Shown here: in pieces, positions 1 through 64,000 of the stretch
Layout: each line of letters opens with the position of its first letter
Position numbering within the stretch: the first letter of the stretch is position 1
NCBI RefSeq assembly: GCF_900129325.1
Contig: NZ_FQUP01000001.1
Coordinates: forward strand, 930,001 to 994,000
From: Kaistia soli DSM 19436
GTDB taxonomy: Bacteria > Pseudomonadota > Alphaproteobacteria > Rhizobiales > Kaistiaceae
DNA length: 64,000 nucleotides
Reading direction: 5' to 3'
Made by a program: the position numbers and the translations under genes
Notes under the pieces: generated by a model
Database searches by the model: none
What the model saw: only the letters and a program-made list of their open reading frames with translations
Told to the model about the DNA's origin: nothing

Positions 1-316
1 TGACGATGCTGATCGTGGACGGATCCATCGCCGTCAGCCGGCCAAGCTGGTTCTGCGAGACCTCGCCATGCTTCATGATCGTGGCCAATGCCGCCATCTG
101 GGTCGGCGTCAGGTCATGCTCGCCCAGGACCTCCTGGAACCGCATCGTAGCGCGCTGGTGGGCGCGGCGGATGATATGGGCCGGATGGACCGCAAGCTCA
201 TAGCCGGTCGAGTCGAAGAGATCGCGGTGCGTCGCCTTCGCTGCGGCCGATCGGGTCTGCATCGGCTCGCCGTCAAGGCTCAGCATTCCCCCGTCTGCTT
301 CATCATCCGATGCCAT
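1..316 (-). CDS. MarR-family transcriptional regulator (N-terminal part, runs off left edge)
   Basis: The visible 105 codons encode the front half of a MarR-type winged-helix protein. After about 35 variable residues comes a helical stretch (ELAVHPAHIIRRAHQRATM) and then the recognition region (LTPTQMAALATIMKHGEVSQ, then NQLGRLTAMDPSTIS). The ATG at 316-314 lies 32 bp behind the isochorismatase-like gene on the same strand, so this is probably the last gene of the nucleoside-importer operon. A local regulator in this position is a candidate to bind the paired 23-bp elements at 7854 and 8172. The C-terminal dimerisation helices lie outside the window. Family assignment is good; the target is inference. 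Confidence 0.8.
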   Translation of the reverse strand, partial: MASDDEADGGMLSLDGEPMQTRSAAAKATHRDLFDSTGYELAVHPAHIIRRAHQRATMRFQEVLGEHDLTPTQMAALATIMKHGEVSQNQLGRLTAMDPSTISIV

Positions 317-348
317 CCAGCCGGTCTCCTTCTAGTCTGGACGCGGCC

Positions 349-993
349 TCAGGCCGCGATCTGCTGATTGTCGATCACCTGGCCCGACGTCAGGGCGGCG
401 ACCACGGAGGCCGCGTCGCTCACAACCCCGAAATGGGTGGCGATGTCGTAGAGGGTCGATTCCTGCTCGCGCGGGCCGGTCGCAGCGCAGCAATCACGCG
501 GGACGACGACCTCATAGCCGTTGAAGAAGGCGTCGTGAACCGTCGATCGCACGCAGATATTGGTGACGACGCCGAATACGACCAGCTGGTCGACCAGCAT
601 GTCCTTCAGCACGAGATCGAGGTCGGTCTGGAAGAAGCTCGAATAGCGATGCTTGATGACGTGGATCTCGTCCTCGCGCGCGCCGAGATCTTCGATGATC
701 TCCGTCGCCCAGGTGCCCTCGACGCCATGCGGCGTGCGCTTCAGATATTCGCGGTCGCGGCGCATGTTGCGGCGATGGCTGTCATGCACCCAGATCACCG
801 GCGCGCCGACCTTGCGCGCCGCCTCGATGACCTGAAGCTGCGGGCCGACCAGCACCTCATAGCCCGGCAGCACCATCCGGCCGCCCGGCTTGCAGAATTC
901 GTTGATCATGTCGACCACGATCACGGCGGTGCACGCCGGATCGAGCCGCGCCTGCTCGGGATTGTTATGGGCCGAGAACACATCGACGGACAT
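349..993 (-). CDS. isochorismatase-like cysteine hydrolase (RutB/biuret-hydrolase type)
   Basis: A cytoplasmic amidohydrolase of the isochorismatase-like fold, 214 residues, normal for the family. The expected triad is visible: Asp28 in VIVVDM, Lys114 in HVIKHRYSSFF and the nucleophile Cys147 in VVTNICVRST. The K-x-RYS-x-FF and TNICV-x-ST patterns resemble ureidoacrylate/biuret hydrolases more than metal-dependent nicotinamidases, whose D-x-H-x3-H metal site is not obvious here. It sits 26 bp downstream of a nucleoside hydrolase in the same operon, so it probably hydrolyses an amide released from the imported nucleoside's base, for example a pyrimidine or nicotinamide product. The substrate is inferred from context only. 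Confidence 0.85.
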   Translation of the reverse strand: MSVDVFSAHNNPEQARLDPACTAVIVVDMINEFCKPGGRMVLPGYEVLVGPQLQVIEAARKVGAPVIWVHDSHRRNMRRDREYLKRTPHGVEGTWATEIIEDLGAREDEIHVIKHRYSSFFQTDLDLVLKDMLVDQLVVFGVVTNICVRSTVHDAFFNGYEVVVPRDCCAATGPREQESTLYDIATHFGVVSDAASVVAALTSGQVIDNQQIAA

Positions 994-1019
994 CAGGGGT
1001 TCTCCTCTGTGGTTTGGCT

Positions 1020-1976
1020 TCAGTCCCGAAGCAGGCTGTAAAGCAATTCAAAGAAACGGTCGGAATCGACTTCCGTGCAGATATCGGCGTTGTCGGGCAG
1101 ACCGCGCTCCTTCCAGAAGTCGGCGACCGTCGCCCCGAACGCATAGGTCCCTGCAAGATCGACGCCGATATGCGCCGGCCGCGTGCGCACCAGGGTCGGA
1201 TCGATGATCAGCGCCAGCGCCAGCGGGTCATGCAGCGCGCCGCCGACGCCCATCGAGTTGCGATGCAGCTTTTCGTAGAACAGCAGCCAGTCGTTGACGA
1301 CGCGGCCGAGCTCGGTGTCGATCTTGCGGAATTCCGCATATTGCGGCTCCTCGACCAGCACCTGCATGGTGACGTCGAGGCCGACCATGGTCAGCTTGAT
1401 GCCGCTGTCGAGCACGATCTTCAGCGCCTCGGGATCGCAGAAGGCGTTGAACTCGGTCGGCGTGATGATCTCGCTCTTGCGATAGAAGACGCCGCCCATC
1501 CAGGTGACGTCTTTGATCTTCGGCAGCAGCTCGGGATATTTCAGCACGAAGAGGCCGATATTGCAGAGCGGCCCGGTCGCGACGATGCGCAGCGGCTCGT
1601 CCTGCTCGCGCAGCGTCTTGGCGATGAAGTCGACCGCATGCATCGGCTCGAGCGTCTTGGTCGCCATCGGCAGATAGGGCGAGCCCTCGAGGCCGCTCGG
1701 GCCATCGGCGGTGCCGAGGACCAGAGGGCGTGCGAGAGGCCGATAGCAGCCGGCCGCGACGGGAACATCGCCGGCGCCGATGAACTCCAGGATGCGCAGC
1801 GTATTGGAGACGCATTTGTCGAGCTCGGCATTACCGCAGGTGACGGTGACACCGAGAAGATCGATGGCCTTCGAGCGATGCGCCATCACCAGCGCGATGG
1901 CATCGTCATGGCCTGGATCGCAGTCGAGGATGATCGGCGTGGGGCGCGCAGGGGCAGTGGCTGTCATGGTCATCAT
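1020..1976 (-). CDS. nucleoside hydrolase (IU-NH family), copy 1
   Basis: Hydrolyses the N-glycosidic bond of ribonucleosides to ribose plus base, in the cytoplasm. The N-terminal calcium/ribose motif DCDPGHDD is intact. Other family blocks are ATGPLCNIG, a TEFNAFCDPEA block and LHDPLALAL, which keeps the His-Asp pair. The reading frame continues upstream to 2147, but that stretch overlaps the preceding gene. The start at 1976 gives 318 residues, the usual length, with a GAGGGA ribosome site; ATGs at 1973 and 1967 are alternatives. It lies 7 bp behind a second nucleoside hydrolase and downstream of the BMP-type importer, so it probably acts on what that importer brings in. Base preference cannot be read from sequence. 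Confidence 0.9.
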   Translation of the reverse strand: MMTMTATAPARPTPIILDCDPGHDDAIALVMAHRSKAIDLLGVTVTCGNAELDKCVSNTLRILEFIGAGDVPVAAGCYRPLARPLVLGTADGPSGLEGSPYLPMATKTLEPMHAVDFIAKTLREQDEPLRIVATGPLCNIGLFVLKYPELLPKIKDVTWMGGVFYRKSEIITPTEFNAFCDPEALKIVLDSGIKLTMVGLDVTMQVLVEEPQYAEFRKIDTELGRVVNDWLLFYEKLHRNSMGVGGALHDPLALALIIDPTLVRTRPAHIGVDLAGTYAFGATVADFWKERGLPDNADICTEVDSDRFFELLYSLLRD

Positions 1977-1983
1977 CCGTCCC

Positions 1984-2991
1984 TCAGGCCGCCTTGTAGA
2001 GTGCGATGGTCTGCTTGAAGAGCTGCATGAAGCGGCGCCCGTCGATATCGGTGCAGATGCGGGTGGTCTTCGGTCCGCCGCCGGGCAGCAGTTGCCGCCC
2101 GCGATAGGCGACGGTCTGGCCGCGTGCCAGTCGTCCGTCGAGGACAATGTCGCAATAGAGCGGTTCGGTCATGGTGCAGAGGCTCGGATCGAAGGCGAGC
2201 GCCACCGTGATGATGTCGTCCATCGGGAAGCCGACGAGATCGAAGAACTCGCGCCAGATGTCGATATAGATCGGGAAGGTGTCGCGGATCATGGCCAGCA
2301 CCGGATGATTGCCGGCACTCTCGAGATCGGCAAGGTCGTCGCGCGTCATCATCGACGCGGCGGCCCGGTTGTCCTCGCAAACATCGAGCGGCACCAGGAT
2401 CGTGTCGACACCCTGGTTGAGCACCACCCGCGCCGCCTCAGCATCGGCCCAGATATTGTATTCCGACAGCGGCGTGATGTTGCCGGGCGTGACGAAGTTG
2501 CCGCCGAGCAGCACCAGCCGCTTCACGTTGTCCTTGAGCCGCTCTTCCTGCAGGAATGCCATTGCGAGATTGGTCATCGGGCCCGTGGCGACCAGCGTGA
2601 TCTCTCCGGGCGAAGCCATCACCGTATCGATGATGAAATCGGCGGCGTGCTTGCCGATCGGCGATGTCGCTGGCTTCGGCGCGGGCGGGTTGAACTTCTT
2701 CAGGCGGTCGCCGAAGCGCGCGGTCAGCCGCTTCTCGAAATGAACCGGCGCTTCCATGTCGGCCTTGGCATTGCCGACGATCGGCCGCCAGGCGCCCTTG
2801 GCGACAGGAATGTCGCTCCGTCCGGCTAGGGCGAGCGTGTTGAGCACGACATTGGTCACCTGCTCGATCGGGCCCGCGGCCCCGGTGCAGGTCGTCACGC
2901 CCTCGAGCTTCAGCTGCGGCGAGACGGCGGCGAACAGCACGGCGAGAATGTCGTCGCCCGCCGAATCGACGTCGAGAATGATGCGTTCCAT
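1984..2991 (-). CDS. nucleoside hydrolase (IU-NH family), copy 2, variant active site
   Basis: A 335-residue ribonucleoside hydrolase paralogue, clearly diverged from the neighbouring copy. The metal motif is DVDSAGDD near residue 7, followed by the VATGPMTNLA and SEYNIWADAEA blocks. Where copy 1 has His-Asp-Pro near the C-terminus, this one reads MDDIITVALAF, so the conserved His is replaced by Met while Asp remains. That position contacts the leaving base in characterised relatives, so a different base specificity is likely. The stop of the permease gene at 2991 abuts the ATG here (1-bp overlap), which indicates translational coupling to the transporter. Two different hydrolases in one operon suggest a mixed nucleoside diet. 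Confidence 0.88.
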   Translation of the reverse strand: MERIILDVDSAGDDILAVLFAAVSPQLKLEGVTTCTGAAGPIEQVTNVVLNTLALAGRSDIPVAKGAWRPIVGNAKADMEAPVHFEKRLTARFGDRLKKFNPPAPKPATSPIGKHAADFIIDTVMASPGEITLVATGPMTNLAMAFLQEERLKDNVKRLVLLGGNFVTPGNITPLSEYNIWADAEAARVVLNQGVDTILVPLDVCEDNRAAASMMTRDDLADLESAGNHPVLAMIRDTFPIYIDIWREFFDLVGFPMDDIITVALAFDPSLCTMTEPLYCDIVLDGRLARGQTVAYRGRQLLPGGGPKTTRICTDIDGRRFMQLFKQTIALYKAA

Positions 2992-3983
2992 TAGGGTTCC
3001 CTCGCCAGTGCAGGCGGTTCAACGGCGGATTGTGGCTTGACCTGGAGCGCGCGGCCCATAGAGGCGAGCGTCTCCTGGATGATGCGCGGACGAGCGCGAT
3101 AGGAAAGCGCAAAAAGTGCGACCAGCGCCACCAGATAAGGCACCGCCAGCACCAGATAGGACGACACGCCGAAGGTCTGCAGGCGCAGCGACAGCGCATC
3201 GGAGAAGCCGAACAGCAGGCAGCCGGCGAGAATGCGCTTCGGATCGCCTGCGGAGAAGATCAGGATCGCCACCGCCATGAAGCCGCGACCCGACGACATA
3301 TTCTCGGTGAACATCGTCGTGTAGCCGAGCGAGAGATGCGCTCCGGCAAGCCCCGCCAGCACGCCGCAGAGCAGCGAGGCGGTGTAGCGGATCTTTGCGA
3401 TTGAAATGCCGAGCGCCTCGGCCGCCTCCGGCTTCTCGCCGACAACGCGGATATAGAGACCGAGCTTGGTGCGGTTGTAGAAGAGAATGAACAGCGGCAC
3501 GGCGAAGAAGGCGACGTAAACCAGCGGCGTGTAGCCGGAGATCAGCTGGCCGAACCAGCCCATCTCCTTGGCGAAGGGAATCCGCACGACCGGCAGGCCG
3601 ACAAGACCATGACCGAAGATCGAGCCGCGCGTGCCGAAGATCGCCTTCAGCAGAGAGACCGTCATGCCGCCGGCAAGGATGTTGAGCGCAAGGCCGACCA
3701 CGACCTCGTTGGCGCGGAAGGTGACGACGAGCAGCGCGAAGATGAAGGCGAGCGCCAGCGCCGCCGCGACGCCGCAAAGGAGGCCGATCCACGGAGAACC
3801 CGAGAAGATCGTCCCGATCACCGCGAAGAAGGCACCGAGCAGCATCTGGCCCTCAAGGCCGATATTGAAGATGCCGGCCCGCGTGGTGAATGAGCCGCCT
3901 AGCGCGACGAGGAGAATCGGCGCGGTGGTCCTGAGCGTCGCGACGATGAGCGCGACATTGAACAGCCGCTCTAGAATTTCCAT
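2991..3983 (-). CDS. nucleoside ABC transporter permease, BmpD/YufQ type (COG1079)
   Basis: Inner-membrane permease of 330 residues, one of two in a BMP-family nucleoside importer. It starts MEILERLFNVALIVATLRTT and carries the family block AGIFNIGLEGQMLLGAF near residue 40, followed by about eight hydrophobic segments. The open frame extends far upstream (to 4454), but only the ATG at 3983 matches family starts; it overlaps the other permease by 13 bp. Partners are the second permease (3971-5014), the double ATPase (5011-6552) and the binding protein (6741-7751). The hydrophilic tail ends in PQSAVEPPALAREP. Substrate class (nucleosides) follows from the family and the hydrolases next door. 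Confidence 0.9.
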   Translation of the reverse strand: MEILERLFNVALIVATLRTTAPILLVALGGSFTTRAGIFNIGLEGQMLLGAFFAVIGTIFSGSPWIGLLCGVAAALALAFIFALLVVTFRANEVVVGLALNILAGGMTVSLLKAIFGTRGSIFGHGLVGLPVVRIPFAKEMGWFGQLISGYTPLVYVAFFAVPLFILFYNRTKLGLYIRVVGEKPEAAEALGISIAKIRYTASLLCGVLAGLAGAHLSLGYTTMFTENMSSGRGFMAVAILIFSAGDPKRILAGCLLFGFSDALSLRLQTFGVSSYLVLAVPYLVALVALFALSYRARPRIIQETLASMGRALQVKPQSAVEPPALAREP

Positions 3984-5014
3984 CGACGCTCCCCCGCGGA
4001 ACTGTCGGCCGCACGGCGGCGGACGAGAATCTGGGCAGACACGGCGAGGATGATCAGCGCCTGGATGACGGTGATGATCTCGCGCGACGCCGTGGTGTCG
4101 ACTTCGAGCAGCAGCGAGCCGCTTCTGAGCGCACCGAAGAAAAGCGCCGTGATGATGGTGCCAAGCGGATTGCCATTGGCGAGCAGCGCCGCGATGACGC
4201 CGTCGAAGCCGAAGCCCGGCGCGAAACCTTCCATGAAGCGGTGATGCACGCCGAGTGACTCGATGCCGCCGGCAAGGCCGCCGACCGCCCCCGAGACAAG
4301 CAGCAGGAAGAAGGTCTGCTTCTTGATGTCGATGCCGCCATATTCGGCGAATTTGGGATTGGCCCCCATCTCGGTCACGGCGTAGCCGCGCGCCGTCCGG
4401 GTGAAGAACAGATGCGCCCCGACCGCCAGCAACAGCCCGATGACGAGGCCCCAATTGGCGCGCGAAAAGGAGAAGAGCTGCGGCAGGTAGGCGCTCTCCA
4501 GGATCGGCGGCGTGTCGGGCGCGCCGCCGGCCCGCTTGAAGATATTGATGGTGAGATAGGAGGTGATCAGCACCGCGACATAATTGGCGAGGATCGTCGA
4601 GACGACCTCGTTGGTCTGGTACCGCGCTCGGAAGAAAGCGGGGACGGCGACCCAGGCGAGGCCCGCGAAGGCGGCGAAGCCGAGACCGGCGAGAACATGC
4701 AGCACGGGCGGCATCTCGAAGGAGAAGCCGACCCAGGTGGCTGCGAAGCCACCCATGAAGAGCTGGCCTTCGATGCCGATATTGAACAGCCCGCCGCGCA
4801 GCGAGATGCAGGCCGCGACGCCGCAGATGAGGATCGGCGTCGTCTGCAGCAGCGTGCCAGCGATGCGCTCGGGATTGCCGAAGGCGCCGTCCATCAGCGT
4901 CAGGAAGACCTTGAGCGGGCTCTCGCTGACAGCGAGGATCACCATGGCGCCGAGCGCCAGGGCGATCATGATGGCGAGCGCCTGCCCGCTCAGGGCGGAA
5001 ATGCGGTCGTTCAC
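3971..5014 (-). CDS. nucleoside ABC transporter permease, YufP type (COG4603)
   Basis: Second permease of the BMP-type importer, 347 residues. It contains the family hallmark SLRGGLFNIGIEGQLFMGGF around residues 72-91, and multiple membrane spans such as ALAIMIALALGAMVILAVS and VLITSYLTINIF. The ATG at 5014 overlaps the ATPase stop by 4 bp (ATGA), so the two are translationally coupled. Its end overlaps the next permease by 13 bp. The gene order ATPase, YufP-type, YufQ-type is standard for bacterial nucleoside importers such as the B. subtilis NupNOPQ (YufNOPQ) system. Confidence 0.92.
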   Translation of the reverse strand: MNDRISALSGQALAIMIALALGAMVILAVSESPLKVFLTLMDGAFGNPERIAGTLLQTTPILICGVAACISLRGGLFNIGIEGQLFMGGFAATWVGFSFEMPPVLHVLAGLGFAAFAGLAWVAVPAFFRARYQTNEVVSTILANYVAVLITSYLTINIFKRAGGAPDTPPILESAYLPQLFSFSRANWGLVIGLLLAVGAHLFFTRTARGYAVTEMGANPKFAEYGGIDIKKQTFFLLLVSGAVGGLAGGIESLGVHHRFMEGFAPGFGFDGVIAALLANGNPLGTIITALFFGALRSGSLLLEVDTTASREIITVIQALIILAVSAQILVRRRAADSSAGERRWKF

Positions 5015-6552
5015 GAAGTCATCTCCCGCTCGACATGATGTCCGTGTTCGTCGACACCGGCCATGAGGAAGCCGAGGCGCTCCTCCGACACCGCGCCGCC
5101 ATCGAGATCGCCCATGATGCGGCCGGCGAACATCACCAGGATGCGGTCGGCAAGCGCGATGAGCTCGTCGAGCTGCACCGAGATGAGCAGGATCGCCTTG
5201 CCGGCGTCGCGCTGGCGCATGATCTCGGAATGGATCGCCTCGGTGGCACCGATATCGACACCGCGCGTTGGCTGATCGACGAGGAGGAAGCGGGCATCGC
5301 CCGAAAATTCGCGGGCCAACACCACTTTCTGGATGTTGCCGCCGGAGAGGCTCTTGACCGGGGCGGCGGCGCTGCGCGTGCGGATATCGAAGCGCTCGAT
5401 CAGGGCTTTCGACTGCTGCGCAAGATAGCCGCGGTCGATAATGCCACCGCGCGACCAGGGCGCCTTGTCCTGTCGCCCCATCAGCAGATTGAGCGAGACA
5501 CTGGCATTGCGATCGACCCCGCGCACCAGGCGGTCGCCGGGGACATGTGCGACGCCGGCGCCACGGATGGCACGGGCGGAAAGCCCGGTGAGCGATGTGT
5601 CTCCGAGGGTCACGCTGCCATGGGTCGCCGGGCGAAGGCCGGAAAGAACCTCGGCAAGCTCGGTCTGGCCGTTGCCGGCGACACCCGCGATGCCGACGAT
5701 CTCGCCGGCGTGGACGTCAAAGGAAACGCCGCGCAATGCATGCAGGCCGCGATCATCCCGAGCCCAGAGATCCTCGACGGCGAGGACACGCTCTCCGGCG
5801 ACCGGCGCACGGGGCCGACGATCGAAGGACACAAGCCGTCCGACCATCATCTGCACAAGGTCCGACTTGGTGAGCTCGGCGGTCGGCCGCGTCGCGACCT
5901 CCTTGCCATGGCGCAACACCGTGACCGTGTCCGAGACCTCCATCACCTCTTCAAGATGATGCGAGATAAAGAGCACCGTCATGCCCTTGGCGACGAAGCC
6001 GCGCAGCGTCTCAAAGAGATCACGGCTTTCCTGCGGCGTGAGAACCGCGGTCGGCTCGTCGAGAATGATCGTGCGGGCGCCGCGCGCCAGAACCTTCAGG
6101 ATCTCGATGCGCTGCTCGATGCCCACCGACAGCAGGCCAACCCGCTCCGTCGGATCGACCTTTAAACCGAACTGGCGCGACAGCTCGGCCGTGCGCTCGA
6201 TCTGAGCAGCATGATCGATCAGCCCGCCCTTCAGGATCTCCATGCCAAGAAAGACATTGTCGGCGACGGTCAGCGAGGGCACGAGCTTGAAATGCTGGTG
6301 CACCATGCCGATACCGCTGGCGATGGCCGCGGCTGGATTGGGCAGGACGACCGGTTGCCCGTCGATCAGGATCTCGCCCTCATCCGGCTGCAGCAGGCCG
6401 AACAAAACGTTCATCAGCGTCGTCTTGCCGGCGCCGTTCTCGCCGATGATGGCGTGAATGCTGCCGCGCTCGACGGCAAGGTTGACGCCTTCATTGGCGA
6501 CAAAACTGCCGAAACGCTTGGTGATCGATCTGAGTTCTATGGCGCGGGGCAT
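5011..6552 (-). CDS. nucleoside ABC transporter ATP-binding protein, two fused ABC domains (COG3845)
   Basis: A 513-residue cytoplasmic ATPase with two ABC modules, as usual for the BMP/ribose-class importers. Domain 1 has Walker A GENGAGKTT, a degenerate signature (LSVGIEQRIEILKVL) and Walker B TIILDEPTAVLT. Domain 2 has a modified P-loop (GVAGNGQTE), the canonical signature LSGGNIQKVVLARE and LLVDQPTRGVD. This asymmetry is normal in the family. The start at 6552 (MPRAIELRSITKRFGSF) is chosen because residues upstream do not resemble ABC proteins. It is separated from the binding-protein gene by 188 bp that contain a hairpin, and is followed by an ATGA overlap with the permease. Confidence 0.93.
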   Translation of the reverse strand: MPRAIELRSITKRFGSFVANEGVNLAVERGSIHAIIGENGAGKTTLMNVLFGLLQPDEGEILIDGQPVVLPNPAAAIASGIGMVHQHFKLVPSLTVADNVFLGMEILKGGLIDHAAQIERTAELSRQFGLKVDPTERVGLLSVGIEQRIEILKVLARGARTIILDEPTAVLTPQESRDLFETLRGFVAKGMTVLFISHHLEEVMEVSDTVTVLRHGKEVATRPTAELTKSDLVQMMVGRLVSFDRRPRAPVAGERVLAVEDLWARDDRGLHALRGVSFDVHAGEIVGIAGVAGNGQTELAEVLSGLRPATHGSVTLGDTSLTGLSARAIRGAGVAHVPGDRLVRGVDRNASVSLNLLMGRQDKAPWSRGGIIDRGYLAQQSKALIERFDIRTRSAAAPVKSLSGGNIQKVVLAREFSGDARFLLVDQPTRGVDIGATEAIHSEIMRQRDAGKAILLISVQLDELIALADRILVMFAGRIMGDLDGGAVSEERLGFLMAGVDEHGHHVEREMTS

Positions 6553-6646
6553 TTGGGCGATGGCCGAATGGGGGACGGTCGAGGATCGAGAATAGAAAGG
6601 TCCAGTCCGTGCCTGGAAGAGCGCGCGATCGCAGCGGATGACCCGC

Positions 6647-6668
6647 CATCCCAGCCTCTGCCGGGATG
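6647..6668 (-). repeat. hairpin / REP-like half element downstream of a binding-protein gene
   Basis: CATCCC at 6647-6652 pairs with GGGATG at 6663-6668, and the sequence resembles one half of the paired-hairpin repeats found elsewhere in the window. It lies between the binding-protein stop (6741) and the ATPase start (6552). There is no T-run, so an intercistronic processing or stabilising element is more likely than a terminator. Confidence 0.5.
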
Positions 6669-6740
6669 ACGCTTCGATCTTCCTTGCGCCGCTTGCGCGG
6701 TGCGTGTCCACATCAACAAGCGCGACGCGGACTCTCGCCC

Positions 6741-7751
6741 TTACTTGACCGTCGGCACCATGATCTTGCCGTCGACGACCTCAGCCTTCAGCGCTTCGAC
6801 CTTCGCCTTGACCTCGGCCGGGATCTTGTCCTCGACCTTGGGGCAGAGCAGAAGTTCGACGCCGCCGGACTTCAGATCATAGGTGTGGGTCGAGCCCGGT
6901 TCGATCGTCTTGCCGTCGACCACGTCCTTGACGAGGTTGTAGACCGCGACGTCGCCGCGCTTCAGCATCGAGGCCATCACATGGCCCGGTGCGACATCGC
7001 ACTGGTCGACGTCGACGCCGATCGAAAATTTGTCGGCGGCGGCGGAGGCCTGCAGCACGCCTTCGCCGGTCGGGCCGGCGACGTTGTAGACGATGTCCGA
7101 GCCCTGGCCGTAGAGCGCCATGGTCAGCTCGCTGCCCTTGGCGGGATCATCGAACGTGCCCGCGAAGACGCTGTCGACGCGAATGTCGGGCGCCGCCGCC
7201 TTGGCGCCAGCCTCATAGCCACCGAGGAAGTCGCGGATGACGGGGATGTCGCGGCCGCCGACGAAGCCTACCGCCTTGCCGTCGCCGAGGCCCTCGATCG
7301 CGCTACCCTTCTCCGCCATCAGCGCCGCGAGCGCGCCGGCCAGGAACGAGCCCTGGTTCTGCGCGAAGTTCGCATAGACGATCTGCTTCGAATCGAGCAC
7401 GCCGTCGATGAAGACGAATTTGGTGTTCGGATAGGCGGCCGCAGCCTTCTGCAACGCGTCGACCAGCTCCCAGCCCATCACGAAGACGAGATCGTATTCG
7501 CCGCTCTTGCCGACATTGTTGAACTGCTCTTCATAGTCGAGGGCGCGGTTTCCTGTGTCGATCAGCTTGACCTTTACGCCAAGATCCTTCTCGGCCTTCT
7601 TCAGGCCGTTGACGATCGACACGCCGAAACCTTGCGCGAAATAGCCGGAAATGGCGGCGATCGACACCTCCTTCGCGGAGGCTGCCGTGGCGGCGAACGC
7701 GAGCGCCGATGCGCCGCAGACCGCGATAAGACGACGAGACCAACTGGACAT
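6741..7751 (-). CDS. BMP-family nucleoside-binding periplasmic protein
   Basis: Substrate-binding protein (336 residues) of the importer encoded downstream. The start at 7751 gives a clean Sec signal (basic MSSWSRR, hydrophobic LIAVCGASALAFAATA, cleavage after ASA). There is no lipobox Cys, so it is a soluble periplasmic protein rather than a lipoprotein like PnrA/TmpC. Family blocks include KEVSIAAISGYFAQGFG, FAQNQGSFLAGALAALM and AVGFVGGRDIPVI. It is the first gene of the minus-strand operon, transcribed from a promoter at about 7871-7898 that overlaps one copy of the 23-bp operator. Nucleoside specificity is inferred from the family and from the two hydrolases in the operon. Confidence 0.9.
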   Translation of the reverse strand: MSSWSRRLIAVCGASALAFAATAASAKEVSIAAISGYFAQGFGVSIVNGLKKAEKDLGVKVKLIDTGNRALDYEEQFNNVGKSGEYDLVFVMGWELVDALQKAAAAYPNTKFVFIDGVLDSKQIVYANFAQNQGSFLAGALAALMAEKGSAIEGLGDGKAVGFVGGRDIPVIRDFLGGYEAGAKAAAPDIRVDSVFAGTFDDPAKGSELTMALYGQGSDIVYNVAGPTGEGVLQASAAADKFSIGVDVDQCDVAPGHVMASMLKRGDVAVYNLVKDVVDGKTIEPGSTHTYDLKSGGVELLLCPKVEDKIPAEVKAKVEALKAEVVDGKIMVPTVK

Positions 7752-7853
7752 GACGACCCAAACCCCTGGAGTTGGAGAACACGCCATTCGCCTTGCGAGG
7801 CGCGCCACCGCAGATGTCATCGGCCGGCTGATTTCCCTGCACCGGGCCCGATA

Positions 7854-7876
7854 TCGTTGATGGTCTAACAATCCTG
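7854..7876 (-). promoter_or_regulatory. operator copy 1 of a perfect 23-bp inverted duplicate
   Basis: The 23 bases here are the exact reverse complement of 8172-8194. Read on the minus strand the core is TTGTTAGACCATCAA, an imperfect dyad (TTG-N-T ... A-N-CAA) that also contains a FadR-like TGGTCTAACA on the other strand. It overlaps the predicted -10 of the minus-strand promoter. MarR or GntR(FCD) proteins bind sites of this shape; which one acts here is unknown. Confidence 0.75.
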
Positions 7877-7898
7877 AATGAGATTTGGCGCTTGTCAA
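7871..7898 (-). promoter_or_regulatory. candidate promoter of the BMP importer operon
   Basis: On the minus strand, TTGACA occupies 7898-7893, followed by a 16-bp spacer and the weak -10 hexamer CAGGAT at 7876-7871. The -10 lies inside the 23-bp operator. The layout mirrors the opposite promoter at 8148-8177, which is the main reason to believe it. Confidence 0.5.
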
Positions 7899-8147
7899 TC
7901 GAGATTGATGCCCAAGCTTGCAGCAAGGTCGCCCACTGTGCATGCACCGGGCAGGCGACCACGCCGAAAGGCTGAACGCAATTCAACAATTCGGCTGCTT
8001 TCTCCCGTGTTTCGCGGCCTCATGTGTCGACTCCGCGACCACCTATTGTGCTCAAATGCGGGTCAGCCTCGGCCACGGGCGCATGTTTGAATAAATTCTA
8101 GCCAGAGACACGAAGCGATTGCGCACTTTATCGGCGTGCGCAGCCAA

Positions 8148-8177
8148 TTGACAAAACTCAAATCCGGCGCACAGGAT
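8148..8177 (+). promoter_or_regulatory. candidate promoter of the plus-strand sugar importer operon
   Basis: TTGACA at 8148-8153 is followed by an 18-bp spacer and CAGGAT at 8172-8177, the first bases of the second 23-bp operator copy. The -35 and -10 hexamers are identical to those of the opposite promoter, but the spacer differs by 2 bp. The -10 is weak, so activation or an alternative -10 is possible. Confidence 0.5.
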
Positions 8178-8194
8178 TGTTAGACCATCAACGA
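8172..8194 (+). promoter_or_regulatory. operator copy 2 of the 23-bp inverted duplicate
   Basis: Exact reverse complement of 7854-7876; the identity ends abruptly at both edges. It sits immediately downstream of the candidate -35 and 58 bp before the ATG at 8253, so a bound protein would cover the -10 and the start of transcription. Confidence 0.75.
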
Positions 8195-8252
8195 ATTGGT
8201 CTCGGGCGCAGGCCTCGCGGTCAGCCCCGAATTGGCTGGAACGGAGAGTCAA

Positions 8253-9599
8253 ATGCCAATCAAGCAGGGAATGGTTCGTCGCTCACCGCGGAGCTCGATC
8301 GCCGGCATCATGTCCGCCGCGATCCTTGGCCTCGGCCTCGCGGGCACGCCGGCTTTCGCCGACGGGATCACGCTGAAGGTCTTTGGCGGCTCATCGCTGG
8401 ACAAGCTGGCGCCGCGGCAGGCGCCGGATGAACAGGCCAAGATCCAGCAGGAGGTCATCGAGGGCTTCCTGAAGGCCAATCCCGATGTCAGCGCCATCGA
8501 ATGGGACGCGCAGGGCCCGCAGGGCGACGCGATCCAGCGCCTGATGACCGCCCGCATGGCGGACCAGGAGATGGACCTCATCGCCTGCCCGGCCTTCTAC
8601 ACCAACGGCGCCTATGTCCGCCGCAAGCTGGTGATGCCGATCACCGACAAGATCAAGCCGTTCCAGGACCGGATCGATGCCGCCGCGCTCGGCGCCTTCA
8701 CGATCAATGGCGAGGTCTACGGCGTTCCGATCTCGACGCTGTCGACCTCGACGATCTTCTACAATGTCGACCTGTTCAAGAAGCTCGGCATTCCCGTTCC
8801 GCCGACCTATGACGACCTCAAGGCCGCGGTGCCGAAGTTCAAGGAAGCCGGCATCATTCCGCTGCTGCATCAGGGCTCGAACACGGTCATGTGGCCGATG
8901 TGGTATTTCGAGACGCTGTCGCAGGCGACCGGCGATGCCGTCGCCAAAACGCAGAAGAACCTCGAAGGCACCGCCAAGTTCTCCGACGCGCCCGACGTCG
9001 AGGCCTTCACGCTGATCAAGCAGTGGGTCGATGACGGCATCCTGTCGAAGGATTCGCTGGCGGTCGACATGGACGGCATGCGCGCCGCCTTCGCGTCCGG
9101 CAAGAGCGCGATGTACTATGGCGGCACCTGGGAAGTTCCCTCGCTTCAGTCGAGCGTCAAGGACTTCAAGTGGGGCGTCTTCGCGTTCCCGAAGATGGAC
9201 GGCACGCCCGGCGCGCCCGGCCATGGCGGCGGTGCCGATAACGGCATCTGCGTCTCCTCCTCGATCAAGCCCGAAAAGCTCGATGCCGCCATCCGCTTCG
9301 TCAGTTACCTGACGCAGCCGGAAGTCGCCTCGCTCTATCTCGCCCCCGAGCAGCCGATCGCAGCCTCGATCAAGGGCGTGCCGCAGATCGAGGACGCCTA
9401 CGCCGTCGAACTGCGCAAGGACGCGTTCCCGTCGACGATCAAGTTCCTCGACTGGATCTGGCCGTCGGAAGTCTCGACCGCGACGGCCTCGGCTATTGCC
9501 GGCGTCGTCGGCGGCACGACGACCCCGGAAGCCGCGGCACAGTCGATCCAGGCCGTGTTCGACGACCTGAAGGCACAGGGCCAGTGGCCGCCGAAGTAA
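8253..9599 (+). CDS. sugar ABC transporter substrate-binding protein (family 1, MalE-like)
   Basis: Periplasmic binding protein of 448 residues for a carbohydrate importer. The ATG at 8253 is preceded by GGAGAG and gives a Sec signal: MPIKQGMVRRSPRSS, then a hydrophobic run, ending TPAFA before DGITLKVFGG. The body shows the two-lobe family-1 pattern, with a VPISTLSTSTIFYNVDLFKKLG block and MYYGGTWEVPSL. It opens the operon with isomerase, two permeases, oxidoreductase, nucleoside hydrolase, epimerase and SDR. The operon encodes no ATPase. The ligand is unknown; a nucleoside hydrolase downstream suggests a glycosylated base or modified nucleoside, but a plain sugar is equally possible. Confidence 0.9.
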   Translation: MPIKQGMVRRSPRSSIAGIMSAAILGLGLAGTPAFADGITLKVFGGSSLDKLAPRQAPDEQAKIQQEVIEGFLKANPDVSAIEWDAQGPQGDAIQRLMTARMADQEMDLIACPAFYTNGAYVRRKLVMPITDKIKPFQDRIDAAALGAFTINGEVYGVPISTLSTSTIFYNVDLFKKLGIPVPPTYDDLKAAVPKFKEAGIIPLLHQGSNTVMWPMWYFETLSQATGDAVAKTQKNLEGTAKFSDAPDVEAFTLIKQWVDDGILSKDSLAVDMDGMRAAFASGKSAMYYGGTWEVPSLQSSVKDFKWGVFAFPKMDGTPGAPGHGGGADNGICVSSSIKPEKLDAAIRFVSYLTQPEVASLYLAPEQPIAASIKGVPQIEDAYAVELRKDAFPSTIKFLDWIWPSEVSTATASAIAGVVGGTTTPEAAAQSIQAVFDDLKAQGQWPPK

Positions 9600-9614
9600 G
9601 GCTCCGCTGACGAT

Positions 9615-9641
9615 GGCTGCTCCGGCCGCGCCGGGGCAGCC
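9615..9641 (+). terminator. intercistronic hairpin after binding-protein gene
   Basis: GGCTGCTCCGG (9615-9625) pairs with CCGGGGCAGCC (9631-9641) with one wobble, a loop of five bases, and then CCTTTCGCC. It lies 15 bp after the binding-protein stop. The T-run is too short for a strong terminator, so partial termination or 3'-end protection of the upstream message is likely. Confidence 0.65.
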
Positions 9642-9713
9642 CTTTCGCCTGAACATGAGGCAGCGCCCGAGAACGTGCCGCCTCTCCCCTTATCTTGCAG
9701 CACTGAGAGCGCC

Positions 9714-10649
9714 ATGACCGCATCCCGGGCCGAACGCCAGAAATTCTCGATCGGTTATCACCTGAACAGCTGGGACCTCGCCGGCCTGCCGCTGACGCCC
9801 GCGATCGAGTTCCTCGCAAGCCAAGGCTTCGGCTGGTTCGAGATTCTCGCCTTCACGAGCCTCTCCGACCAATATGCCCGCAAATACATGCAGCTCGGCA
9901 ACCAGGCGCCGATGGGCGTGACGACCGACACCGACATCCTGCGCCGCTATGCGCTGCTGTCGGAAGCGCAGAGCGCCTACGGCATCAATCTCTCCTCGCT
10001 CTATGTGAACGCGATCTTCACCAACCCAGTCGCGTGGGAGTATGAGCGCGACGTCCTGGTGGCGCTGGCACGTCTCCTCAAGGGCTTCGGCGCGCCGGTG
10101 CTGGTGCTGGGCGGCGGGCCTTCTGAGGGCATTGCCGGCCCGCATACGGCCGAGGATTACAAGGCGTTCTGCCGCTCGCTCGAGGATATCGGCCGGCGCA
10201 CGCATGATCTCGGCATCGAGACGGTCTATCACCCCCATCTCGACACCTTCATCGAGCGGCGCGACCAACTCGACCGCATGATGGACGAGCTCGACACGCG
10301 CCATGCCGGCCTCTGCATCGACCCGGCGCATCTCGCGCATACCAATTCCGATCCAGTCGGCACGCTGAAGACCTACATCTCGGCGGTTCGCTACATGCAT
10401 CTGAAGGACACGCGCGTCGATCCGGCCCTGAAGGGCTATGACCGCTACGCCGCGTTCTGCGAGCTCGGCGCCGGCGTTGTCGATCTGCCCGGCCTCGTCG
10501 ACGTGCTGCTCGACGCCGACTATGCGGGCCTTGCCATCATCGAGCTCGACGCCTCGCAGAAGACGGCCGAGCAGTCGACGCTCGAGAGCATCGCCTATGT
10601 CCGCGATACGCTCGGCCTCGTCCTCACGCCGCAGAAGTCCGCGGCATGA
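9714..10649 (+). CDS. sugar phosphate isomerase/epimerase-like TIM barrel (IolE-like)
   Basis: A 311-residue xylose-isomerase-like TIM barrel, the fold of inosose dehydratase, hydroxypyruvate isomerase and 3-epimerases. Metal-site residues are recognisable: YHPHLDTF, CIDPAHLAH, MHLKDTR and AIIELD supply the His, Asp and Glu ligands. The ATG at 9714 is chosen because the 13 residues upstream are not family-like. Its stop overlaps the permease ATG (ATGA), so it is coupled to transport. With the Gfo/Idh oxidoreductase three genes on, it probably acts on an oxidised or keto form of the imported sugar. The exact reaction cannot be assigned. Confidence 0.82.
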   Translation: MTASRAERQKFSIGYHLNSWDLAGLPLTPAIEFLASQGFGWFEILAFTSLSDQYARKYMQLGNQAPMGVTTDTDILRRYALLSEAQSAYGINLSSLYVNAIFTNPVAWEYERDVLVALARLLKGFGAPVLVLGGGPSEGIAGPHTAEDYKAFCRSLEDIGRRTHDLGIETVYHPHLDTFIERRDQLDRMMDELDTRHAGLCIDPAHLAHTNSDPVGTLKTYISAVRYMHLKDTRVDPALKGYDRYAAFCELGAGVVDLPGLVDVLLDADYAGLAIIELDASQKTAEQSTLESIAYVRDTLGLVLTPQKSAA

Positions 10650-11608
10650 GCGCGGCGCCGGCTCCGTCCCCGGATGCCGGTGCAGGCCGGGGCGCCCTCC
10701 TCCCGAGGCGCCCCGGCCGAACCAGCCATGCGCCGTCAGGCGATGGGCTTGCCGCCGCGGCGATGATCCTGCCCGCGGCGATCCTGTTCGGCCTCTTCTA
10801 TGTCTGGCCCTTCGCCAGCGGCTTCTGGCTTTCGCTGCACAGCTGGGACGGCTTCTCGCCCCCTGTCTTCATCGGGATGGCCAATTATGTTCGTCTGGCC
10901 AGCGACCGGATCTTCCTCGGCGCGCTCGAAAACAACATCATCTTCGTCATCGCCATCCTGATCCTGAAGAATGTGCTCGGCCTCGGCCTTGCCCTGCTGC
11001 TCAACCGGGCGATGGTCGGACGATCCTTCTTCCGCGCGGCGGCCTTCGTACCCGTGACGATGTCCTTCGTAGCGGTCGGACTGCTGTGGTCCTGGATCTA
11101 CAATCCGGTCTTCGGGCTGCTCAATGCGGGGCTCGACCTGTTCGGCCTCGGCTTCCTGAAACATTCTTGGCTCGGCGATGCCAATACCGCGCTCTATGCC
11201 ATCATTGCGGTCGATGTCTGGAAATGGCTCGGCTTCCACGGCGTCATCTATCTCGCGGGACTGCAGACCATCCCCGCCGAGCTCTATGAGTCAGCCACGA
11301 TGGACGGCGCCGGACGCTTCCGCCGCTTCTGGCATGTGACTCTGCCGCTGATCATGCCGATCGTCTTCATCAACTCGATCCTCGGCCTCTCCGGCGCCTT
11401 CGTGCGCAATTTCGACATCGTCTATGTGCTGACCAAAGGCGGCCCGAACCACGCCACCGAGGTCGCCCTCACCTATATGATGACCAAGGCCTTCCAGGAC
11501 GGCGCGATGAGCTATGCGGCTGCCATGGGCTATGTGCTGTTCATGATCGTCGGCCTCGCCTGTGTCGGCCTGCTCGCGTTGATGCGGCGCCAGAGGCTTG
11601 CGCTATGA
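10646..11608 (+). CDS. carbohydrate ABC transporter permease (MalF/UgpA type)
   Basis: Inner-membrane permease of 320 residues. A proline- and glycine-rich cytoplasmic N-terminus is followed by six membrane spans, starting AAAMILPAAILFGLFYVWPF. The EAA loop that docks the ATPase is at ELYESATMDGAGRFRRFWHVT, and LPLIMP follows. It overlaps both neighbours by 4 bp (ATGA). Partners are the binding protein at 8253 and the permease at 11605. The ATPase must come from elsewhere; the MalK-type proteins at 42446 and 43555 are candidates. Confidence 0.92.
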   Translation: MSAAPAPSPDAGAGRGALLPRRPGRTSHAPSGDGLAAAAMILPAAILFGLFYVWPFASGFWLSLHSWDGFSPPVFIGMANYVRLASDRIFLGALENNIIFVIAILILKNVLGLGLALLLNRAMVGRSFFRAAAFVPVTMSFVAVGLLWSWIYNPVFGLLNAGLDLFGLGFLKHSWLGDANTALYAIIAVDVWKWLGFHGVIYLAGLQTIPAELYESATMDGAGRFRRFWHVTLPLIMPIVFINSILGLSGAFVRNFDIVYVLTKGGPNHATEVALTYMMTKAFQDGAMSYAAAMGYVLFMIVGLACVGLLALMRRQRLAL

Positions 11609-12513
11609 GCAATGTCCTTGCCCCCTCGCAGACCCCTGCACGGCGCAGCTTGGAAGCGCGCTTCGGCGACACGCTCGCGGCGCTCGGCTGGCGCGGCCTC
11701 GCCGAGCTCGGCCTCGTCTATCTCGCGCTATTCGTCGTGCTGGTGCAGACGATCTATCCGCTGTTCTGGGTGCTGTCAGGCTCGCTGAAGACCAAGCAGG
11801 AAGTGATCACCAATGTCTGGGGCCCGCCATCGGGCCTTGCCGTCTCGAATTATGCCGAAGCCTGGCGCATGGCCGGCATGGGCGCCCGCATCCTCAACAG
11901 CGTCGGCATCACGATGGCGGCGCTGGTCATCCTGGTCCTTGCCGCGACGCCCTGCGCCTATGCCATCGCGCGGCTCAAATTCCGCGGCCGAATCGCCGTG
12001 ACGGCGGCGATCGTCGCCGCGATGCTGGTGCCGCCGCAGGTGATGGCGATCCCGCTGTTCCTGGTCGCGCGCGATCTCGGCCTCATCAACAATCGCTTGG
12101 GCATCGCGATCATCTACGCTGCCACGTCATTGCCGCTGTCGGTGTTCATCCTCCGCAGCTTCTTCATGACGCTGCCAGCCGATCTCGAAGATGCCGCCCG
12201 GGTCGATGGCGCCTCGCGCCTGGCAATCCTCGTGCACATCATGCTGCCGCTGATCCGGCCGGGCGTTGCGCTCGTCCTGATCTTCGGCTTCATCGAGATC
12301 TGGAACGACTTCTTCCTGGCCTTCCTGCTGCTGCGAAAGCCTGAGCTTCAGACGATCCCGCTCGGCCTCGTCAGCTTCTTCCAGCAATATGACTCGCTCT
12401 GGAATCTCTATTTCGCCGCGCTGATGATCACGACGCTGCCCGTGATCGTCGTCTTTCTCCTGATGCAGAGGCAGTTCATCGCCGGGCTCACGGCCGGGGC
12501 GGTAAAGGGCTAA
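11605..12513 (+). CDS. carbohydrate ABC transporter permease (MalG/UgpE type)
   Basis: Second permease of the importer, 302 residues with six predicted spans. The EAA loop is clear: DLEDAARVDGASRLAILVHI, followed by MLPLIRPG. A typical MalG-type C-terminus (QRQFIAGLTAGAVKG) is present. The ATG at 11605 overlaps the previous stop, and the next gene starts 1 bp after its TAA. It forms the transmembrane pore with the 10646 product. Confidence 0.93.
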   Translation: MSNVLAPSQTPARRSLEARFGDTLAALGWRGLAELGLVYLALFVVLVQTIYPLFWVLSGSLKTKQEVITNVWGPPSGLAVSNYAEAWRMAGMGARILNSVGITMAALVILVLAATPCAYAIARLKFRGRIAVTAAIVAAMLVPPQVMAIPLFLVARDLGLINNRLGIAIIYAATSLPLSVFILRSFFMTLPADLEDAARVDGASRLAILVHIMLPLIRPGVALVLIFGFIEIWNDFFLAFLLLRKPELQTIPLGLVSFFQQYDSLWNLYFAALMITTLPVIVVFLLMQRQFIAGLTAGAVKG

Positions 12514-12514
12514 C

Positions 12515-13588
12515 ATGAACGACACGGTCATCGGCGTCGGTGTCATCGGCTGCGGCGAGATCGCCCAGCTGATGCACCTTCCCTTCATCCACGAGCTGCC
12601 CTCTTTTCGGATCGCGGCGCTCTGCGACATCTCGGTCGGCGTGATCGAGAAGCTCGGCGCGCAATATGGCGTCGAGGCTCTCTACAGCGACTACACGGCG
12701 CTCATCGCCGATCCCGCCGTCGATGCGGTCGTCGTCTGCACCTATGACCATGGCGACATCGTCGCGGCAGCGCTCGCGGCCGGCAAGCATGTCTTCGTCG
12801 AGAAGCCGCTCGCCTTCACGCCCGAGGAGGCGCGGCCGATGGTCGAGAAGGCCGAGGCGAGCGGCCTCGTCGCCATGATCGGCTACATGAAGCTCTACGA
12901 TCCCGGCTACGAGATCGGGCTCGAGAAGATCGCCACGATCGGCACGCCGCGCTCGATCCACATCCATGACTTCGCCGGCCGCTTCGACACCTATGGCGCG
13001 CTCTATACGCAGGTGAAGGCGACCGACATCCCGGCCGACGTGATGGCGACCAGCCGCGCCGCGGCCGCCGGGCGCATCGAGGCGAGTCTCGGCCCGGATC
13101 ATGCCGGCTATGTCGGGCTCTATCTGCTGCTGCTGATGCTCGGCAGCCACGACCTTGCGGTGCTGCGCGGCGCCTTCGGCAGCGAGGCGCGCGTGCGCTA
13201 TGCCCAGCCCGTCGGCGAGGACCAGTTGCTCGCCGTGCTCGAATTCGGCGAAGGCGTCCCCTGCTATCTCGATATCGGCGTCGCCCATTACGAATGGTGG
13301 GACGAGTTCCTGCACGTGCATGGCGACACCGACGAGGTGCGCATCCAGTTCCAGAATCCCTATTGGCGCCAGGCTTCGGCCGTCGTCACGGTGCGCGAGG
13401 CGGCGCCGAGCGGCGCGTCCGAGCGGCGGCTGCCGGGCGTGCCCGACACCGCCTTCCGCCGCGAATGGAAGCATTTCGCCGACTGCATCCTGAACGGCGC
13501 CAAGCCGCGCACGCCGCTTTCCGGCGGCCTTGATGATCTCAACCTCGCGGTCGCGATCATCAAGGCGATGCCACCGAAACCCGTCTGA
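12515..13588 (+). CDS. Gfo/Idh/MocA-family NAD(P)-dependent oxidoreductase
   Basis: A 357-residue sugar dehydrogenase-like protein. The N-terminal Rossmann motif is GVGVIGCGEIAQLMHLP, and the family signature VFVEKPLAFTPEEA lies near residue 95. The C-terminal half is the alpha/beta substrate domain. Members oxidise a hydroxyl on sugars, inositols or sugar conjugates, often at C3 or C2. It starts 1 bp after the permease stop, so it is in the importer operon. Together with the TIM-barrel isomerase and nucleoside hydrolase it suggests oxidation of a sugar ring or glycoside before cleavage; this is inference. A second family member (52850) sits in another cluster. Confidence 0.88.
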   Translation: MNDTVIGVGVIGCGEIAQLMHLPFIHELPSFRIAALCDISVGVIEKLGAQYGVEALYSDYTALIADPAVDAVVVCTYDHGDIVAAALAAGKHVFVEKPLAFTPEEARPMVEKAEASGLVAMIGYMKLYDPGYEIGLEKIATIGTPRSIHIHDFAGRFDTYGALYTQVKATDIPADVMATSRAAAAGRIEASLGPDHAGYVGLYLLLLMLGSHDLAVLRGAFGSEARVRYAQPVGEDQLLAVLEFGEGVPCYLDIGVAHYEWWDEFLHVHGDTDEVRIQFQNPYWRQASAVVTVREAAPSGASERRLPGVPDTAFRREWKHFADCILNGAKPRTPLSGGLDDLNLAVAIIKAMPPKPV

Positions 13589-13613
13589 TCGTTCTTTCCA
13601 CAAGAGGCACGCG

Positions 13614-14585
13614 ATGAGCGCCAACCCGCAAGCTGCAAAACGTCACAAGCTGATCCTCGACGTCGATACCGGCACGGACGACGCCGTCGCGATCATGCTG
13701 GCAGCGCTACATCCGACGCTGGAGCTCGTCGCCTGCACGACCGTCAACGGCAATCGGACAATCGAGCAGACGACCGACAATACGCTGCGCGTGCTCGATC
13801 ACATCGGCCGCGGCGATATTCCCGTGCATGCGGGCCTCAGCCGGCCGATCGCCCGGCTCGACTTCCCGATCCCGCGCGCCGAGCGCGATCCCGGCGTGCA
13901 TTTCGTCGAGATGCCGCTGGCGCCGGCGCGCTCGCGCGCCAAAGCGACCGATGCCGTCGAGTTCCTCATCGAGACCTATCGCGCCGCGACCGAGCCGATC
14001 ACGCTCGTGCCCGTCGGCCCGCTCTCCAACATCGCCTCGGCGCTCGCGCTGTTCCCGAAGCTCGTCGACTTCGTGCCGGAGGTGGTGATCATGGGCGGCG
14101 GCCACGCCGTTTCCAATGTCACGCCTTCGGCCGAATTCAACATCTGGGCCGATCCCGAAGCGGCGGCATTGGTCTTCGCCGCCGGCTTCCGCAATCTGAC
14201 GCTGGTGCCGCTCGACGCGACGCACAAGGCGGTGATCAGCCTCGACCAGTGCCGCGTCTTGCGCGAGAGCGGCAAGCCAGCGGCGATCGCTGCGGCGACT
14301 TTCGTCGAGAAGCGTATCGAAGGCTATCGCTCCTACCAGACGCTCGACGACCAGGACGCGGCGCCGATCCATGACGCGCTCTGTGTCCACCATCTCGTCG
14401 AGCGCAATGTCATCGAAACCTTCGACTACCATGTCGCCGTCGAGACGACCGGCGCCCTGACCGTCGGGCGAACCGTGATCGATACCAATTTCCGCAGCCG
14501 CCAGCCTGCCAACGCCAAGGTTGCGATGAACGCCGATACCGAACGCTTCGGCCGCTTCGTCGTCGACACGCTCACCCGCTTCTGA
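13614..14585 (+). CDS. nucleoside hydrolase (IU-NH family), copy 3
   Basis: Ribonucleoside hydrolase of 323 residues starting at the ATG 13614; the frame upstream overlaps the oxidoreductase. The metal motif DVDTGTDD is intact and is followed by TTVNGN, PVGPLSNIASALALF and AEFNIWADPEAA. The late block reads APIHDALC, keeping the His-Asp pair. Most similar in pattern to copy 1, but in a different operon headed by a family-1 sugar-binding protein. This is the best clue that the 8253-16263 operon handles an N-ribosyl compound rather than a free sugar. Confidence 0.9.
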   Translation: MSANPQAAKRHKLILDVDTGTDDAVAIMLAALHPTLELVACTTVNGNRTIEQTTDNTLRVLDHIGRGDIPVHAGLSRPIARLDFPIPRAERDPGVHFVEMPLAPARSRAKATDAVEFLIETYRAATEPITLVPVGPLSNIASALALFPKLVDFVPEVVIMGGGHAVSNVTPSAEFNIWADPEAAALVFAAGFRNLTLVPLDATHKAVISLDQCRVLRESGKPAAIAAATFVEKRIEGYRSYQTLDDQDAAPIHDALCVHHLVERNVIETFDYHVAVETTGALTVGRTVIDTNFRSRQPANAKVAMNADTERFGRFVVDTLTRF

Positions 14586-14596
14586 AGGAGCCGCGC

Positions 14597-15430
14597 ATGC
14601 TCATCGCCCTCACCGGCTCGTCGGGACTTCTTGGCCGCGCCATCGCCGATGGGCTGATGGCAGCCGGTCATCAGGTTCGCGGCATCGACGCCGTACCGCC
14701 CACGACGAAGCTCACCAGCCATCTGACTGTATCGCTGGAGGATTTCGGCGCGACGGTTCAGGCGCTGGCCGGCGCCGACGTCGTGGTCCATGCCGCGGCC
14801 ATTCCGCGCCCGACCGGCCGCGTCGCGAGCGACGTCTTCTCGACCAATATGGCACTCGCCTTCAACGTGGTGGAAGCCTCGGTCATGCTCGGCATCCGTC
14901 GTTTCGTCTATGCTTCGTCCTTTTCTGTGCTAGGCTTCCCTTTCTTCGAGAAGCCCGTCGATCTCGCCTATCTGCCCATCGACGAGGCCCATCCGCTGGC
15001 GCCGCAGGACGCCTATGCGCTGTCGAAGACACTGGGCGAGGACATCGTCGACGCGGCAGTGAGACGCGGCCGGCTCGATGCAGTCAGCCTGCGCATGCCG
15101 TGGATCCAGAGTGCGGCGACTTTCATGAAGGATGTCGGACCGCGACGGGCGAGCGCCGAGTCGGGCCGTGATCTCTGGTCCTATATCGATGCGCGCGACG
15201 CGGCTGCGGCCTTCCGCGCGGCCGTCGAGGCCAAGACCGCCGGGCATCTGCGGCTCTATGTCAGCGCGGCCGACACTTACAGCGAGACGCCGACCGCGGA
15301 GCTGATCCGCACCGCTTTTCCGAACGTAACCATCAAACGTCCGCTCGAAGGCCATGCCACGGTTATCGATACCGCGGCAGCCCGAGCCGCGCTCGGCTTC
15401 GAGGCGCGGCATTCGTGGCGCGACTATTGA
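14597..15430 (+). CDS. NAD-dependent epimerase/dehydratase (extended SDR)
   Basis: A 277-residue protein with an N-terminal Rossmann motif TGSSGLLGRAIADGL and the catalytic Y-x3-K in DAYALSKTLGE (about residue 140); the preceding Ser lies in VYASSFSVLG. Shorter than typical sugar-nucleotide epimerases, closer to uronate dehydrogenase-like or small NAD(P)-dependent epimerases. An AAGGAG ribosome site precedes the ATG by about 8 bp. It belongs to the importer operon (11 bp after the hydrolase) and probably oxidises or epimerises a pentose-derived intermediate. The reaction is not assignable. Confidence 0.82.
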   Translation: MLIALTGSSGLLGRAIADGLMAAGHQVRGIDAVPPTTKLTSHLTVSLEDFGATVQALAGADVVVHAAAIPRPTGRVASDVFSTNMALAFNVVEASVMLGIRRFVYASSFSVLGFPFFEKPVDLAYLPIDEAHPLAPQDAYALSKTLGEDIVDAAVRRGRLDAVSLRMPWIQSAATFMKDVGPRRASAESGRDLWSYIDARDAAAAFRAAVEAKTAGHLRLYVSAADTYSETPTAELIRTAFPNVTIKRPLEGHATVIDTAAARAALGFEARHSWRDY

Positions 15431-15441
15431 GGGAGAAAGCC

Positions 15442-16263
15442 ATGCCAAGCGGACGTTTCGACGGAAAAGTGGCGCTGGTCACGGGCGGAGCCGGGACGAT
15501 CGGCCTCGCAGCCTGCCGCCGCTTCGCGTCGGAGGGCGCCTCGATCGCTCTCATCGATCGCGATCCGGCGCGGATCGCGAGCGCCGCCGAAGTGCTTCGG
15601 ACTGCCGGCGTCAATCTCTTCACCGTCGCTGCCGATGTCGGCGACGAAGCAGCCGTGGCAACGGCCGTCGACAGCATCGTCGAGACGCTGGGGCGGATCG
15701 ACATCGTCTTCAACAATGCCGGCATCCCCGGCAAGGTGGCACCGGTCTACGAGCTCTCTTCAGAAGATTGGGACGACATTGTCCGGATCAACCTCCGTGG
15801 CGTTTTCCTGATCCAGCGTTATGCGCTCCGCGCCATGATCGCGGGCCGGATCGCTGGCTCGGTCGTAAACATGGCCTCGTCCATGTCGGGTTGGGATGTG
15901 CTTGCCGGCGGGGCCGGCTATGCCTCGACCAAGCACGCCATTCTCGGCCTCACCAAGGTCGCCGCCTTCGACGTCGCGCGCTACGGCATCCGCGTCAACG
16001 CCGTCTGCCCGGGCGTCATCGAGACGAGGCTCGGCGTTCCAGCCGGGGACGAGGACGAATATCGGCGCGGCATCGAGCGCTTCGCCAACCGCATTCCGCT
16101 GAGGCGGATCGGTCAGCCCGAGGATGTCGCGGCGGTCGTCGCCTTCCTCGCCTCCGACGACGCCCGCCATGTGACGGGCGTCGGCTGGCTCATCGATGGA
16201 GGCCAGACCATGCAGAGCTGGGCCAACGCGCCGGACGCGGAGGCCTATCCGCTGCAGCGCTGA
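15442..16263 (+). CDS. short-chain dehydrogenase/reductase (classical SDR)
   Basis: A 273-residue NAD(P)-dependent alcohol/sugar dehydrogenase. Visible motifs are TGGAGTIGLAA (cofactor loop, residues 13-23), NNAGIPGK, the catalytic region MASSMSG ... YASTKHAI and PGVIETRLG. Asp39 in LIDRDPAR after the second beta strand suggests NAD preference. The start at 15442 follows a GGGAGAAAG ribosome site. It is the last gene of the plus-strand operon; the aldo/keto reductase converges 9 bp away, with no obvious terminator between. Confidence 0.88.
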   Translation: MPSGRFDGKVALVTGGAGTIGLAACRRFASEGASIALIDRDPARIASAAEVLRTAGVNLFTVAADVGDEAAVATAVDSIVETLGRIDIVFNNAGIPGKVAPVYELSSEDWDDIVRINLRGVFLIQRYALRAMIAGRIAGSVVNMASSMSGWDVLAGGAGYASTKHAILGLTKVAAFDVARYGIRVNAVCPGVIETRLGVPAGDEDEYRRGIERFANRIPLRRIGQPEDVAAVVAFLASDDARHVTGVGWLIDGGQTMQSWANAPDAEAYPLQR

Positions 16264-16272
16264 CGCGTCTCA

Positions 16273-17262
16273 TCAGGGCCTGAGCGCCAGAGCGTCCAAC
16301 TCGGCCCAGGCAGCGTTGGGGATCGTCTCGCCGAACTGATCGAGATTGCGCTTCATGCTGGACGGCTTCGCCGTCCCCACCAGCACCGTCGCGACGACGT
16401 CGCTCATCATCGGGAAGGCCATGGCCGCGCCGGCGAGCGAGATGCCATATTTGCCGGCGATCGCCTCCATGCCGTTGACGCGGCGGACGATATCCTCGGA
16501 CGGCGCCTCGTAATCGAAATGCGCGCTGGGCTTGGCGCCGGTTGCCAGAATGCCGGAATTGAAGACGCCGCCGATGACCAGCGACGTTCCCGCCTCGCGG
16601 CAACGCGCCAGCAGCTCCTTTTCCGCCGAACGATCGAGCAGTGTGTAGCGGCCGGCGAGCAGTATGCAGTCGATCGGCGTGCGCGCCATCGTTTCGAGGC
16701 ACACCTCGACCTCGTTGACGCCGAGGCCGATCGCATGGACCGCGCCGCTCGACTTCAGTTCGTCCAGCGCCTTCATGCCGCCATCCATGAGGTCGCGGAA
16801 ATGGCGGGCATTCTCCTCGGCACCATGCGTCAGCACGCCGATATCATGCACGAACAGGATCTCGACACGGTTGAGGCCAAGCCGGGCAAGGCTGAACTCG
16901 ACCGAGCGCATCACGCCGTCATAGGAATAGTCATAGTCGGCGCGGAAGGGCAGCGGATCGGCGAAGCCATAGTCCGGCACTTCGGATTCCGGAACGGCCG
17001 TCAGCAGGCGTCCGACCTTGGTCGAGACAACGTAGCTGTCCCGTGGCTTGTCGCGCAGGAAGTCGCCAAGCCGCCGTTCCGCCAGACCATGGCCGTAGCG
17101 CGGCGCGGTGTCGAAATAGCGAACGCCGCCGTCCCAGGCTGTCTGCAGCGTCGCCTCGGCATCGTCGCGCGTGACCGCCTGATAGAGATTGCCGATGCCC
17201 CCACAGCCGAAGGACAGCGTCGTGACCTCGAGAGCCGTACGGCCCAGCCTGCGCTTCTCCAC
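16273..17262 (-). CDS. aldo/keto reductase (aldose 1-dehydrogenase / pyridoxal dehydrogenase type)
   Basis: A 329-residue AKR. The catalytic tetrad is Asp51 and Tyr56 in YFDTAPRYG, Lys82 in STKVG and His139 in ILFVHD. The pattern and length resemble D-threo-aldose 1-dehydrogenase / L-fucose dehydrogenase and pyridoxal 4-dehydrogenase enzymes. The start is taken as GTG at 17262, because AGGAGGAG ends 6 bp upstream; an in-frame ATG further up (17284) is less well placed. It is divergent from the ribose-type importer, with a shared 289-bp promoter region. It might oxidise an imported aldose to a lactone, but this is inference. Confidence 0.85.
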   Translation of the reverse strand: MEKRRLGRTALEVTTLSFGCGGIGNLYQAVTRDDAEATLQTAWDGGVRYFDTAPRYGHGLAERRLGDFLRDKPRDSYVVSTKVGRLLTAVPESEVPDYGFADPLPFRADYDYSYDGVMRSVEFSLARLGLNRVEILFVHDIGVLTHGAEENARHFRDLMDGGMKALDELKSSGAVHAIGLGVNEVEVCLETMARTPIDCILLAGRYTLLDRSAEKELLARCREAGTSLVIGGVFNSGILATGAKPSAHFDYEAPSEDIVRRVNGMEAIAGKYGISLAGAAMAFPMMSDVVATVLVGTAKPSSMKRNLDQFGETIPNAAWAELDALALRP

Positions 17263-17288
17263 GTCGTTCTCCTCCTGCGATGGCATGC

Positions 17289-17306
17289 GTTCATTTACCG
17301 ATGAAC
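17289..17306. promoter_or_regulatory. candidate operator, GTTCAT-N6-ATGAAC
   Basis: A perfect 6-bp inverted repeat with a 6-bp spacer lies 27 bp upstream of the aldo/keto reductase start, in the divergent gap before the ribose-type importer. It could control the reductase or both genes. No second copy was noticed, so confidence is low. Confidence 0.35.
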
Positions 17307-17551
17307 AGATCATTCGTGAAGGGCGACATGACGGCTCAGCCCACGCCAACCGCTGCGGAGCCGGCGAATTCGCAAGCACGTGCTCCCGTCCAGCGAATCC
17401 CGGCGCCGTGGGAGAGTTTCGAACCTGCCCAGCGCCCGCTTTTGGAATTTTCTTCCTTAACCTTGCGGCGACGGGTCGCTAGCTTGGCAGCCCACTCTCC
17501 TGGCGCCGCCACCGCCCGGCCGCATGATCGATATCTCTCAAGGGGGTCATA

Positions 17552-18592
17552 ATGAAGAAGAGCATCCGCGCGCTGGCGCTCGCGGCCGGATTCGCCGGTC
17601 TCGCCGGCAGTGCCTCGGCGGCAGGCCTTGCCGGCGCGCCGGCACCGTTCGACCAGGGCGGCGTCAAGATCGCGGTGGTGAGCTTCCTCGGCTCGGGCGA
17701 TTGGCTGCAGGCTTTCGAGGCGGGCGTGAAGCGCCAGTCCGATGCGCTCGGCATCGAGGCCAACATCTCGCAGGCCCGCAACGACATCAACGCCCAGCGC
17801 GAACTGATCCAGCAGGCGATCAATCTTGGCGTCAAGGGCATCATCATTAACAACGGCCAACCCGAAGCCTTGAAGGACGTCGCGCAGGCCGCGCTCGACG
17901 CCGGCATTCCGGTCGTCGCCTATGACACCAATCTCGACAATCCCAAGATCCCGCAGGTGGAGCAGTCCGACGCCGATATGGCGCGGCTGGTGCTCGACCA
18001 GGCGGTGAAGGACCAGGGCGAGTCATTTGACGGCGGCGTGGTTTATGTCGCCGGTTTTGCGCCGCTCGATCGTCGATATGCGGTCTGGAAAGAGTTCGGC
18101 AAGAAATATCCGGGCATCAAGGAAGTCGCAGCCTGGGGCGTCGTGAACGACACCGTCGCCGCCTCGGTGGCCGACCAGACCAAGGCCGTGCTCCGCGCCA
18201 ATCCGACGATCTCGGTGGTGTTCACCCCATGGGACGAGTTCGCGCGCGGCGTGAAGCTCGCGATCGACGAACTCGGCGTCGCCGACAAGGTCAAGATCTA
18301 CGGCGTCGACATCTCGACCTCCGATATCCAGGCGATCATCGAGCCGTCGAGCCCCTGGGTCGCGACCGCCGCGACCAACCCGTCCGTCGTCGGCGAGGCC
18401 TCGGTGCGAGCACTTGCGCAGCTCATCGCCGGCCAGGATCCTGGCCACTCGATCCTGATCCAGCCGACGCTCGTCACGCAGAAGGATCTCCTCGACAACA
18501 ACATCAAGACGATCGAGGAATTGCAGGCGAAATTCCCGGCCTTCAAGGACAGCGACGCCGCCAAGGCAAGCTGGATCCCAGAGCCGAAATAG
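17552..18592 (+). CDS. ribose-type ABC transporter periplasmic binding protein
   Basis: A 346-residue type-I periplasmic binding protein (RbsB/XylF class). The Sec signal is MKKSIRALALAAGFAGLAGS with cleavage near ASA-AGL. Conserved stretches include NLGVKGIIINNGQPEALKD, VVYVAGFAPLDRR and VVFTPWDEFARGVKLA. It opens an operon with an LVIVD protein, a double ATPase and a permease. A very similar protein is encoded at 26204-27250 on the other strand, roughly 60% identical by eye, with the same APFD-x-GGVK N-terminus and IP-x-x-K C-terminus. The methionine-salvage genes nearby make methylthioribose or another ribose derivative a possible ligand. Confidence 0.9.
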   Translation: MKKSIRALALAAGFAGLAGSASAAGLAGAPAPFDQGGVKIAVVSFLGSGDWLQAFEAGVKRQSDALGIEANISQARNDINAQRELIQQAINLGVKGIIINNGQPEALKDVAQAALDAGIPVVAYDTNLDNPKIPQVEQSDADMARLVLDQAVKDQGESFDGGVVYVAGFAPLDRRYAVWKEFGKKYPGIKEVAAWGVVNDTVAASVADQTKAVLRANPTISVVFTPWDEFARGVKLAIDELGVADKVKIYGVDISTSDIQAIIEPSSPWVATAATNPSVVGEASVRALAQLIAGQDPGHSILIQPTLVTQKDLLDNNIKTIEELQAKFPAFKDSDAAKASWIPEPK

Positions 18593-18615
18593 GGCGATCT
18601 TCGTTTCCGCAGGTT

Positions 18616-18699
18616 GTCATCCCCAGGCCCACGCCCGGGGATTTATTCTTGGCAGCAAACGAAGCGTCTGGATTGCCGGGTTAAGCCCGGCAACGACAG
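18616..18699. repeat. REP-like paired-hairpin repeat, copy A
   Basis: Two hairpins in tandem: ATCCCC...GGGGAT at 18619-18642, and TTGCCGGG...CCCGGCAA around 18673-18693. Outer TGTC/GACA ends close the unit. Related units occur at 38656-38758 and 51606-51714. This copy lies 24 bp after the binding-protein stop and before the LVIVD gene. Confidence 0.7.
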
Positions 18700-18730
18700 T
18701 TTGGAAAAGTCCGTGTCTGAGAAATCGACG

Positions 18731-19984
18731 ATGGCAGACCTCCCGCCCCCCGATTATGCCCGCAATATCCGCCTGATCGGACATTCCGACCAGGGCGGAC
18801 GGCCGGACGCGCTGCAAGTCATGGTGCATCGCGGCTTCGCCTATGTGGCGCATCCGTGGTCGCGGGGCTTCTCGATCGTCGATGTGCGCGACCCGAAAAA
18901 TCCTGGCGCGACGGTCTATGTGCCATCGCCACCGAACACCTGGACCATCCATCTCCAGACGCATGAAGACCTGCTTCTGGTCATCCATGCACGCGATCTC
19001 TTCGCCGATTCCGCCTTCGCGGTTGACGAGAAGGTCTATTACACACGCTCGGTCGGCGAGACGGTCGGAACCGCCTCCGGCGGAACCAAGGCCCGCAACT
19101 GGTCGGCGGGCATGGCGATCTACGACATCTCGAAGCCGACGGAACCGCGGCAGATCGGCTTCTTCCCGATCGAGGGCGTCGGCGTTCATCGTATCTGGTA
19201 TGTCGGCGGCCGCTACGCCTATGTCTCGGCGCTGATCGATGGCTATAGCGACTATATCTTCGTGATCGTCGATCTCGCCGACCCAACGAAGCCCGTCGAA
19301 ACGGGACGCTGGTGGATCCCCGGCATGCACACGGCCGGAGGCGAGACGCCGTCATGGGAAGGCCGGCGCTATGCGCTGCATCACGCGCTGGTCGCCGGCG
19401 ACACCGCCTATGCTTGCTGGCGCGACGGCGGGCTGACGATCCTCGATATCGCCGACAAATCAGCACCGAAACTCATCGCGTATCGCAACTGGTCGCCGCC
19501 CTTTGGCGGCGGCACGCACTCGCCGCTACCGCTGCCCGCCCGCAACCTGCTCGTCGTTGCCGACGAGGCCGTGCTCGATCATGAAGAGGATGGCCGCAAA
19601 CACACGTTCCTCTTTGACATCCGCGAACCGTCGAACCCGGTTTCGATCGCGACGCTGCCAACGCCGGCTGAGGCGGACTACACGGCGAAGGGCGGACATT
19701 TTGGCCCGCACAACCTGCATGAGAACCGCCCGGGCAGCTTCCAGTCCGACACGCTGATCTTCGCCACCTGGCAAAATGCCGGCATCCGCGTCTTCGATAT
19801 CGCCGATCCTTATCAGCCGAAGGAGACGGGCGCGCTGGTCCCCGCTGCGCCTCAGCGCATGGTCGATGCGCGCCAGAATAGGCCGCGCGTGATCCAGTCC
19901 GCAGACCTCTTCGTGGATGCAAACGGCATCATCTACGCCACCGACTACAATGCAGGGCTTTCCATCATGGAGTATGGTGGATGA
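18731..19984 (+). CDS. LVIVD-repeat beta-propeller protein
   Basis: A 417-residue protein with repeated blades ending in the LVIVD-like signature: FSIVDVRDPKNP, MAIYDISKPTEP, FVIVDLADPTKP, LTILDIADKSAP, FLFDIREPSNP and IRVFDIADPYQP. That makes about six or seven blades. No signal peptide is visible from the ATG at 18731; GTG at 18713 with GGAAAAG upstream is an alternative. Characterised functions for this repeat family are few. Its place between the binding protein and ATPase genes of a ribose-type importer is unusual and suggests a role tied to that substrate, perhaps as a lactonase-like or binding propeller. No catalytic residues can be named. Confidence 0.85.
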   Translation: MADLPPPDYARNIRLIGHSDQGGRPDALQVMVHRGFAYVAHPWSRGFSIVDVRDPKNPGATVYVPSPPNTWTIHLQTHEDLLLVIHARDLFADSAFAVDEKVYYTRSVGETVGTASGGTKARNWSAGMAIYDISKPTEPRQIGFFPIEGVGVHRIWYVGGRYAYVSALIDGYSDYIFVIVDLADPTKPVETGRWWIPGMHTAGGETPSWEGRRYALHHALVAGDTAYACWRDGGLTILDIADKSAPKLIAYRNWSPPFGGGTHSPLPLPARNLLVVADEAVLDHEEDGRKHTFLFDIREPSNPVSIATLPTPAEADYTAKGGHFGPHNLHENRPGSFQSDTLIFATWQNAGIRVFDIADPYQPKETGALVPAAPQRMVDARQNRPRVIQSADLFVDANGIIYATDYNAGLSIMEYGG

Positions 19985-20021
19985 CTGCCACGCCGCTTTC
20001 TTGGACGAGCCCCTTGTCGGG

Positions 20022-21665
20022 ATGCTCCGGAAGGGGCTACTAGCGCCGATCCGCGCAAACCGGCCGAGCCACTCGTCAAAAGCCATTCGCCAACGAAAAA
20101 CCTCGACCAACCGAACCCTGACCGCATTGTCCACTCTCTCGCCCTCCTCCGCCGCTCCCTTCGCTGTCGCCGTCTCCGGCGTCGAGAAGGCGTTTGGGCC
20201 GACGCGCGCGCTTGCGGGCGCCGACCTCGCGGTGCGGCCGGGCGAGGTCGTGGCTTTGATGGGCGCCAACGGTGCCGGCAAGTCGACGCTCGTCAAGATC
20301 ATCTCCGGCTCGCTGGCGCCAGATGCCGGCACGATCACGCTCGGCGGGCGCACCGTTTCCTTCGCCAGCCCGCGCGAGGCCAAGGCTGCCGGTGTCGCCA
20401 CCGTTCACCAGGCGACAGACCAGGCCGGCGCCGGCGGCCTGACCGTCGCGGAAAACCTGCTGCTCGATGAATTCTGCGGCCGTGGTCCGCTCTTCGTGTC
20501 TGGCCGGTCAATCCGCAAGCGCGCGGCGGCCATCGCGGCGGCGCTCGATCTCGACCTGCCACTCGATCGCGACTTCATCGATCTCCGTCCGGCCGAGCGT
20601 CAGTTGATCGCCATCGCGCGCGCCGTTGCCGCCAAGGCATCCGTCCTGATCCTCGACGAGCCGACATCGAGCCTCTCCACTGCCGAGGCCGAACGGCTCT
20701 TCACGATCATCCGCCGGCTCGCGGCGAGCGGAATGGCGATCCTCTATATCTCGCACCGGCTCGGCGACCTCGCCGCCATCGCCGATCGCGCGGTGGTGCT
20801 GCGGGGCGGCGTCATCGTTGGCGAGTTCGCGCAGCCAATCGATTTTCCCGCGGCCGTCACCGCGATGATCGGTCGCCGGCTCGAAGCCGCGGCGCATTCC
20901 GGCGAAGCTTCGACCGCTCCGTCTATCCTTTCCATCCGCAATGCCCGCCTGGTGCCAGGCGCGCGGCCGTTCGATCTCGACCTCCGCTCCGGCGAGGTCG
21001 TCGCCATCACCGGCACGCTCGGTTCCGGCAAGAGCCGGCTGCTGCGCGTGCTGTTCGGCCTGACACAGCTCGATCAGGGAACTGTGACGCTCGACGGCGC
21101 ACCTTGGCTTTCATCGGGCCCCGCCGCCTCGATCGCCGGCGGCGTGTTCATGGTCGCCGAGGACCGCTGGGCAAGCTCGCTGCTGCCTCCGGAAACCCCG
21201 GGCGCCTCGATCGCGGGGACGATCGCGCTGCCGCATCTGCCGCGATGGTTCCCCTCCGGGATTCTCGATACGATGCGCGAACGCGCTGTGGGGAATGACG
21301 CCATCCGCCGCCTCGGCATCAAGGCGAAGAATGCCGACGACACGCTCGACCAGCTTTCCGGCGGCAATCAGCAGAAGGTGGTCCTCGCGCGCTGGCAGGC
21401 GGCGCCATGCCGGCTGCTGCTGCTCGACGAACCCTTCCAGGGCGTCGATGTCGGTGCACGCGCCGACCTGATCACCGCCATCCGCAACAGCCAGAGCGCA
21501 TCGGCCACGCTGATCGCGACCAGCGACACCGAGGAAGCGCTCGAAGTCGCCGACCGTATCCTCGTGATGCGCGACCACTCCCTCTTTGCGGCCGACGACG
21601 GCCACGGCTCGCTGACAGCAGCGATCGGCAGCGTCGAGACGGCCGAGACCCGCACCCAACCATGA
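20022..21665 (+). CDS. ribose-type ABC transporter ATP-binding protein, two ABC domains (RbsA/MglA class)
   Basis: Energises the ribose-type importer. Domain 1 has GANGAGKST, a degenerate signature (LRPAERQLIAIARAV) and LILDEPTSSLS. Domain 2 has GTLGSGKSRLL, LSGGNQQKVVLARW and LLLLDEPFQGVDVGA. The start is uncertain: ATG at 20022 gives 547 residues, but homology only begins near 20140 and the residues before it look non-coding, so TTG at 20127 is possible. No convincing ribosome site helps decide. The permease starts 13 bp after its stop. Confidence 0.88.
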   Translation: MLRKGLLAPIRANRPSHSSKAIRQRKTSTNRTLTALSTLSPSSAAPFAVAVSGVEKAFGPTRALAGADLAVRPGEVVALMGANGAGKSTLVKIISGSLAPDAGTITLGGRTVSFASPREAKAAGVATVHQATDQAGAGGLTVAENLLLDEFCGRGPLFVSGRSIRKRAAAIAAALDLDLPLDRDFIDLRPAERQLIAIARAVAAKASVLILDEPTSSLSTAEAERLFTIIRRLAASGMAILYISHRLGDLAAIADRAVVLRGGVIVGEFAQPIDFPAAVTAMIGRRLEAAAHSGEASTAPSILSIRNARLVPGARPFDLDLRSGEVVAITGTLGSGKSRLLRVLFGLTQLDQGTVTLDGAPWLSSGPAASIAGGVFMVAEDRWASSLLPPETPGASIAGTIALPHLPRWFPSGILDTMRERAVGNDAIRRLGIKAKNADDTLDQLSGGNQQKVVLARWQAAPCRLLLLDEPFQGVDVGARADLITAIRNSQSASATLIATSDTEEALEVADRILVMRDHSLFAADDGHGSLTAAIGSVETAETRTQP

Positions 21666-21678
21666 TGACCGAAGCACG

Positions 21679-22695
21679 ATGACCGACATGTCCGTCCAGA
21701 CAGGCGCCCCGCGCCGCACCGCCTTCGAGCTGGCGCGGCGCTACGCGCTGTTCGTGCTGCTGGCGATCATGCTGGTCGGCTTCTGGTGGGCGCAGCCTGC
21801 CTTCATCAATTCAGCCAATCTGTTCTCGATCCTGCAGGCGGTCTCGGTCGTCGCGATCCTAGGCGTCGGCGTCTCGATCACCATGTCGGCTGGCGGCTTC
21901 GATCTGTCCGTCGGTTCGGTCGCCGCCTCCTCGGTGATGGCAGCGAGCTATGCCATGGTGGTGCTGCAGTTCGGCGCCGGCGAGACCTTTGCGCTCGTGC
22001 TCTTGATGGGCGCGCTGATCGGCCTCGCGAATGGTTTGCTGATCGTCAAGGTGGGCGTGCCGGACCTTCTGGCGACGCTTTCGACCATGTTCCTGCTGGC
22101 CGGGCTGCAACTTATTCCAACCGGTGGACGCTCGATCACCGCCGGCATGATGCTGCCCGACGGCTCGACGGCGAAGGGCGCCTATGATCCGGCCTTCCTG
22201 ATCCTTGGCCGCTCGCGCCTTTTCGACATCGTGCCGCTGCCGGTCGTCGTCATGGCGATTGTCGCCGTGCTCGCCTGGTTCCTGATGGAGCGCACACGCT
22301 TCGGCCGCGTGTTCTACGCGATCGGCGGCAACGAGACGGCTGCGCATCTCGCGGGCGCGCCGACCAAGGCCTATCGGCTCTGGGCCTATGTGATCTCCGG
22401 CACGCTCGCCTCGCTCGGCGGATTGATCATCGCCTCGCGCGTCGGCCGCGGCGACGTTTCGGCAGGCGCCTCGCTGCTGCTCGATGCCGTCGCCGCCTCG
22501 CTGATCGGCTTCGCCGTCCTCGACAAGCGCCGGCCGCACGTGCTCGGCACCGTGCTCGGCGCGATCTTCGTCGGGGTGCTGCTGAACGGCCTGACCATGC
22601 TCAACGCACCCTACTACACGCAGGATTTCGTCAAAGGCGTCGTGCTGGTCGGCGCGCTTGCACTGACCTTCGGGCTCGGGAAAAAGAAGCGCTAG
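21679..22695 (+). CDS. ribose-type ABC transporter permease (RbsC class)
   Basis: A 338-residue inner-membrane permease with about nine to ten hydrophobic segments. The family hallmark ITMSAGGFDLSVGSVAASS lies near residue 75, and the cytoplasmic coupling block YAIGGNETAAHLAGAPTKAY near 212-231. It ends with a GLGKKKR basic tail. With the 17552 binding protein and the double ATPase it makes a complete importer; the second binding protein at 26204 may feed the same permease. Confidence 0.92.
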   Translation: MTDMSVQTGAPRRTAFELARRYALFVLLAIMLVGFWWAQPAFINSANLFSILQAVSVVAILGVGVSITMSAGGFDLSVGSVAASSVMAASYAMVVLQFGAGETFALVLLMGALIGLANGLLIVKVGVPDLLATLSTMFLLAGLQLIPTGGRSITAGMMLPDGSTAKGAYDPAFLILGRSRLFDIVPLPVVVMAIVAVLAWFLMERTRFGRVFYAIGGNETAAHLAGAPTKAYRLWAYVISGTLASLGGLIIASRVGRGDVSAGASLLLDAVAASLIGFAVLDKRRPHVLGTVLGAIFVGVLLNGLTMLNAPYYTQDFVKGVVLVGALALTFGLGKKKR

Positions 22696-22770
22696 CTTTT
22701 CTTCAGGTTGCTTCCCCGCCATGATCGAGTTCCGCAACCGCGCGGTCTCTTTCATGGATGCGAGGCCATC

Positions 22771-23955
22771 TTGAACAGCTCAAACAGTCGCGCCATCCTC
22801 CGCCGGCGCGACGGCCACCACGCGCGCGTCACTTTCGAGGAACTCTTCTTCGACCTCGTCTATGTCTTTGCCGTCACGCAGCTTTCGCACGAGTTGCTGC
22901 ATCACCTGACATTTGCCGGCGCTATCGAAACTCTGGTGCTGTGGTTCGCGGTCTGGCTAGGCTGGCAATATACATGCTGGGTCACCAACTGGTTTGATCC
23001 TGAAAGCCCTGCCATCCGGGGGCTGCTCTTCACAATCATGCTGCTCGGATTGCTGATGACTTCCGCGATCCCCGGCGCTTTCGAGGAACGCGGCCTCATC
23101 TTCGCCGCCGCTTATGTAGCGATCCAGGTTGGACGAACGATCTATGTTCTGGCGCTGCTCGGCCAGGACCATCCGCTGGCGCCAAATTTCCGACGCATGC
23201 TTGGCTGGCTCTGCATTTCCGCCCTCTTCTGGATCGCGGGCGGGCTGGCCCATGGTGAATGGCGCGTGGCGTTGTGGGCGATCGCGGTGCTTTGCGAATA
23301 TCTTTCGCCCATGCTCGGCTTCGCCCTGCCGGGGCTTGGCCGCTCGACGACGCGGGACTGGACCATCGAAGGCGGACACCTGGCCGAGCGCTGCCAGCTC
23401 TTTGTGATCGTTGCCCTGGGAGAGACCATCCTCGCTACCGGCGCGACCATGACCGACGCCGCAACTTGGGATCCGCAGATCGTCGCCGGCCTTCTCGCGA
23501 CCTTCCTCGGCACGCTGGCAATGTGGTGGCTCTATTTCGGCACGTCCAGCAAGGACGCCAGCGACGTCATCACCCGCTCGGACGATCCAGGCCGCATCGG
23601 CGCCTATTTTCACTATGTCCATGCGGTGCTCGTCGCCGGCGTCATCGTCACCGCGGTCGGCAATGACCTAGTGCTCGCCCACCCGCTGGGGCATCTGGAT
23701 ATAGCGCAGGTGATCACGCTCATCGCTGGTCCGGCCATCTATCTCGTTGCCAGCGCGCTCTATCGCAGGATCGTCTACGCCGTCCTGCCCGCCTCGCATG
23801 TCGCCGGCCTCATAGCGCTGGCCGTGCTGGTGCCCGTGGCCCACGCAACCAATGTCCTGGTCATGGGGTGGCTGACGACGATCGTCCTGTTGGCCGTCTG
23901 CCTCTATGAGACCCGCCAGCTACGCGCCAGCCGCAGACCGACGGCCGCCGGATAG
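22771..23955 (+). CDS. LtrA-family (low temperature requirement A) membrane protein
   Basis: A 394-residue multispanning protein with the LtrA signature near its N-terminus: HHARVTFEELFFDLVYVFAV, then TQLSHELLHH. About ten hydrophobic segments follow, including GLLFTIMLLGLLMTSAIPGA. The function of this family is essentially unknown; the name comes from a Listeria cold-growth mutant. The start is TTG at 22771, because GAGG lies 5 bp upstream and the residues further up are not family-like. It follows the permease by 75 bp on the same strand and is convergent with mtnK (16 bp apart). Confidence 0.85.
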   Translation: MNSSNSRAILRRRDGHHARVTFEELFFDLVYVFAVTQLSHELLHHLTFAGAIETLVLWFAVWLGWQYTCWVTNWFDPESPAIRGLLFTIMLLGLLMTSAIPGAFEERGLIFAAAYVAIQVGRTIYVLALLGQDHPLAPNFRRMLGWLCISALFWIAGGLAHGEWRVALWAIAVLCEYLSPMLGFALPGLGRSTTRDWTIEGGHLAERCQLFVIVALGETILATGATMTDAATWDPQIVAGLLATFLGTLAMWWLYFGTSSKDASDVITRSDDPGRIGAYFHYVHAVLVAGVIVTAVGNDLVLAHPLGHLDIAQVITLIAGPAIYLVASALYRRIVYAVLPASHVAGLIALAVLVPVAHATNVLVMGWLTTIVLLAVCLYETRQLRASRRPTAAG

Positions 23956-23971
23956 GCACGGAGATTCCGCC

Positions 23972-25234
23972 TTATAGTGCCTTCACCGCCGCCACAATAT
24001 CGTCGGGCGTGCGGAAGCTGTGTGGTTCGAGCAGGAACGTCCGGGCAAGCCGCGCGGACTTGGCTTCCAACGGCGCACGACGGGCCGGATCGGCGATCAG
24101 CTCGAAATCCGCATTGTGCGCGAAGCCGAGAATGCGCCGGATCGTCTTGACGCCGGCATAGCCGATCGCGTCGGCAAAGAGCCGGTCGACAAAGGCCTTC
24201 CGTGCGCCAGCCAGCACCGCGGCATCGCCCGGATTGGAGAACATGGCCGGCGGATAGGCATCGCCGCGCGCCTTTTCGTCCCAGAGGGCCAGGAAGCGGC
24301 TCGAGAAGGTGTCCCAGAACACCGGCACCTGGCTGAGAACCCAATCCGCCTCGGCCTTCCGATCATCGCCCGGGGTCGCATGCCCTGCCTGCGCGATTGC
24401 GTTCATGACGAGATTGGCGATGAAGGCGCCGATATCGAAACCGATCGGCCCGACAAAGGCGAATTCGGGATCCATGACGCGGGTGTCGGTCTCGGTGACC
24501 ATCACCGAGCCGGTATGGAGGTCGCCATGGATCAGCGCCTGCGCCTCGGTCAGGAAGCGGCGGCCCCATTCGGCGACCGTCACCTTCAGCGCACTGTCGG
24601 CGCGGAATTCCGCCGCGAGGCCGTCGAGCGCCGGACTGGTCCAGCGGTTGCGCGGCGAGTTGGCGAGCGGATCGGTGAAGACCACTTCAGCCGTAATGCG
24701 GATGAGCGACGTGTTGCGCGCGAAGGTCGACATCAACTCGGCCTTCTCCTCCAGCGTCGCGCCGAAATCGGAGGTCGCGAAGGTGGAGCGGGCGGCGAAT
24801 TCGGCCACGGCGGCGGCGGCGCCCGGATAGCGGCGGCCCTCGATCAGCCCTCGGCGGAGAATGATATGCGGCGACAGCCGCTCCATCACGATCGCGTAGA
24901 GCTCGGGCTGGTAATAGAAGAAGCGCGGCGTCAGCCCTTCCGAATAGGGCGCCACGGCGCGGTAGTAGGATTGCTCGAAAAAGGCGCGGTCGAGCGGCAG
25001 CGGCCAGCTCTCGCCGGCGGCGCGCACATATGGCAGCGATTGCTTGACACAGAGCGAGCCTTCCGGACCGTCGATCAGGAAGACGAGGTTGAGATTGCCA
25101 TCGCCGACCTCGATGATCGACCAGTCGGGGGGACGGCCGCCAAGGCGATCACGAAGGTCCGGCAGGCCGGCGAGGAAATCGCGCAGCGAAGCGTCATCGA
25201 GCGCGCGATAACCGGCGGGCGTGGCGAGCGTCAT
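23972..25234 (-). CDS. mtnK: S-methyl-5-thioribose kinase
   Basis: Phosphorylates methylthioribose to methylthioribose-1-phosphate, an early step of methionine salvage. The 420-residue length matches the family. The N-terminal block IIEVGDGNLNLVF is the ATP loop and VKQSLPYVR follows. The choline/aminoglycoside-kinase catalytic motif is HGDLH at 236-240 (ALIHGDLHTGSVMV), with metal-binding Asp255 in VMDPEFAF. The gene runs opposite to mtnB/mtnD, 2.3 kb away, behind an unknown periplasmic protein and a binding protein on the same strand. A strong hairpin (25261-25286) just upstream separates it from the preceding gene. The next pathway enzyme, MtnA, is not in the window. Confidence 0.95.
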   Translation of the reverse strand: MTLATPAGYRALDDASLRDFLAGLPDLRDRLGGRPPDWSIIEVGDGNLNLVFLIDGPEGSLCVKQSLPYVRAAGESWPLPLDRAFFEQSYYRAVAPYSEGLTPRFFYYQPELYAIVMERLSPHIILRRGLIEGRRYPGAAAAVAEFAARSTFATSDFGATLEEKAELMSTFARNTSLIRITAEVVFTDPLANSPRNRWTSPALDGLAAEFRADSALKVTVAEWGRRFLTEAQALIHGDLHTGSVMVTETDTRVMDPEFAFVGPIGFDIGAFIANLVMNAIAQAGHATPGDDRKAEADWVLSQVPVFWDTFSSRFLALWDEKARGDAYPPAMFSNPGDAAVLAGARKAFVDRLFADAIGYAGVKTIRRILGFAHNADFELIADPARRAPLEAKSARLARTFLLEPHSFRTPDDIVAAVKAL

Positions 25235-25260
25235 GGATGCATCTCTTCTTCAACGCAAAC

Positions 25261-25286
25261 ATCGCCCCTCTGTGACGAGGGGCGAT
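25261..25286 (-). terminator. strong intercistronic hairpin upstream of mtnK
   Basis: ATCGCCCCTC (25261-25270) pairs perfectly with GAGGGGCGAT (25277-25286) around a 6-base loop. On the minus strand it is followed by GTTTGCGTT rather than a clean T-run. It lies between the 283-residue protein gene and mtnK, so it could attenuate read-through into mtnK or protect the upstream message. Confidence 0.65.
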
Positions 25287-25315
25287 GCAAACGGGTTAGG
25301 CAAAAGCGGATCGGC

Positions 25316-26167
25316 TTACTTGAAGGTAGCCTCGACCAGCTTGGCGTAGTCGGCTTCGACAGCGTCGAGCGCCTTGACGACGTCGGACTCTGCGCCACCG
25401 AGCTTGGCGATATAGGCCTCGCCCATCGGCTGCTTGTCCCATTCGTTGCCGATGAAACGGGCCGTCGCGGTGCCTGAACCGGAGATGGTCGGCTTTGGCG
25501 GGCCGAATTCGCTGGCCGCCTTGGTCAGGCCGGCAAGGAACGCCGCATTGTCAAGGCCGCTATACGGCTTGCCGTCGTCGCCGACGACATTGAGGAAGAT
25601 CTGGTCATCCCCGAAAGCCGTGTAGCCGCCACCAAGACCCTTGTCGACCGAGGCCGCCTTCTCGAAGAAGGCCTGCGCGACCTTGTCATCGAGCGCCTTG
25701 TCCGGAAAGGTCACCACGACATAGCCGGTCGTGGCGTTCTCATCGTCGAGGCCTGAGACCAGGACGCTATATTGACGGAACACATAGCCGAGGCCAGCCG
25801 CGAAGCGATCGGCCTCGTCGCTGGAAATCTCGGCTTCGGTCTGCAGCGACGCATTGGTCTTCAGCAGATAGCCGCCAGGCGTCACCTCAGTATCGAGATC
25901 GTTGGAATCGATCCCGACCGCGTCAGCGATTTTCGGGACGATCTCTTCCAGAGCCTTGGCTGCGAAGGCGGCGCGGTCGGAATAACCGGCCGCCTCGAGC
26001 TTCGGAAGGTCGAAGCCGGCGGACGGCGTCGCCTCATAGGAAATGAGATAGCTGTCCGGCTCTTGAGCGAGCGCACCGCCCGCGGTGAACAGGGCGAAGG
26101 CGGCCGCGAGGGCCGCCTTGCTCAAAGAGGATCGAAGCCGAAACTGGGATCGAAGACTCTGAATCAC
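25316..26167 (-). CDS. exported protein of unknown function in the methionine-salvage region
   Basis: I do not recognise this 283-residue protein. The GTG start at 26167 follows AAGGGGG by 5 bp. A basic N-terminus (MIQSLRSQFRLRSSLSK) and hydrophobic segment AALAAAFALFTAGGALA, with cleavage before QEPDSY, indicate export to the periplasm. The mature part is acidic, lacks Cys and has no membrane span. It is rich in short alpha/beta-like segments such as GYVVVTFPDKALDDKVAQAF and YTAFGDDQIFLNVVGDDGKP. It lies 36 bp behind a ribose-type binding protein and ahead of mtnK, suggesting an envelope role in uptake of the same substrate. That is context only. Confidence 0.75.
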   Translation of the reverse strand: MIQSLRSQFRLRSSLSKAALAAAFALFTAGGALAQEPDSYLISYEATPSAGFDLPKLEAAGYSDRAAFAAKALEEIVPKIADAVGIDSNDLDTEVTPGGYLLKTNASLQTEAEISSDEADRFAAGLGYVFRQYSVLVSGLDDENATTGYVVVTFPDKALDDKVAQAFFEKAASVDKGLGGGYTAFGDDQIFLNVVGDDGKPYSGLDNAAFLAGLTKAASEFGPPKPTISGSGTATARFIGNEWDKQPMGEAYIAKLGGAESDVVKALDAVEADYAKLVEATFK

Positions 26168-26203
26168 GCGGGCCCCCTTGGCTCTGGCGAGTTTGGTTCT
26201 GGC

Positions 26204-27250
26204 TTACTTGACGGCCGGAATCCACGGCGCAGTCGCTGCGTCGCTCTTTCCGAAGGCCGGCAGCTTAGCGTCCAAATCCTCAACCGTCTTGATGGCGTTG
26301 TCACGCAGGTCCTTCTGCGTGATCAGCACCGGCTTGACGATGATGTTGTGGCCCGGATCCTCGCCGGCGATCAGCTTGGCCACGGCGCGCACCGATACCT
26401 GGCCGACGACGGCAGGGTTGGTGGCGGCGGTCGCGACCCAGGGGCTGCCCTCGGCGGCGATCTCGGTGATGTCGGCGGTCGAAACGTCGGCCGAGTAGAT
26501 CTTGACCTTGTCGGAGATTCCGGCCTCGTCGGTGGCAAGCTTCACGCCGCGGGCGAACTCGTCATAGGGCGCGAAGACGACGGTGATATCGGGATTGGCC
26601 TGGAACGCGGCCTTGGTCTGGTCGGCGGTCGAGGTGGCGGTTGTGTCGTTTACCGCGCCCCAGCGGGCCTTTTCCACGATGCCGGGATTGGCCTTCTTGA
26701 CCTCGTCCCAGATCTCGTTGCGGCGGTCGAGCGGCGCGAAGCCCGCGACATAGACATAGCCGGCATTGAAGGCCTTGCCGTTGTCGGCGAGCGCCTGCTC
26801 GAGCGCGGCCTTGGCGAGCTCATGGTCGCTCTGCTCGACCTGCGGAATTTTCGGGTTGTCGAGATTGACGTCGAATGCGACGACCTTGATGCCCGCGTCG
26901 AGCGCCTTCTGGGCGACATCCTTCAGCGCTTCCGGCTGGCCGTGATCGATGATGATGCCCTGGACGCCGAGATTGATCGCCTGCTCGACCTGCTCGCGCT
27001 GGGCGGCGGCATCCTGGCGGCCGGAGAAGATCTGCAGATCGATGCCGAGCGCCTTGGCCTGCGCCTGTGCGCCGGCCTGATAGGCCTGGAAGAAGTCACC
27101 GCCCGAGATGAAGGTGACGAGCGCGACCTTAACACCGCCCTTGTCGAAAGGCGCCGGTGCGCCGGCAAGGCCTTCACCGAAGGCCGGGGCGGCAAAAAGG
27201 CTGCCCGCGAGGAGCGTGGCGCCGGCCAGCCCCGAAAGAAGACGCTTCAT
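26204..27250 (-). CDS. ribose-type periplasmic binding protein, paralogue of the 17552 gene
   Basis: A 348-residue type-I binding protein with signal MKRLLSGLAGATLLAGSLFA. It aligns end to end with the 17552-18592 product: GLAGAPAPFD, GIIIDHGQPEALKDVAQKAL, LDNPKIPQVEQSD, YVAGFAPLDRR and SPWVATAATNP are shared or nearly so. No permease or ATPase accompanies it; the same-strand neighbours are the 283-residue exported protein and mtnK. It probably delivers a related ligand to the importer at 20022-22695 or to one outside the window. Proximity to mtnK makes methylthioribose an attractive candidate. Its promoter lies in the 240-bp divergent gap before mtnB. Confidence 0.9.
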   Translation of the reverse strand: MKRLLSGLAGATLLAGSLFAAPAFGEGLAGAPAPFDKGGVKVALVTFISGGDFFQAYQAGAQAQAKALGIDLQIFSGRQDAAAQREQVEQAINLGVQGIIIDHGQPEALKDVAQKALDAGIKVVAFDVNLDNPKIPQVEQSDHELAKAALEQALADNGKAFNAGYVYVAGFAPLDRRNEIWDEVKKANPGIVEKARWGAVNDTTATSTADQTKAAFQANPDITVVFAPYDEFARGVKLATDEAGISDKVKIYSADVSTADITEIAAEGSPWVATAATNPAVVGQVSVRAVAKLIAGEDPGHNIIVKPVLITQKDLRDNAIKTVEDLDAKLPAFGKSDAATAPWIPAVK

Positions 27251-27490
27251 GGATGTTTCTCCCGTTGATCTTGTCTTTGAGCCGGTCCCACGTCAGTCCC
27301 GCGCCAGCGGAACGAACAGCCTCAAGACAGGTGAAATCGCAATCATTTTTTGATACAGCGGCCACACAGGGTGGTGGAACGAAGGATTTTCTCTTTCGCG
27401 ACGCTGGATTGGGAAATTCCGCCTCCCATAGCAGCCCTGCCGCGGCTTATCTGAAGCGGGTGCCGGCCTGATGCCGACGCGCGCGCCTTG

Positions 27491-28153
27491 ATGGAGTGTG
27501 TCCTGTTGTCTGCCGTTCCGCTGACCGCTGAGCAGAATCGCGAAACCGCAGCCGTCGCCGAGGTCATCGCCGCCGGCCGGGCTGCCGCGCTCCGCCACTG
27601 GGTGCCGGCGACCTCGGGCAATTTCTCGGTGCGGATCAACGCCGACCGCGTCGCGATAACGCGCTCAGGCGTCGACAAGGGCGCTCTCACCAGCGCCGAC
27701 ATCCTGATCCAGCCGCTGGACGCGCCGCTGCTGCCGCGCTCGTCGGCGGAGGCGCCGCTGCATCTCGCGCTCTATCGCCGCGATCCGTCGATCGGCGCCA
27801 TCTTCCATGTTCACGCGCCGGGCTCCACGGTGCTCTCGCGTGTTGCCGGTCCCGGCGGACTGCGGCTGACGGGCTGGGAGTTGCAGAAAGCGCTTCCCGG
27901 CATCACCTCTCACGAGCAGGCGATCGAGGTGCCGGTCTTTGCCAACGACCAGGATACCGACCGCCTCGCCGGCCTCGTCGAAGCGCGCCTTGCGGCGCCA
28001 ACCGCGGACGGTGCGCTGCTCGCCCCCGGCTATCTACTGGCCGGACACGGACTTTATGCCTGGGGCACCTCTCCGAAAGAGGCCGCCCGTCATCTTGAAG
28101 CGCTCGAAACGCTGTTCGAATTCGAGCTTTCCTATCGGAGGTTCACGCCATGA
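27491..28153 (+). CDS. mtnB: methylthioribulose-1-phosphate dehydratase
   Basis: Class-II aldolase-fold zinc enzyme (220 residues) that dehydrates methylthioribulose-1-phosphate to the diketo intermediate. Diagnostic features are TSGNFSVRI (phosphate binding, residues 41-49), Glu87, the zinc site HVHAPGS (His106, His108) and the late GHGLYAWG. MtnB replaces fuculose aldolase motifs with exactly this GHGLYAWG pattern. ATG 27491 is used; a TTG lies one codon upstream. Its end overlaps mtnD by 4 bp (ATGA). The 240 bp upstream (27251-27490) separates it from a divergent binding-protein gene; I found no riboswitch there. Confidence 0.93.
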   Translation: MECVLLSAVPLTAEQNRETAAVAEVIAAGRAAALRHWVPATSGNFSVRINADRVAITRSGVDKGALTSADILIQPLDAPLLPRSSAEAPLHLALYRRDPSIGAIFHVHAPGSTVLSRVAGPGGLRLTGWELQKALPGITSHEQAIEVPVFANDQDTDRLAGLVEARLAAPTADGALLAPGYLLAGHGLYAWGTSPKEAARHLEALETLFEFELSYRRFTP

Positions 28154-28707
28154 CGACGCTCAACATCTATGAAGACAGCAAGCCCGACGTGGCTGTCGTC
28201 TCCACCAGCGATCCGGCCGAAATCGGCGAGCGACTGAGCGCCGTCGGCGTTCAGTTCGAGCGCTGGAAGGCCGAAGTCGAGCTGCCGGAAAACGCCACGC
28301 AGGAGCAGGTCATCGCCGCCTACAAGGCTGAGGTCGACCGCCTCTCCGCTGCTGCCGGCTACCAGACCGTCGACGTGATCCGCATCACGCCCGACAATCC
28401 GAACAAGGACGCGCTGCGCGCCAAGTTCCTCGACGAGCACATCCATGACGAGGACGAGGTTCGCTTTTTTGTCGAGGGATCGGGCGCGTTCTACCTGCAT
28501 CTCGACGACAAGGTCTACCAGGTCGTCTGCACCCGCGACGACCTGCTCTCGGTCCCGGCGGGCACGCTGCATTGGTTCGACATGGGCCCGGAGCCGCGCT
28601 TCACCTGCATCCGCCTGTTCGTGACGCCCGATGGCTGGGTCGCCAAGTTCACCGGCGACAAGATCTCTGCCAGCATCCCCCGTTTCGGCGAGCAGGCCGC
28701 GGCATAG
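28150..28707 (+). CDS. mtnD: acireductone dioxygenase
   Basis: Metal-dependent cupin that oxidises acireductone to the 2-keto acid precursor of methionine plus formate (Fe form), or to CO and methylthiopropionate (Ni form). 185 residues, normal length. The four metal ligands are visible: His97, His99 and Glu103 in EHIHDEDEVRFF, and His141 in PAGTLHWFDMG. It is translationally coupled to mtnB. MtnC, which makes its substrate in many bacteria, is absent from the window; MtnA is also absent. Confidence 0.96.
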   Translation: MTTLNIYEDSKPDVAVVSTSDPAEIGERLSAVGVQFERWKAEVELPENATQEQVIAAYKAEVDRLSAAAGYQTVDVIRITPDNPNKDALRAKFLDEHIHDEDEVRFFVEGSGAFYLHLDDKVYQVVCTRDDLLSVPAGTLHWFDMGPEPRFTCIRLFVTPDGWVAKFTGDKISASIPRFGEQAAA

Positions 28708-28755
28708 GGCTTCTTCCAGGAGGTAACGAACTCCTTGGCGCGATCCGAACATCTC

Positions 28756-28791
28756 CCGTGAGGCTGCCGCCAATCGCGGCTTGCCTCACGG
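28756..28791 (+). terminator. stable two-tier hairpin between mtnD and the deaminase gene
   Basis: CCGTGAGGC (28756-28764) pairs with GCCTCACGG (28783-28791), and inside it GCCGC (28766-28770) pairs with GCGGC (28776-28780). The downstream sequence CAAAACC is not a T-run. It sits 49 bp after mtnD and 49 bp before the deaminase start, so attenuation, processing or a regulatory leader is possible. Confidence 0.6.
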
Positions 28792-28840
28792 CAAAACCAT
28801 GCGACTCTGGCGGCCCTTTGCAATGAACCGGGCCGCCCGC

Positions 28841-30184
28841 ATGACACGAGAACTGCTCCACAGCGCCACCATCATGACCGTCGATCCGGCCGACCGGATC
28901 GTCGAGGGTGGTTGGCTGGCAATCGAAGACGGCCGCATCGCGGCGCTCGGCTCGGCTTCGAACCAGCCGGCCATCGGTGGATTTGACCGTGTCACGGATC
29001 TGTCCGGCCATCTCCTGATGCCCGGCCTCGTCAATGCCCACACGCACAGCGTCATGGTGCTCTTCCGTGGCCATGCCGAGGGACACAGCCTCCTCACCAT
29101 GGATGGCTGGTACAACACGATCCGCGAGCCTGAACTCGCAATGGTCGCCGAAGACGTCGCGCCCGCCGTTGCGCTGTCCTGCGCCGAGATGGCGCTTTCC
29201 GGCACCACCACGTTCTGCGACCAGTATTTCTTCGCCGAGGAGATCGCCGGCGCCGCCGGCAAGGCTGGCCTTCGCGCTGTGGTCGCCTATGGCATCGTCC
29301 AGCTCGGCGACGAGGTCCGCGGCGCCGAGGAGCTCGCGCGGGCGACAGCCTTCGTCGAGGGCCAGCGCTCGGCCGATGGTCGGATCGTGCCTTGGTTCGG
29401 TCCGCATGCCCCCTATGTCGACAACACCGAGGCGCTGCTTGCCGAGGAGGTCGTCGTCGCCAATCGCCTCGGCTGCGGCGTGCATCTGCACATGGCCTGC
29501 GGCCCCGAGGACAACGAAGAGACACTGGCGCGCTATGGCACGACGGCGTCGGTGGCGCTGGAAAAAGCCGGCTTCTTCAACGGCCGCATCCATGCCGCGC
29601 ATTGCCTCGATCTTTCCGACGAGGACATCGCGGTTTTCGCCCGGGCGGAAGCCGCCTCGATCGCGCATTGCGCCTCGGCGGGCCTGCGCTCCGGCCGCGA
29701 GGCGATCTGCCCCGTGGTGCCGCTGCGCAAGGCCGGCGTCACCGTTGCGCTGGGCACCGACAATGTCGCGGCCAACAATGCCTATGACATGGTCGCTGAG
29801 ATGCGCGTCGCCGGCCTCGTCGCCTCGCATCGCGAACGGCAGGCGCAGCCCATATCCTCACGCGAACTGGTGCGCATGGCTACGATCGACGGCGCCAAGG
29901 CGCTCGGCCTCGATCATGAGATCGGCAGTCTCGAGGTTGGCAAGGCGGCCGATCTCGTCGCCATCGACATTTCCGGCCCGGGCTATTCGCCCGTCCCGGA
30001 TGTCGCGACGCTCCTCGTCTATTCGGGTTCCGGTCGCGACACGCGCCATGTCTGGGTCGCTGGCGAACGGATCGTCGATGATCGCAAGCTGACACGCCGC
30101 GCCTTCGCCGACATCCGCACCGACTATGCGACGGCCTATGAGATCTTCTGGCGCCGCGTCGCGGCCCGCCGGGAGGCTGCATGA
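28841..30184 (+). CDS. amidohydrolase-superfamily deaminase (TRZ/ATZ, MTA/SAH deaminase-like)
   Basis: A 447-residue metal-dependent hydrolase. The N-terminal beta-sandwich leads to the first metal pair in VNAHTHS (His67, His69). Further ligands are the His of GVHLHMACGPEDNEET, the His of IAHCASAGLRSG and the Asp of ALGTDNVAANN. The E-x-x-E spacing and overall plan match the aminohydrolases acting on methylthioadenosine/S-adenosylhomocysteine, guanine or 8-oxoguanine. ATG 28841 is chosen to match family starts; ATGs at 28823 and 28781 are possible. Position between mtnD and a nucleoside hydrolase favours methylthioadenosine or a related 5'-modified adenosine. Its stop overlaps the hydrolase start. 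Confidence 0.85.
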   Translation: MTRELLHSATIMTVDPADRIVEGGWLAIEDGRIAALGSASNQPAIGGFDRVTDLSGHLLMPGLVNAHTHSVMVLFRGHAEGHSLLTMDGWYNTIREPELAMVAEDVAPAVALSCAEMALSGTTTFCDQYFFAEEIAGAAGKAGLRAVVAYGIVQLGDEVRGAEELARATAFVEGQRSADGRIVPWFGPHAPYVDNTEALLAEEVVVANRLGCGVHLHMACGPEDNEETLARYGTTASVALEKAGFFNGRIHAAHCLDLSDEDIAVFARAEAASIAHCASAGLRSGREAICPVVPLRKAGVTVALGTDNVAANNAYDMVAEMRVAGLVASHRERQAQPISSRELVRMATIDGAKALGLDHEIGSLEVGKAADLVAIDISGPGYSPVPDVATLLVYSGSGRDTRHVWVAGERIVDDRKLTRRAFADIRTDYATAYEIFWRRVAARREAA

Positions 30185-31134
30185 TGGCGCGGCCTCTGCT
30201 CATCGACACCGATGGCGGCACCGACGATGCGCTGGCGATTGCGCTGCTCGTCGCACTCGGACGCGCGCCGGATTATGTCACCACCGTCTTCGGCAATGTC
30301 GGCCTCGACCAGGCCACCGACAACATCCTGGCGACGCTCGCCATTCTCGGCTGCACCGCACCAGTCCATGCCGGTGCGGACCGCCCGCTGATCGGGGCGG
30401 CCATCGACGCCTCCGACGTTCACGGCACGGACGGCCTCGGTGGCGCGCCACGGCCAGCGAAGACGGCCAGTATCGTCTCGCGCAATGGCGTCGATTTCCT
30501 GCGCGCGATGCTGCGCCAGGCGGCACGGGCGGAAACGCCTATCGACATTCTCGCGCTCGGCCCGCTGACAAATCTCGCGCTTGCCTTCAGGGCTGAGCCG
30601 GCGATCGCAGCCGGCGTTGGCGAACTCGTGATCATGGGCGGCACGTGCTTCGGCCGCGGCAATGTTACCGGGGCGGCGGAGTTCAACATTCTTGCCGACC
30701 CGGAGGCCGCCAGCATCGTGCTCTCGCTGCCTCTGCCAACCGTGGTGGTACCGTGGGAACCCTGTGTTGAAGCTGCGCTTTCCGGGAGCGACCTCGACGC
30801 ACTCTTCGCGCGCACCGGCAGCGGGCCGCGGCAATCCTTCCTGAAGGCGCTGGCTGACCAGCTTCGCCGCGTCTCGATCGCTTATGGCGAGGGTGATCGC
30901 CTCTCGCCGGCCGACCCACTGGCGGCGGGCGTGCTGATCGAGCGCGGCATCGCCACGCGCACCCTCCGCGCGGGGGTGGGGGTCGAGTGCGGCGGCGCTT
31001 ATGCCCGCGGCGCAACGATCCTCGACCTTCCCGGCAAATGGAATCTGCCGCTGATCGAGACCGTCGAGCATGTCGACGCTGCGGCCTTCAAGGCGCTGTT
31101 CGAGCAGGCTATCGTGGCGCTCGCCGACGACTGA
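30181..31134 (+). CDS. nucleoside hydrolase (IU-NH family), copy 4, variant active site
   Basis: A 317-residue member with metal motif DTDGGTDD and blocks ALGPLTNLAL and AEFNILADPEAA. The late block reads LSPADPLAAGVL, so the usual His of His-Asp-Pro is Ala here. It overlaps the deaminase gene (ATGATG, 4 bp), so both proteins are made together. The inferred job is to split the deaminated nucleoside, for example methylthioinosine, into methylthioribose and hypoxanthine, feeding MtnK. The missing His fits a substrate other than the standard ribonucleosides. A terminator follows the stop by 43 bp. Confidence 0.88.
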   Translation: MMARPLLIDTDGGTDDALAIALLVALGRAPDYVTTVFGNVGLDQATDNILATLAILGCTAPVHAGADRPLIGAAIDASDVHGTDGLGGAPRPAKTASIVSRNGVDFLRAMLRQAARAETPIDILALGPLTNLALAFRAEPAIAAGVGELVIMGGTCFGRGNVTGAAEFNILADPEAASIVLSLPLPTVVVPWEPCVEAALSGSDLDALFARTGSGPRQSFLKALADQLRRVSIAYGEGDRLSPADPLAAGVLIERGIATRTLRAGVGVECGGAYARGATILDLPGKWNLPLIETVEHVDAAAFKALFEQAIVALADD

Positions 31135-31177
31135 CGAGGCCGTGGCCAGACGGCCGGTCGACTAGCACACGTCAAAA

Positions 31178-31210
31178 AGGCGTCCCAGCCGCGGCCGGAA
31201 CGCCTATTTT
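31178..31210 (+). terminator. candidate rho-independent terminator after the mtn/nucleoside operon
   Basis: AGGCGT (31178-31183) pairs with ACGCCT (31200-31205), enclosing a GC-rich interior with the palindrome GCCGCGGC. ATTTTAG follows, and AAAA precedes the stem, so it may work in both directions. Confidence 0.65.
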
Positions 31211-31217
31211 AGTGGCA

Positions 31218-31690
31218 CTAAATTTTTGGGGGAGGTCTGACAGAAGACTGAGCCCAGCGACGGCCGCGAGACCGCCCGTGACCCGGCCAGGCGCAATGCC
31301 CATCGCTGCCAGCCTTGCTGATGAGGGAGCGGAAGCCGATGTCCACCGCATGCAGGCCGGCGGTCGCGATCAGAAAACCAGCAGCATCGGCAAGACCGGC
31401 GGCGTTTTCAGGCATTTCAGCGCCATGAGCGAAGCCGTGGAAGACGGCAAACGGTCCGACGACTCCCATCGCGACTGCGACCGGAAAAACTTGACGCTAA
31501 AGGCAACCGCAGGCCGAGACAGATGACGGATGGCGTGATGCCGATCTCTACGGCTGGAAGCGCGAAGCCAGCCATGCCGAGGATCCCGCCTAGCACCATC
31601 AGGAGAACGGACTTTGCCGGAACCAGAAGATGCGCTTCCCGCCAAGCTGGAAAGCGAACACAAACGCCAGTTCGGCGGCACCATCATTGT
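31218..31690 (-). pseudogene. HupE/UreJ-family membrane protein remnant, frameshifted
   Basis: Three minus-strand frames carry consecutive pieces of one HupE/UreJ protein. The first (about 31625-31690) reads FAFQLGGKRIFWF; the second (about 31500-31625) reads LLMVLGGILGMAGFALPAVE then IGITPSVICLGL; the third (31218-31490) reads VVGPFAVFHGFAHGAEMPE then NAAGLADAAGFLIATAGLHA. Switching frames near 31630 and 31495 restores the order, so at least two indels are present, and no start region survives. The intact family carries nickel or other metal across the inner membrane, with the F-x-HG-x-AHG-x-E-x-P signature. Nothing nearby is related to nickel, hydrogenase or urease, so this looks like decay at an old junction. 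Confidence 0.8.
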
Positions 31691-32082
31691 TAGGGTAAGC
31701 GAAGACGTCTGATGACAAAGCCTGTCATTGACCCGAACCCTCGCGATGCTGGCGCAACCTTGGGGCCGACCGAGCGATTGTAGGCATAACGGGTAGATGC
31801 TGAAAAAACAGAACGCAAGAAATGCCCTGCATGCACCTCGCGCAGGTTCGCATGCAGGAACTGCCGGCTTCATATCCAGGACCTGCACGATCGACGCACA
31901 ACGAATGTCCGTGGGCGGTGCAGATTTTGAGCTTGCACAGAAAATGCGCCGACCTAGGATCAGTTGGCCCATCGGGCGCGGACCAGCGCGGACAGAGCTG
32001 CTGCGGAACGAATCGGGGTCGTTTTTTTCAGTAACGTGACGTCGTTCAATCGTCACAGCCAGTCGGCAGGGAGACCAGTTCG
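31691..32082. other. 392-bp non-coding stretch before the second BMP importer
   Basis: Codon usage and frame lengths give no support for a gene here. Composition is less GC-rich than the neighbours. The left part may be further decayed sequence from the HupE remnant. The right end carries a CGTGACG / CGTCAC inverted repeat and presumably the promoter of the importer operon. Confidence 0.6.
32036..32056. promoter_or_regulatory. candidate operator, GTGACG-N9-CGTCAC
   Basis: A perfect 6-bp inverted repeat lies 26 bp before the ATG at 32083, with the ribosome site GGCAGGGAGA between. The location suits a repressor site for the importer operon. No second copy was found in the window. Confidence 0.35.
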
Positions 32083-33141
32083 ATGACGAAGATGATTAAG
32101 GCGCTGACGCAGAGCGCGGCAGTGTTGACGGTGGCGGCGAGTTTCGGTGCCGTGACCGTCCCCGCCAATGCCCAGACGACCTATACCAAGGAAAACCCGC
32201 TCAAGGTGGCGCTCGTCCTGAACGGCACCCTTGGCGACAAGGCGTTCTTCGACTCGGCGCAGGACGGTATGAACCGCGCCATGAAGGATCTTCCGGTCAC
32301 CGTGAAGACGATCGAGGCCGGTTACAATCGCGCGAACTGGGAGCCGGCTCTCGCCGATGCAGCCGACAGTGATTACGACGTGATCATCGCAGGCTCGTTC
32401 GACATGGCCGATCCGATGGCGCAGGTCGCTCCGGACCATCCCGATAAGAAGTTCATCTATTTCGACAATGTGATGGACTATTCGAAGGGCTTCGAGAACG
32501 TGCTCTCGGTCCAGTACCGGACATCGACGGCTGCCTATCTCGCAGGCTACGCCGCCGCGAGCACCTCCAAGACCGGCACGCTCGGCCAGATCCTCGGCAC
32601 CGAAGGTTCCGTGATCCTGGAATTCGTCGTCGGCTTCGAACAGGGCGCCAAGGCTGCCAAGCCTGACATCAAGCTGCTGCGCGCGACGGTCAACTCGGCC
32701 AACCCGTTCAGCGACCCGGCCAAAGGCAAGGAACTGGCCCTCGCCCAGATCCAGCAGGGCGCGGACGTGATCTTCCCGATCGCCGGCGGTACGGGCATTG
32801 GTGCGCTGCAGGCAGCGCGTGACTCCAAGGTCATGGCCATCGGCGTCGACGCCGACCAGGCGACGATCTTCTCGGCAACCGACCCGGCCCAGGCCGACGT
32901 CATCATCACCTCGGTCGAGAAGCGCGTTGGCGACTCCCTCTACCTGATCCTGAAGCAGACCGTCGACGGCACCGCGAAGTATGGCACCGCCTCGACCCTC
33001 GGCCTGCAGGAAGGTTCGACGGGCATCTCGAAGAACAAGTGGTATGACGGCTTTGTTCCGGCCGACGTCCGCGCCAAGATCGATCAGGCCGAGCAGGACA
33101 TCATCGCCGGCAAGATCAAGGTCGACACGACCATGCAGTAA
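32083..33141 (+). CDS. BMP-family nucleoside-binding periplasmic protein, second system
   Basis: A 352-residue binding protein with a Sec signal (MTKMIKALTQSAAVLTVAAS, cleavage after VPANA). BMP-family features include VALVLNGTLGDKAFFDSAQD, VQYRTSTAAYLAGYAAA, IFPIAGGTGIGALQA and a DAD-type block GVDADQATIF. It is more distant from the 6741 protein than a recent duplicate would be, so ligands may differ. First gene of a complete operon: ATPase, then two permeases. A near-perfect 14-bp hairpin follows 6 bp after its stop. Confidence 0.92.
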   Translation: MTKMIKALTQSAAVLTVAASFGAVTVPANAQTTYTKENPLKVALVLNGTLGDKAFFDSAQDGMNRAMKDLPVTVKTIEAGYNRANWEPALADAADSDYDVIIAGSFDMADPMAQVAPDHPDKKFIYFDNVMDYSKGFENVLSVQYRTSTAAYLAGYAAASTSKTGTLGQILGTEGSVILEFVVGFEQGAKAAKPDIKLLRATVNSANPFSDPAKGKELALAQIQQGADVIFPIAGGTGIGALQAARDSKVMAIGVDADQATIFSATDPAQADVIITSVEKRVGDSLYLILKQTVDGTAKYGTASTLGLQEGSTGISKNKWYDGFVPADVRAKIDQAEQDIIAGKIKVDTTMQ

Positions 33142-33147
33142 GGCCAG

Positions 33148-33185
33148 TTCGCCGCCCCGCCTACAACCGCTGGCGGGGCGGCGAA
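33148..33185 (+). terminator. very stable hairpin after binding-protein gene
   Basis: Fourteen bases at 33148-33161 pair perfectly with 33172-33185 around a 10-base loop, beginning 6 bp after the stop at 33141. No T-run follows (ATTCATGTT). It probably stabilises the binding-protein message and reduces read-through to the ATPase gene. Confidence 0.75.
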
Positions 33186-33246
33186 TTCATGTTTGCCGGG
33201 CGTTCGCACCACGCCTGCGTCTAAACCAACAAGCATTCTGGCCAAC

Positions 33247-34797
33247 ATGACCCCTTTTCTCGAAGCGATTGGCATCGACAAGATCTATCCGGGCGGCGTT
33301 CATGCCAATAAAGGCATCGACCTCTCGGTGGCGCACAGTACCGTCCACGCCGTCGTCGGCGAGAATGGCGCCGGCAAGTCGACGCTGATGAAGATCCTGT
33401 TCGGCGTCGAACAGCCGAACGCCGGCGAAATCCGCCTTGAGGGGCAGCCAATCGTCCTGCACTCGCCGCGCGCGGCCATCGCCGCCGGCATCGGCATGGT
33501 GTTCCAGCATTTCTCCCTCGTGCCGTCCTTCACGGTGGCCGAGAATGTCGTCCTCGGCGTCGAGCCGCGCGCCGGCCTGAAGCTTGATCGCAAGAAAGCC
33601 TCCGAAACGGTGCGCGAACTTGCTGAACGCTTCCGCCTGCCCGTCGATGTCGACGTCCCCGTCGAGCAGTTGCCCGTCGGGCAACAGCAGCGCGTCGAAA
33701 TCCTGAAGGCGCTCTACCGCGATGCCCGCCTGCTGATCTTGGACGAGCCGACCGCGGTTCTGGCGCCGCAGGAGGTCGTCGAGCTGTTCGCGGCGGTCCG
33801 ATCGCTCACCTCGCAAGGTCGCACGATCCTCTTCATCGCCCACAAGCTGCCGGAAGTGCTGGAGATCTCAGATACGATCTCGGTCATGCGCGCTGGCAAG
33901 ATGGTCGGGACGGTTGCCGCCAAGGAAGCGACCGAGAAGAGCCTCGCCCGCATGATGGTCGGCCGCGATGTCGCGCTGAAGATCAACCGCGCCGCGCCGG
34001 GCATTCCGCACACCCATCTTTGCCGCATCTCGGACCTGACGGTTAAGAACGACCACGGCCTCAATGCCGTTTCCGACGTCAACCTTGTCCTCAGGACCGG
34101 CGAAATCGTTGGCATCGCAGGCGTCGAGGGCAATGGGCAAAGCGAGCTTTTCGACGCCATTGGCGGCCTCCGGCCGATTTCCGGCGGCTCGGTGGAACTT
34201 GGCACGACCGACATCACCCATGTCAGCGTGCTTGAGCGTCGCGCGGCCGGCATGGCGAACATCCCCGAGGACCGCATCGCGACCGGCAGTGCCGGTGGCG
34301 CCACGGTCGCGGAAAACATCGTCGCGACCGAACTCACCGACAAGCGCTTCGTGCGCCACGGCCTGCTCGACCTGAAAAGCATCCGCGATCATGCGGCCAA
34401 GCTGATCGAGAAGTTCAGTGTCCGCGTCCAGGGTCCGGAATCGGCAATCGGGACGCTGTCAGGCGGCAACATGCAGAAGGTTGTCGTCGCGCGCGAACTG
34501 TCGTCGGAACCGAGCCTCCTGCTGGTGTCGCATCCGACGCGCGGCGTCGATCTCGGCGCCACCGAGTTCATCTGGCAGAACATCGCCAAGGCGCGCGACG
34601 CGGGCGCGGCGGTGTTGCTGACGTCGGCCGACCTGTCCGAAATTCTTGCGCTGGCCGACCGCATGATCGTTCTTTATCGCGGCCGCATCGTCGCCGCCTT
34701 TGTCAATACGGAAGAGGTCACGCCGGAAGTGCTTGGTAGCTACATGCTTGGTTTCGCCGAACAATCGGCCGAAGAACGCAACGCGGCGCTCGCATGA
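33247..34797 (+). CDS. nucleoside ABC transporter ATP-binding protein, two ABC domains (second system)
   Basis: A 516-residue double ATPase. Domain 1 has GENGAGKSTLMKILFG, LPVGQQQRVEILKAL and LLILDEPTAVLA. Domain 2 has the altered P-loop GVEGNGQSELFDA, the signature LSGGNMQKVVVARE and LLVSHPTRGVDLGA. Two Walker-B-like Asp positions differ between domains, typical of this family. The ATG at 33247 matches family starts; the frame upstream crosses the hairpin. It overlaps the next gene by 4 bp. Confidence 0.93.
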   Translation: MTPFLEAIGIDKIYPGGVHANKGIDLSVAHSTVHAVVGENGAGKSTLMKILFGVEQPNAGEIRLEGQPIVLHSPRAAIAAGIGMVFQHFSLVPSFTVAENVVLGVEPRAGLKLDRKKASETVRELAERFRLPVDVDVPVEQLPVGQQQRVEILKALYRDARLLILDEPTAVLAPQEVVELFAAVRSLTSQGRTILFIAHKLPEVLEISDTISVMRAGKMVGTVAAKEATEKSLARMMVGRDVALKINRAAPGIPHTHLCRISDLTVKNDHGLNAVSDVNLVLRTGEIVGIAGVEGNGQSELFDAIGGLRPISGGSVELGTTDITHVSVLERRAAGMANIPEDRIATGSAGGATVAENIVATELTDKRFVRHGLLDLKSIRDHAAKLIEKFSVRVQGPESAIGTLSGGNMQKVVVARELSSEPSLLLVSHPTRGVDLGATEFIWQNIAKARDAGAAVLLTSADLSEILALADRMIVLYRGRIVAAFVNTEEVTPEVLGSYMLGFAEQSAEERNAALA

Positions 34798-35867
34798 CCC
34801 AGGGCCGCCTCTTCCTCTCCGAAACGGGCCGCATCGTGATGGCGGCGATCTTCGCGCTCGCCGTCACGCTGATCATCATCTTCTTCGCCTCGAAGACGCC
34901 CTGGGCGACCTTCGAGACGTTCGTGACCTCGCCGCTTTCCAGCAAGCGGACGATCGGCATCTGGATCGACGATTCCGTCAAGCTGGCTCTGGCCGGGCTT
35001 GCCTTCAGCCTGGTTTTCCAGGCCCGCCAGTTCGCGCTCGGCGTGCAGGGCCAGGTCTATATCGGCGGGCTTTTCGCGACACTCGTCGCGTTCTCGCCGA
35101 TTGGCACAACATGGCTGGCGCTGCCGGCGGGTATTCTCGCCGCCATGATCGGCGGCGCCTTCATCGGCTTCATTCCGGGATATGCGAAGTCCAAGCTCGG
35201 CGCCAACGAGATCGTCTCGTCGCTGATGCTCAACTACATCGCCTATGACATCTGCAACTATATCCTGCGCGTCTATCTCGCCTCACTCGAGAGCGGCCTG
35301 ACGACATCGGCGCCCTTCCCGGCCCAGTCGATCTATCCCGCCTTCATCCCCCGCACACGCGTCGATCTCGGCATCGTCATCGCGCTGGCGACGACTGTGG
35401 TGGTCTGGTTCCTGCTCTATCGCACCGCCTGGGGCCTCAAGCTGCGCCTCACCGGTCATAATGCCCGCTTCGCAGCCTATTCTGGCATTCGGTCGAGCTT
35501 TATCATGGTGAGCGCCATGACGGCGGCCGGCGCGATCGGCGGATTGCTCGGCGCGGTTTTCGTGCAGGGCACGGCCTATGGCAAGCTCTCGATCGGCTTC
35601 GAGGCTGGCATGGCCTTCGAAGGCATCCTGATCACGATCGTTGCCCGCAACCGGCCTCTGGCCATTCCCTTCGTTGCGCTCGGCTATGGCTATCTGCGCC
35701 AGGGTGCCGCGCTGATGAACTACCGCGCCGACGTGCCGGCCGAGGTCATCGGCATCGTGCAGGGCATCGTCATCCTGCTGGTCGCCTCCTCCTTCACGGT
35801 TCCCGGCAAGGCGATGCTCGCCCGCTTGATGGGTAACCGCACTGCTGCATCGCGGGCCACATCATGA
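34794..35867 (+). CDS. nucleoside ABC transporter permease (YufP type, second system)
   Basis: A 357-residue permease with about eight to ten hydrophobic spans. The family block is FQARQFALGVQGQVYIGGLF near residue 80, where the usual FNIGIEGQ has become FALGVQGQ. The coupling region LRLTGHNARFAAYSGIRSSF lies near residue 218-237. It overlaps its ATPase and the next permease by ATGA junctions. The altered EGQ motif suggests a distinct subfamily from the 3971 permease. Confidence 0.9.
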   Translation: MTQGRLFLSETGRIVMAAIFALAVTLIIIFFASKTPWATFETFVTSPLSSKRTIGIWIDDSVKLALAGLAFSLVFQARQFALGVQGQVYIGGLFATLVAFSPIGTTWLALPAGILAAMIGGAFIGFIPGYAKSKLGANEIVSSLMLNYIAYDICNYILRVYLASLESGLTTSAPFPAQSIYPAFIPRTRVDLGIVIALATTVVVWFLLYRTAWGLKLRLTGHNARFAAYSGIRSSFIMVSAMTAAGAIGGLLGAVFVQGTAYGKLSIGFEAGMAFEGILITIVARNRPLAIPFVALGYGYLRQGAALMNYRADVPAEVIGIVQGIVILLVASSFTVPGKAMLARLMGNRTAASRATS

Positions 35868-36787
35868 ATGAGATCATCGCCACGATCCTGTCCGCGACCT
35901 TCGTCGCGGCGGTCATCCGCACCACGACGCCGATTCTCTTCGCGTCGCTGGGCGGCCTCCTTTCCGATCTGGTCGGATCGCTGAACGTCGCGCTCGAAGG
36001 CATCATGCTGATTGGTGCGCTGACGGCCGTCATCGTCTCCGCCCATGCGCCCTGGTATATCGGCGTCCTCGCGGGCCTCGCGGCAGGCGGTTTCCTTGGC
36101 GGCGTGATGGCCTTGTTCCATCTGCGCTTCAAGGCCGACATCATCCTGGTCGGCTTTGCGATCAACATCATCGCAGCGGGCGGCACAGTGACCGTGCTGA
36201 CCTATGCGACGGGTGGCGACAAGGGCACCTCGATCAATATCCCGTCCAAGGCCGTCCCGGCTCTGGACCTGTCGTTCCTCGGCAATATCCCTGCCATCGG
36301 GCCATTCCTGCGTGAAGTGCTTTCCGGCCACTCCTATTTGACCTGGCTTGCGGCCTTCATGGTCTATGCGATCTGGTATTTCCTTTATCGCACGCCGGAA
36401 GGCCTTCGTTTCCGCGCCGTCGGCGAATATCCGCCGGCAGCCGAAGCCGCCGGAATCTCGCCCAACCGGCTGCGCACCTATGGCCTGATCGCCTCCGGCT
36501 GCCTTGCCGGCCTCGGCGGCGCGCAGCTCGCGATGTTCTCCTTCGTGGGCTTCACGCGTGACATGACGGCCGGACGTGGCTTCATCGCGCTCGGCGCTGT
36601 GCTGCTTGGCCGGCGCCATCCGATCGGCACGATGATCGCCGCCGTCTTGTTCGGCTTCTTCGAGGCACTGTCGATTGCGCTGCCAGGCATCCTCAAATGG
36701 ATGCCGGGCGAGCTGATCCACACGATCCCGTTCGTGGTGACGGTTCTGGCGCTCATGCTGTCGTCCCGGCGACGCGTCACGGCCTGA
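35864..36787 (+). CDS. nucleoside ABC transporter permease (YufQ type, second system)
   Basis: Last gene of the second BMP importer, 307 residues, with family block LVGSLNVALEGIMLIGAL near residue 41-58 and RAVGEYPPAAEAAGISPNRL as the coupling region. About eight hydrophobic spans. It ends 42 bp before a strong bidirectional terminator shared with the convergent sugar importer operon. Confidence 0.92.
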   Translation: MNEIIATILSATFVAAVIRTTTPILFASLGGLLSDLVGSLNVALEGIMLIGALTAVIVSAHAPWYIGVLAGLAAGGFLGGVMALFHLRFKADIILVGFAINIIAAGGTVTVLTYATGGDKGTSINIPSKAVPALDLSFLGNIPAIGPFLREVLSGHSYLTWLAAFMVYAIWYFLYRTPEGLRFRAVGEYPPAAEAAGISPNRLRTYGLIASGCLAGLGGAQLAMFSFVGFTRDMTAGRGFIALGAVLLGRRHPIGTMIAAVLFGFFEALSIALPGILKWMPGELIHTIPFVVTVLALMLSSRRRVTA

Positions 36788-36828
36788 ACGAAAACAATAC
36801 GCCGACCGGCAGTCCGAACTTCGAAATG

Positions 36829-36867
36829 AAAAAGGGATGGCCCCGCCTGGCGCCATCCCTTTTTCTT
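36829..36867. terminator. bidirectional rho-independent terminator
   Basis: AAAAAGGGATGG (36829-36840) pairs perfectly with CCATCCCTTTTT (36853-36864) around a 12-base GC-rich loop. The A and T runs on both sides let it stop transcription of the plus-strand BMP operon and of the minus-strand sugar importer operon, which converge here. Confidence 0.92.
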
Positions 36868-36899
36868 TCAGCGTCCTGATCCGGCCGTGAGGCCTTGCT

Positions 36900-37733
36900 T
36901 CAGCCCTTGACGGCGCCGACCGCGATACCGCTGACGATCTGGCGCTGGAAGACGATATAGATCAGCACGATCGGGGCGGCGGCGAGCACGATTCCGGCGG
37001 CGAGCAGCGGCACATTGGTGGTGTATTCGCCCCTGAGCGCCGCGATGCCGACCATCAGAGTGCGCTTGTCCTGCAGGACGAGCAGCGAGATCAACACATC
37101 GTTCCAGCAATAGAGCGTGTTGAGGATGCCGAGCGTCAGCAGCGCCGGCTTCCCCATCGGCAGCATGATGTGCCACCAGATCTGGACCAACCCTGCACCG
37201 TCGATCTGCGCCGCCTCGAACAATTCGCGTGGCAACCGGGCGTAGAAGGCCGTCATCAGATAGACGCTGAACGGCAGGAAGAACGCGGTGTAGGCGATGA
37301 CGAGCCCAGCGCGCGAATTGATGAGATCGAGCGCGATCATCGTCCGGTAGAACGGCACGAGCACGACCTGGACCGGGATCATCAACGACACCAGAATGAT
37401 GGCAAAGACGATCTTCGAGCCGCGAAAGCGCAGGATGGCCAGCGCATAACCGGCGAACGAGGAGATCAGCAGCAGCGCGAGAACGGCGCCGATCGTCACC
37501 ACGACGGAATTGGTGAAGTATTCGGAGAGCCGCGATTGGTTCCAGGCCTGTCCGAAGTTGGCGAATGTCGCGTCGGTCGCGAGACCGAAGCGATCGAGGA
37601 CGAAGCCCTTGCGTGTCTTCAGCGCCGCGTTGATCGTGAAGAAGACCGGATAGACGGCGGAAAGCGCCAGCAGCGCCATCGGCAGCGCGATGACGGCGAG
37701 AAGGCGCTTCTGCCGGGTTTCGACGGCGGCCAT
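36900..37733 (-). CDS. carbohydrate ABC transporter permease (MalG/AraQ type)
   Basis: A 277-residue permease with six spans. The EAA loop is LFEAAQIDGAGLVQIWWHIM followed by LPMGKPAL, and the C-terminus QRQIVSGIAVGAVKG is typical. Last gene of the operon that starts at the enolase-superfamily gene. It starts 10 bp after the partner permease. The operon carries no ATPase. Confidence 0.92.
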   Translation of the reverse strand: MAAVETRQKRLLAVIALPMALLALSAVYPVFFTINAALKTRKGFVLDRFGLATDATFANFGQAWNQSRLSEYFTNSVVVTIGAVLALLLISSFAGYALAILRFRGSKIVFAIILVSLMIPVQVVLVPFYRTMIALDLINSRAGLVIAYTAFFLPFSVYLMTAFYARLPRELFEAAQIDGAGLVQIWWHIMLPMGKPALLTLGILNTLYCWNDVLISLLVLQDKRTLMVGIAALRGEYTTNVPLLAAGIVLAAAPIVLIYIVFQRQIVSGIAVGAVKG

Positions 37734-37743
37734 GGCGGCTCCC

Positions 37744-38646
37744 CTAGAGGCTGGCGTTGCGGGACATGATGCGGATCTGGATGAAGGCGAGCCCGGCCAT
37801 CATCGCGAACAGCACCATCGAGATCGCACTGGCATAGCCTGGACGGTTCATGCGGCCCTGCTCGAGCCAGATCAGGAATTCCGGCAGCGTCGTCGACGTC
37901 CCCGGCCCGCCGGCCGTCAGGACGTAGATCAGCCCGAACATCGACGTCAGCATGCCGATGGTCGTGACGACAGCCGCGAACTCGATGATCGGGCGGATGG
38001 ACGGAATCACGATGTACCACCAGGTCGCCATCAGCTTGGCGCCGTCGAGCTTGGCAGCTTCCAACATGTCGGAGGGCACCGTCGAAAGCCCGGCCAGGAA
38101 GATCAGCAAGCTCATGCCGAAGGTCGCCCAGAGCTGCACCGCAATGAGGCTGAACAGCGCCGTCGACGAGTTGCCGAGCCAATCGACCGGCGACAGGCCG
38201 ATCCCCTTGAGCATCGCATTGAACGAGCCGTCGTAACGCAGCAGCATGTTGAAGATGGCGCCGACAATGACGCTCGAAAGCACGGCGGGGAAGAAGTAGA
38301 CGGCACGGAACAGCTTGCCGCCCGGCACGCCTTGATGGATCAGGATGGCCAGCACCAGCGGCAGGCCGATCCAGATCGGCAGTGTCGCCAGAAGGATCAG
38401 CATGTTGACGATGCTGTCCATGAACACCGGATCATGCGTGAGGCTGGCGTAGTTGGCGAGACCGATGAAGCGCGGCGCCACCATGCCATTGTAATCGGTG
38501 AACGACGTCCCGAAGCCCCAGATCAGCGGCACGATGCGAAAGATGATGACGAGCGCCAGCGCCGGTACGACGAACAGCCAGCCGAGCCGCTCGGGATTGT
38601 CGCCAAGGAAACGGCGGCGGGCTGCTGATGGCTGGCGCTCGGTCAT
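37744..38646 (-). CDS. carbohydrate ABC transporter permease (MalF/UgpA type)
   Basis: A 300-residue permease starting MTERQPSAARRRFLGDNPER; GGAGAG lies about 5 bp before the ATG at 38646. The ATG five codons further up overlaps the REP-like repeat and is less likely. First span LGWLFVVPALALVIIFRIVP; EAA loop MLEAAKLDGAKLMATWWYIV. The binding-protein gene lies 134 bp upstream across repeat copy B, so it is likely made in lower amounts than the binding protein. Confidence 0.92.
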   Translation of the reverse strand: MTERQPSAARRRFLGDNPERLGWLFVVPALALVIIFRIVPLIWGFGTSFTDYNGMVAPRFIGLANYASLTHDPVFMDSIVNMLILLATLPIWIGLPLVLAILIHQGVPGGKLFRAVYFFPAVLSSVIVGAIFNMLLRYDGSFNAMLKGIGLSPVDWLGNSSTALFSLIAVQLWATFGMSLLIFLAGLSTVPSDMLEAAKLDGAKLMATWWYIVIPSIRPIIEFAAVVTTIGMLTSMFGLIYVLTAGGPGTSTTLPEFLIWLEQGRMNRPGYASAISMVLFAMMAGLAFIQIRIMSRNASL

Positions 38647-38655
38647 TACTCTCTC

Positions 38656-38758
38656 CGTCATGCCCGGGGTCGATCCGGGCATCCACGTCTTGGGATCAAC
38701 GGCAAAACGGCGGCAGGGGCAGAAGGCGTGGATGGCCGGGCGAGGCCCGGCCATGACG
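38656..38758. repeat. REP-like paired-hairpin repeat, copy B
   Basis: Hairpin 1 is TGCCCGG...CCGGGCA (about 38660-38681); hairpin 2 is ATGGCCGGG...CCCGGCCAT (about 38731-38754). The outer ends CGTCAT and ATGACG also pair. It fills the gap between the binding-protein stop (38781) and the permease start (38646). Confidence 0.75.
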
Positions 38759-38780
38759 GCGCTGGAAACGGGCGAAACGC

Positions 38781-40046
38781 CTACTTCTTCTTGGCTTGCG
38801 CCTGGACCTCGTCCATGCGGGCGAGCGCCTTGTCGACGGTGGTCTCGCCGGTGAAGAGCAACTGGCTCTGGCGGTGCCACTCCTCCGTCTCGGCGGTCGA
38901 CATGTTGTTGTGCGCGAGCGGCACGCCATCCGCGAGCCAGGCGAGAATCTGCTTGGCAGAAGGGCTTTCGACCTTCGAGGTGTCCACCTTGGTGTCAGCG
39001 GGAATTGCGCCGGCGGACTCGAAGAAGACCTGCATATGCGGCGTATCGGCGAAGCTCTTGGCGAGCGCGATCGCGAGATCCTTGTTCGGCGAGAAGTTAG
39101 TGACGCCGTAGCCGATGCCGCCGGCGAGCGGCAGCTTCAGCGAGCCATCGCCGCCCGCGACCGGCGGCATGACATAGACGCCAACCTTGTCGGCGCCGAG
39201 GAAATCGTCGAACTCCATCCAGTGCGCGACGTCGGAGATGAGACCGATCGTGTTGGCGTTTTCGCCGCGCTCGAAGCTCTCATATTCGTCCATGAACTTC
39301 GCGGTCGAATTGGCGCCTTCGGCATACCAGCCAGCGCCCTTGGTCGCGACCCACGCGTCGACGATCGCCTTCACTTCCGGGCTTGACCATTTGAGGTCAC
39401 CCTTGGTCCAGGCTTCCTGCTGTGCCGCCGTCCAGCCATTGGCCGCCACCGCCGACAGGAAGAAGTCGGCACCAAAGCCTTCCTTGTTACCGAGCGCGAA
39501 GCAGGTCGTGCCGGCCTTTTTCAACGCGGCGCAGACCGCTTCGAGATCAGCCCAGTTCTTGGGCGTCTTGTTGGGATCGAGACCGGCTTTCTGCCAGAGA
39601 TCCTTGTTGTAGTAGACCGCAAAGCCCTGGATCGAGATCGGCACGGCATAGGCGTCGCCATCGGCTCCAGTGAATTCCGGCCAGCCGGCGATGCGGCCCT
39701 TGATGTCGGCGATATTGTCGTCGAGCTTCACCAGCGCGCCGGTGCGCTCTTTTGTCTGGGATCCGCCATGCAGGAGCACGACATCGGGGCCTTGGCCTGC
39801 CGAGATCGCGGTGCCGAGCAGCGTGTAATATTGGTCATGCGGCTGCATGACGTATTTGACCGTGACGCCCGGATGGGCGGCTTCGAAGTCCTTCTTCACC
39901 GCGTCGAAATAGGGCTGCGTCGTCGGGTCCCCCGACTTCCAATCCCAGACGGTGAGCGTCGTATCGGCACTGGCGACGCCAACCGAGACGGCAAAAGCTG
40001 CGGCGAGCATCGTTCCGGCGCAAAGCGCCCGTCGTGTCAAAGTCAT
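38781..40046 (-). CDS. sugar ABC transporter substrate-binding protein (family 1)
   Basis: A 421-residue periplasmic protein with signal MTLTRRALCAGTMLAAAFAV and cleavage near VASA-DTTL. GGAGGAG sits 6 bp before the ATG at 40046, so the longer open frame (to 40112) is not the start. Family-1 features: WDWKSGDPTTQPYFDAVKKD, VPISIQGFAVYYNKDLWQKA and MPPVAGGDGSLKLPLAGGIG. It follows the enolase-superfamily gene by 62 bp in the same operon. The ligand is probably the sugar or sugar acid that dehydratase consumes. Confidence 0.9.
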   Translation of the reverse strand: MTLTRRALCAGTMLAAAFAVSVGVASADTTLTVWDWKSGDPTTQPYFDAVKKDFEAAHPGVTVKYVMQPHDQYYTLLGTAISAGQGPDVVLLHGGSQTKERTGALVKLDDNIADIKGRIAGWPEFTGADGDAYAVPISIQGFAVYYNKDLWQKAGLDPNKTPKNWADLEAVCAALKKAGTTCFALGNKEGFGADFFLSAVAANGWTAAQQEAWTKGDLKWSSPEVKAIVDAWVATKGAGWYAEGANSTAKFMDEYESFERGENANTIGLISDVAHWMEFDDFLGADKVGVYVMPPVAGGDGSLKLPLAGGIGYGVTNFSPNKDLAIALAKSFADTPHMQVFFESAGAIPADTKVDTSKVESPSAKQILAWLADGVPLAHNNMSTAETEEWHRQSQLLFTGETTVDKALARMDEVQAQAKKK

Positions 40047-40108
40047 TCGCATCTCCTCCCTTGCGAACTCTATTCCCGGCGGACCGCCCTCCCGGCGGTC
40101 CGTATCGC

Positions 40109-41266
40109 TCAATGTGCGAGGCGCGGATTAAACGGCGCCGGCGGCAGGTCGGCCGCTGCACGCACATCCGGTATCGCGTGGTCGCGGCGTGCGGTCTCGC
40201 TCAGCACGAGGCCATGGCCGGGACGCTCCGGCCGATAGGCGTAGCCGTCGCGAATCTCGATCGGCTGCTCGATCAGATGATCAAAATTCTGGAACGAGTA
40301 TTCGAGCCATTCGACCTCGGGCAGCGCGATCGCCATATTGATGCCGATCTCGAGCACCGAATTTCCGAGGCTGACCGGGATGCCATATTCGGCGGCAAGC
40401 CAGCCGATGCGCATCACTTCCGAGACATGGCCGTGCACGTTGATCATGTCGGTGCCGCGCGCTTCCATCAGCGCCCGCTTGCCGGAGGCGTCGAAATACT
40501 CGCCCGAATTGACCAGCGTGAAAGGGCAGCCCGCGCGGATCATCTTCAGGCCCTCGAAATCGAAGCGAAGGCAGGGATCCTCAATCCAGAGGATGTCAAA
40601 ACCGGCCTTGTTGATGATGTTGAGCCGGCGCACGGCATCCTGTGGCGACCAGCCTTCATTGGCGTCGATCATGATCGCCTCAGGCTTACCGACCGTCTTC
40701 ACCAGCAGGTCGAGCCGGTGCAAGTCGCGTTCGATGTCCGGATGGCCGACCTTGATCTTGAAGGCCGTGTAGCCGATCGAAGCGGCGTGTTCGAACAGCG
40801 CGCAGTAATCATCGTCCGAGAGATGATAATCGAGCCCGCTGGCATAGGCCTTCACGCGCTCCTTCGTGCCGCCGAGCAGTTTCCAGAGCGGCAGGCCTAG
40901 CTGCTTCGCCGTGAGGTCCCACAGCGCCTGGTCGACGCCCTCGCCAAAGGCGAGCGAGGCGCCTCGTATGTTGCCGCCGCGTGGCCGGCGCACCTTATGC
41001 ACCAGCGCGGCCGGCTCCTGCCCCTCGAGATTTGGCCAGACCTCGCCGCGGAACAACCGCTCGATCTCGTCGAGGGAGGGCAGAGGGTTGAACAGCGAGA
41101 AGACGAAGCCAAGGCCGGTGAGCCCCGTGTCGGAGATCAATTCCAGCGCCGCCACGTGGGCATGCTCGATGCGAACCTGGCTGTCGCCGATCACACGATC
41201 GCGTGCAAACTGGAAACGGGTCAGTCGAAAATCGACGATGCGCATGATATGAGTCGCCTGATCCAT
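40109..41266 (-). CDS. enolase-superfamily sugar-acid dehydratase (mandelate racemase/MLE type)
   Basis: A 385-residue member of the enolase superfamily, whose enzymes abstract the proton next to a carboxylate, usually to dehydrate an aldonate or cycloisomerise a lactone. Visible blocks are AFKIKVG (K-x-K base motif), MIDANEGW, ILWIEDP and NSGEYF (three metal ligands), and NVHGHVSE, where many relatives have a second base on the opposite side. Start ATG 41266 is used; ATG 41245 (MRIVDFRL) looks equally family-like and neither has a good ribosome site. First gene of the minus-strand operon, divergent from GntR, with the operator 31 bp upstream. A mutarotase of the RhaM type nearby suggests a 6-deoxy sugar or uronate. 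Confidence 0.85.
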   Translation of the reverse strand: MDQATHIMRIVDFRLTRFQFARDRVIGDSQVRIEHAHVAALELISDTGLTGLGFVFSLFNPLPSLDEIERLFRGEVWPNLEGQEPAALVHKVRRPRGGNIRGASLAFGEGVDQALWDLTAKQLGLPLWKLLGGTKERVKAYASGLDYHLSDDDYCALFEHAASIGYTAFKIKVGHPDIERDLHRLDLLVKTVGKPEAIMIDANEGWSPQDAVRRLNIINKAGFDILWIEDPCLRFDFEGLKMIRAGCPFTLVNSGEYFDASGKRALMEARGTDMINVHGHVSEVMRIGWLAAEYGIPVSLGNSVLEIGINMAIALPEVEWLEYSFQNFDHLIEQPIEIRDGYAYRPERPGHGLVLSETARRDHAIPDVRAAADLPPAPFNPRLAH

Positions 41267-41283
41267 CAATCACGGGATTTGAT

Positions 41284-42024
41284 ATGCCACAGAGGCCATC
41301 TGATAGATCAGATGCAATCGTTGCGCAAGCCGAGGCTGAACCGCTCACATCGCCTGAGCGGCCGGAGCGTGAAGGCACGACGCTCTCGCTGAGCGAGCTC
41401 GCCTATGAGCGCATTCTGGAGATGCTGTTCGCGCGCCGCCTGCCGGCCGGCGCCTTCGTCTCGCAAAACGATTTGGTGGGAATCGTCGGGGTGCCCGTTG
41501 CGCCGCTGCGCGATGCGCTGCGCGTGCTCCAGACAGAGGGCTTGCTGACGATTCACCCGCGCTCTGGCATCCGTTTCCTGAAGCCGGATTTCGAGTTCGC
41601 GCGGCACACCTATCAGTTCCGCTCGGTGCTGGAGCGGCCGGCCGTGCGCGTCTTCGCTGAGATGGCGACGCCGGAACGGATCATGGCGATCCGCGTCCGA
41701 CACGAGGCCTGCATCGCGCTGCTGGCCGAGACGGGATTTACAGCTGACGTTGCGCGCGAGGCCGTGGCGCTGGATGCGCTGCTGCATTTCGAGATCATCG
41801 GCGCGCTCGGCAACCCGCTGATCGAATCGACCTACCGCCGCGTTCACAACTATCTGCAGCTGATCCGGCTCGACCGCACGCTGTCCGGCCCGATCGTGCT
41901 GCGAACGCTCAAGGAGCATCTCGACCTGCTCGACGCCTGCCTCGCGCGCGACCCGGATCGCGCTGAGGCCTCGCTGCAACTGCATTTCACGCAGGCGCTG
42001 CAGCGGACCATGGGCATTTTTTGA
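41284..42024 (+). CDS. GntR-family (FCD subfamily) transcriptional regulator
   Basis: A 246-residue repressor. The winged-helix domain (residues 37-100) includes LSELAYERILEMLFARRLPA and DALRVLQTEGLLTIHPRSGI. The C-terminal all-helical FCD domain follows, with metal-ligand-like residues in LDALLHFEIIGALGNPLI. It is divergent from the enolase/importer operon, and a perfect palindrome lies within its first codons (41297-41314). FCD proteins commonly respond to sugar acids or oxidised substrates, fitting the adjacent dehydratase. It is followed closely by the mutarotase gene. Confidence 0.9.
   Translation: MPQRPSDRSDAIVAQAEAEPLTSPERPEREGTTLSLSELAYERILEMLFARRLPAGAFVSQNDLVGIVGVPVAPLRDALRVLQTEGLLTIHPRSGIRFLKPDFEFARHTYQFRSVLERPAVRVFAEMATPERIMAIRVRHEACIALLAETGFTADVAREAVALDALLHFEIIGALGNPLIESTYRRVHNYLQLIRLDRTLSGPIVLRTLKEHLDLLDACLARDPDRAEASLQLHFTQALQRTMGIF
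41297..41314. promoter_or_regulatory. palindromic operator CATCTGAT-AG-ATCAGATG
   Basis: Eight-base arms pair perfectly around a 2-bp centre. It lies 31 bp upstream of the dehydratase ATG and inside codons 5-11 of gntR. On the minus strand a possible promoter (TTGCGC, 17 bp, TATCAG) overlaps it. Typical size and symmetry for a GntR(FCD) site, so autoregulation plus control of the importer operon is the natural reading. Confidence 0.7.
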
Positions 42025-42044
42025 AGAGCGGGAGACAGAACGTC

Positions 42045-42374
42045 ATGCAGCGGATGGGCATGGTCATCGCCATCAAGGCAGAAGCAATCGAGGAGTACAA
42101 GCGCCTGCACGCGGCGGGATCGGCCGAGGTCAATGCGCTGCTGTCTGCAGCCAGCGTGCGCAATTACACGATCTATCTGCGCGAGCCGGAAAATCTCCTG
42201 TTCGGCACCTGGGAATATCATGGCGCCGATTGGTCGGCCGACGCAGCGCGGCTCGGGCAGGAGCCGGCCGTCCAGGCCTGGTTGGCGCAGACCGATCCCT
42301 GCCAGCAGCCGCTCGCCTCGGCGAAGTCAGGCGAGTGGTGGGCGGCGATGGACGAGGTCTTTCACCTCGATTGA
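42045..42374 (+). CDS. L-rhamnose mutarotase-family protein (RhaM/RhaU, DUF718)
   Basis: A 109-residue mutarotase interconverting alpha and beta anomers of a free sugar. Family features: IKAEAIEEYKRLHA (His catalytic region), NYTIYLREPENLLFGTWEY and EWWAAMDEVFHLD. ATG 42045 is chosen, with GGGAGA about 8 bp upstream; the frame opens earlier at a TTG overlapping the gntR stop. Together with the dehydratase and the importer it points to uptake of a free aldose such as a 6-deoxyhexose that is oxidised to an aldonate. No dehydrogenase for that step sits in this operon; the aldo/keto reductase at 16273 could supply it. Confidence 0.88.
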   Translation: MQRMGMVIAIKAEAIEEYKRLHAAGSAEVNALLSAASVRNYTIYLREPENLLFGTWEYHGADWSADAARLGQEPAVQAWLAQTDPCQQPLASAKSGEWWAAMDEVFHLD

Positions 42375-42404
42375 GCCTTTTCGGCCGAACTCGGCAAGGC
42401 TCGG

Positions 42405-42427
42405 ATGCCCAGGCTGCGCCCGGGCAT
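42405..42427. terminator. hairpin between convergent mutarotase and ATPase genes
   Basis: ATGCCC (42405-42410) pairs with GGGCAT (42422-42427). It is similar to a half-unit of the paired-hairpin repeats. No T-run follows, so termination is uncertain. Confidence 0.45.
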
Positions 42428-42445
42428 GGCGGCTGAAGGACACGC

Positions 42446-43552
42446 CTATTCAGCCGCCTCCAGTGCGCGTCCTTCCAGCGAGAGATTGAGTCCGGTCGCC
42501 GCATCGAAAGCATGCAGGCGGCTCTGATCGAAGCTTAGCCGCATCGGCTCGTCGATCGCGGTCGCGATCGTCGCCGGCATCGTCGCCTTGAAAAGGCAGT
42601 CGCCGGTCTTCAAGGTGACGATCTTCTCGACGCCATGATTTTCGACGCCCCAGACACGTGCCTCGATGGATCCGGCCGGGTCGAGATGGACATTCTCCGC
42701 GCGAATGCCGAGCGTGATGGGCCCGCTGCTGCGGCCAAGCCGGGCGCGCAGCGCCGGACCAACCGCAAATTCGATCGCCCCCGAAGGAACCCGCATCCGG
42801 TCGCCAAGGAGATCGGCGGGAAGGAGGTTCATCGCCGGCGACCCGACGAAGCCGGCGACATAGGTGTCGCGTGGATGATGATAGATCTCGTAGGGCGTGC
42901 CGACCTGGGCGAGCCGCCCGTCATTGAGAACGCCCACCTTATCGCCCATCGACATCGCCTCGATCTGGTCGTGCGTGACGAACAGGAAGGTGGCGCCGAG
43001 CTTCATCTGCAGGTCCTTGAGCTCGGATCGCAGCGTTTCGCGCAGCTTAGCGTCGAGATTGCTGAGCGGTTCGTCCATGAGGAAGATACGCGGCGAGCGC
43101 ACGATGGCCCGGCCTATCGAGACGCGCTGCATCTCGCCGCCCGACAACCGATCGACCTTGCGCTCGAGAAGATGCTCGATGCGCAGCGTCTTGGCGGCGC
43201 GAGCAACGCGCTGGTCGATATCGGGTTGCGCCATGCGGCGGATGTTCGATTTCAGCGGGAATTCGAGGTTTTGCCGCACGGTATAGCGCGGATAAAGCGA
43301 ATATTGCTGGAGGACCAGCGCGACGTCACGCTCGGCCGCGCCCCAATCGCCGACATCGACGCCGCCGATCTCGATCGAGCCGGCGGTCGGCTTCTCTAGC
43401 CCGGCGATGAGCCGCAGCGTCGTCGTCTTGCCGGCGCCGGTCGGCCCCAGCAAGACGAAGAACTGGCCGTCCTCGATTTCGAGATCGAGATTTTCCAGCG
43501 CCGTATGGGCGCCGAAGCGCTTGGTGATGCCGTTCAAGCGGACATGCGCCAT
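42446..43552 (-). CDS. MalK/UgpC-type ABC transporter ATP-binding protein (first of a pair)
   Basis: A 368-residue single-domain ATPase with a C-terminal regulatory TOBE/OB-fold. Motifs: GPTGAGKTTTLRLIAGLEKP, signature LSGGEMQRVSIGRA, Walker B IFLMDEPLSNLD and FVTHDQIEAMS. Walker A has GPTGAGK rather than GPSGCGK, as in polyol-type systems with two ATPases. It starts 2 bp after the other ATPase gene and is last in the operon. MalK-type ATPases with this TOBE domain can serve several importers, which matters because two importers in the window lack one. Confidence 0.92.
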   Translation of the reverse strand: MAHVRLNGITKRFGAHTALENLDLEIEDGQFFVLLGPTGAGKTTTLRLIAGLEKPTAGSIEIGGVDVGDWGAAERDVALVLQQYSLYPRYTVRQNLEFPLKSNIRRMAQPDIDQRVARAAKTLRIEHLLERKVDRLSGGEMQRVSIGRAIVRSPRIFLMDEPLSNLDAKLRETLRSELKDLQMKLGATFLFVTHDQIEAMSMGDKVGVLNDGRLAQVGTPYEIYHHPRDTYVAGFVGSPAMNLLPADLLGDRMRVPSGAIEFAVGPALRARLGRSSGPITLGIRAENVHLDPAGSIEARVWGVENHGVEKIVTLKTGDCLFKATMPATIATAIDEPMRLSFDQSRLHAFDAATGLNLSLEGRALEAAE

Positions 43553-43554
43553 CT

Positions 43555-44670
43555 CTACGCTCCCAGTCTCACGCCCAGCGACTGCCCGGACCTCGTGTCG
43601 AAGAAATGCGTCTGGTTTTCGTCGAGACGCGCGAAGACGGTGTCGCCGGGCTTGCCGACGAAACCGGAGACCGTGCGGGCGCGAAGCACGCCCGAGCCGA
43701 CCTTGAGGTCGACGATGTCATAGGCTCCGAGGGGCTCGATGACATGCGCTTCGAGCGGCACGAGCCCCTCGCCGGGCTGATGCGCGACGATCACGCCCTC
43801 TGGACGAATGCCGAGCGAAAGCCCGCCATCGCCGCGCCCGCTTGCTTCGATCGCGCGCGGCAACGTCACTGGAACGCCGAAAGCCTCGCTGGCATTGCCG
43901 AGCCGCACCTTAGCTTGCCCGCCCTCGGTCTCGAGCTTCGCGTCGGAAATGTTCATCACCGGGCTGCCGATGAACTGCGCCACGAAGAGATTGGCCGGGT
44001 TCTGGTAGACCTCGATCGGCGTTCCGACCTGCTGCAGCACGCCCTCGCTCATCACGACGATCCGGTCGGCGAGCGACATCGCCTCAACCTGATCATGCGT
44101 GACATAGACCGAGGTGGCCTTGTTCTCGATATGGAGCCGCTTCAGCTCGGTGCGCATGTCCTCGCGGAGCTTTGCATCGAGCGCGCCGATCGGCTCGTCC
44201 ATCAGGATAGCCTTCGGACGCCGGACCAAAGCGCGGCCAATAGCGACGCGCTGCATGTCGCCGCCCGAGAGCGCCGAAGGCCGCTTGCCGAGGAAATGGC
44301 CGATATCGAGCGCGCGGGCGACGGCATTGACCTCGCGCTCGACATCGGCGCGGGCGCCGCCCGCGGCGCGCAGTGGAAAGGCGATGTTCTCGAACACCGT
44401 CAGATGCGGATAGAGAGCATAGAGCTGGAACACGAAGGCGATGTCGCGTTCCGAGGCTTCGAGATCCTGCACCGGCTTGCCGTCGATGCGGATCTCGCCC
44501 GAGGTGATGTCCTCGAGACCGGCGATCGCGCGCAGCGTCGTCGTCTTGCCGCAGCCGGACGGGCCGAGCAGCACAACGAATTCGCGGTCGGCGATCGTGA
44601 GGTTCAGGTCACGGATGACCTGAACCGTGCCGAAGAACTTCTGGACGTTGGAAAGGACGATCTCGGCCAT
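43555..44670 (-). CDS. MalK/UgpC-type ABC transporter ATP-binding protein (second of a pair)
   Basis: A 371-residue partner ATPase. Motifs: GPSGCGKTTTLRAIAGLEDI, Q-loop FQLYALYPHLTV, signature LSGGDMQRVAIGRALVRRP, Walker B AILMDEPIGALD and the switch His in YVTHDQVEAMS. A TOBE region follows residue 240. Two different ATPases in one importer operon parallels the glycerol GlpS/GlpT arrangement and suggests a heterodimeric ATPase. It follows the 65-residue membrane protein gene by 3 bp. Confidence 0.92.
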   Translation of the reverse strand: MAEIVLSNVQKFFGTVQVIRDLNLTIADREFVVLLGPSGCGKTTTLRAIAGLEDITSGEIRIDGKPVQDLEASERDIAFVFQLYALYPHLTVFENIAFPLRAAGGARADVEREVNAVARALDIGHFLGKRPSALSGGDMQRVAIGRALVRRPKAILMDEPIGALDAKLREDMRTELKRLHIENKATSVYVTHDQVEAMSLADRIVVMSEGVLQQVGTPIEVYQNPANLFVAQFIGSPVMNISDAKLETEGGQAKVRLGNASEAFGVPVTLPRAIEASGRGDGGLSLGIRPEGVIVAHQPGEGLVPLEAHVIEPLGAYDIVDLKVGSGVLRARTVSGFVGKPGDTVFARLDENQTHFFDTRSGQSLGVRLGA

Positions 44671-44673
44671 AGG

Positions 44674-44871
44674 TCAGGCGTCCTTGCCGTCTGGAAGGGG
44701 CTTCGGCACATGCGCGGCGATGTTGAAGCCGACAAGTCCGACGAGGATGATGGCGACGCTCCAGGAATGGAGGCCATGGTGCCAGGGCTGGCAGAGGGCG
44801 ATGATCCCGCCGACCATCAAGGCCATGGAACCCGGCTCGATCCAGCGAGCGCTCAATTCACGGAAGTTCAT
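44674..44871 (-). CDS. small two-span membrane protein in sugar ABC operon
   Basis: A 65-residue protein with two hydrophobic segments: GSMALMVGGIIALCQPW (about 14-30) and SWSVAIILVGLVGFNIAAHV (about 36-55), ending with a basic/acidic tail PKPLPDGKDA. It is packed between the permease (15 bp upstream) and the ATPase (3 bp downstream), so it is a real gene and probably an accessory subunit of the importer. Small membrane proteins occupy the same slot in some two-ATPase polyol importer operons; direct function is unknown. Confidence 0.8.
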   Translation of the reverse strand: MNFRELSARWIEPGSMALMVGGIIALCQPWHHGLHSWSVAIILVGLVGFNIAAHVPKPLPDGKDA

Positions 44872-44886
44872 GGGTTCTGCCTCCCT

Positions 44887-45843
44887 CTACTTGCGGATGG
44901 CGCCAAAGGTCACGCCGCGCAGCAGATGGCCGCGAAGAGCGAAGGTGAAGATCGCCACCGGCAGCAGGAACAGGAAGGTGCCGGCGGCAATGACCGTCCA
45001 GTCCGGCAGGCCCGAGCCAAGCTGCGAGGGAATGAAGGGCGGCGCCGTCTGGGCGCGCCGGTTGGTCATGATCAGCGCGAAGGCATATTCGTTCCAGGCG
45101 GTGATGAAGCAGAACACCGCGGTGGCGGCGATGCCGGTCGCCGCTTCGGGCAGCACGATCTTGAAGAAGGCCTGCATGCGCGTATAGCCGTCGACCAGCG
45201 CCGCCTCCTCATATTCCTTCGGAATCTCGTCCATGAACCCTTTCATGAGCCAGACCGAGAAAGAGAGGTTGAAGGCGATATAGAGGATGATCAGGCCGAT
45301 ATGCGTGTCGGTGAGCCCGACGGCCCGGTACATCAGGAACATTGGGATGGCGACGACGATCGGCGGCAACATGCGCGTCGACAGGATGAAGAAGAGCAGA
45401 TCCGCCTCCCCCTTGACCCTGAAGCGCGAGAAGCCATAGGCCGTGAAGGTCCCCATGCCGACCGCGAGCACTGTCGAGGTGATCGCGATGATGAGACTGT
45501 TCATGAAGCGGCTGGGATAGCCCGACAGTTGCACATTATCGCCAGTGCGCAGCACGCGCTCGCCATTGTCCATGATGCGCTGCTCCCACCAGGGAGCGGC
45601 GGCATAGGTGGCCGGATCGACCGCCTTGTTCATCTGCACCCGCTTCACGAAGAGCTTGATGAACGACGTGATTTCCGGCTGGAACAGCACGGTCGGCGGG
45701 ACGGTCGTTGCCAGCGCGCGCGGCTTGAATGCCGTCGAGGCGATCCAGTAGATCGGCGCAAGGAAGATCAGAGTCGCGATGATCACGCCGACAACGGCGA
45801 GGCGATTGACCGCAGCGCGGCCGGAAGACTTGACGGCCGCCAT
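44887..45843 (-). CDS. carbohydrate ABC transporter permease (MalG type)
   Basis: A 318-residue permease. It has a longer than usual periplasmic loop after the first span (residues about 45-105, containing YAAAPWWEQRIMDNGERVL). EAA loop: EYEEAALVDGYTRMQAFFKI followed by VLPEAATG. The C-terminus reads LRGHLLRGVTFGAIRK. It starts 1 bp before the stop of the partner permease region (2-bp gap). The enlarged loop may contact the binding protein. Confidence 0.92.
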   Translation of the reverse strand: MAAVKSSGRAAVNRLAVVGVIIATLIFLAPIYWIASTAFKPRALATTVPPTVLFQPEITSFIKLFVKRVQMNKAVDPATYAAAPWWEQRIMDNGERVLRTGDNVQLSGYPSRFMNSLIIAITSTVLAVGMGTFTAYGFSRFRVKGEADLLFFILSTRMLPPIVVAIPMFLMYRAVGLTDTHIGLIILYIAFNLSFSVWLMKGFMDEIPKEYEEAALVDGYTRMQAFFKIVLPEAATGIAATAVFCFITAWNEYAFALIMTNRRAQTAPPFIPSQLGSGLPDWTVIAAGTFLFLLPVAIFTFALRGHLLRGVTFGAIRK

Positions 45844-45844
45844 C

Positions 45845-46750
45845 CTAGCGCTCCTTCACCTTGTTGAGATACTTCACATAGATGTTGGTGATCGCCAGAA
45901 CCATGATCAGGACAATATAGGCGAGCGCGCAGGACTTGCCGGTATCCCATTGCTGGAACGCCTGCTTGTAAAGCCGGATCGCGATGACTTCCGTGGTTGG
46001 CTGCGTCGACATGATGTAGGCGATGTCGAACGTCTTGAAGGCTTCCATAGTGCGGAAGATCAGGGCGATGAGCAGGATCGGTGCGACCAGTGGCAAGGTG
46101 ATGCGCCGGAACGTGTACCAGGTCCCGGCACGGTCGATGGCAGCAGCCTCATAGAGATATTTCGGCACGGCCGAGAGACCCGCGAGCGACAGCAGCATGA
46201 CGAAGGGCGCCCACATCCAGATATCGGTGATGGCGATCGCGAAGAGCGCGGCATCGGGATTGGAAAGCCAGGCGAAATCGCCGAGGCCGAGGGCATAGTT
46301 GATGATGCCCCAGGACGGGTCGTAGAGCAGCTTCCAGAAGAGCCCGACCACGGCCGCCGACATCATCATCGGCAGGAGCAGCAGCGTGGTCACGAGACCT
46401 TTCATCGGAAAGGTCCGATTGAGCAGCAATGCGAGGCCGAAGCCGACGATCATCTGGCCGCTCACCGAGATGATGACGTATTTCGCCGTGATGACGAAAT
46501 TCGCCCAGATGTTCTCGTCGCCGAGCAGCTCGCGATAGTTCCTGAGGCCGACGAAGTTCGCCGGAGCATTCGCGGAAGCGCTGAAATCCGTGAAGGAATA
46601 GCCGAGCGAATAGATCAGCGGAAAGATGTTGAAGACGATCAGGAACAGGACCGTCGGAATGATGAAGAGATTTCGAATTCCAAGATCGCTGAGGCCGCGC
46701 CGCTGGGCGGGCCGCGCCAAGGAATCCATTTTGGTCGCCACACTGGTCAC
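45845..46750 (-). CDS. carbohydrate ABC transporter permease (MalF type)
   Basis: A 301-residue permease with first span NLFIIPTVLFLIVFNIFPLI and EAA loop YLYEAAAIDRAGTWYTFRRI followed by TLPLVAPI. The GTG at 46750 is the likely start because GGGAGG lies 6 bp upstream; ATG 46729 is an alternative. In the EAA loop the usual D-G is D-R, a mild departure. It is separated from the binding-protein gene by 72 bp holding a perfect hairpin. Confidence 0.9.
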   Translation of the reverse strand: MTSVATKMDSLARPAQRRGLSDLGIRNLFIIPTVLFLIVFNIFPLIYSLGYSFTDFSASANAPANFVGLRNYRELLGDENIWANFVITAKYVIISVSGQMIVGFGLALLLNRTFPMKGLVTTLLLLPMMMSAAVVGLFWKLLYDPSWGIINYALGLGDFAWLSNPDAALFAIAITDIWMWAPFVMLLSLAGLSAVPKYLYEAAAIDRAGTWYTFRRITLPLVAPILLIALIFRTMEAFKTFDIAYIMSTQPTTEVIAIRLYKQAFQQWDTGKSCALAYIVLIMVLAITNIYVKYLNKVKER

Positions 46751-46782
46751 GCACCGCCTCCCGGGGGTCGAGCAAATGAATA

Positions 46783-46806
46783 TCCGGGGGCTTTCACGCC
46801 CCCGGA
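46783..46806 (-). terminator. perfect hairpin after binding-protein gene
   Basis: TCCGGGGGC (46783-46791) pairs with GCCCCCGGA (46798-46806) around TTTCAC. It lies 17 bp after the binding-protein stop and before the permease. No T-run follows on the minus strand, so it is more likely protective or attenuating than a full terminator. Confidence 0.7.
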
Positions 46807-46822
46807 CGGGACCGATGACCGG

Positions 46823-48136
46823 TCAGTTGCTGTAGCGGTTGTATTTGTTGAACGTCGCGGTCCAGTCCTTGGCCGTCTTGTCCAGTGCTTCCTGCGCCGT
46901 ACCCTTGTTGCCGACGACATAGGGGTAGATGTTCTGGTTGAACTGATCGAGGATCTCCGCATATTCCGGAGTCGCCCAGAAGTCCTTCACCATGAACATC
47001 GTGTCGTAGAACGCCTTGTTATAGGGCGTGGCATTCTGGAACTCGGGAGACTTCAGCACGGCCTGGCTTGCCGTGTAGCCGCCGAGTTCAGCCCAACGCT
47101 TCTGCGTCGAATCCTTGATGAACCACTCGAGGAACTTCTTCGAGGCCTCCTGCTTCTTCGAATAGGAGACGATCGAGATGCCCTGTCCGCCGAGCGCGGC
47201 GAAGCGCTTGCCATCCGGGCCCGCCGGGTTGGCAAAGAAGCCGGTGACGTCGGCGTTGGGATTGGTCGACTTGTTCACGAGCGGTGGAAAGAAAGCGAAG
47301 AAGTTCATGCTCATCGCCGACAGGCCTTCGGTGATAGCCTGATTGTCCTCGATGAAGAACGTCTTGCCCCAACCCGGAGGCGTGAACTTGTACAGTTCCT
47401 TGTACATCTCGAGGCCGGCCACCGCTTCCTTGGAATTGATGATGCCGTCGACCTTGTAGGTGGCATAGTCGCCGAGTTCGCCGCCATAGGAGAAGATCGC
47501 GCTCTCGACGCCCATTGCCATGGCGTCGTAGGAATTATCGGTATAGATCGCCACCCCGTATTTCTTCTCATCAGGGCGATAGAAGAACTCAGCAATATCG
47601 CGCAACTGGGCGTAGGTCTCGGGAATCGCGAGATCGTAGCCATATTTGGCCTTGAACGCTTCCTTCTCCTTCGGGTCTTCGAACCAGTCCTTCCTGTAGG
47701 CCCAGCCGACGGCGTCGCCCTCGAGCGGGATCGCCCAGTATTTGCCGCTGCCGCCGGGATATTCGGCATAGTACTTGACGGTGGCCGGCGCCATGACGTC
47801 GTTCAGCTTGTTCGCGTTGAAGAAATCCGTCAGGTCGACATAGTGACCCTGCGTCGCGCCCGCGCCGAGCCACTGGCTGTCGCCGACGACCATGTCATAG
47901 GCATCGCCGTGCGCGTTGAACTCGGCAAATGTCTTGGTCTGGAAATCGGACCAGGGCGTGGTTTCGACGGTGATCGTGTCGCCCGATTCAGCGGCGTATT
48001 CGTTGACGAGTTCCTGCAGGTAGTTCGCCGGATCCCACTCCGCCCAGAAGATCGTGAGATCCTCCGCATGAGCGCTCGCCGCGCCGGCCAGCGTGAATGC
48101 CGCCCCGGCCAGCAACAGCTTGAGGTTCTTCCTCAT
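46823..48136 (-). CDS. sugar/polyol ABC transporter substrate-binding protein (family 1)
   Basis: A 437-residue periplasmic protein. Start ATG 48136 follows GGAGGAG by 8 bp; signal MRKNLKLLLAGAAFTLAGAA with cleavage SAHA-EDLT. Mature blocks: IFWAEWDPANYLQELVNEYA, GDSQWLGAGATQGHYVDLTD and VKYYAEYPGGSGKYWAIPLE. First transporter gene after tetR on the same strand, followed by two permeases, a small membrane protein and two ATPases. The two-ATPase design suggests a polyol or similar ligand, but this is only an analogy. Confidence 0.9.
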   Translation of the reverse strand: MRKNLKLLLAGAAFTLAGAASAHAEDLTIFWAEWDPANYLQELVNEYAAESGDTITVETTPWSDFQTKTFAEFNAHGDAYDMVVGDSQWLGAGATQGHYVDLTDFFNANKLNDVMAPATVKYYAEYPGGSGKYWAIPLEGDAVGWAYRKDWFEDPKEKEAFKAKYGYDLAIPETYAQLRDIAEFFYRPDEKKYGVAIYTDNSYDAMAMGVESAIFSYGGELGDYATYKVDGIINSKEAVAGLEMYKELYKFTPPGWGKTFFIEDNQAITEGLSAMSMNFFAFFPPLVNKSTNPNADVTGFFANPAGPDGKRFAALGGQGISIVSYSKKQEASKKFLEWFIKDSTQKRWAELGGYTASQAVLKSPEFQNATPYNKAFYDTMFMVKDFWATPEYAEILDQFNQNIYPYVVGNKGTAQEALDKTAKDWTATFNKYNRYSN

Positions 48137-48207
48137 CTGACTTTCTCCTCCCTCTCCCACTGCCATTATTCTTCAGGGGTCGGCAGCTTGCCTGGCCGTA
48201 TGAGCGG

Positions 48208-48912
48208 CTAGGCCCCCTTCTTGTGCGTCTTCCTTTCTCCCTTGCCCGGGTCCAGGACTTCGGTGTCGGCGCGGGTCTCTCCCTCCCGCGCCTCCAGAAG
48301 TGCCTGCCGGATCAGGGCGGATGCCGCCCAACTTGCCACAGCCTCGGCTCCCTTCGCATCGAGGCCCCAGATATCCTTTAGGATGACGATCGCCTCGATG
48401 CCAAAGACCAGCGACAGCGCCTGCGTCACCCGCTCGGCAGCCTCGTGGCCGATCTCGGCATCGAGCGGCGCGACCGCCGCCTTGAGCAACCCGCGCCGGT
48501 TTCCGCGCACTACGCGCGCTTCGGCGCCAAGCGTTCCGGCGCGTCGGCGCTGCCACTGGTCGAGCGCCAGCAACAGGGCCGCGCGATGCGTCGCCTCATA
48601 GGCTTCCATCCGCCTGAAGGCGAAGCTGAACAGCGCCGCGACATTCGTCGCCGCATCGCCGTCCGCTGGCTTCCAGTCCAGCACCGGCCCCAGCGCATCG
48701 TCGACAGCCGCCTGGATCATCGCCGCCTGGCTCGGGAAATAGCGATAGGCCGTGGCGCGTGAAACCTGCGCCGCCTCCGCGACGTCCGAAACCGATGGGC
48801 TGCCGCCGTCTTGCATCAGACGGAGCGCCGTATCCAGCATCAGCCGCTTCATGCGACCGCGCGGCCCCTTCTCGACCGGCCGTTCCTGCTGCTCTTGACC
48901 TGAGACTGACAT
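48208..48912 (-). CDS. TetR-family transcriptional regulator
   Basis: A 234-residue regulator with an N-terminal helix-turn-helix: SVSDVAEAAQVSRATAYRYF at about residues 39-58. The C-terminal ligand domain has no recognisable signature. It lies 71 bp upstream of the binding-protein gene on the same strand, so it could be cotranscribed with or control that importer. It is also divergent from the UPF0261 cluster (192 bp gap). A small palindrome, GTCTC-A-GAGAC, at 48930-48940 just upstream of its start is a possible autoregulatory site. Confidence 0.88.
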   Translation of the reverse strand: MSVSGQEQQERPVEKGPRGRMKRLMLDTALRLMQDGGSPSVSDVAEAAQVSRATAYRYFPSQAAMIQAAVDDALGPVLDWKPADGDAATNVAALFSFAFRRMEAYEATHRAALLLALDQWQRRRAGTLGAEARVVRGNRRGLLKAAVAPLDAEIGHEAAERVTQALSLVFGIEAIVILKDIWGLDAKGAEAVASWAASALIRQALLEAREGETRADTEVLDPGKGERKTHKKGA

Positions 48913-49104
48913 GCCAATACGATACGCTCGTCTCAGAGACTTTGCAACCAGCCAATTCGCCCTTCTGATGTCTGGGAGGCCACCCGAAGGCGCGAAAGAC
49001 CAACAAATCAGCCACTTCTAACGGCCGGCAGCCGCCGCTTCGGCCAACCCTTCCGCTTGGCCATGCGGCTCCTCTGCCGGAACGGCCAGTTGTTCGAGGA
49101 CGCC

Positions 49105-50298
49105 ATGAAGCGCATCTATATCGTCGGCACGGCGGACACGAAGCGCGAGGAACTCGACTTCCTGAAAAGCGTCATCGACGCCGCGGGCATGGTGTCGATG
49201 CTCGTCGATGTCGGCACGCGGCCTTCGACGATCGACGCCGACATTCCCGCAGCCGCGGTGGCTGCACATCATCCGGACGGACCAGGGGCCGTGCTCGGCC
49301 TTACCGATCGCGGGACTGCTGTTGCCGCCATGGCCGACGCGTTCACCCGCTTCATCACCAGCCGGACCGATATCGGCGGCGTCATCGGCATCGGTGGCGG
49401 CGGAGGAACGTCGATCATCACAGCCGGCATGCGGGACCTAGACGTCGGCCTGCCGAAGCTCATGGTCTCGACGCTCGCCTCGGGCGATGTCGGTCCCTAT
49501 GTCGGCGTATCCGACATCGTCATGGTCCCATCGGTGACCGACCTCGCGGGGCTGAACCAGATCAGCCGCCTCGTCCTCCAGAATGCCGCACATGCGATCA
49601 TGGGCATGGTGCGCTATCCGGTGATCCAGACCAGCGGCAAGCCGCCAATCGGGCTGACGATGTTCGGAGTCACGACCCCTTGCGTCACGCGCGTGGCGGA
49701 GCTCTTGCGCGACGCGCATGACTGCCTCGTGTTCCACGCCACGGGAACTGGCGGGCGGGCGATGGAGAAGCTCGTCGACAGCGCCATGCTGGTCGGCGTC
49801 ATCGACGTCACGACGACCGAGATCGCCGATCATCTCTTCGGCGGCGTGCTGTCAGCCGGCGGCGACCGGCTCGGTGCCATCGCACGCAGCGGCATCCCCT
49901 ATGTCGGTTCCGTGGGTGCGCTCGACATGGTCAATTTCTGGGCAATCGACACCGTGCCGGAACAGTATCGGGGCCGCCTGCTCTACAAGCACAATCCCAA
50001 CATCACGCTGATGCGCACGACGCTGGAAGAAAACCGGGCTCTTGGCATCTTCATCGGCGAGAAGCTCAATGCCTGCGCAGGGCCCGTCCGTTTCCTGATT
50101 CCCGAGCGCGGGGTCTCGGCGCTCGATATCGCAGGCGGCGCGTTCCACGATCCCGATGCCGATGCGGCCCTGTTCGACGCCCTGGAGGCGACAGTGGTGC
50201 AGACCACCCGGAGGCAGCTCGTTCGGCTGCCGCTGCATATCAACGACCCGGACTTCGCCGATGCGCTCGTCCGGCATTTCCACGACATCGCAGATTGA
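49105..50298 (+). CDS. UPF0261 / Tm-1-like ATP-binding domain protein
   Basis: A 397-residue protein of the UPF0261 family, equivalent to the N-terminal ATP-binding half of tomato Tm-1. Features: [20 protein letters not shown] at the start, [20 protein letters not shown] (glycine-rich phosphate loop, residues about 92-111), [20 protein letters not shown] and [13 protein letters not shown]. Its normal role in bacteria is not established. ATG 49105 is chosen over upstream codons by homology. The partner domain is encoded separately 16 bp downstream, and sugar-type enzymes follow, hinting at a role in carbohydrate or phospho-enol metabolism. Confidence 0.88.
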
Positions 50299-50314
50299 TA
50301 CGAAAGGAAGGCGG

Positions 50315-51145
50315 ATGCCCTTCATTCCCCGCCAGCAGATCCTCGACAAGTTCAACGACATGGTTCAGCGCCGCGTGCCGATCATCGGCGGCGGTGCGGG
50401 AACCGGTCTTTCGGCGAAATGCGAGGAAGCGGGCGGCATCGACCTCATCATCATCTACAATTCCGGCCGCTACCGGATGGCGGGCCGCGGCTCCGCGGCG
50501 GGGCTGCTCGCCTATGGCAACGCCAATGAGATCGTGAAGGACATGGCGCACGAAGTGCTGCCGGTCGTGAGGCACACCCCGGTGCTTGCTGGCGTCAACG
50601 GCACAGACCCGTTCGTGCTGATGCCGCAGTTCCTCGCCGAGCTGAAGGCGATGGGCTTTTCCGGCGTGCAGAACTTCCCGACGATCGGCCTGTTCGACGG
50701 CGTGATGCGCGCGAGCTTCGAAGAGACCGGAATGGGCTTCTCGCTCGAGGTCGACATGATCCGCGAGGCGAACCGGCTCGACATGCTGACGACGCCTTAT
50801 GTCTTCAACGGCGACGAGGCGCGTGCCATGGCGGAAGCGGGCGCCGACATCATCGTCGCACACATGGGCGTCACGACCGGCGGCGCGATCGGCGCGACTT
50901 CAGCCAAATCGCTAGAAGATTGCGTGCGGGAGATCGATGCGATCGCCGAAGCGGCGATGGCGGTACGGTCCAATGTGATCATTCTCTGCCATGGTGGCCC
51001 GATCGCCATGCCGGAGGATGCCGCTTTCGTGCTTCAGCGGACCGCGCATTGCCACGGCTTCTATGGCGCATCGAGCATGGAACGGCTGCCGGTCGAAGTG
51101 GCGCTGACCGCCCAGACGCGCCGTTTCAAGGAACTGGCCTTCTGA
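50315..51145 (+). CDS. PEP-hydrolase-family TIM barrel (Tm-1 C-terminal domain homologue)
   Basis: A 276-residue TIM barrel of the phosphoenolpyruvate hydrolase-like family. Conserved stretches: IPIGGGAG-type loop ([20 protein letters not shown]), [39 protein letters not shown] and [11 protein letters not shown]. The ATG at 50315 follows AAGGAAGGCGG. In plants and fungi this domain is fused behind the UPF0261 domain; here the two are adjacent genes 16 bp apart, so they probably form one complex or consecutive steps. Actual substrate unknown. Confidence 0.87.
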
Positions 51146-51177
51146 GCCGGAGCAACAAGCAGGAGGAGGAGTGCGCC

Positions 51178-51582
51178 ATGGCCGAAGGTCAATTCATCAT
51201 CGCCGCGGAGACACCGCAGGAGCATCTCGACTGGGGGCGGCTGCGCTGGATGAGCCATCCGCCAGCCACCGGCGCCGACCAACTCACGGTGATCGACGTC
51301 ACGCTCTCGCCCGGCAAGGGCCACGACTTCCATAAACATCCCGACCAGGAAGAGGTGATCTATGTCACCAGCGGCAGGGTCGAGCAGTGGGTGGCACAGG
51401 AAAAGCGCCTGCTCGGTCCTGGTGACGCTGCCTTCATCCCGCCGGGCGTCGTGCATGCCTCATTCAATGCCGGCAGCGAGGACGCGCATGTCGTCGCGAT
51501 CCTCGGCCCCTGCATTGGCGTCAATGGCTATGTCTCGGTCGAGGTGGCCGGCGAGGCGCCGTGGAAGGATCTGCGGACGTAG
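51178..51582 (+). CDS. single-domain cupin protein
   Basis: A 134-residue cupin with metal ligands His52 and His54, Glu59 and His93 in the motifs HDFHKHPDQEEVIYVTSG and GDAAFIPPGVVHASF. It has a strong AGGAGGAGG-like ribosome site. Small cupins of this kind are isomerases, dioxygenases or sugar-binding proteins. It is 32 bp behind the PEP-hydrolase-type gene and before two TIM-barrel isomerases, so a sugar isomerisation or lactone role is plausible but unproven. Confidence 0.85.
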   Translation: MAEGQFIIAAETPQEHLDWGRLRWMSHPPATGADQLTVIDVTLSPGKGHDFHKHPDQEEVIYVTSGRVEQWVAQEKRLLGPGDAAFIPPGVVHASFNAGSEDAHVVAILGPCIGVNGYVSVEVAGEAPWKDLRT

Positions 51583-51605
51583 GGTGTCACCGAAGATGCA
51601 CCACC

Positions 51606-51714
51606 TGTCATTGCCGGGCTTGACCCGGCAATCCAGACTGGCGTTCGATCGAAGCGGCCAGAGGAAGCCGGTCCAATGGAGACAGGATTGCCGGGTCAGG
51701 CCCGGCAACTACAG
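51606..51714. repeat. REP-like paired-hairpin repeat, copy C
   Basis: Hairpin 1 is TTGCCGGG...CCCGGCAA around 51611-51631; hairpin 2 is the same stem around 51688-51708, with TCAGG in the loop. Spacing and sequence match copy A. It lies between the cupin and the next TIM-barrel gene, splitting the cluster into two transcription segments or marking an mRNA processing point. Confidence 0.75.
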
Positions 51715-51773
51715 ACAAAATGGCGGTTGCCGCGAGGAGAGCCGCAAATAACAAGACGATCTGGGAGGATCCG

Positions 51774-52817
51774 ATGCCGAACACCTATCCGAAACTGCAC
51801 AATGCCGCCTGGCCGGGCGTGGTCGGCAAGGGCGGCGACAGCGAGCCGATCATCCCGCTCGACACGCTGCTGCGCCTCACCGCCAATGCCGAAGTCAACG
51901 GGGTCAAGTTCGACGGCATCGATCTCTTCATCACCGCGCCGCATTTCGATATCGACAGCGACAAGGACGCGGTGAAGCGGATGAGCGACCACATCGCGTC
52001 CTACGGGCTGAAGGTCGGTTCCTTCGTCGCGCCGATCTGGGACGGTGCTGGCGGCGGCTCGGCCATGGGCTCAGCCGAGGATCGCAAGCGCTTTGTCGAG
52101 CAGGTCCGCAAGGCCTGCGCCATTGGCCAGCAGATGCGCCAGCTTGGCATTCGCCCAACCGGCGGCATCCGCATCGATTCCTCGGTGGGCGTCGAGGCCT
52201 GGGACACGGACCCCGTAGGCAACACCAAGCTCATCGCGCAGACCTTCTCGGAGGCAGCCGATGTCGCCGAGGACTATGACGAGTTCCTCGTCGCCGAGGG
52301 CGAGATCTGCTGGGGCGGCATGCATTCGTGGCGTGAAATGGTCCGGCTGCTCGAGACCGTGAACCGGCCGGGTGTTGTCGGTTTCCAGGCCGATATGGCG
52401 CATTCGATGCTCTATACGCTCGGATACAATGCGGAAAATGACCGGATACTGCCGAAGGATTTCGATTGGTCGGATACCGCGACGCTCGATGCCGCCTATC
52501 GTAAGGTCGCGGATGCGCTCCGCCCCTGGACGATGGATTTCCACGTCGCGCAGAATGACGGCACGGTGTTCGGGTCGGGCGATCACGAGAAGACCGGCCG
52601 CCACTGCCAGGTCAACGACCCCAACGGCCGTCTCGATATCACCAAGCATGCCGGCTACTGGCTGCGCGACCGTGAGGGCAATCTCACGAAGCGCATGCGC
52701 CATATCAGCTGGGATGGCTGCATGTTCCCGAATGCCGTCATGGAGAGCCAGGACACCTGGAACGCCGTGCTCGGCGCCATGATCAAGGTGCGCGAAGCGC
52801 ATGGCTGGCAGGAATAG
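51774..52817 (+). CDS. sugar phosphate isomerase/epimerase-like TIM barrel
   Basis: A 347-residue xylose-isomerase-like TIM barrel. Recognisable regions: [53 protein letters not shown] (Glu ligand), [12 protein letters not shown] (Asp, His) and [20 protein letters not shown] (His). The start at 51774 follows GGGAGGAT. It is longer than most family members and ends with a Trp-rich region. Probably isomerises or epimerises a keto-sugar with a divalent metal; substrate not assignable. Confidence 0.83.
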
Positions 52818-52849
52818 GCCTTGAAGGCCGACGGGAAGGATTGCTCGAA

Positions 52850-54001
52850 ATGACCAAGACGCTGAATGTCGGCATGGTGGGTTATGGCTTCATGGCCCGC
52901 GCCCATTCCAATGCCTGGAGCAAGGTTTCGCACTTCTTCGATACGGGCTACCGGCCGGTGCTTAAGGCGGTCGCGGCGCGCAATACGCAGAAGGCAACGG
53001 CCTTTGCGGAGCAATGGGGCTATGAGGCCGTCGAGAGCGACTGGCGGCGGCTGATCGAGCGGGCGGATATCGACGCGATCGACATCTGCACGCCCAATGA
53101 CAGCCATGCCGAGATCGCCATCGCCGCCGCCAAGGCCGGCAAGATGGTGCTCTGCGAAAAGCCGCTCGCCCGCACCGAGGCTGAGGGCAAGCCGATGGTC
53201 GAGGCAGTCGAGGCCGCCGGCGTGCCCAATATGGTCTGGTATAATTACCGCCGCGTCCCGGCCGTCATGCTCGTGAAGCGGATGATCGACCAAGGCCTGC
53301 TCGGCCACATCTATCACTATCGAGCAAAGTTCCTGCAGGACTGGACCATCTCGCCAGACGTGCCGCAGGGCGGCGCGGCCACCTGGCGGCTCGACGTCGA
53401 GAGCGCCGGCTCAGGCGTGACGGGAGACCTGCTCGCGCACTGCCTCGACACCGCGATCTGGCTGAATGGCGGCATCGATAGCCTGACCGCGATGACCGAG
53501 ACCTTCGTCAAGCAGCGCAAGGACGCAACGACCGGCGCGATGCGCGATGTCGGCATCGACGACGCGGCCGCTGTCATGACGCGCTTTGCCAACGGCTCAC
53601 TGGGCACGTTTGAATCGACCCGCTATGCGCGCGGCCACAAGGCGGCCTATACGCTCGAGATCAATGGCGAGAACGGCTCGCTCGCCTGGGATCTGCATGA
53701 TCTCAACCGCGTCGCCTGGTTCGATCACCGCACGCCGGGGGCGCTGCGCGGCTGGACGTCGATCCTCGTCACCGACGGGGAACATCCCTATCTCGGCAAA
53801 TGGTGGGTGCCCGGCCTCATCATCGGCTACGAGCACTCCTTCGTGCATCAGGTGGCCGACTTCCTGGAGGGGCTCTCAAACGGCAAGCCGGCGGCGCCGA
53901 CTTTCCGTGACGCGCTGGAGACCACGCGGATCTGCGACGCCATCATTGCCTCCGGCCGCAGCGGCCAATGGGTCGATCTCGCGGACGGGGCGACAGCATG
54001 A
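52850..54001 (+). CDS. Gfo/Idh/MocA-family oxidoreductase
   Basis: A 383-residue NAD(P)-dependent sugar dehydrogenase. Rossmann motif [17 protein letters not shown], family signature [17 protein letters not shown] (Lys-Pro at about 104), and a C-terminal domain with [13 protein letters not shown] carrying the usual D-x2-x-H-type active-site His. Start ATG 52850, with GGAAGG upstream; a TTG 9 bp earlier is less likely. It overlaps the next isomerase by ATGA. Oxidoreductase plus two TIM-barrel isomerases is the usual kit for inositol- or keto-glycoside-type catabolism. Confidence 0.88.
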
Positions 54002-54843
54002 AGTTCGGCTTCAACCTGCTGCTCTGGACGGCGCATTTCGAGGAGCAGCATCTGCCGATCCTCGACGCGTTGAAGGCGGCCGGCTATGACGGCGTCGAGG
54101 TGCCGATCTTCGGCGGCGAGGAAGCCCATTTCGCCTGGGTCAGGTCCCGCCTTGCGGATGCCGGACTGGCCTCGACCGGCGTCGCCTTCTTTCCGCCCGG
54201 CACGGACGCGACGTCCGCCGATCCGGCCGAGCGTGCGGCAGCGCTCGATCACATGAAATGGCTCGCAGACTGCACGGCGGCTCTCGGAGCCGACCTCGTC
54301 TGCGGCCCGATCCACCAGACGCTCGGCCGCTTTTCAGGCGCCGGGCCAACGACCGACGAATTTGCGCGTTGCGTCGAGGTACACAAGGCCGCCGCCGCCT
54401 ATGCAGCGAAGGACAATGTCAGTTTTTCGGTCGAGCCGCTCAACCGCTTCGAATGCTATTTCCTCAACACAGCCGCTGCCGCCAAGACGCTGGTCGATGC
54501 AGTGGGCGCCCCGAACTACGGCTATCTCTACGACACGTTCCATTTCAACATCGAGGAGAAGAACCAGGCGCGTGCGATCCACGCAACCGCCGGGCGCTTC
54601 AACCATGTCCACATCTCGGAAAACGATCGCGGGACGCCGGGAACGGGGCCGATCGACTTCGCCTCGGTGTTCAAGGCGCTGAAGGCGAGCGGCTATGACG
54701 GTTGGATGACCGTCGAGTCCTTTGGCTCGGCCCTGCCGGACATCGCCGCCGCGACGCGCGTCTGGCGGCCCTTGTTCGACCAGCCCGAGGATGTCTATCA
54801 AGGCGCGATAAAGTTGATGAAGGACGGCTGGGCAGCCGCGTAG
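53998..54843 (+). CDS. sugar phosphate isomerase/epimerase (Hyi/3-epimerase-like TIM barrel)
   Basis: A 281-residue TIM barrel beginning [20 protein letters not shown]. Likely metal ligands: Glu in [13 protein letters not shown], Asp and His in [14 protein letters not shown], His in [10 protein letters not shown] and Glu in MTVESFG. The length and the VEPLNRFE pattern resemble D-tagatose/D-psicose 3-epimerase and hydroxypyruvate isomerase-like proteins. Coupled to the oxidoreductase by an ATGA overlap. Probably converts the keto product of that enzyme. Confidence 0.85.
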
Positions 54844-54917
54844 GCCGAGACAAGCGGCTTGTCCTGTGCTTCGCTGGCTGCCCGGCGAACGGGCCGGATG
54901 TCAGGGAGGACAAGCGC

Positions 54918-55667
54918 ATGGGCGATCACGTCAGGACGGCACTCGTTACCGGAGCCTCGCGGGGGCTTGGCGCTGCCATCGCCAAGGGGCTCGGTGCCGC
55001 GGGCTGGACCGTCGCCGTCAATTACGCCCATGACGATGCCGGCGCGGCGGGTGTCGTCGACGCGATCGAGGCGGCCGGGGGAAGAGCCGGCGCGTTCAAA
55101 TTCGACGTCACGGATCGCGCCAGTGTTCGTCATGGCGTTGCCGAGATCGAGGCTGCGCTCGGCCCGATCGGCCTGATCGTCAACAACGCCACCGGCCCGC
55201 AGCCAATGAAGCCCATCGAGGAGCAGAGCTGGGACGATCATCTCGACCAGCTGCGCTTCTTCGTGAAGGCGCCGCTCTTGATCCTGCAGGCAGTGCTGGC
55301 GGACTGGAAGGCGCGCCGCGGCGGCATCGTCATCAATATCGGCAGCGAAGTCGTCGATATCGGCAATGCTGATTTCGGCCACTACGTTGCCGCGAAAGCT
55401 GCAATGGTCGGGCTGACACGCTCCTGGGCCACCGAGCTCGGCGGCGACGGCATCCGCGTCAATCTCGTCGCACCGGGCTTCATTCCAGTCGAGCGCCACG
55501 CCGAGGCCAGTCCGGACTCCTTCGAGCCCTACCGCCGCCAGGTGCCGCTCGGCCATCAGGGCATCCCGGAGGATATCGCGGCGATGGTGGTGTTCCTCGC
55601 CTCGCCCGGCGGCGGCTTCATCACCGGCCAGACCTTCGCGGTGAACGGCGGGCGAACGCTCGCGTGA
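54918..55667 (+). CDS. short-chain dehydrogenase/reductase
   Basis: A 249-residue classical SDR. Motifs: TGASRGLGAAIAKGL, NNATGPQPMKP, catalytic region INIGSEVVDIGNADFGHYVA with AAKAAM (Ser, Tyr, Lys) and VNLVAPGFIPVER. Asn-Tyr after the second strand (AVNYAHDD) suggests NADP preference, as in FabG-like reductases. Start ATG 54918 follows AGGGAGGA by 7 bp. Last gene of the cluster, 74 bp after the isomerase. Confidence 0.88.
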   Translation: MGDHVRTALVTGASRGLGAAIAKGLGAAGWTVAVNYAHDDAGAAGVVDAIEAAGGRAGAFKFDVTDRASVRHGVAEIEAALGPIGLIVNNATGPQPMKPIEEQSWDDHLDQLRFFVKAPLLILQAVLADWKARRGGIVINIGSEVVDIGNADFGHYVAAKAAMVGLTRSWATELGGDGIRVNLVAPGFIPVERHAEASPDSFEPYRRQVPLGHQGIPEDIAAMVVFLASPGGGFITGQTFAVNGGRTLA

Positions 55668-55741
55668 TGCTTCGGGGTTGACCCCCACCGCCGGCTGCGC
55701 GCAGAACGGACGCGATCATCCCAACCGAGGAGCCACCCGGC

Positions 55742-56380
55742 ATGAGCGCGTTCGGCCGCGACGATTTCCAACTGCGCAAGGCGGACCTCGCCGATCTGCC
55801 GGCGGTCTACCGCATCTGCATGCTGACCGGCGATCTCGGCAAGGACGCGACGCCGCAGAACGATGATCCCGACATTCTCGGCCATCTCTATGTCGGCAAC
55901 TACATAGTGATGGAGCCGGACCTCGCCTTCCTCATCGACGGGCCGAATGGCGTCGCCGGCTATGTCGTGGGCGCGCGCGACAGCGCGGTGTTCTATGACC
56001 GTATGGAGAAGGAATGGCTGCCGCCGCTGCGCCGGCGCATTGCCGATCCGGGTCCCGACAAGGCCCTATGGCGACTAAGCGATTCCAAGCGGCGGCAGGT
56101 GCATGACTTCATGCCCTACTACCCGCTGGCGCTGGCCGAAGCCTATCCCTCGCATGGCCATATCGACCTGCTGCCGGAAGCGCAGGGACATGGCTGGGGC
56201 CGCCGCCTGCTCGAGACTCTGATGGAGACGCTGGCGGCGGGCGGCTCGCCGGGCATTCACCTCGGCGTCGCGCGCGACAATCTCCCGGCGCTCGCCTTCT
56301 ATCGAAAAGTGGGGCTGATCGCGCTGCAAACACCTGACCTCGATCCCGGCGGGGTGATCATGGCGAAGCGGTTTCGCTGA
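55742..56380 (+). CDS. GNAT-family N-acetyltransferase
   Basis: A 212-residue acetyltransferase. N-terminal RKADLADLPAVYRICMLTGD is followed by an acetyl-CoA binding block: LPEAQGHGWGRRLLETLMET and the late RKVGLIALQ. An insertion between residues 45 and 105 is longer than in minimal GNATs and resembles the O-GlcNAcase C-terminal-type acetyltransferases. It converges on phnN and the two stops overlap by 23 bp, so there is no room for a terminator. Substrate unknown. Confidence 0.83.
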   Translation: MSAFGRDDFQLRKADLADLPAVYRICMLTGDLGKDATPQNDDPDILGHLYVGNYIVMEPDLAFLIDGPNGVAGYVVGARDSAVFYDRMEKEWLPPLRRRIADPGPDKALWRLSDSKRRQVHDFMPYYPLALAEAYPSHGHIDLLPEAQGHGWGRRLLETLMETLAAGGSPGIHLGVARDNLPALAFYRKVGLIALQTPDLDPGGVIMAKRFR

Positions 56381-56936
56381 CGTTCTCGGTCGCCAGCGCC
56401 GACAGGAACGCGACCAGCCGGCCGCCCGTTTCGGCGACCGGACGGTCGTTCATGATGATGAGGTCGGGGCGAAGTTCGAAGCGCTTCGCCGCTTCGCGCG
56501 CGAGCCGCTCCTCGATCGCGGCACGGCTTTCGCGTCCCCGCCCTTCGAGGCGGGCCGCCAGCACCTCGGGCGGCGCGGTGATCTCGACGACCACCACGCG
56601 GTCGAAGCGGCTGCGTGCCAACGGCAGGACCGCGCGCGAGAGATTGCAGACGACATGCGTGCCGCCCGCAAGGGTTTCGGCGATCGAGGCCGGCAGCGCA
56701 TAGCCGAGGCCATGCGCACGCCAGGACAGCGCGAAGCGGCCAGACGCATGGCCGGCCTCGAAGCTGGCCGTGTCGATCGTGTCGTGGTCCTCGAAGGCAT
56801 TGGCGGGGCGTGTCACCATACGGCGCGCGAACAGAAAGCGCTCCCCACCCGCGAGCGCCGACCGCGCATGGGCGATCAGCGTGTCCTTGCCCGCGCCGCT
56901 CGGTCCGACGACGGCGATGAAAGCTCCGCTTGCCAT
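56358..56936 (-). CDS. phnN: ribose 1,5-bisphosphate phosphokinase
   Basis: Phosphorylates ribose 1,5-bisphosphate to PRPP at the end of the C-P lyase pathway, recycling the ribose scaffold. 192 residues with P-loop VVGPSGAGKDTLI at 9-21 and a guanylate-kinase-like lid. Start ATG 56936 leaves a 7-bp gap to phnM; the open frame further upstream overlaps phnM. Last gene of the phn operon. Its tail overlaps the convergent GNAT gene. Confidence 0.92.
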   Translation of the reverse strand: MASGAFIAVVGPSGAGKDTLIAHARSALAGGERFLFARRMVTRPANAFEDHDTIDTASFEAGHASGRFALSWRAHGLGYALPASIAETLAGGTHVVCNLSRAVLPLARSRFDRVVVVEITAPPEVLAARLEGRGRESRAAIEERLAREAAKRFELRPDLIIMNDRPVAETGGRLVAFLSALATENVSETASP

Positions 56937-56943
56937 CGCGCCC

Positions 56944-58095
56944 TCACGAAACCCGCTGGCCCTCGCGCCAGACCTGGCGCACGATCGGGGTCGTCTCGAC
57001 GAGGTGGACACGCACGAGATCGGCGCGGAGCCCCGGCGCGATCGCGCCGCGATCGGTCAGGCCCGTCGCCTTGGCCGGCGTGACCGTGACCGTCCGGACG
57101 GCGGCGGCGAGGTCGATATTGGGCGCGCGGCGCGGCAGCTCGAACGCCGACATCAGGAGGCTCGCCGGCACATAGTCCGACGACAGGACGTCGAGGAGGC
57201 CGGCGCGAGCCAGTTCCTCGGCGGCGATATTGCCCGAATGCGAACCGCCGCGAACGATATTGGGACCGCCCATCATGACGACGATGCCGGCGGCGTTCAG
57301 CGCCTCGGCAGCCTCTATCGTGGTCGGGAATTCCGCGACGGCGACACCTTCGCCCGCCGCCTCGGCCGCATGACCAGCGGTGGCATCGTCATGGCTCGCC
57401 AGCACGGCGTTGTTGGCCGCCGCGATCTCGATCAGCCGCGCGCGATTCACCTTGGCGTAGAGATCATGCAGTTCGAGGCGCTGGCGCACGAAGTGATCGG
57501 CCTGCGTGGGCGAGACCTCCTTGTTGCGGAGATAGAAGCGGCGCCAGGTTTCGAGATCGCGGAACTGGCGCTGGCCGGGCGTGTGATCCATCAGCGAGAT
57601 CAGATGCACCGGATAGCGCGCCGCGAAGGTTTCCAGATGTTCGACGACATCGGGCGTCGCGATTTCGCAGCGGATATGGGTGCGATGATCGACGCGGAGA
57701 TGTCCGGTCGCCCGCGCCTGCTCGATGCCGCCGGCGAGCGCCATCAGGTCGGCTCCGATCGGCTTGGCGTCGATATCGGTGCCGGCGCGCAGCGAATCGA
57801 ACACCGTCGTGATGCCGGCGCTCGCGATCTGGGCGTCATAGGCCATCACGGAGGCGAGCGCATGCCAGCGCACATGCGGGCGCGGCGAGAAGTGGCTCTC
57901 GAGATGGTCAGTGTGCAGTTCAATGAGCCCGGGTACGAGATGATCGCCCTGAACGTCGAAGCCGCGCTCCGGGGCGGCTCCCTCGCCGATCTCTGCGATG
58001 CGCCCGTCCGAGATGGCGATCCAGCCATTCTCGATCACCCGATCGGGCAGAACGATGCTCGCATTTTCAAGGACATAGCTGCGCGGCTCGTTCAT
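56944..58095 (-). CDS. phnM: alpha-D-ribose 1-methylphosphonate 5-triphosphate diphosphatase
   Basis: Removes pyrophosphate from the phosphonylated ribose triphosphate made by PhnGHIL. A 383-residue amidohydrolase-fold enzyme. Metal-binding motif ELHTDHLESHFSPRP with His61 and His64; later blocks HLISLMDHTPGQRQF and LASHDDATAGHAAEA. Length matches the family. It is 72 bp downstream of phnL and 7 bp upstream of phnN. Confidence 0.94.
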   Translation of the reverse strand: MNEPRSYVLENASIVLPDRVIENGWIAISDGRIAEIGEGAAPERGFDVQGDHLVPGLIELHTDHLESHFSPRPHVRWHALASVMAYDAQIASAGITTVFDSLRAGTDIDAKPIGADLMALAGGIEQARATGHLRVDHRTHIRCEIATPDVVEHLETFAARYPVHLISLMDHTPGQRQFRDLETWRRFYLRNKEVSPTQADHFVRQRLELHDLYAKVNRARLIEIAAANNAVLASHDDATAGHAAEAAGEGVAVAEFPTTIEAAEALNAAGIVVMMGGPNIVRGGSHSGNIAAEELARAGLLDVLSSDYVPASLLMSAFELPRRAPNIDLAAAVRTVTVTPAKATGLTDRGAIAPGLRADLVRVHLVETTPIVRQVWREGQRVS

Positions 58096-58167
58096 GGATG
58101 CTCTTCCCGTGGTTCAAGGTCCCGAAGCGGCGCCTTAGGAGCGCCGCAACACTGCAATCAAGGCCCG

Positions 58168-58890
58168 TCAAGCCGCCTTTTCGGTGGCGAAGGCCGTCAT
58201 GTCGACGATCTTGTCGGCAACCGCATCGCGGACGTCCTCGTCGTGGAAAATGCCCACGATCGCGGCGCCGGCCTTCTTCTTCTCTTCGATCAGCCGGACG
58301 ACGACCGCCCGGTTGGCCGCATCGAGCGATGCCGTCGGCTCGTCGAGAAGCAATAGCGGGCGATCGGCCGCGAGGCCACGGGCAATATTCACCCGCTGCT
58401 GCTCGCCACCGGAAAACGTGCCGGGCGGCAGGCTCCACAGCCGCTCGGGAACGTTCAGGAGCGTCAGCAACCGTTCGGCTCGCGCCCAGGCCTCGGCCTG
58501 CGCCATGCCGCCCTCGGACGCCGCCGCGGCGACGATATCGAGCGCCGAGACGCGCGGGATGACGCGCAGGAACTGGCTGACATAGCCCATGACTTCAGCC
58601 CGAAGCGCCAGGATACGGCGCGGCTCGGCGCGGGCGACATCGACGCTCTCGGCGCCGTCCTGGACGAGGATGGTGCCGGTGTCGCAGCGATAATTGCCGT
58701 AGATCATCTTGAGGATCGACGACTTTCCGGCGCCGGATGGTCCGCCCAGCACGACGCATTCGCCCGGTCGCGCCTCGAAGGCGACATTGTCGACCACGCG
58801 GATGCGCATGCCCTCGCGCAGATGCAGCGTAAAGGTCTTGGAGACGCCGGAAAGGCTGACGAGCGGCGGAGAGGCGGCTGAGGCGGTCAT
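58168..58890 (-). CDS. phnL: phosphonate C-P lyase system protein PhnL (ABC ATPase-like)
   Basis: ABC-type ATPase (240 residues) required for forming alpha-D-ribose 1-phosphonate triphosphate with PhnGHI; it is not a transporter subunit. Walker A GGPSGAGKSSILKMI, signature FSGGEQQRVNIARGL, Walker B LLLLDEPTASLD. ATGA overlap with phnK. The C-P lyase core complex binds PhnK and PhnL as a stacked ATPase pair. Confidence 0.94.
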   Translation of the reverse strand: MTASAASPPLVSLSGVSKTFTLHLREGMRIRVVDNVAFEARPGECVVLGGPSGAGKSSILKMIYGNYRCDTGTILVQDGAESVDVARAEPRRILALRAEVMGYVSQFLRVIPRVSALDIVAAAASEGGMAQAEAWARAERLLTLLNVPERLWSLPPGTFSGGEQQRVNIARGLAADRPLLLLDEPTASLDAANRAVVVRLIEEKKKAGAAIVGIFHDEDVRDAVADKIVDMTAFATEKAA

Positions 58891-59663
58891 GCTGCGAGCA
58901 CCGAGGAGACGAGGAGCTGGGTATAGGCCTCGCGCGGATCGTCGAGCACCTGATCGGTGAGGCCCTGTTCGATGACATGGCCATGCCGCATCACCATGAT
59001 CCGGTGCGACAGCAGCCGCGCGACCGCGAGATCATGCGTCACGATGATGACGGCAAGCCCCATCTCGGCGACGAGCCCGCGCACGAGATCGAGCAACCGG
59101 GCCTGTACCGAAACATCGAGGCCCGAGGTCGGCTCGTCCATGAAGACGAGGCGCGGATGCGTGACGAGATTGCGCGCGATCTGCAGCCGCTGGCGCATGC
59201 CGCCCGAAAAGTCGCGCGGCAGGTCGTCGATGCGGTCGGTGTCGATCTCGACGCGGCCAAGCCAATCGAGCGCGGTGCCGCGAATGCGGCCATAGTGGCG
59301 CTCGCCGACCGCCATCAGCCGCTCGCCGACATTGCCGCCGGCCGAGACGCTCATGCGGAGACCCTCGCGGGCATCCTGACGCACGAAACCCCAATCGGTG
59401 CGCAGCAGGAAGCGACGCTCCGCCTCGGTCAATGCGAAGAGATCACGCGTGACGCCATCGCGCATGCGGTAGCGGATGTTTCCGGAGGTCGGGGCCAGTT
59501 CGGTCGACAGCAGCTTCAGAAGCGTCGACTTGCCCGAGCCGGATTCGCCGACGACCGCCAGCACCTCGCCTTCATGGATGTCGAAGCTCACCGCCTCGCA
59601 GCCGATGCGCGGGCCGTAGAGCTTGCCGAGATCGCGGGCGGACAAAAGCGGCAGTTCGCTCAT
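58887..59663 (-). CDS. phnK: phosphonate C-P lyase system protein PhnK (ABC ATPase-like)
   Basis: ABC ATPase (258 residues) that docks on the PhnGHIJ core. Walker A VVGESGSGKSTLLKLL, signature FSGGMRQRLQIARNL, Walker B LVFMDEPTSGLD and the switch His in IVTHDLAVARLL. ATGA overlaps at both ends, with the GNAT gene upstream and phnL downstream. All ATPase motifs are intact. Confidence 0.95.
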   Translation of the reverse strand: MSELPLLSARDLGKLYGPRIGCEAVSFDIHEGEVLAVVGESGSGKSTLLKLLSTELAPTSGNIRYRMRDGVTRDLFALTEAERRFLLRTDWGFVRQDAREGLRMSVSAGGNVGERLMAVGERHYGRIRGTALDWLGRVEIDTDRIDDLPRDFSGGMRQRLQIARNLVTHPRLVFMDEPTSGLDVSVQARLLDLVRGLVAEMGLAVIIVTHDLAVARLLSHRIMVMRHGHVIEQGLTDQVLDDPREAYTQLLVSSVLAA

Positions 59664-60136
59664 GCGACATCTCCTTCGACGAGGACCGGGAGCGGCTCCA
59701 GCTTGAAGCTGAAGCCATATTTCTCGAAGCCGAGGCTCTCATAGAAGCGGTGCGCCTTGTCCGAGCGGAGGTTCGAAGAGAGCGCAACCTTGTACGCCCC
59801 TTTCCCCTCCGCCAGCCGGAACGCTTCGCGCATCATCCAGCCGCCGATGCCACCGCCCTGCGCGCCTTCCGCGACGACGACATTTTCGACCAGCGCCGAC
59901 GGCATGCCCCAATGGGCGAGGTTGTCGATCACCATCAGGGCGAAGGTTCCGACGACGTTGCCATCCCGCTCCACGAGATAGACGGCGAAATCGGGATAGA
60001 GCGCCATGCGGGCGAAGATCGCCTGTGCCGCCTCGAGCGAGACGGTGCGGCCATTGTTGAAGCTCGGCTGCCCGTAAAGCCCGAGCAGCGCGGGAAGATC
60101 GGCCTCGACGGCCTTGCGTAAACTGAGCCCGGTCAT
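59660..60136 (-). CDS. GNAT acetyltransferase inserted in the phn operon (PhnO-like position)
   Basis: A 158-residue GNAT protein: MTGLSLRKAVEADLPALLGL, then ENVVVAEGAQGGGIGGWMMR as the acetyl-CoA P-loop (motif A), and YKVALSSNLRSDKAHRFYES, then LGFEKYGF. It sits between phnJ and phnK with ATGA overlaps on both sides, so it is fully integrated. In E. coli PhnO acetylates aminoalkylphosphonates before C-P lyase cleavage; this protein probably does the same, though its position between J and K differs from phnO after phnN in enterics. Orthology to PhnO is not certain. Confidence 0.85.
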   Translation of the reverse strand: MTGLSLRKAVEADLPALLGLYGQPSFNNGRTVSLEAAQAIFARMALYPDFAVYLVERDGNVVGTFALMVIDNLAHWGMPSALVENVVVAEGAQGGGIGGWMMREAFRLAEGKGAYKVALSSNLRSDKAHRFYESLGFEKYGFSFKLEPLPVLVEGDVA

Positions 60137-61029
60137 GATTGACCTGCCGGCTGGGCGGCGTTCGCCATCTCGCCGCGATGACCGGCGTCGCGGCGGCTCG
60201 CGCAAAAATCGCTGTCGGAACAGACAAACATCCGCCCGCCGCGATCATCGAGCACGACCTCGTCGAGATAGACGCCGGTCGCGGCACAGAGCGCGCAGGG
60301 CTTCTCAAAGCGCTGCACCTCGAAGGGATGGTCCTCGAAATCGAGGCTCACGACATCCGTATAGGGCGGCACGGCGTAGATGCGCTTCTCGCGTCCAGCC
60401 CCGAAGAGCTGCAAGGCCGGCGAGCGATGCATCTTCGGATTGTCGAATTTCGGCGTCGGCGAGGGGTTCATCACATAGCGGCCGGCAACCTCGACCGGAT
60501 AGTCATAGGTCGTCGCGATATGGCCGTGCCGCGCGATATCCTCGTAGAGCTTCACATGCATCAGGCCGTAATCGGCGAGCGCGTGCAGCTTGCGCGTTTC
60601 GGTTTCGCGCGGCTCGAGAAAGCGCAGCGGCTCGGGGATCGGCACCTGGTAGACGAGGATCTGGCCATCAGTGAGCGGCGTCTCGGGAATGCGGTGGCGG
60701 GTCTGGATGACGGTCGCCTCGGTCGTCCGCGTGGTGGTCTCGACGCCGGCTGTCTTGGCGAAGAACTTGCGGATCGACACGGCATTGGTTGTGTCGTCCG
60801 AGCCCTGGTCGATGACTTTCAGAACATCGTTGGGCCCGAGAACGGCCGCCGTCACCTGCACGCCGCCCGTGCCCCAGCCATAGGGCATCGGCATTTCGCG
60901 GCTGGCAAACGGCACCTGATAGCCGGGAATGGCGACCGCCTTCAGGATCGCGCGGCGGATCATCCGCTTGGTCTGCTCGTCGAGATAGGCGAAATTGTAG
61001 CCGGTCTCGGCCGGCGCCTGCGCGTTCAT
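60133..61029 (-). CDS. phnJ: alpha-D-ribose 1-methylphosphonate 5-phosphate C-P lyase
   Basis: Radical SAM enzyme that breaks the carbon-phosphorus bond. 298 residues. The four-cysteine region is intact: Cys245 and Cys248 (PCALCAATG), Cys270 and Cys276 (FVCSDSDFC); three bind the 4Fe-4S cluster and one carries the thiyl radical chemistry. Other family blocks: PYGWGTGGVQVTAAVLGPND and SDDTTNAVSIRKFF. ATGA overlap with phnI. Confidence 0.97.
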   Translation of the reverse strand: MNAQAPAETGYNFAYLDEQTKRMIRRAILKAVAIPGYQVPFASREMPMPYGWGTGGVQVTAAVLGPNDVLKVIDQGSDDTTNAVSIRKFFAKTAGVETTTRTTEATVIQTRHRIPETPLTDGQILVYQVPIPEPLRFLEPRETETRKLHALADYGLMHVKLYEDIARHGHIATTYDYPVEVAGRYVMNPSPTPKFDNPKMHRSPALQLFGAGREKRIYAVPPYTDVVSLDFEDHPFEVQRFEKPCALCAATGVYLDEVVLDDRGGRMFVCSDSDFCASRRDAGHRGEMANAAQPAGQS

Positions 61030-62120
61030 TCTGCCGCCTCCTTCAGGGGCTCGCGGGCGGCCTCGTGCTCGGCGCGCATGCGGCGCACCAGTCCGAGTTC
61101 GGCCTGGAAATCGACATAGTGCGGTAGCTTCAGATGCTCGACGAAGCCCGTCGCCTGGACATTGTCGCAGTGGGAGAGGACGAATTCCTCATCCTGCGCC
61201 GGGGCAACGACATCCTCGCCGAACTCGCGCGTCCTGAGGGCCCGGTCGACCAGCGACATCGACATCGCCTTCCGTTCGCTCTGGCCGAAGACGAGGCCAT
61301 ACCCGCGCGTGAATTGCGGCGGCTGCTCGGCATTGCCGTGAAACTGGTTGACCATCTGGCATTCTGTGAGCGCGACGGGGCCGAGCGGCACGGCGAAGCC
61401 GAGTTCCTCGGGCACGAATTCGGCCATGACCTCGCCGAAGCGGATTTCGCCGACAAAGGGATGCGTGCGGCCATAGCCGCGCTGCGTTGAATAGCCGAGC
61501 GCCAGCAGGAAGCCCTCGTCGCCGCGCGCCAAAGCCTGCAGGCGGAGATCGCGATCGGCCGGGAAATCGAGCGGCGCGCGCGTGAGATCGCCGACCGGCG
61601 CGTCGTCCACGGCCCGCTCGGCCTCGATCAGCTGCTCGCCGTCGAGGAGATCGGTGACGCGGGGCACCGCGCCGCGCTCGGGCTCAGCCTCGGCAGGCTC
61701 CGGCGGCGCGACCCCTGCTGCGAGCATGAAATCGATCAGGCGATGCGTATAGTCGAAGGTCGGCCCCAGCACCTGCCCGCCCGGCAGGTCCTTGTAGGTT
61801 GCCGAGATGCGGCGCTCGATCGCCATCTTCGCCGTCTCGAGCGGATCGGAATGGCCGAAGCGCGGCAGTGTCGTCCGGAAGGCGCGGACGAGGAAGATCG
61901 CTTCGATGAGGTCGCCCCGCGCCTGCTTGATCGCCAGCGCCGCCAGCGCCGGGTCGTAGAGGGAGCCCTCGGCCATGACGCGGTCGACGGCAAGCGAAAG
62001 CTGGTGCTCGATCTGGTCGGGCGCGATCTCGGTAATCTCTTCCGGGCCTCGCCGCTCATGGGCGAGGAGCGCGTGGGCGTTGTCGATGGCTGCCTCGCCA
62101 CCTTTGACCGCGACATACAT
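61026..62120 (-). CDS. phnI: C-P lyase core subunit PhnI
   Basis: Catalytic subunit of the purine-ribosyl transfer step: with PhnG, H and L it displaces adenine from ATP with phosphonate. On its own PhnI is a nucleosidase. 364 residues, standard length. Family regions: MYVAVKGGEAAIDNAHALLA at the start, LGYSTQRGYGRTHPFVGEIR, and CDNVQATGFVEHLKLPHYVD near the C-terminus. It is 3 bp behind phnH. Confidence 0.95.
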   Translation of the reverse strand: MYVAVKGGEAAIDNAHALLAHERRGPEEITEIAPDQIEHQLSLAVDRVMAEGSLYDPALAALAIKQARGDLIEAIFLVRAFRTTLPRFGHSDPLETAKMAIERRISATYKDLPGGQVLGPTFDYTHRLIDFMLAAGVAPPEPAEAEPERGAVPRVTDLLDGEQLIEAERAVDDAPVGDLTRAPLDFPADRDLRLQALARGDEGFLLALGYSTQRGYGRTHPFVGEIRFGEVMAEFVPEELGFAVPLGPVALTECQMVNQFHGNAEQPPQFTRGYGLVFGQSERKAMSMSLVDRALRTREFGEDVVAPAQDEEFVLSHCDNVQATGFVEHLKLPHYVDFQAELGLVRRMRAEHEAAREPLKEAAE

Positions 62121-62123
62121 GGT

Positions 62124-62720
62124 TCAGGCCTCCCGGATGCGGGTGGTGCGCGGCAGCGCTGCAATAGCGCCGCTGGTCGCGAAGACGAGATCGACGCCGC
62201 GCGGGAACAGGGTACGATTGGCGGCGAGCTGTTCGGTCAACGCCGCCGGCCATGGCGCGATACCGAGCCGTCGCTCGCTCTCGATGCCCGGGCCCGAGAG
62301 GACGAGATCGCCGCCTGCGGAAAGCGCATCAACGGCAATCAGAAGGGTCGTCGAACGATCGGGATAGGCGTCATCGCCGGCCGCGAAGGCCGCGAGCGGC
62401 GGCATCGCTCCGATGTCTGTGACCAAGGCAAAATCGGCCTCGCCAGGATCAACCGTAATGCGGGTGCCCGCATGGAAGGCAAGCCATGCCGAGACAGCAG
62501 GGTCCGCGGCGAGCCCAGGATCGAGCCACACCGCCGTTTCATGATCGGCGAGCGTCAGCGCGATCGCCGCGAGTTCGGCCGGCAAGCCGCCGGGCGGCGT
62601 CAGCCGCGGCCTGAAAGCATGAATGCTGCCGGGACGCGCGAGCGCATCCATCAGCGTCCGAAAATGCGACTGCGCGTCGAGGACGGGATCGGCAAAGCCG
62701 GTGCTGGCTGCATCGAGCAT
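62124..62720 (-). CDS. phnH: C-P lyase core subunit PhnH
   Basis: A 198-residue structural subunit of the C-P lyase core. Family features: FADPVLDAQSHFRTLMDALA, ARPGSIHAF and FPRGVDLVFATSGAIAALPR at the C-terminus. ATG 62720 follows GGGAGGATTGATC, which also contains the phnG stop, so the two are tightly coupled. A TTG two codons earlier is possible but unnecessary. Confidence 0.93.
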   Translation of the reverse strand: MLDAASTGFADPVLDAQSHFRTLMDALARPGSIHAFRPRLTPPGGLPAELAAIALTLADHETAVWLDPGLAADPAVSAWLAFHAGTRITVDPGEADFALVTDIGAMPPLAAFAAGDDAYPDRSTTLLIAVDALSAGGDLVLSGPGIESERRLGIAPWPAALTEQLAANRTLFPRGVDLVFATSGAIAALPRTTRIREA

Positions 62721-62722
62721 GA

Positions 62723-63238
62723 TCAATCCTCCCCGCGCACCATGGTGAAGAAGTCGACACGCGTCGCGGCCACGCGGCGCGCCTTGGTTTCGGCCGCCGC
62801 GGCGAGACGATCCCGGACGGATGAGACGGCGGCTTCGACGCGGGGGCGCTCTTCGCCCTGCCAGAGGCCATCCAGGGTGGCGGCGAGGCGCGCTTTTCGT
62901 CCGTCACGACCAAGATGATAGGCAAAGCCCGTGCGACCATCGGCGAGACGGATGGCGGCGCGCGTCACGGTTGCCTCGCCGAGATTGAAGGCGCGTCCAT
63001 CGCCGCCGGCGCGGCCGCGCAGCATCACCAGACCGCTTTCAGCCGGGCGAATATCGGTAGCCGCAGGGATATCGCCGAGACGGGCCAGAGCGGCGTCCAG
63101 CTCGGCGGACGAGGCTGCGGACAGTGCCGCCATCAGCGACTGGCGCGCCGCGATCTCGGGCGGAGCATTCGTTGCTGCCGACCTCATCTGGTCGCGATCG
63201 CGGGTCGTCGCATGATTGGCCTGGGGATCGTCGGTCAT
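62723..63238 (-). CDS. phnG: C-P lyase core subunit PhnG
   Basis: First gene of the phn operon, 171 residues. Family regions: ARQSLMAALSAASSAELDAA, GLVMLRGRAGGDGRAFNLGE and ATVTRAAIRLADGRTGFAYH. About 20 residues longer at the N-terminus than usual; an internal ATG at codon 18 would give the standard length. The promoter must lie in the 50-bp gap to phnF, overlapped by its operator. Confidence 0.93.
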   Translation of the reverse strand: MTDDPQANHATTRDRDQMRSAATNAPPEIAARQSLMAALSAASSAELDAALARLGDIPAATDIRPAESGLVMLRGRAGGDGRAFNLGEATVTRAAIRLADGRTGFAYHLGRDGRKARLAATLDGLWQGEERPRVEAAVSSVRDRLAAAAETKARRVAATRVDFFTMVRGED

Positions 63239-63264
63239 GGCAATTCCGCGCCTTCCGTTTCGAT

Positions 63265-63284
63265 TTGTCTAATGGTATAGACAA
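63265..63284. promoter_or_regulatory. PhnF-type operator, TTGTCTA-N6-TAGACAA
   Basis: Perfect 7-bp inverted repeat with a 6-bp spacer in the middle of the 50-bp gap between phnG and phnF. It lies 27 bp upstream of the phnG ATG and 5 bp before the phnF ATG. HutC-type GntR regulators such as PhnF bind T-G-T-x-x-A type dyads, so it probably represses both directions. Confidence 0.85.
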
Positions 63285-63288
63285 CCAC

Positions 63289-64000
63289 ATGATCAAGTCC
63301 AGTGACGATTTCATGACGGTGGCGGACGGCGTTGACGACGCCGATGATGGGCGCGAAATCGCGCGCGGCGGGGGTATCTCGGCCTGGCGGCAGATTGCCG
63401 ACGACATCGAGGCCGACATTTCGGCCGGCCGTTTTCCCGCCGGCGCGCAGCTTCCGACCGAGGCTCAGCTGGCGACCCGCTTTGCCGTCAACCGCCATAC
63501 CGTGCGCCGAGGACTCTCCGAACTCGCGGTCCGCGGCCTCGTTCGCGCCACCCAGGGGCGCGGAACCTTCGTCGAGGCACGGCCCATCCGCTACCCCATC
63601 GGGCCGCGCACCCGCTTCTCCGAAATCGTCTCGCGCGCCGGGCGCGAGGCAGGCGGTCGCCTGCTGGGTTCGGCCGTCGTTGCCGCCGATGCCCGCACCG
63701 CCGCCGCGCTTGGTGTCGCTGAAGGCGCACCGGTCATCCGCCTCGACACGCTGCGCTCCGCCGACGGCACCCCGATCTCGCTTGGCAGCGGCTTCTTTCC
63801 GTTGCCGCGTTTCGAGCGCTTCGGCGACGCCTATCTGGCTTATGGATCCATCACCGGCGCGCTCGCCTCGCGCGGGGTGGACGATTATCGCCGGTTGGAG
63901 ACCCGCATTTCGGCCCGGCCTGCCAGCGCGGAGGAAGCGGCGAGCCTCGATCTCGCACCGGGACGCCTGCTGCTCGCCGTCGACAGCATCAATGTCGACG
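63289..64000 (+). CDS. phnF: phosphonate operon regulator PhnF (GntR/HutC subfamily), partial
   Basis: The 237 visible codons cover nearly the whole protein; the end is cut by the window edge. The winged helix spans about residues 28-95 (ISAWRQIADDIEADISAGRF, then QLATRFAVNRHTVRRGLSEL and GLVRATQGRGTFVEARP). The UTRA ligand domain follows, with GVAEGAPVIRLDTLRSADGT and PISLGSGFFPLPR. Divergent from phnG with the palindromic site between, the standard arrangement for autoregulated control of C-P lyase genes. Confidence 0.93.
   Translation, partial: MIKSSDDFMTVADGVDDADDGREIARGGGISAWRQIADDIEADISAGRFPAGAQLPTEAQLATRFAVNRHTVRRGLSELAVRGLVRATQGRGTFVEARPIRYPIGPRTRFSEIVSRAGREAGGRLLGSAVVAADARTAAALGVAEGAPVIRLDTLRSADGTPISLGSGFFPLPRFERFGDAYLAYGSITGALASRGVDDYRRLETRISARPASAEEAASLDLAPGRLLLAVDSINVD

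Follow-up and report, generated by a model that had tools for sequence, protein, structure and literature searches.

Mirror-image promoter elements of two divergent import operons in Kaistia soli are predicted operators of a MarR-family regulator

The window analyzed here is a 64,000-nucleotide stretch of the Kaistia soli genome (G000 below; all other G-numbers denote relatives), and near its left end two operons diverge from an intergenic region that carries a 23-bp sequence in inverted duplicate. The left operon encodes, in order, a BMP-type binding protein, an ATPase, two permeases, two nucleoside hydrolases, an isochorismatase-family hydrolase, a MarR regulator, an enamidase-like amidohydrolase and a ketopantoate-reductase-like protein; its genes lie on the same strand with mostly small gaps and are probably read as one transcript. 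The features are as follows.

1–316, minus strand: MarR regulator, the proposed repressor (PF01047); runs off the window, full gene at L017:11772–12317
349–993, minus strand: isochorismatase-family cysteine hydrolase (PF00857; best named model RutB-like, below its cut-off)
1020–2991, minus strand: two nucleoside hydrolases (PF01156 twice)
2991–5014, minus strand: two permeases of the left operon (PF02653 twice)
5011–6600, minus strand: ABC ATPase with two nucleotide-binding domains (PF00005; start approximate)
6741–7751, minus strand: BMP/PnrA-type substrate-binding protein, first gene of the left operon (PF02608, E 3e-56; gene order conserved)
7854–7876, minus strand: left predicted operator unit, with its 15-bp core TTGTTAGACCATCAA at 7857–7871; overlaps the -10 of the BMP-operon promoter
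7871–7876, minus strand: probable -10 (CAGGAT) of the left promoter, 16-bp spacer to TTGACA
7893–7898, minus strand: -35 (TTGACA) of the left promoter, invariant in a five-genome alignment, constant 21 bp to the core
8148–8153, plus strand: -35 (TTGACA) of the right promoter, invariant in the five-genome alignment, 23 bp to the core
8172–8194, plus strand: right predicted operator unit, core at 8177–8191; overlaps the -10 CAGGAT at 8172–8177
8253–9599, plus strand: extracellular solute-binding protein (SBP), first gene of the right operon (PF13416/PF01547)
9711–13588, plus strand: TIM-barrel isomerase-like gene, two permeases and a Gfo/Idh/MocA oxidoreductase
13608–14585, plus strand: third nucleoside hydrolase, missing from the operon in the relatives read through
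14597–16263, plus strand: NAD-epimerase-like gene and an SDR

The original prediction held that the two 23-mers form a perfect inverted duplicate, and sequence comparison bears this out: 7854–7876 (TCGTTGATGGTCTAACAATCCTG) is the exact reverse complement of 8172–8194, an arrangement with a chance of ~1e-8 per 455-bp gap and 2e-4 per whole window. The promoters assigned to the pair, each with a CAGGAT -10 behind TTGACA at spacers of 16 and 18 bp, are likewise present in the sequence and agree with the comparative spacing. On the right, 18 bp separate TTGACA (8148–8153) from CAGGAT (8172–8177) on the plus strand, and the left CAGGAT with its 16-bp spacer recurs in G025, G019, G024, G015, and G016. 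CAGGAT is a weak -10, matching TATAAT at three of six positions, and a generic promoter scan detected neither TTGACA/CAGGAT promoter; both are nonetheless credible because the distance from -35 to core is kept across relatives. A terminator search of the region found none, and a structured RNA at the element was rejected, the sole match being a sub-threshold, chance one in coding region.

A genome-wide search for the 15-bp core, the check proposed with the original prediction, yielded four predicted operators rather than two. Specifically, the 5.23-Mb genome holds four exact copies of the core against 0.001 expected and, across the whole genome, none with one or two mismatches; the 11 matches in the three-mismatch tail are background, the reversed control giving 34 matches at ≤3 mismatches. 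The third operator lies 3.7 kb left of the window (L017:8259), ahead of two PF06684 genes and behind TTGACA-N17-GATTGT, in the opposite orientation. An FAD oxidoreductase gene upstream of the PF06684 genes was considered as a further regulon member and rejected, as the operator lies downstream of it and the G015, G016, and G021 clusters gave no match. The fourth operator (L016:5649) is 74 kb to the left of the pair in the window, upstream of genes for glutaryl-CoA dehydrogenase and a CoA-transferase III. Unlike the sites at the other promoters, it is located upstream of a possible -10 (CTATGGT); its span (L016:5648–5665) runs into the last codons and the stop codon of a gene for a ferredoxin reductase, which makes its first bases coding as well. 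This site is present in G000, G025, G019, and G024 and was not found in G021, G015, or G016, and thus looks lineage-specific. Six other Kaistia clusters have the glutaryl-CoA dehydrogenase/CoA-transferase genes next to MarR, which links the fourth operator to the regulon independently; these genes are tied to the pathway by clustering or by operator, depending on lineage. Through the two further copies, both window operons are tied to genes that look like those of a pathway for breaking down a nicotinate-like ring.

Conservation upstream of orthologous operons, on which the original prediction had been staked beforehand, was found, and both the set of sites and the gene order are kept in relatives. 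We collected 48 operator sites from relatives in three families, and their consensus (TtgTwwGAyyAtCAA; positions 1, 4, 7, 8, 11, 13, 14, and 15 invariant) reflects conservation that is partly by construction, with ≤2 mismatches allowed. A perfect 18-mer occurs in four genus members (reversed control, zero matches), and a one-mismatch copy of it occurs in another genus of the family. Each promoter class mostly keeps a -35-to-core distance of its own. For BMP this is 21 bp in every one of the six Kaistia genomes in which the site was found, with 22 bp in G027 and 23 bp in G002; for SBP it is 23 bp with few exceptions; and for PF06684, where the operator orientation is opposite, it is 22 bp in eight genomes. 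In the five-genome alignment the operators and -35 boxes form conserved islands, and there is essentially no conservation midway between the two operons. Placement of the operator over the -10/start region fits repression. The central dinucleotide (positions 5–6) is TA at the Kaistia PF06684 and glutaryl-CoA dehydrogenase sites and often AT at BMP and SBP sites.

The element also travels with the MarR gene. A degenerate motif (TTGTWWGAYYATCAAYRA, one mismatch allowed) scanned in family genomes gave 36 matches versus one in the control, and it occurs in 16 of 18 genomes with the MarR orthologue and in 0 of 10 without it (Fisher p 5e-6, ignoring relatedness), a co-occurrence confounded by shared ancestry. 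The two MarR carriers without the motif at the threshold used are G003 and G012, the latter having a slightly more diverged version. In G003 the MarR orthologue (62% identical) lies on an 11.6-kb contig (C94, L100) that holds neither operator nor cluster.

Two types of cluster were seen within Kaistia. In the type to which this genome belongs, BMP and SBP (or epimerase) operons face each other with an operator at each promoter, though in G021 the operator was found at only one of the two. In the other (group-2 Kaistia, seven species), the SBP or epimerase operon faces isochorismatase–MarR across one operator, and the BMP operon lies outside the cluster. At six of the seven group-2 loci the glutaryl-CoA dehydrogenase/CoA-transferase, PF06684, and enamidase genes are at the same locus (the seventh is partial, on a short contig); the single site is the one left in this group, its PF06684/enamidase genes having no operator. 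Three genomes from beyond the family (G229, G266, and G112) have this gene set too. Each holds three or four operators, which precede BMP (in two of the three genomes), PF06684, isochorismatase–MarR, and SBP/epimerase genes, and their MarR is 60–61% identical. The right operon is less constant. Only here does the third nucleoside hydrolase (13608–14585) separate the Gfo/Idh gene from the epimerase gene; in all relatives whose operon could be followed past this position the two are direct neighbors, and some relatives showed just the epimerase–SDR part. The idea that both operons share one regulon is supported, but because of this absence and this reduction the two import routes are not its conserved core.

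We conclude that the two 23-bp elements most likely serve as operators for the MarR-family repressor whose gene lies in the left operon, a reading to which we give a probability of about 85%. MarR is the likely binder because it is present in every mapped cluster, co-occurs with the motif, and is encoded in an operon that itself carries the motif (the left promoter in G000 and the isochorismatase–MarR promoters in G229, G266, and G112). Its winged-helix domain is well recognized (PF01047, 53.5 bits versus a cut-off of 24.6). The palindrome in the 15-mer is imperfect, which counts against the reading, as do the two MarR carriers without the motif at the threshold used and the single site left in group-2 Kaistia. 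Within the operator group the MarRs have the stretch DPSTIS in common in the recognition region, whereas most of the distant MarRs that lack the operator show DPATI or some other change there. From these comparisons we infer both that MarR binds and that it represses. A MarR dimer at 7857–7871 or 8177–8191 would cover the -10/start region of the respective TTGACA promoter and block RNA polymerase, and a catabolite released in the pathway would lift the block. The same MarR would control the two remote operators, at the PF06684 genes (L017:8259) and at the glutaryl-CoA dehydrogenase/CoA-transferase III genes (L016:5649).

The original prediction had left the regulator as either MarR or a GntR protein of the FCD type, and co-inheritance makes MarR the better candidate. 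FCD GntR operators follow the consensus TNGTNNNACNA, which TTGTTAGACCA and 38 of the 48 sites fit, and the genome encodes 33 FCD genes, one of them in the window (41284–42024); an operator for an FCD regulator encoded elsewhere is nevertheless improbable. Ten of the 48 sites break TNGTNNNACNA (nine with GAT or GAG for GAC, one with TCA for the first TTG), the outer CAA is invariant although it lies outside that consensus, and no FCD gene was seen with the cluster among the genes mapped, where MarR was present every time. The FCD gene in the window was itself rejected as the regulator, lying 33 kb away with no linkage; it adjoins an enolase-superfamily gene (40109–41269), with which it probably forms a local regulon of its own.

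How the pair came to be a mirror image is a separate matter, and here an earlier account, in which a single inverted duplication copied -10 and operator together, is not supported. The 23-mers are identical (23/23) only in G000, G025, and G015, the variable dinucleotide being TA in G000 and G025 and AT in G015; they agree at 21 of 23 positions in G019 and G024, 19 in G016, 17 in G027, and 20 in G002, so the pair matches at 17–21 positions in five other genomes, and single copies of the operator occur at other places. With perfect 23-bp inverted ends separated by 295 bp, the pair might also be read as the terminal inverted repeats of a 341-bp MITE-like mobile element, but we regard this as next to impossible: the 341-bp stretch is single-copy in the genome, two other promoters carry one copy of the sequence each, and between genomes the spacing varies from 121 to 335 bp with unrelated middles while the element stays fixed relative to the -35 at each promoter. 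Nor do the spacings favor one looped operator pair that requires helical phasing. Identical sites ~320 bp apart in G000 and G025 would suit looping, yet the eight spacings (320, 321, 312, 312, 322, 335, 121, and 140 bp; 30.5, 30.6, 29.7, 29.7, 30.7, 31.9, 11.5, and 13.3 turns) have no common helical phase, the seven group-2 Kaistia keep one site at the divergent region, and the third and fourth genomic operators are single, all of which makes looping very unlikely. Two independently regulated promoter–operator units standing back to back are the simplest account of the symmetry, and the full identity of the pair may come from selection for the same best operator or from occasional conversion.

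A known regulator offers a guide to the ligand. BpsR of Bordetella is a MarR-family catabolic repressor that responds to 6-hydroxynicotinate, through strictly conserved Tyr15, His23, Arg26, and His32, the last contacting the ring nitrogen (PMC6837509). The present MarR shares its fold family (E 3e-12 to 6PCP; PDB chains 6PCO/6PCP matched), and all 21 MarR orthologues of the operator group keep Tyr15, His23, and Arg26 of the BpsR pocket without exception; His32, however, is Ala in this group, so we do not class the MarR as a BpsR orthologue, and its best solved-structure matches are 2NNN and PcaV rather than BpsR. Both regulons include an apparent ring-catabolism pathway, but the genes here are of the enamidase type and not a nic cluster. 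We infer that the inducer resembles 6-hydroxynicotinate and derives from an N-ribosylated nicotinate-like compound.

The composition of the left operon is that of BMP/PnrA-type nucleoside ABC importers with nucleoside hydrolases, in domains and in gene order; unlike those systems, it also includes an enamidase homologue and an isochorismatase-family hydrolase. In Eubacterium barkeri and Azorhizobium, enamidase belongs to a reductive nicotinate pathway, the E. barkeri enzyme yielding 2-formylglutarate during reductive nicotinate breakdown (PMC9304392). Compared with that pathway, the amidohydrolase here is a full-length enamidase homologue (aligned end to end with PDB 2VUN, E 1e-110), and the glutaryl-CoA dehydrogenase and CoA-transferase III could pass a C5 diacid to central metabolism. 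We know of no nucleoside importer, nucleoside hydrolases, or PF06684 genes in the reductive nicotinate pathways described. Because of the enamidase homologue, three of the four BpsR contacts, the BMP-type importer, and the nucleoside hydrolases, our guess is that the substrate may be a nicotinate-like N-riboside, although relatives lack the third nucleoside hydrolase in the right operon. More tentatively, as a reading we hold less likely than not, we suggest a dedicated pathway in which an N-ribosylated nicotinate-type compound (e.g., nicotinate or nicotinamide riboside) would be imported, nucleoside hydrolases would free the ring, an enamidase route and the uncharacterised PF06684 pair would open it, the route would end in glutaryl-CoA, and MarR would sense a 6-hydroxynicotinate-like intermediate. 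The literature searched gave no description of the regulon, of nicotinate-riboside catabolism, of nicotinate use in Kaistia, or of PF06684; catabolic regulons under MarR control are familiar, and greater novelty would lie in the pathway, if it is real. What began as an isolated repeat is now a defined regulon open to test: a candidate repressor can be named, there are four targets, and conservation extends over three families of the order.

The glutaryl-CoA dehydrogenase is a strong assignment from sequence similarity (E 6e-222 to 4W9U, a chain labeled simply as an acyl-CoA dehydrogenase, and 1e-180 to chains that bear the name glutaryl-CoA dehydrogenase). In G016 its genes adjoin a different MarR (L190:5862–6245; 35% identical). 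Directly upstream of the glutaryl-CoA dehydrogenase operator in K. soli lie a desaturase-family membrane protein, a Rieske-type ferredoxin, and the ferredoxin reductase (L016:2976–5660), and 13 of the 14 genomes of the genus retain the gene for the desaturase-family protein.
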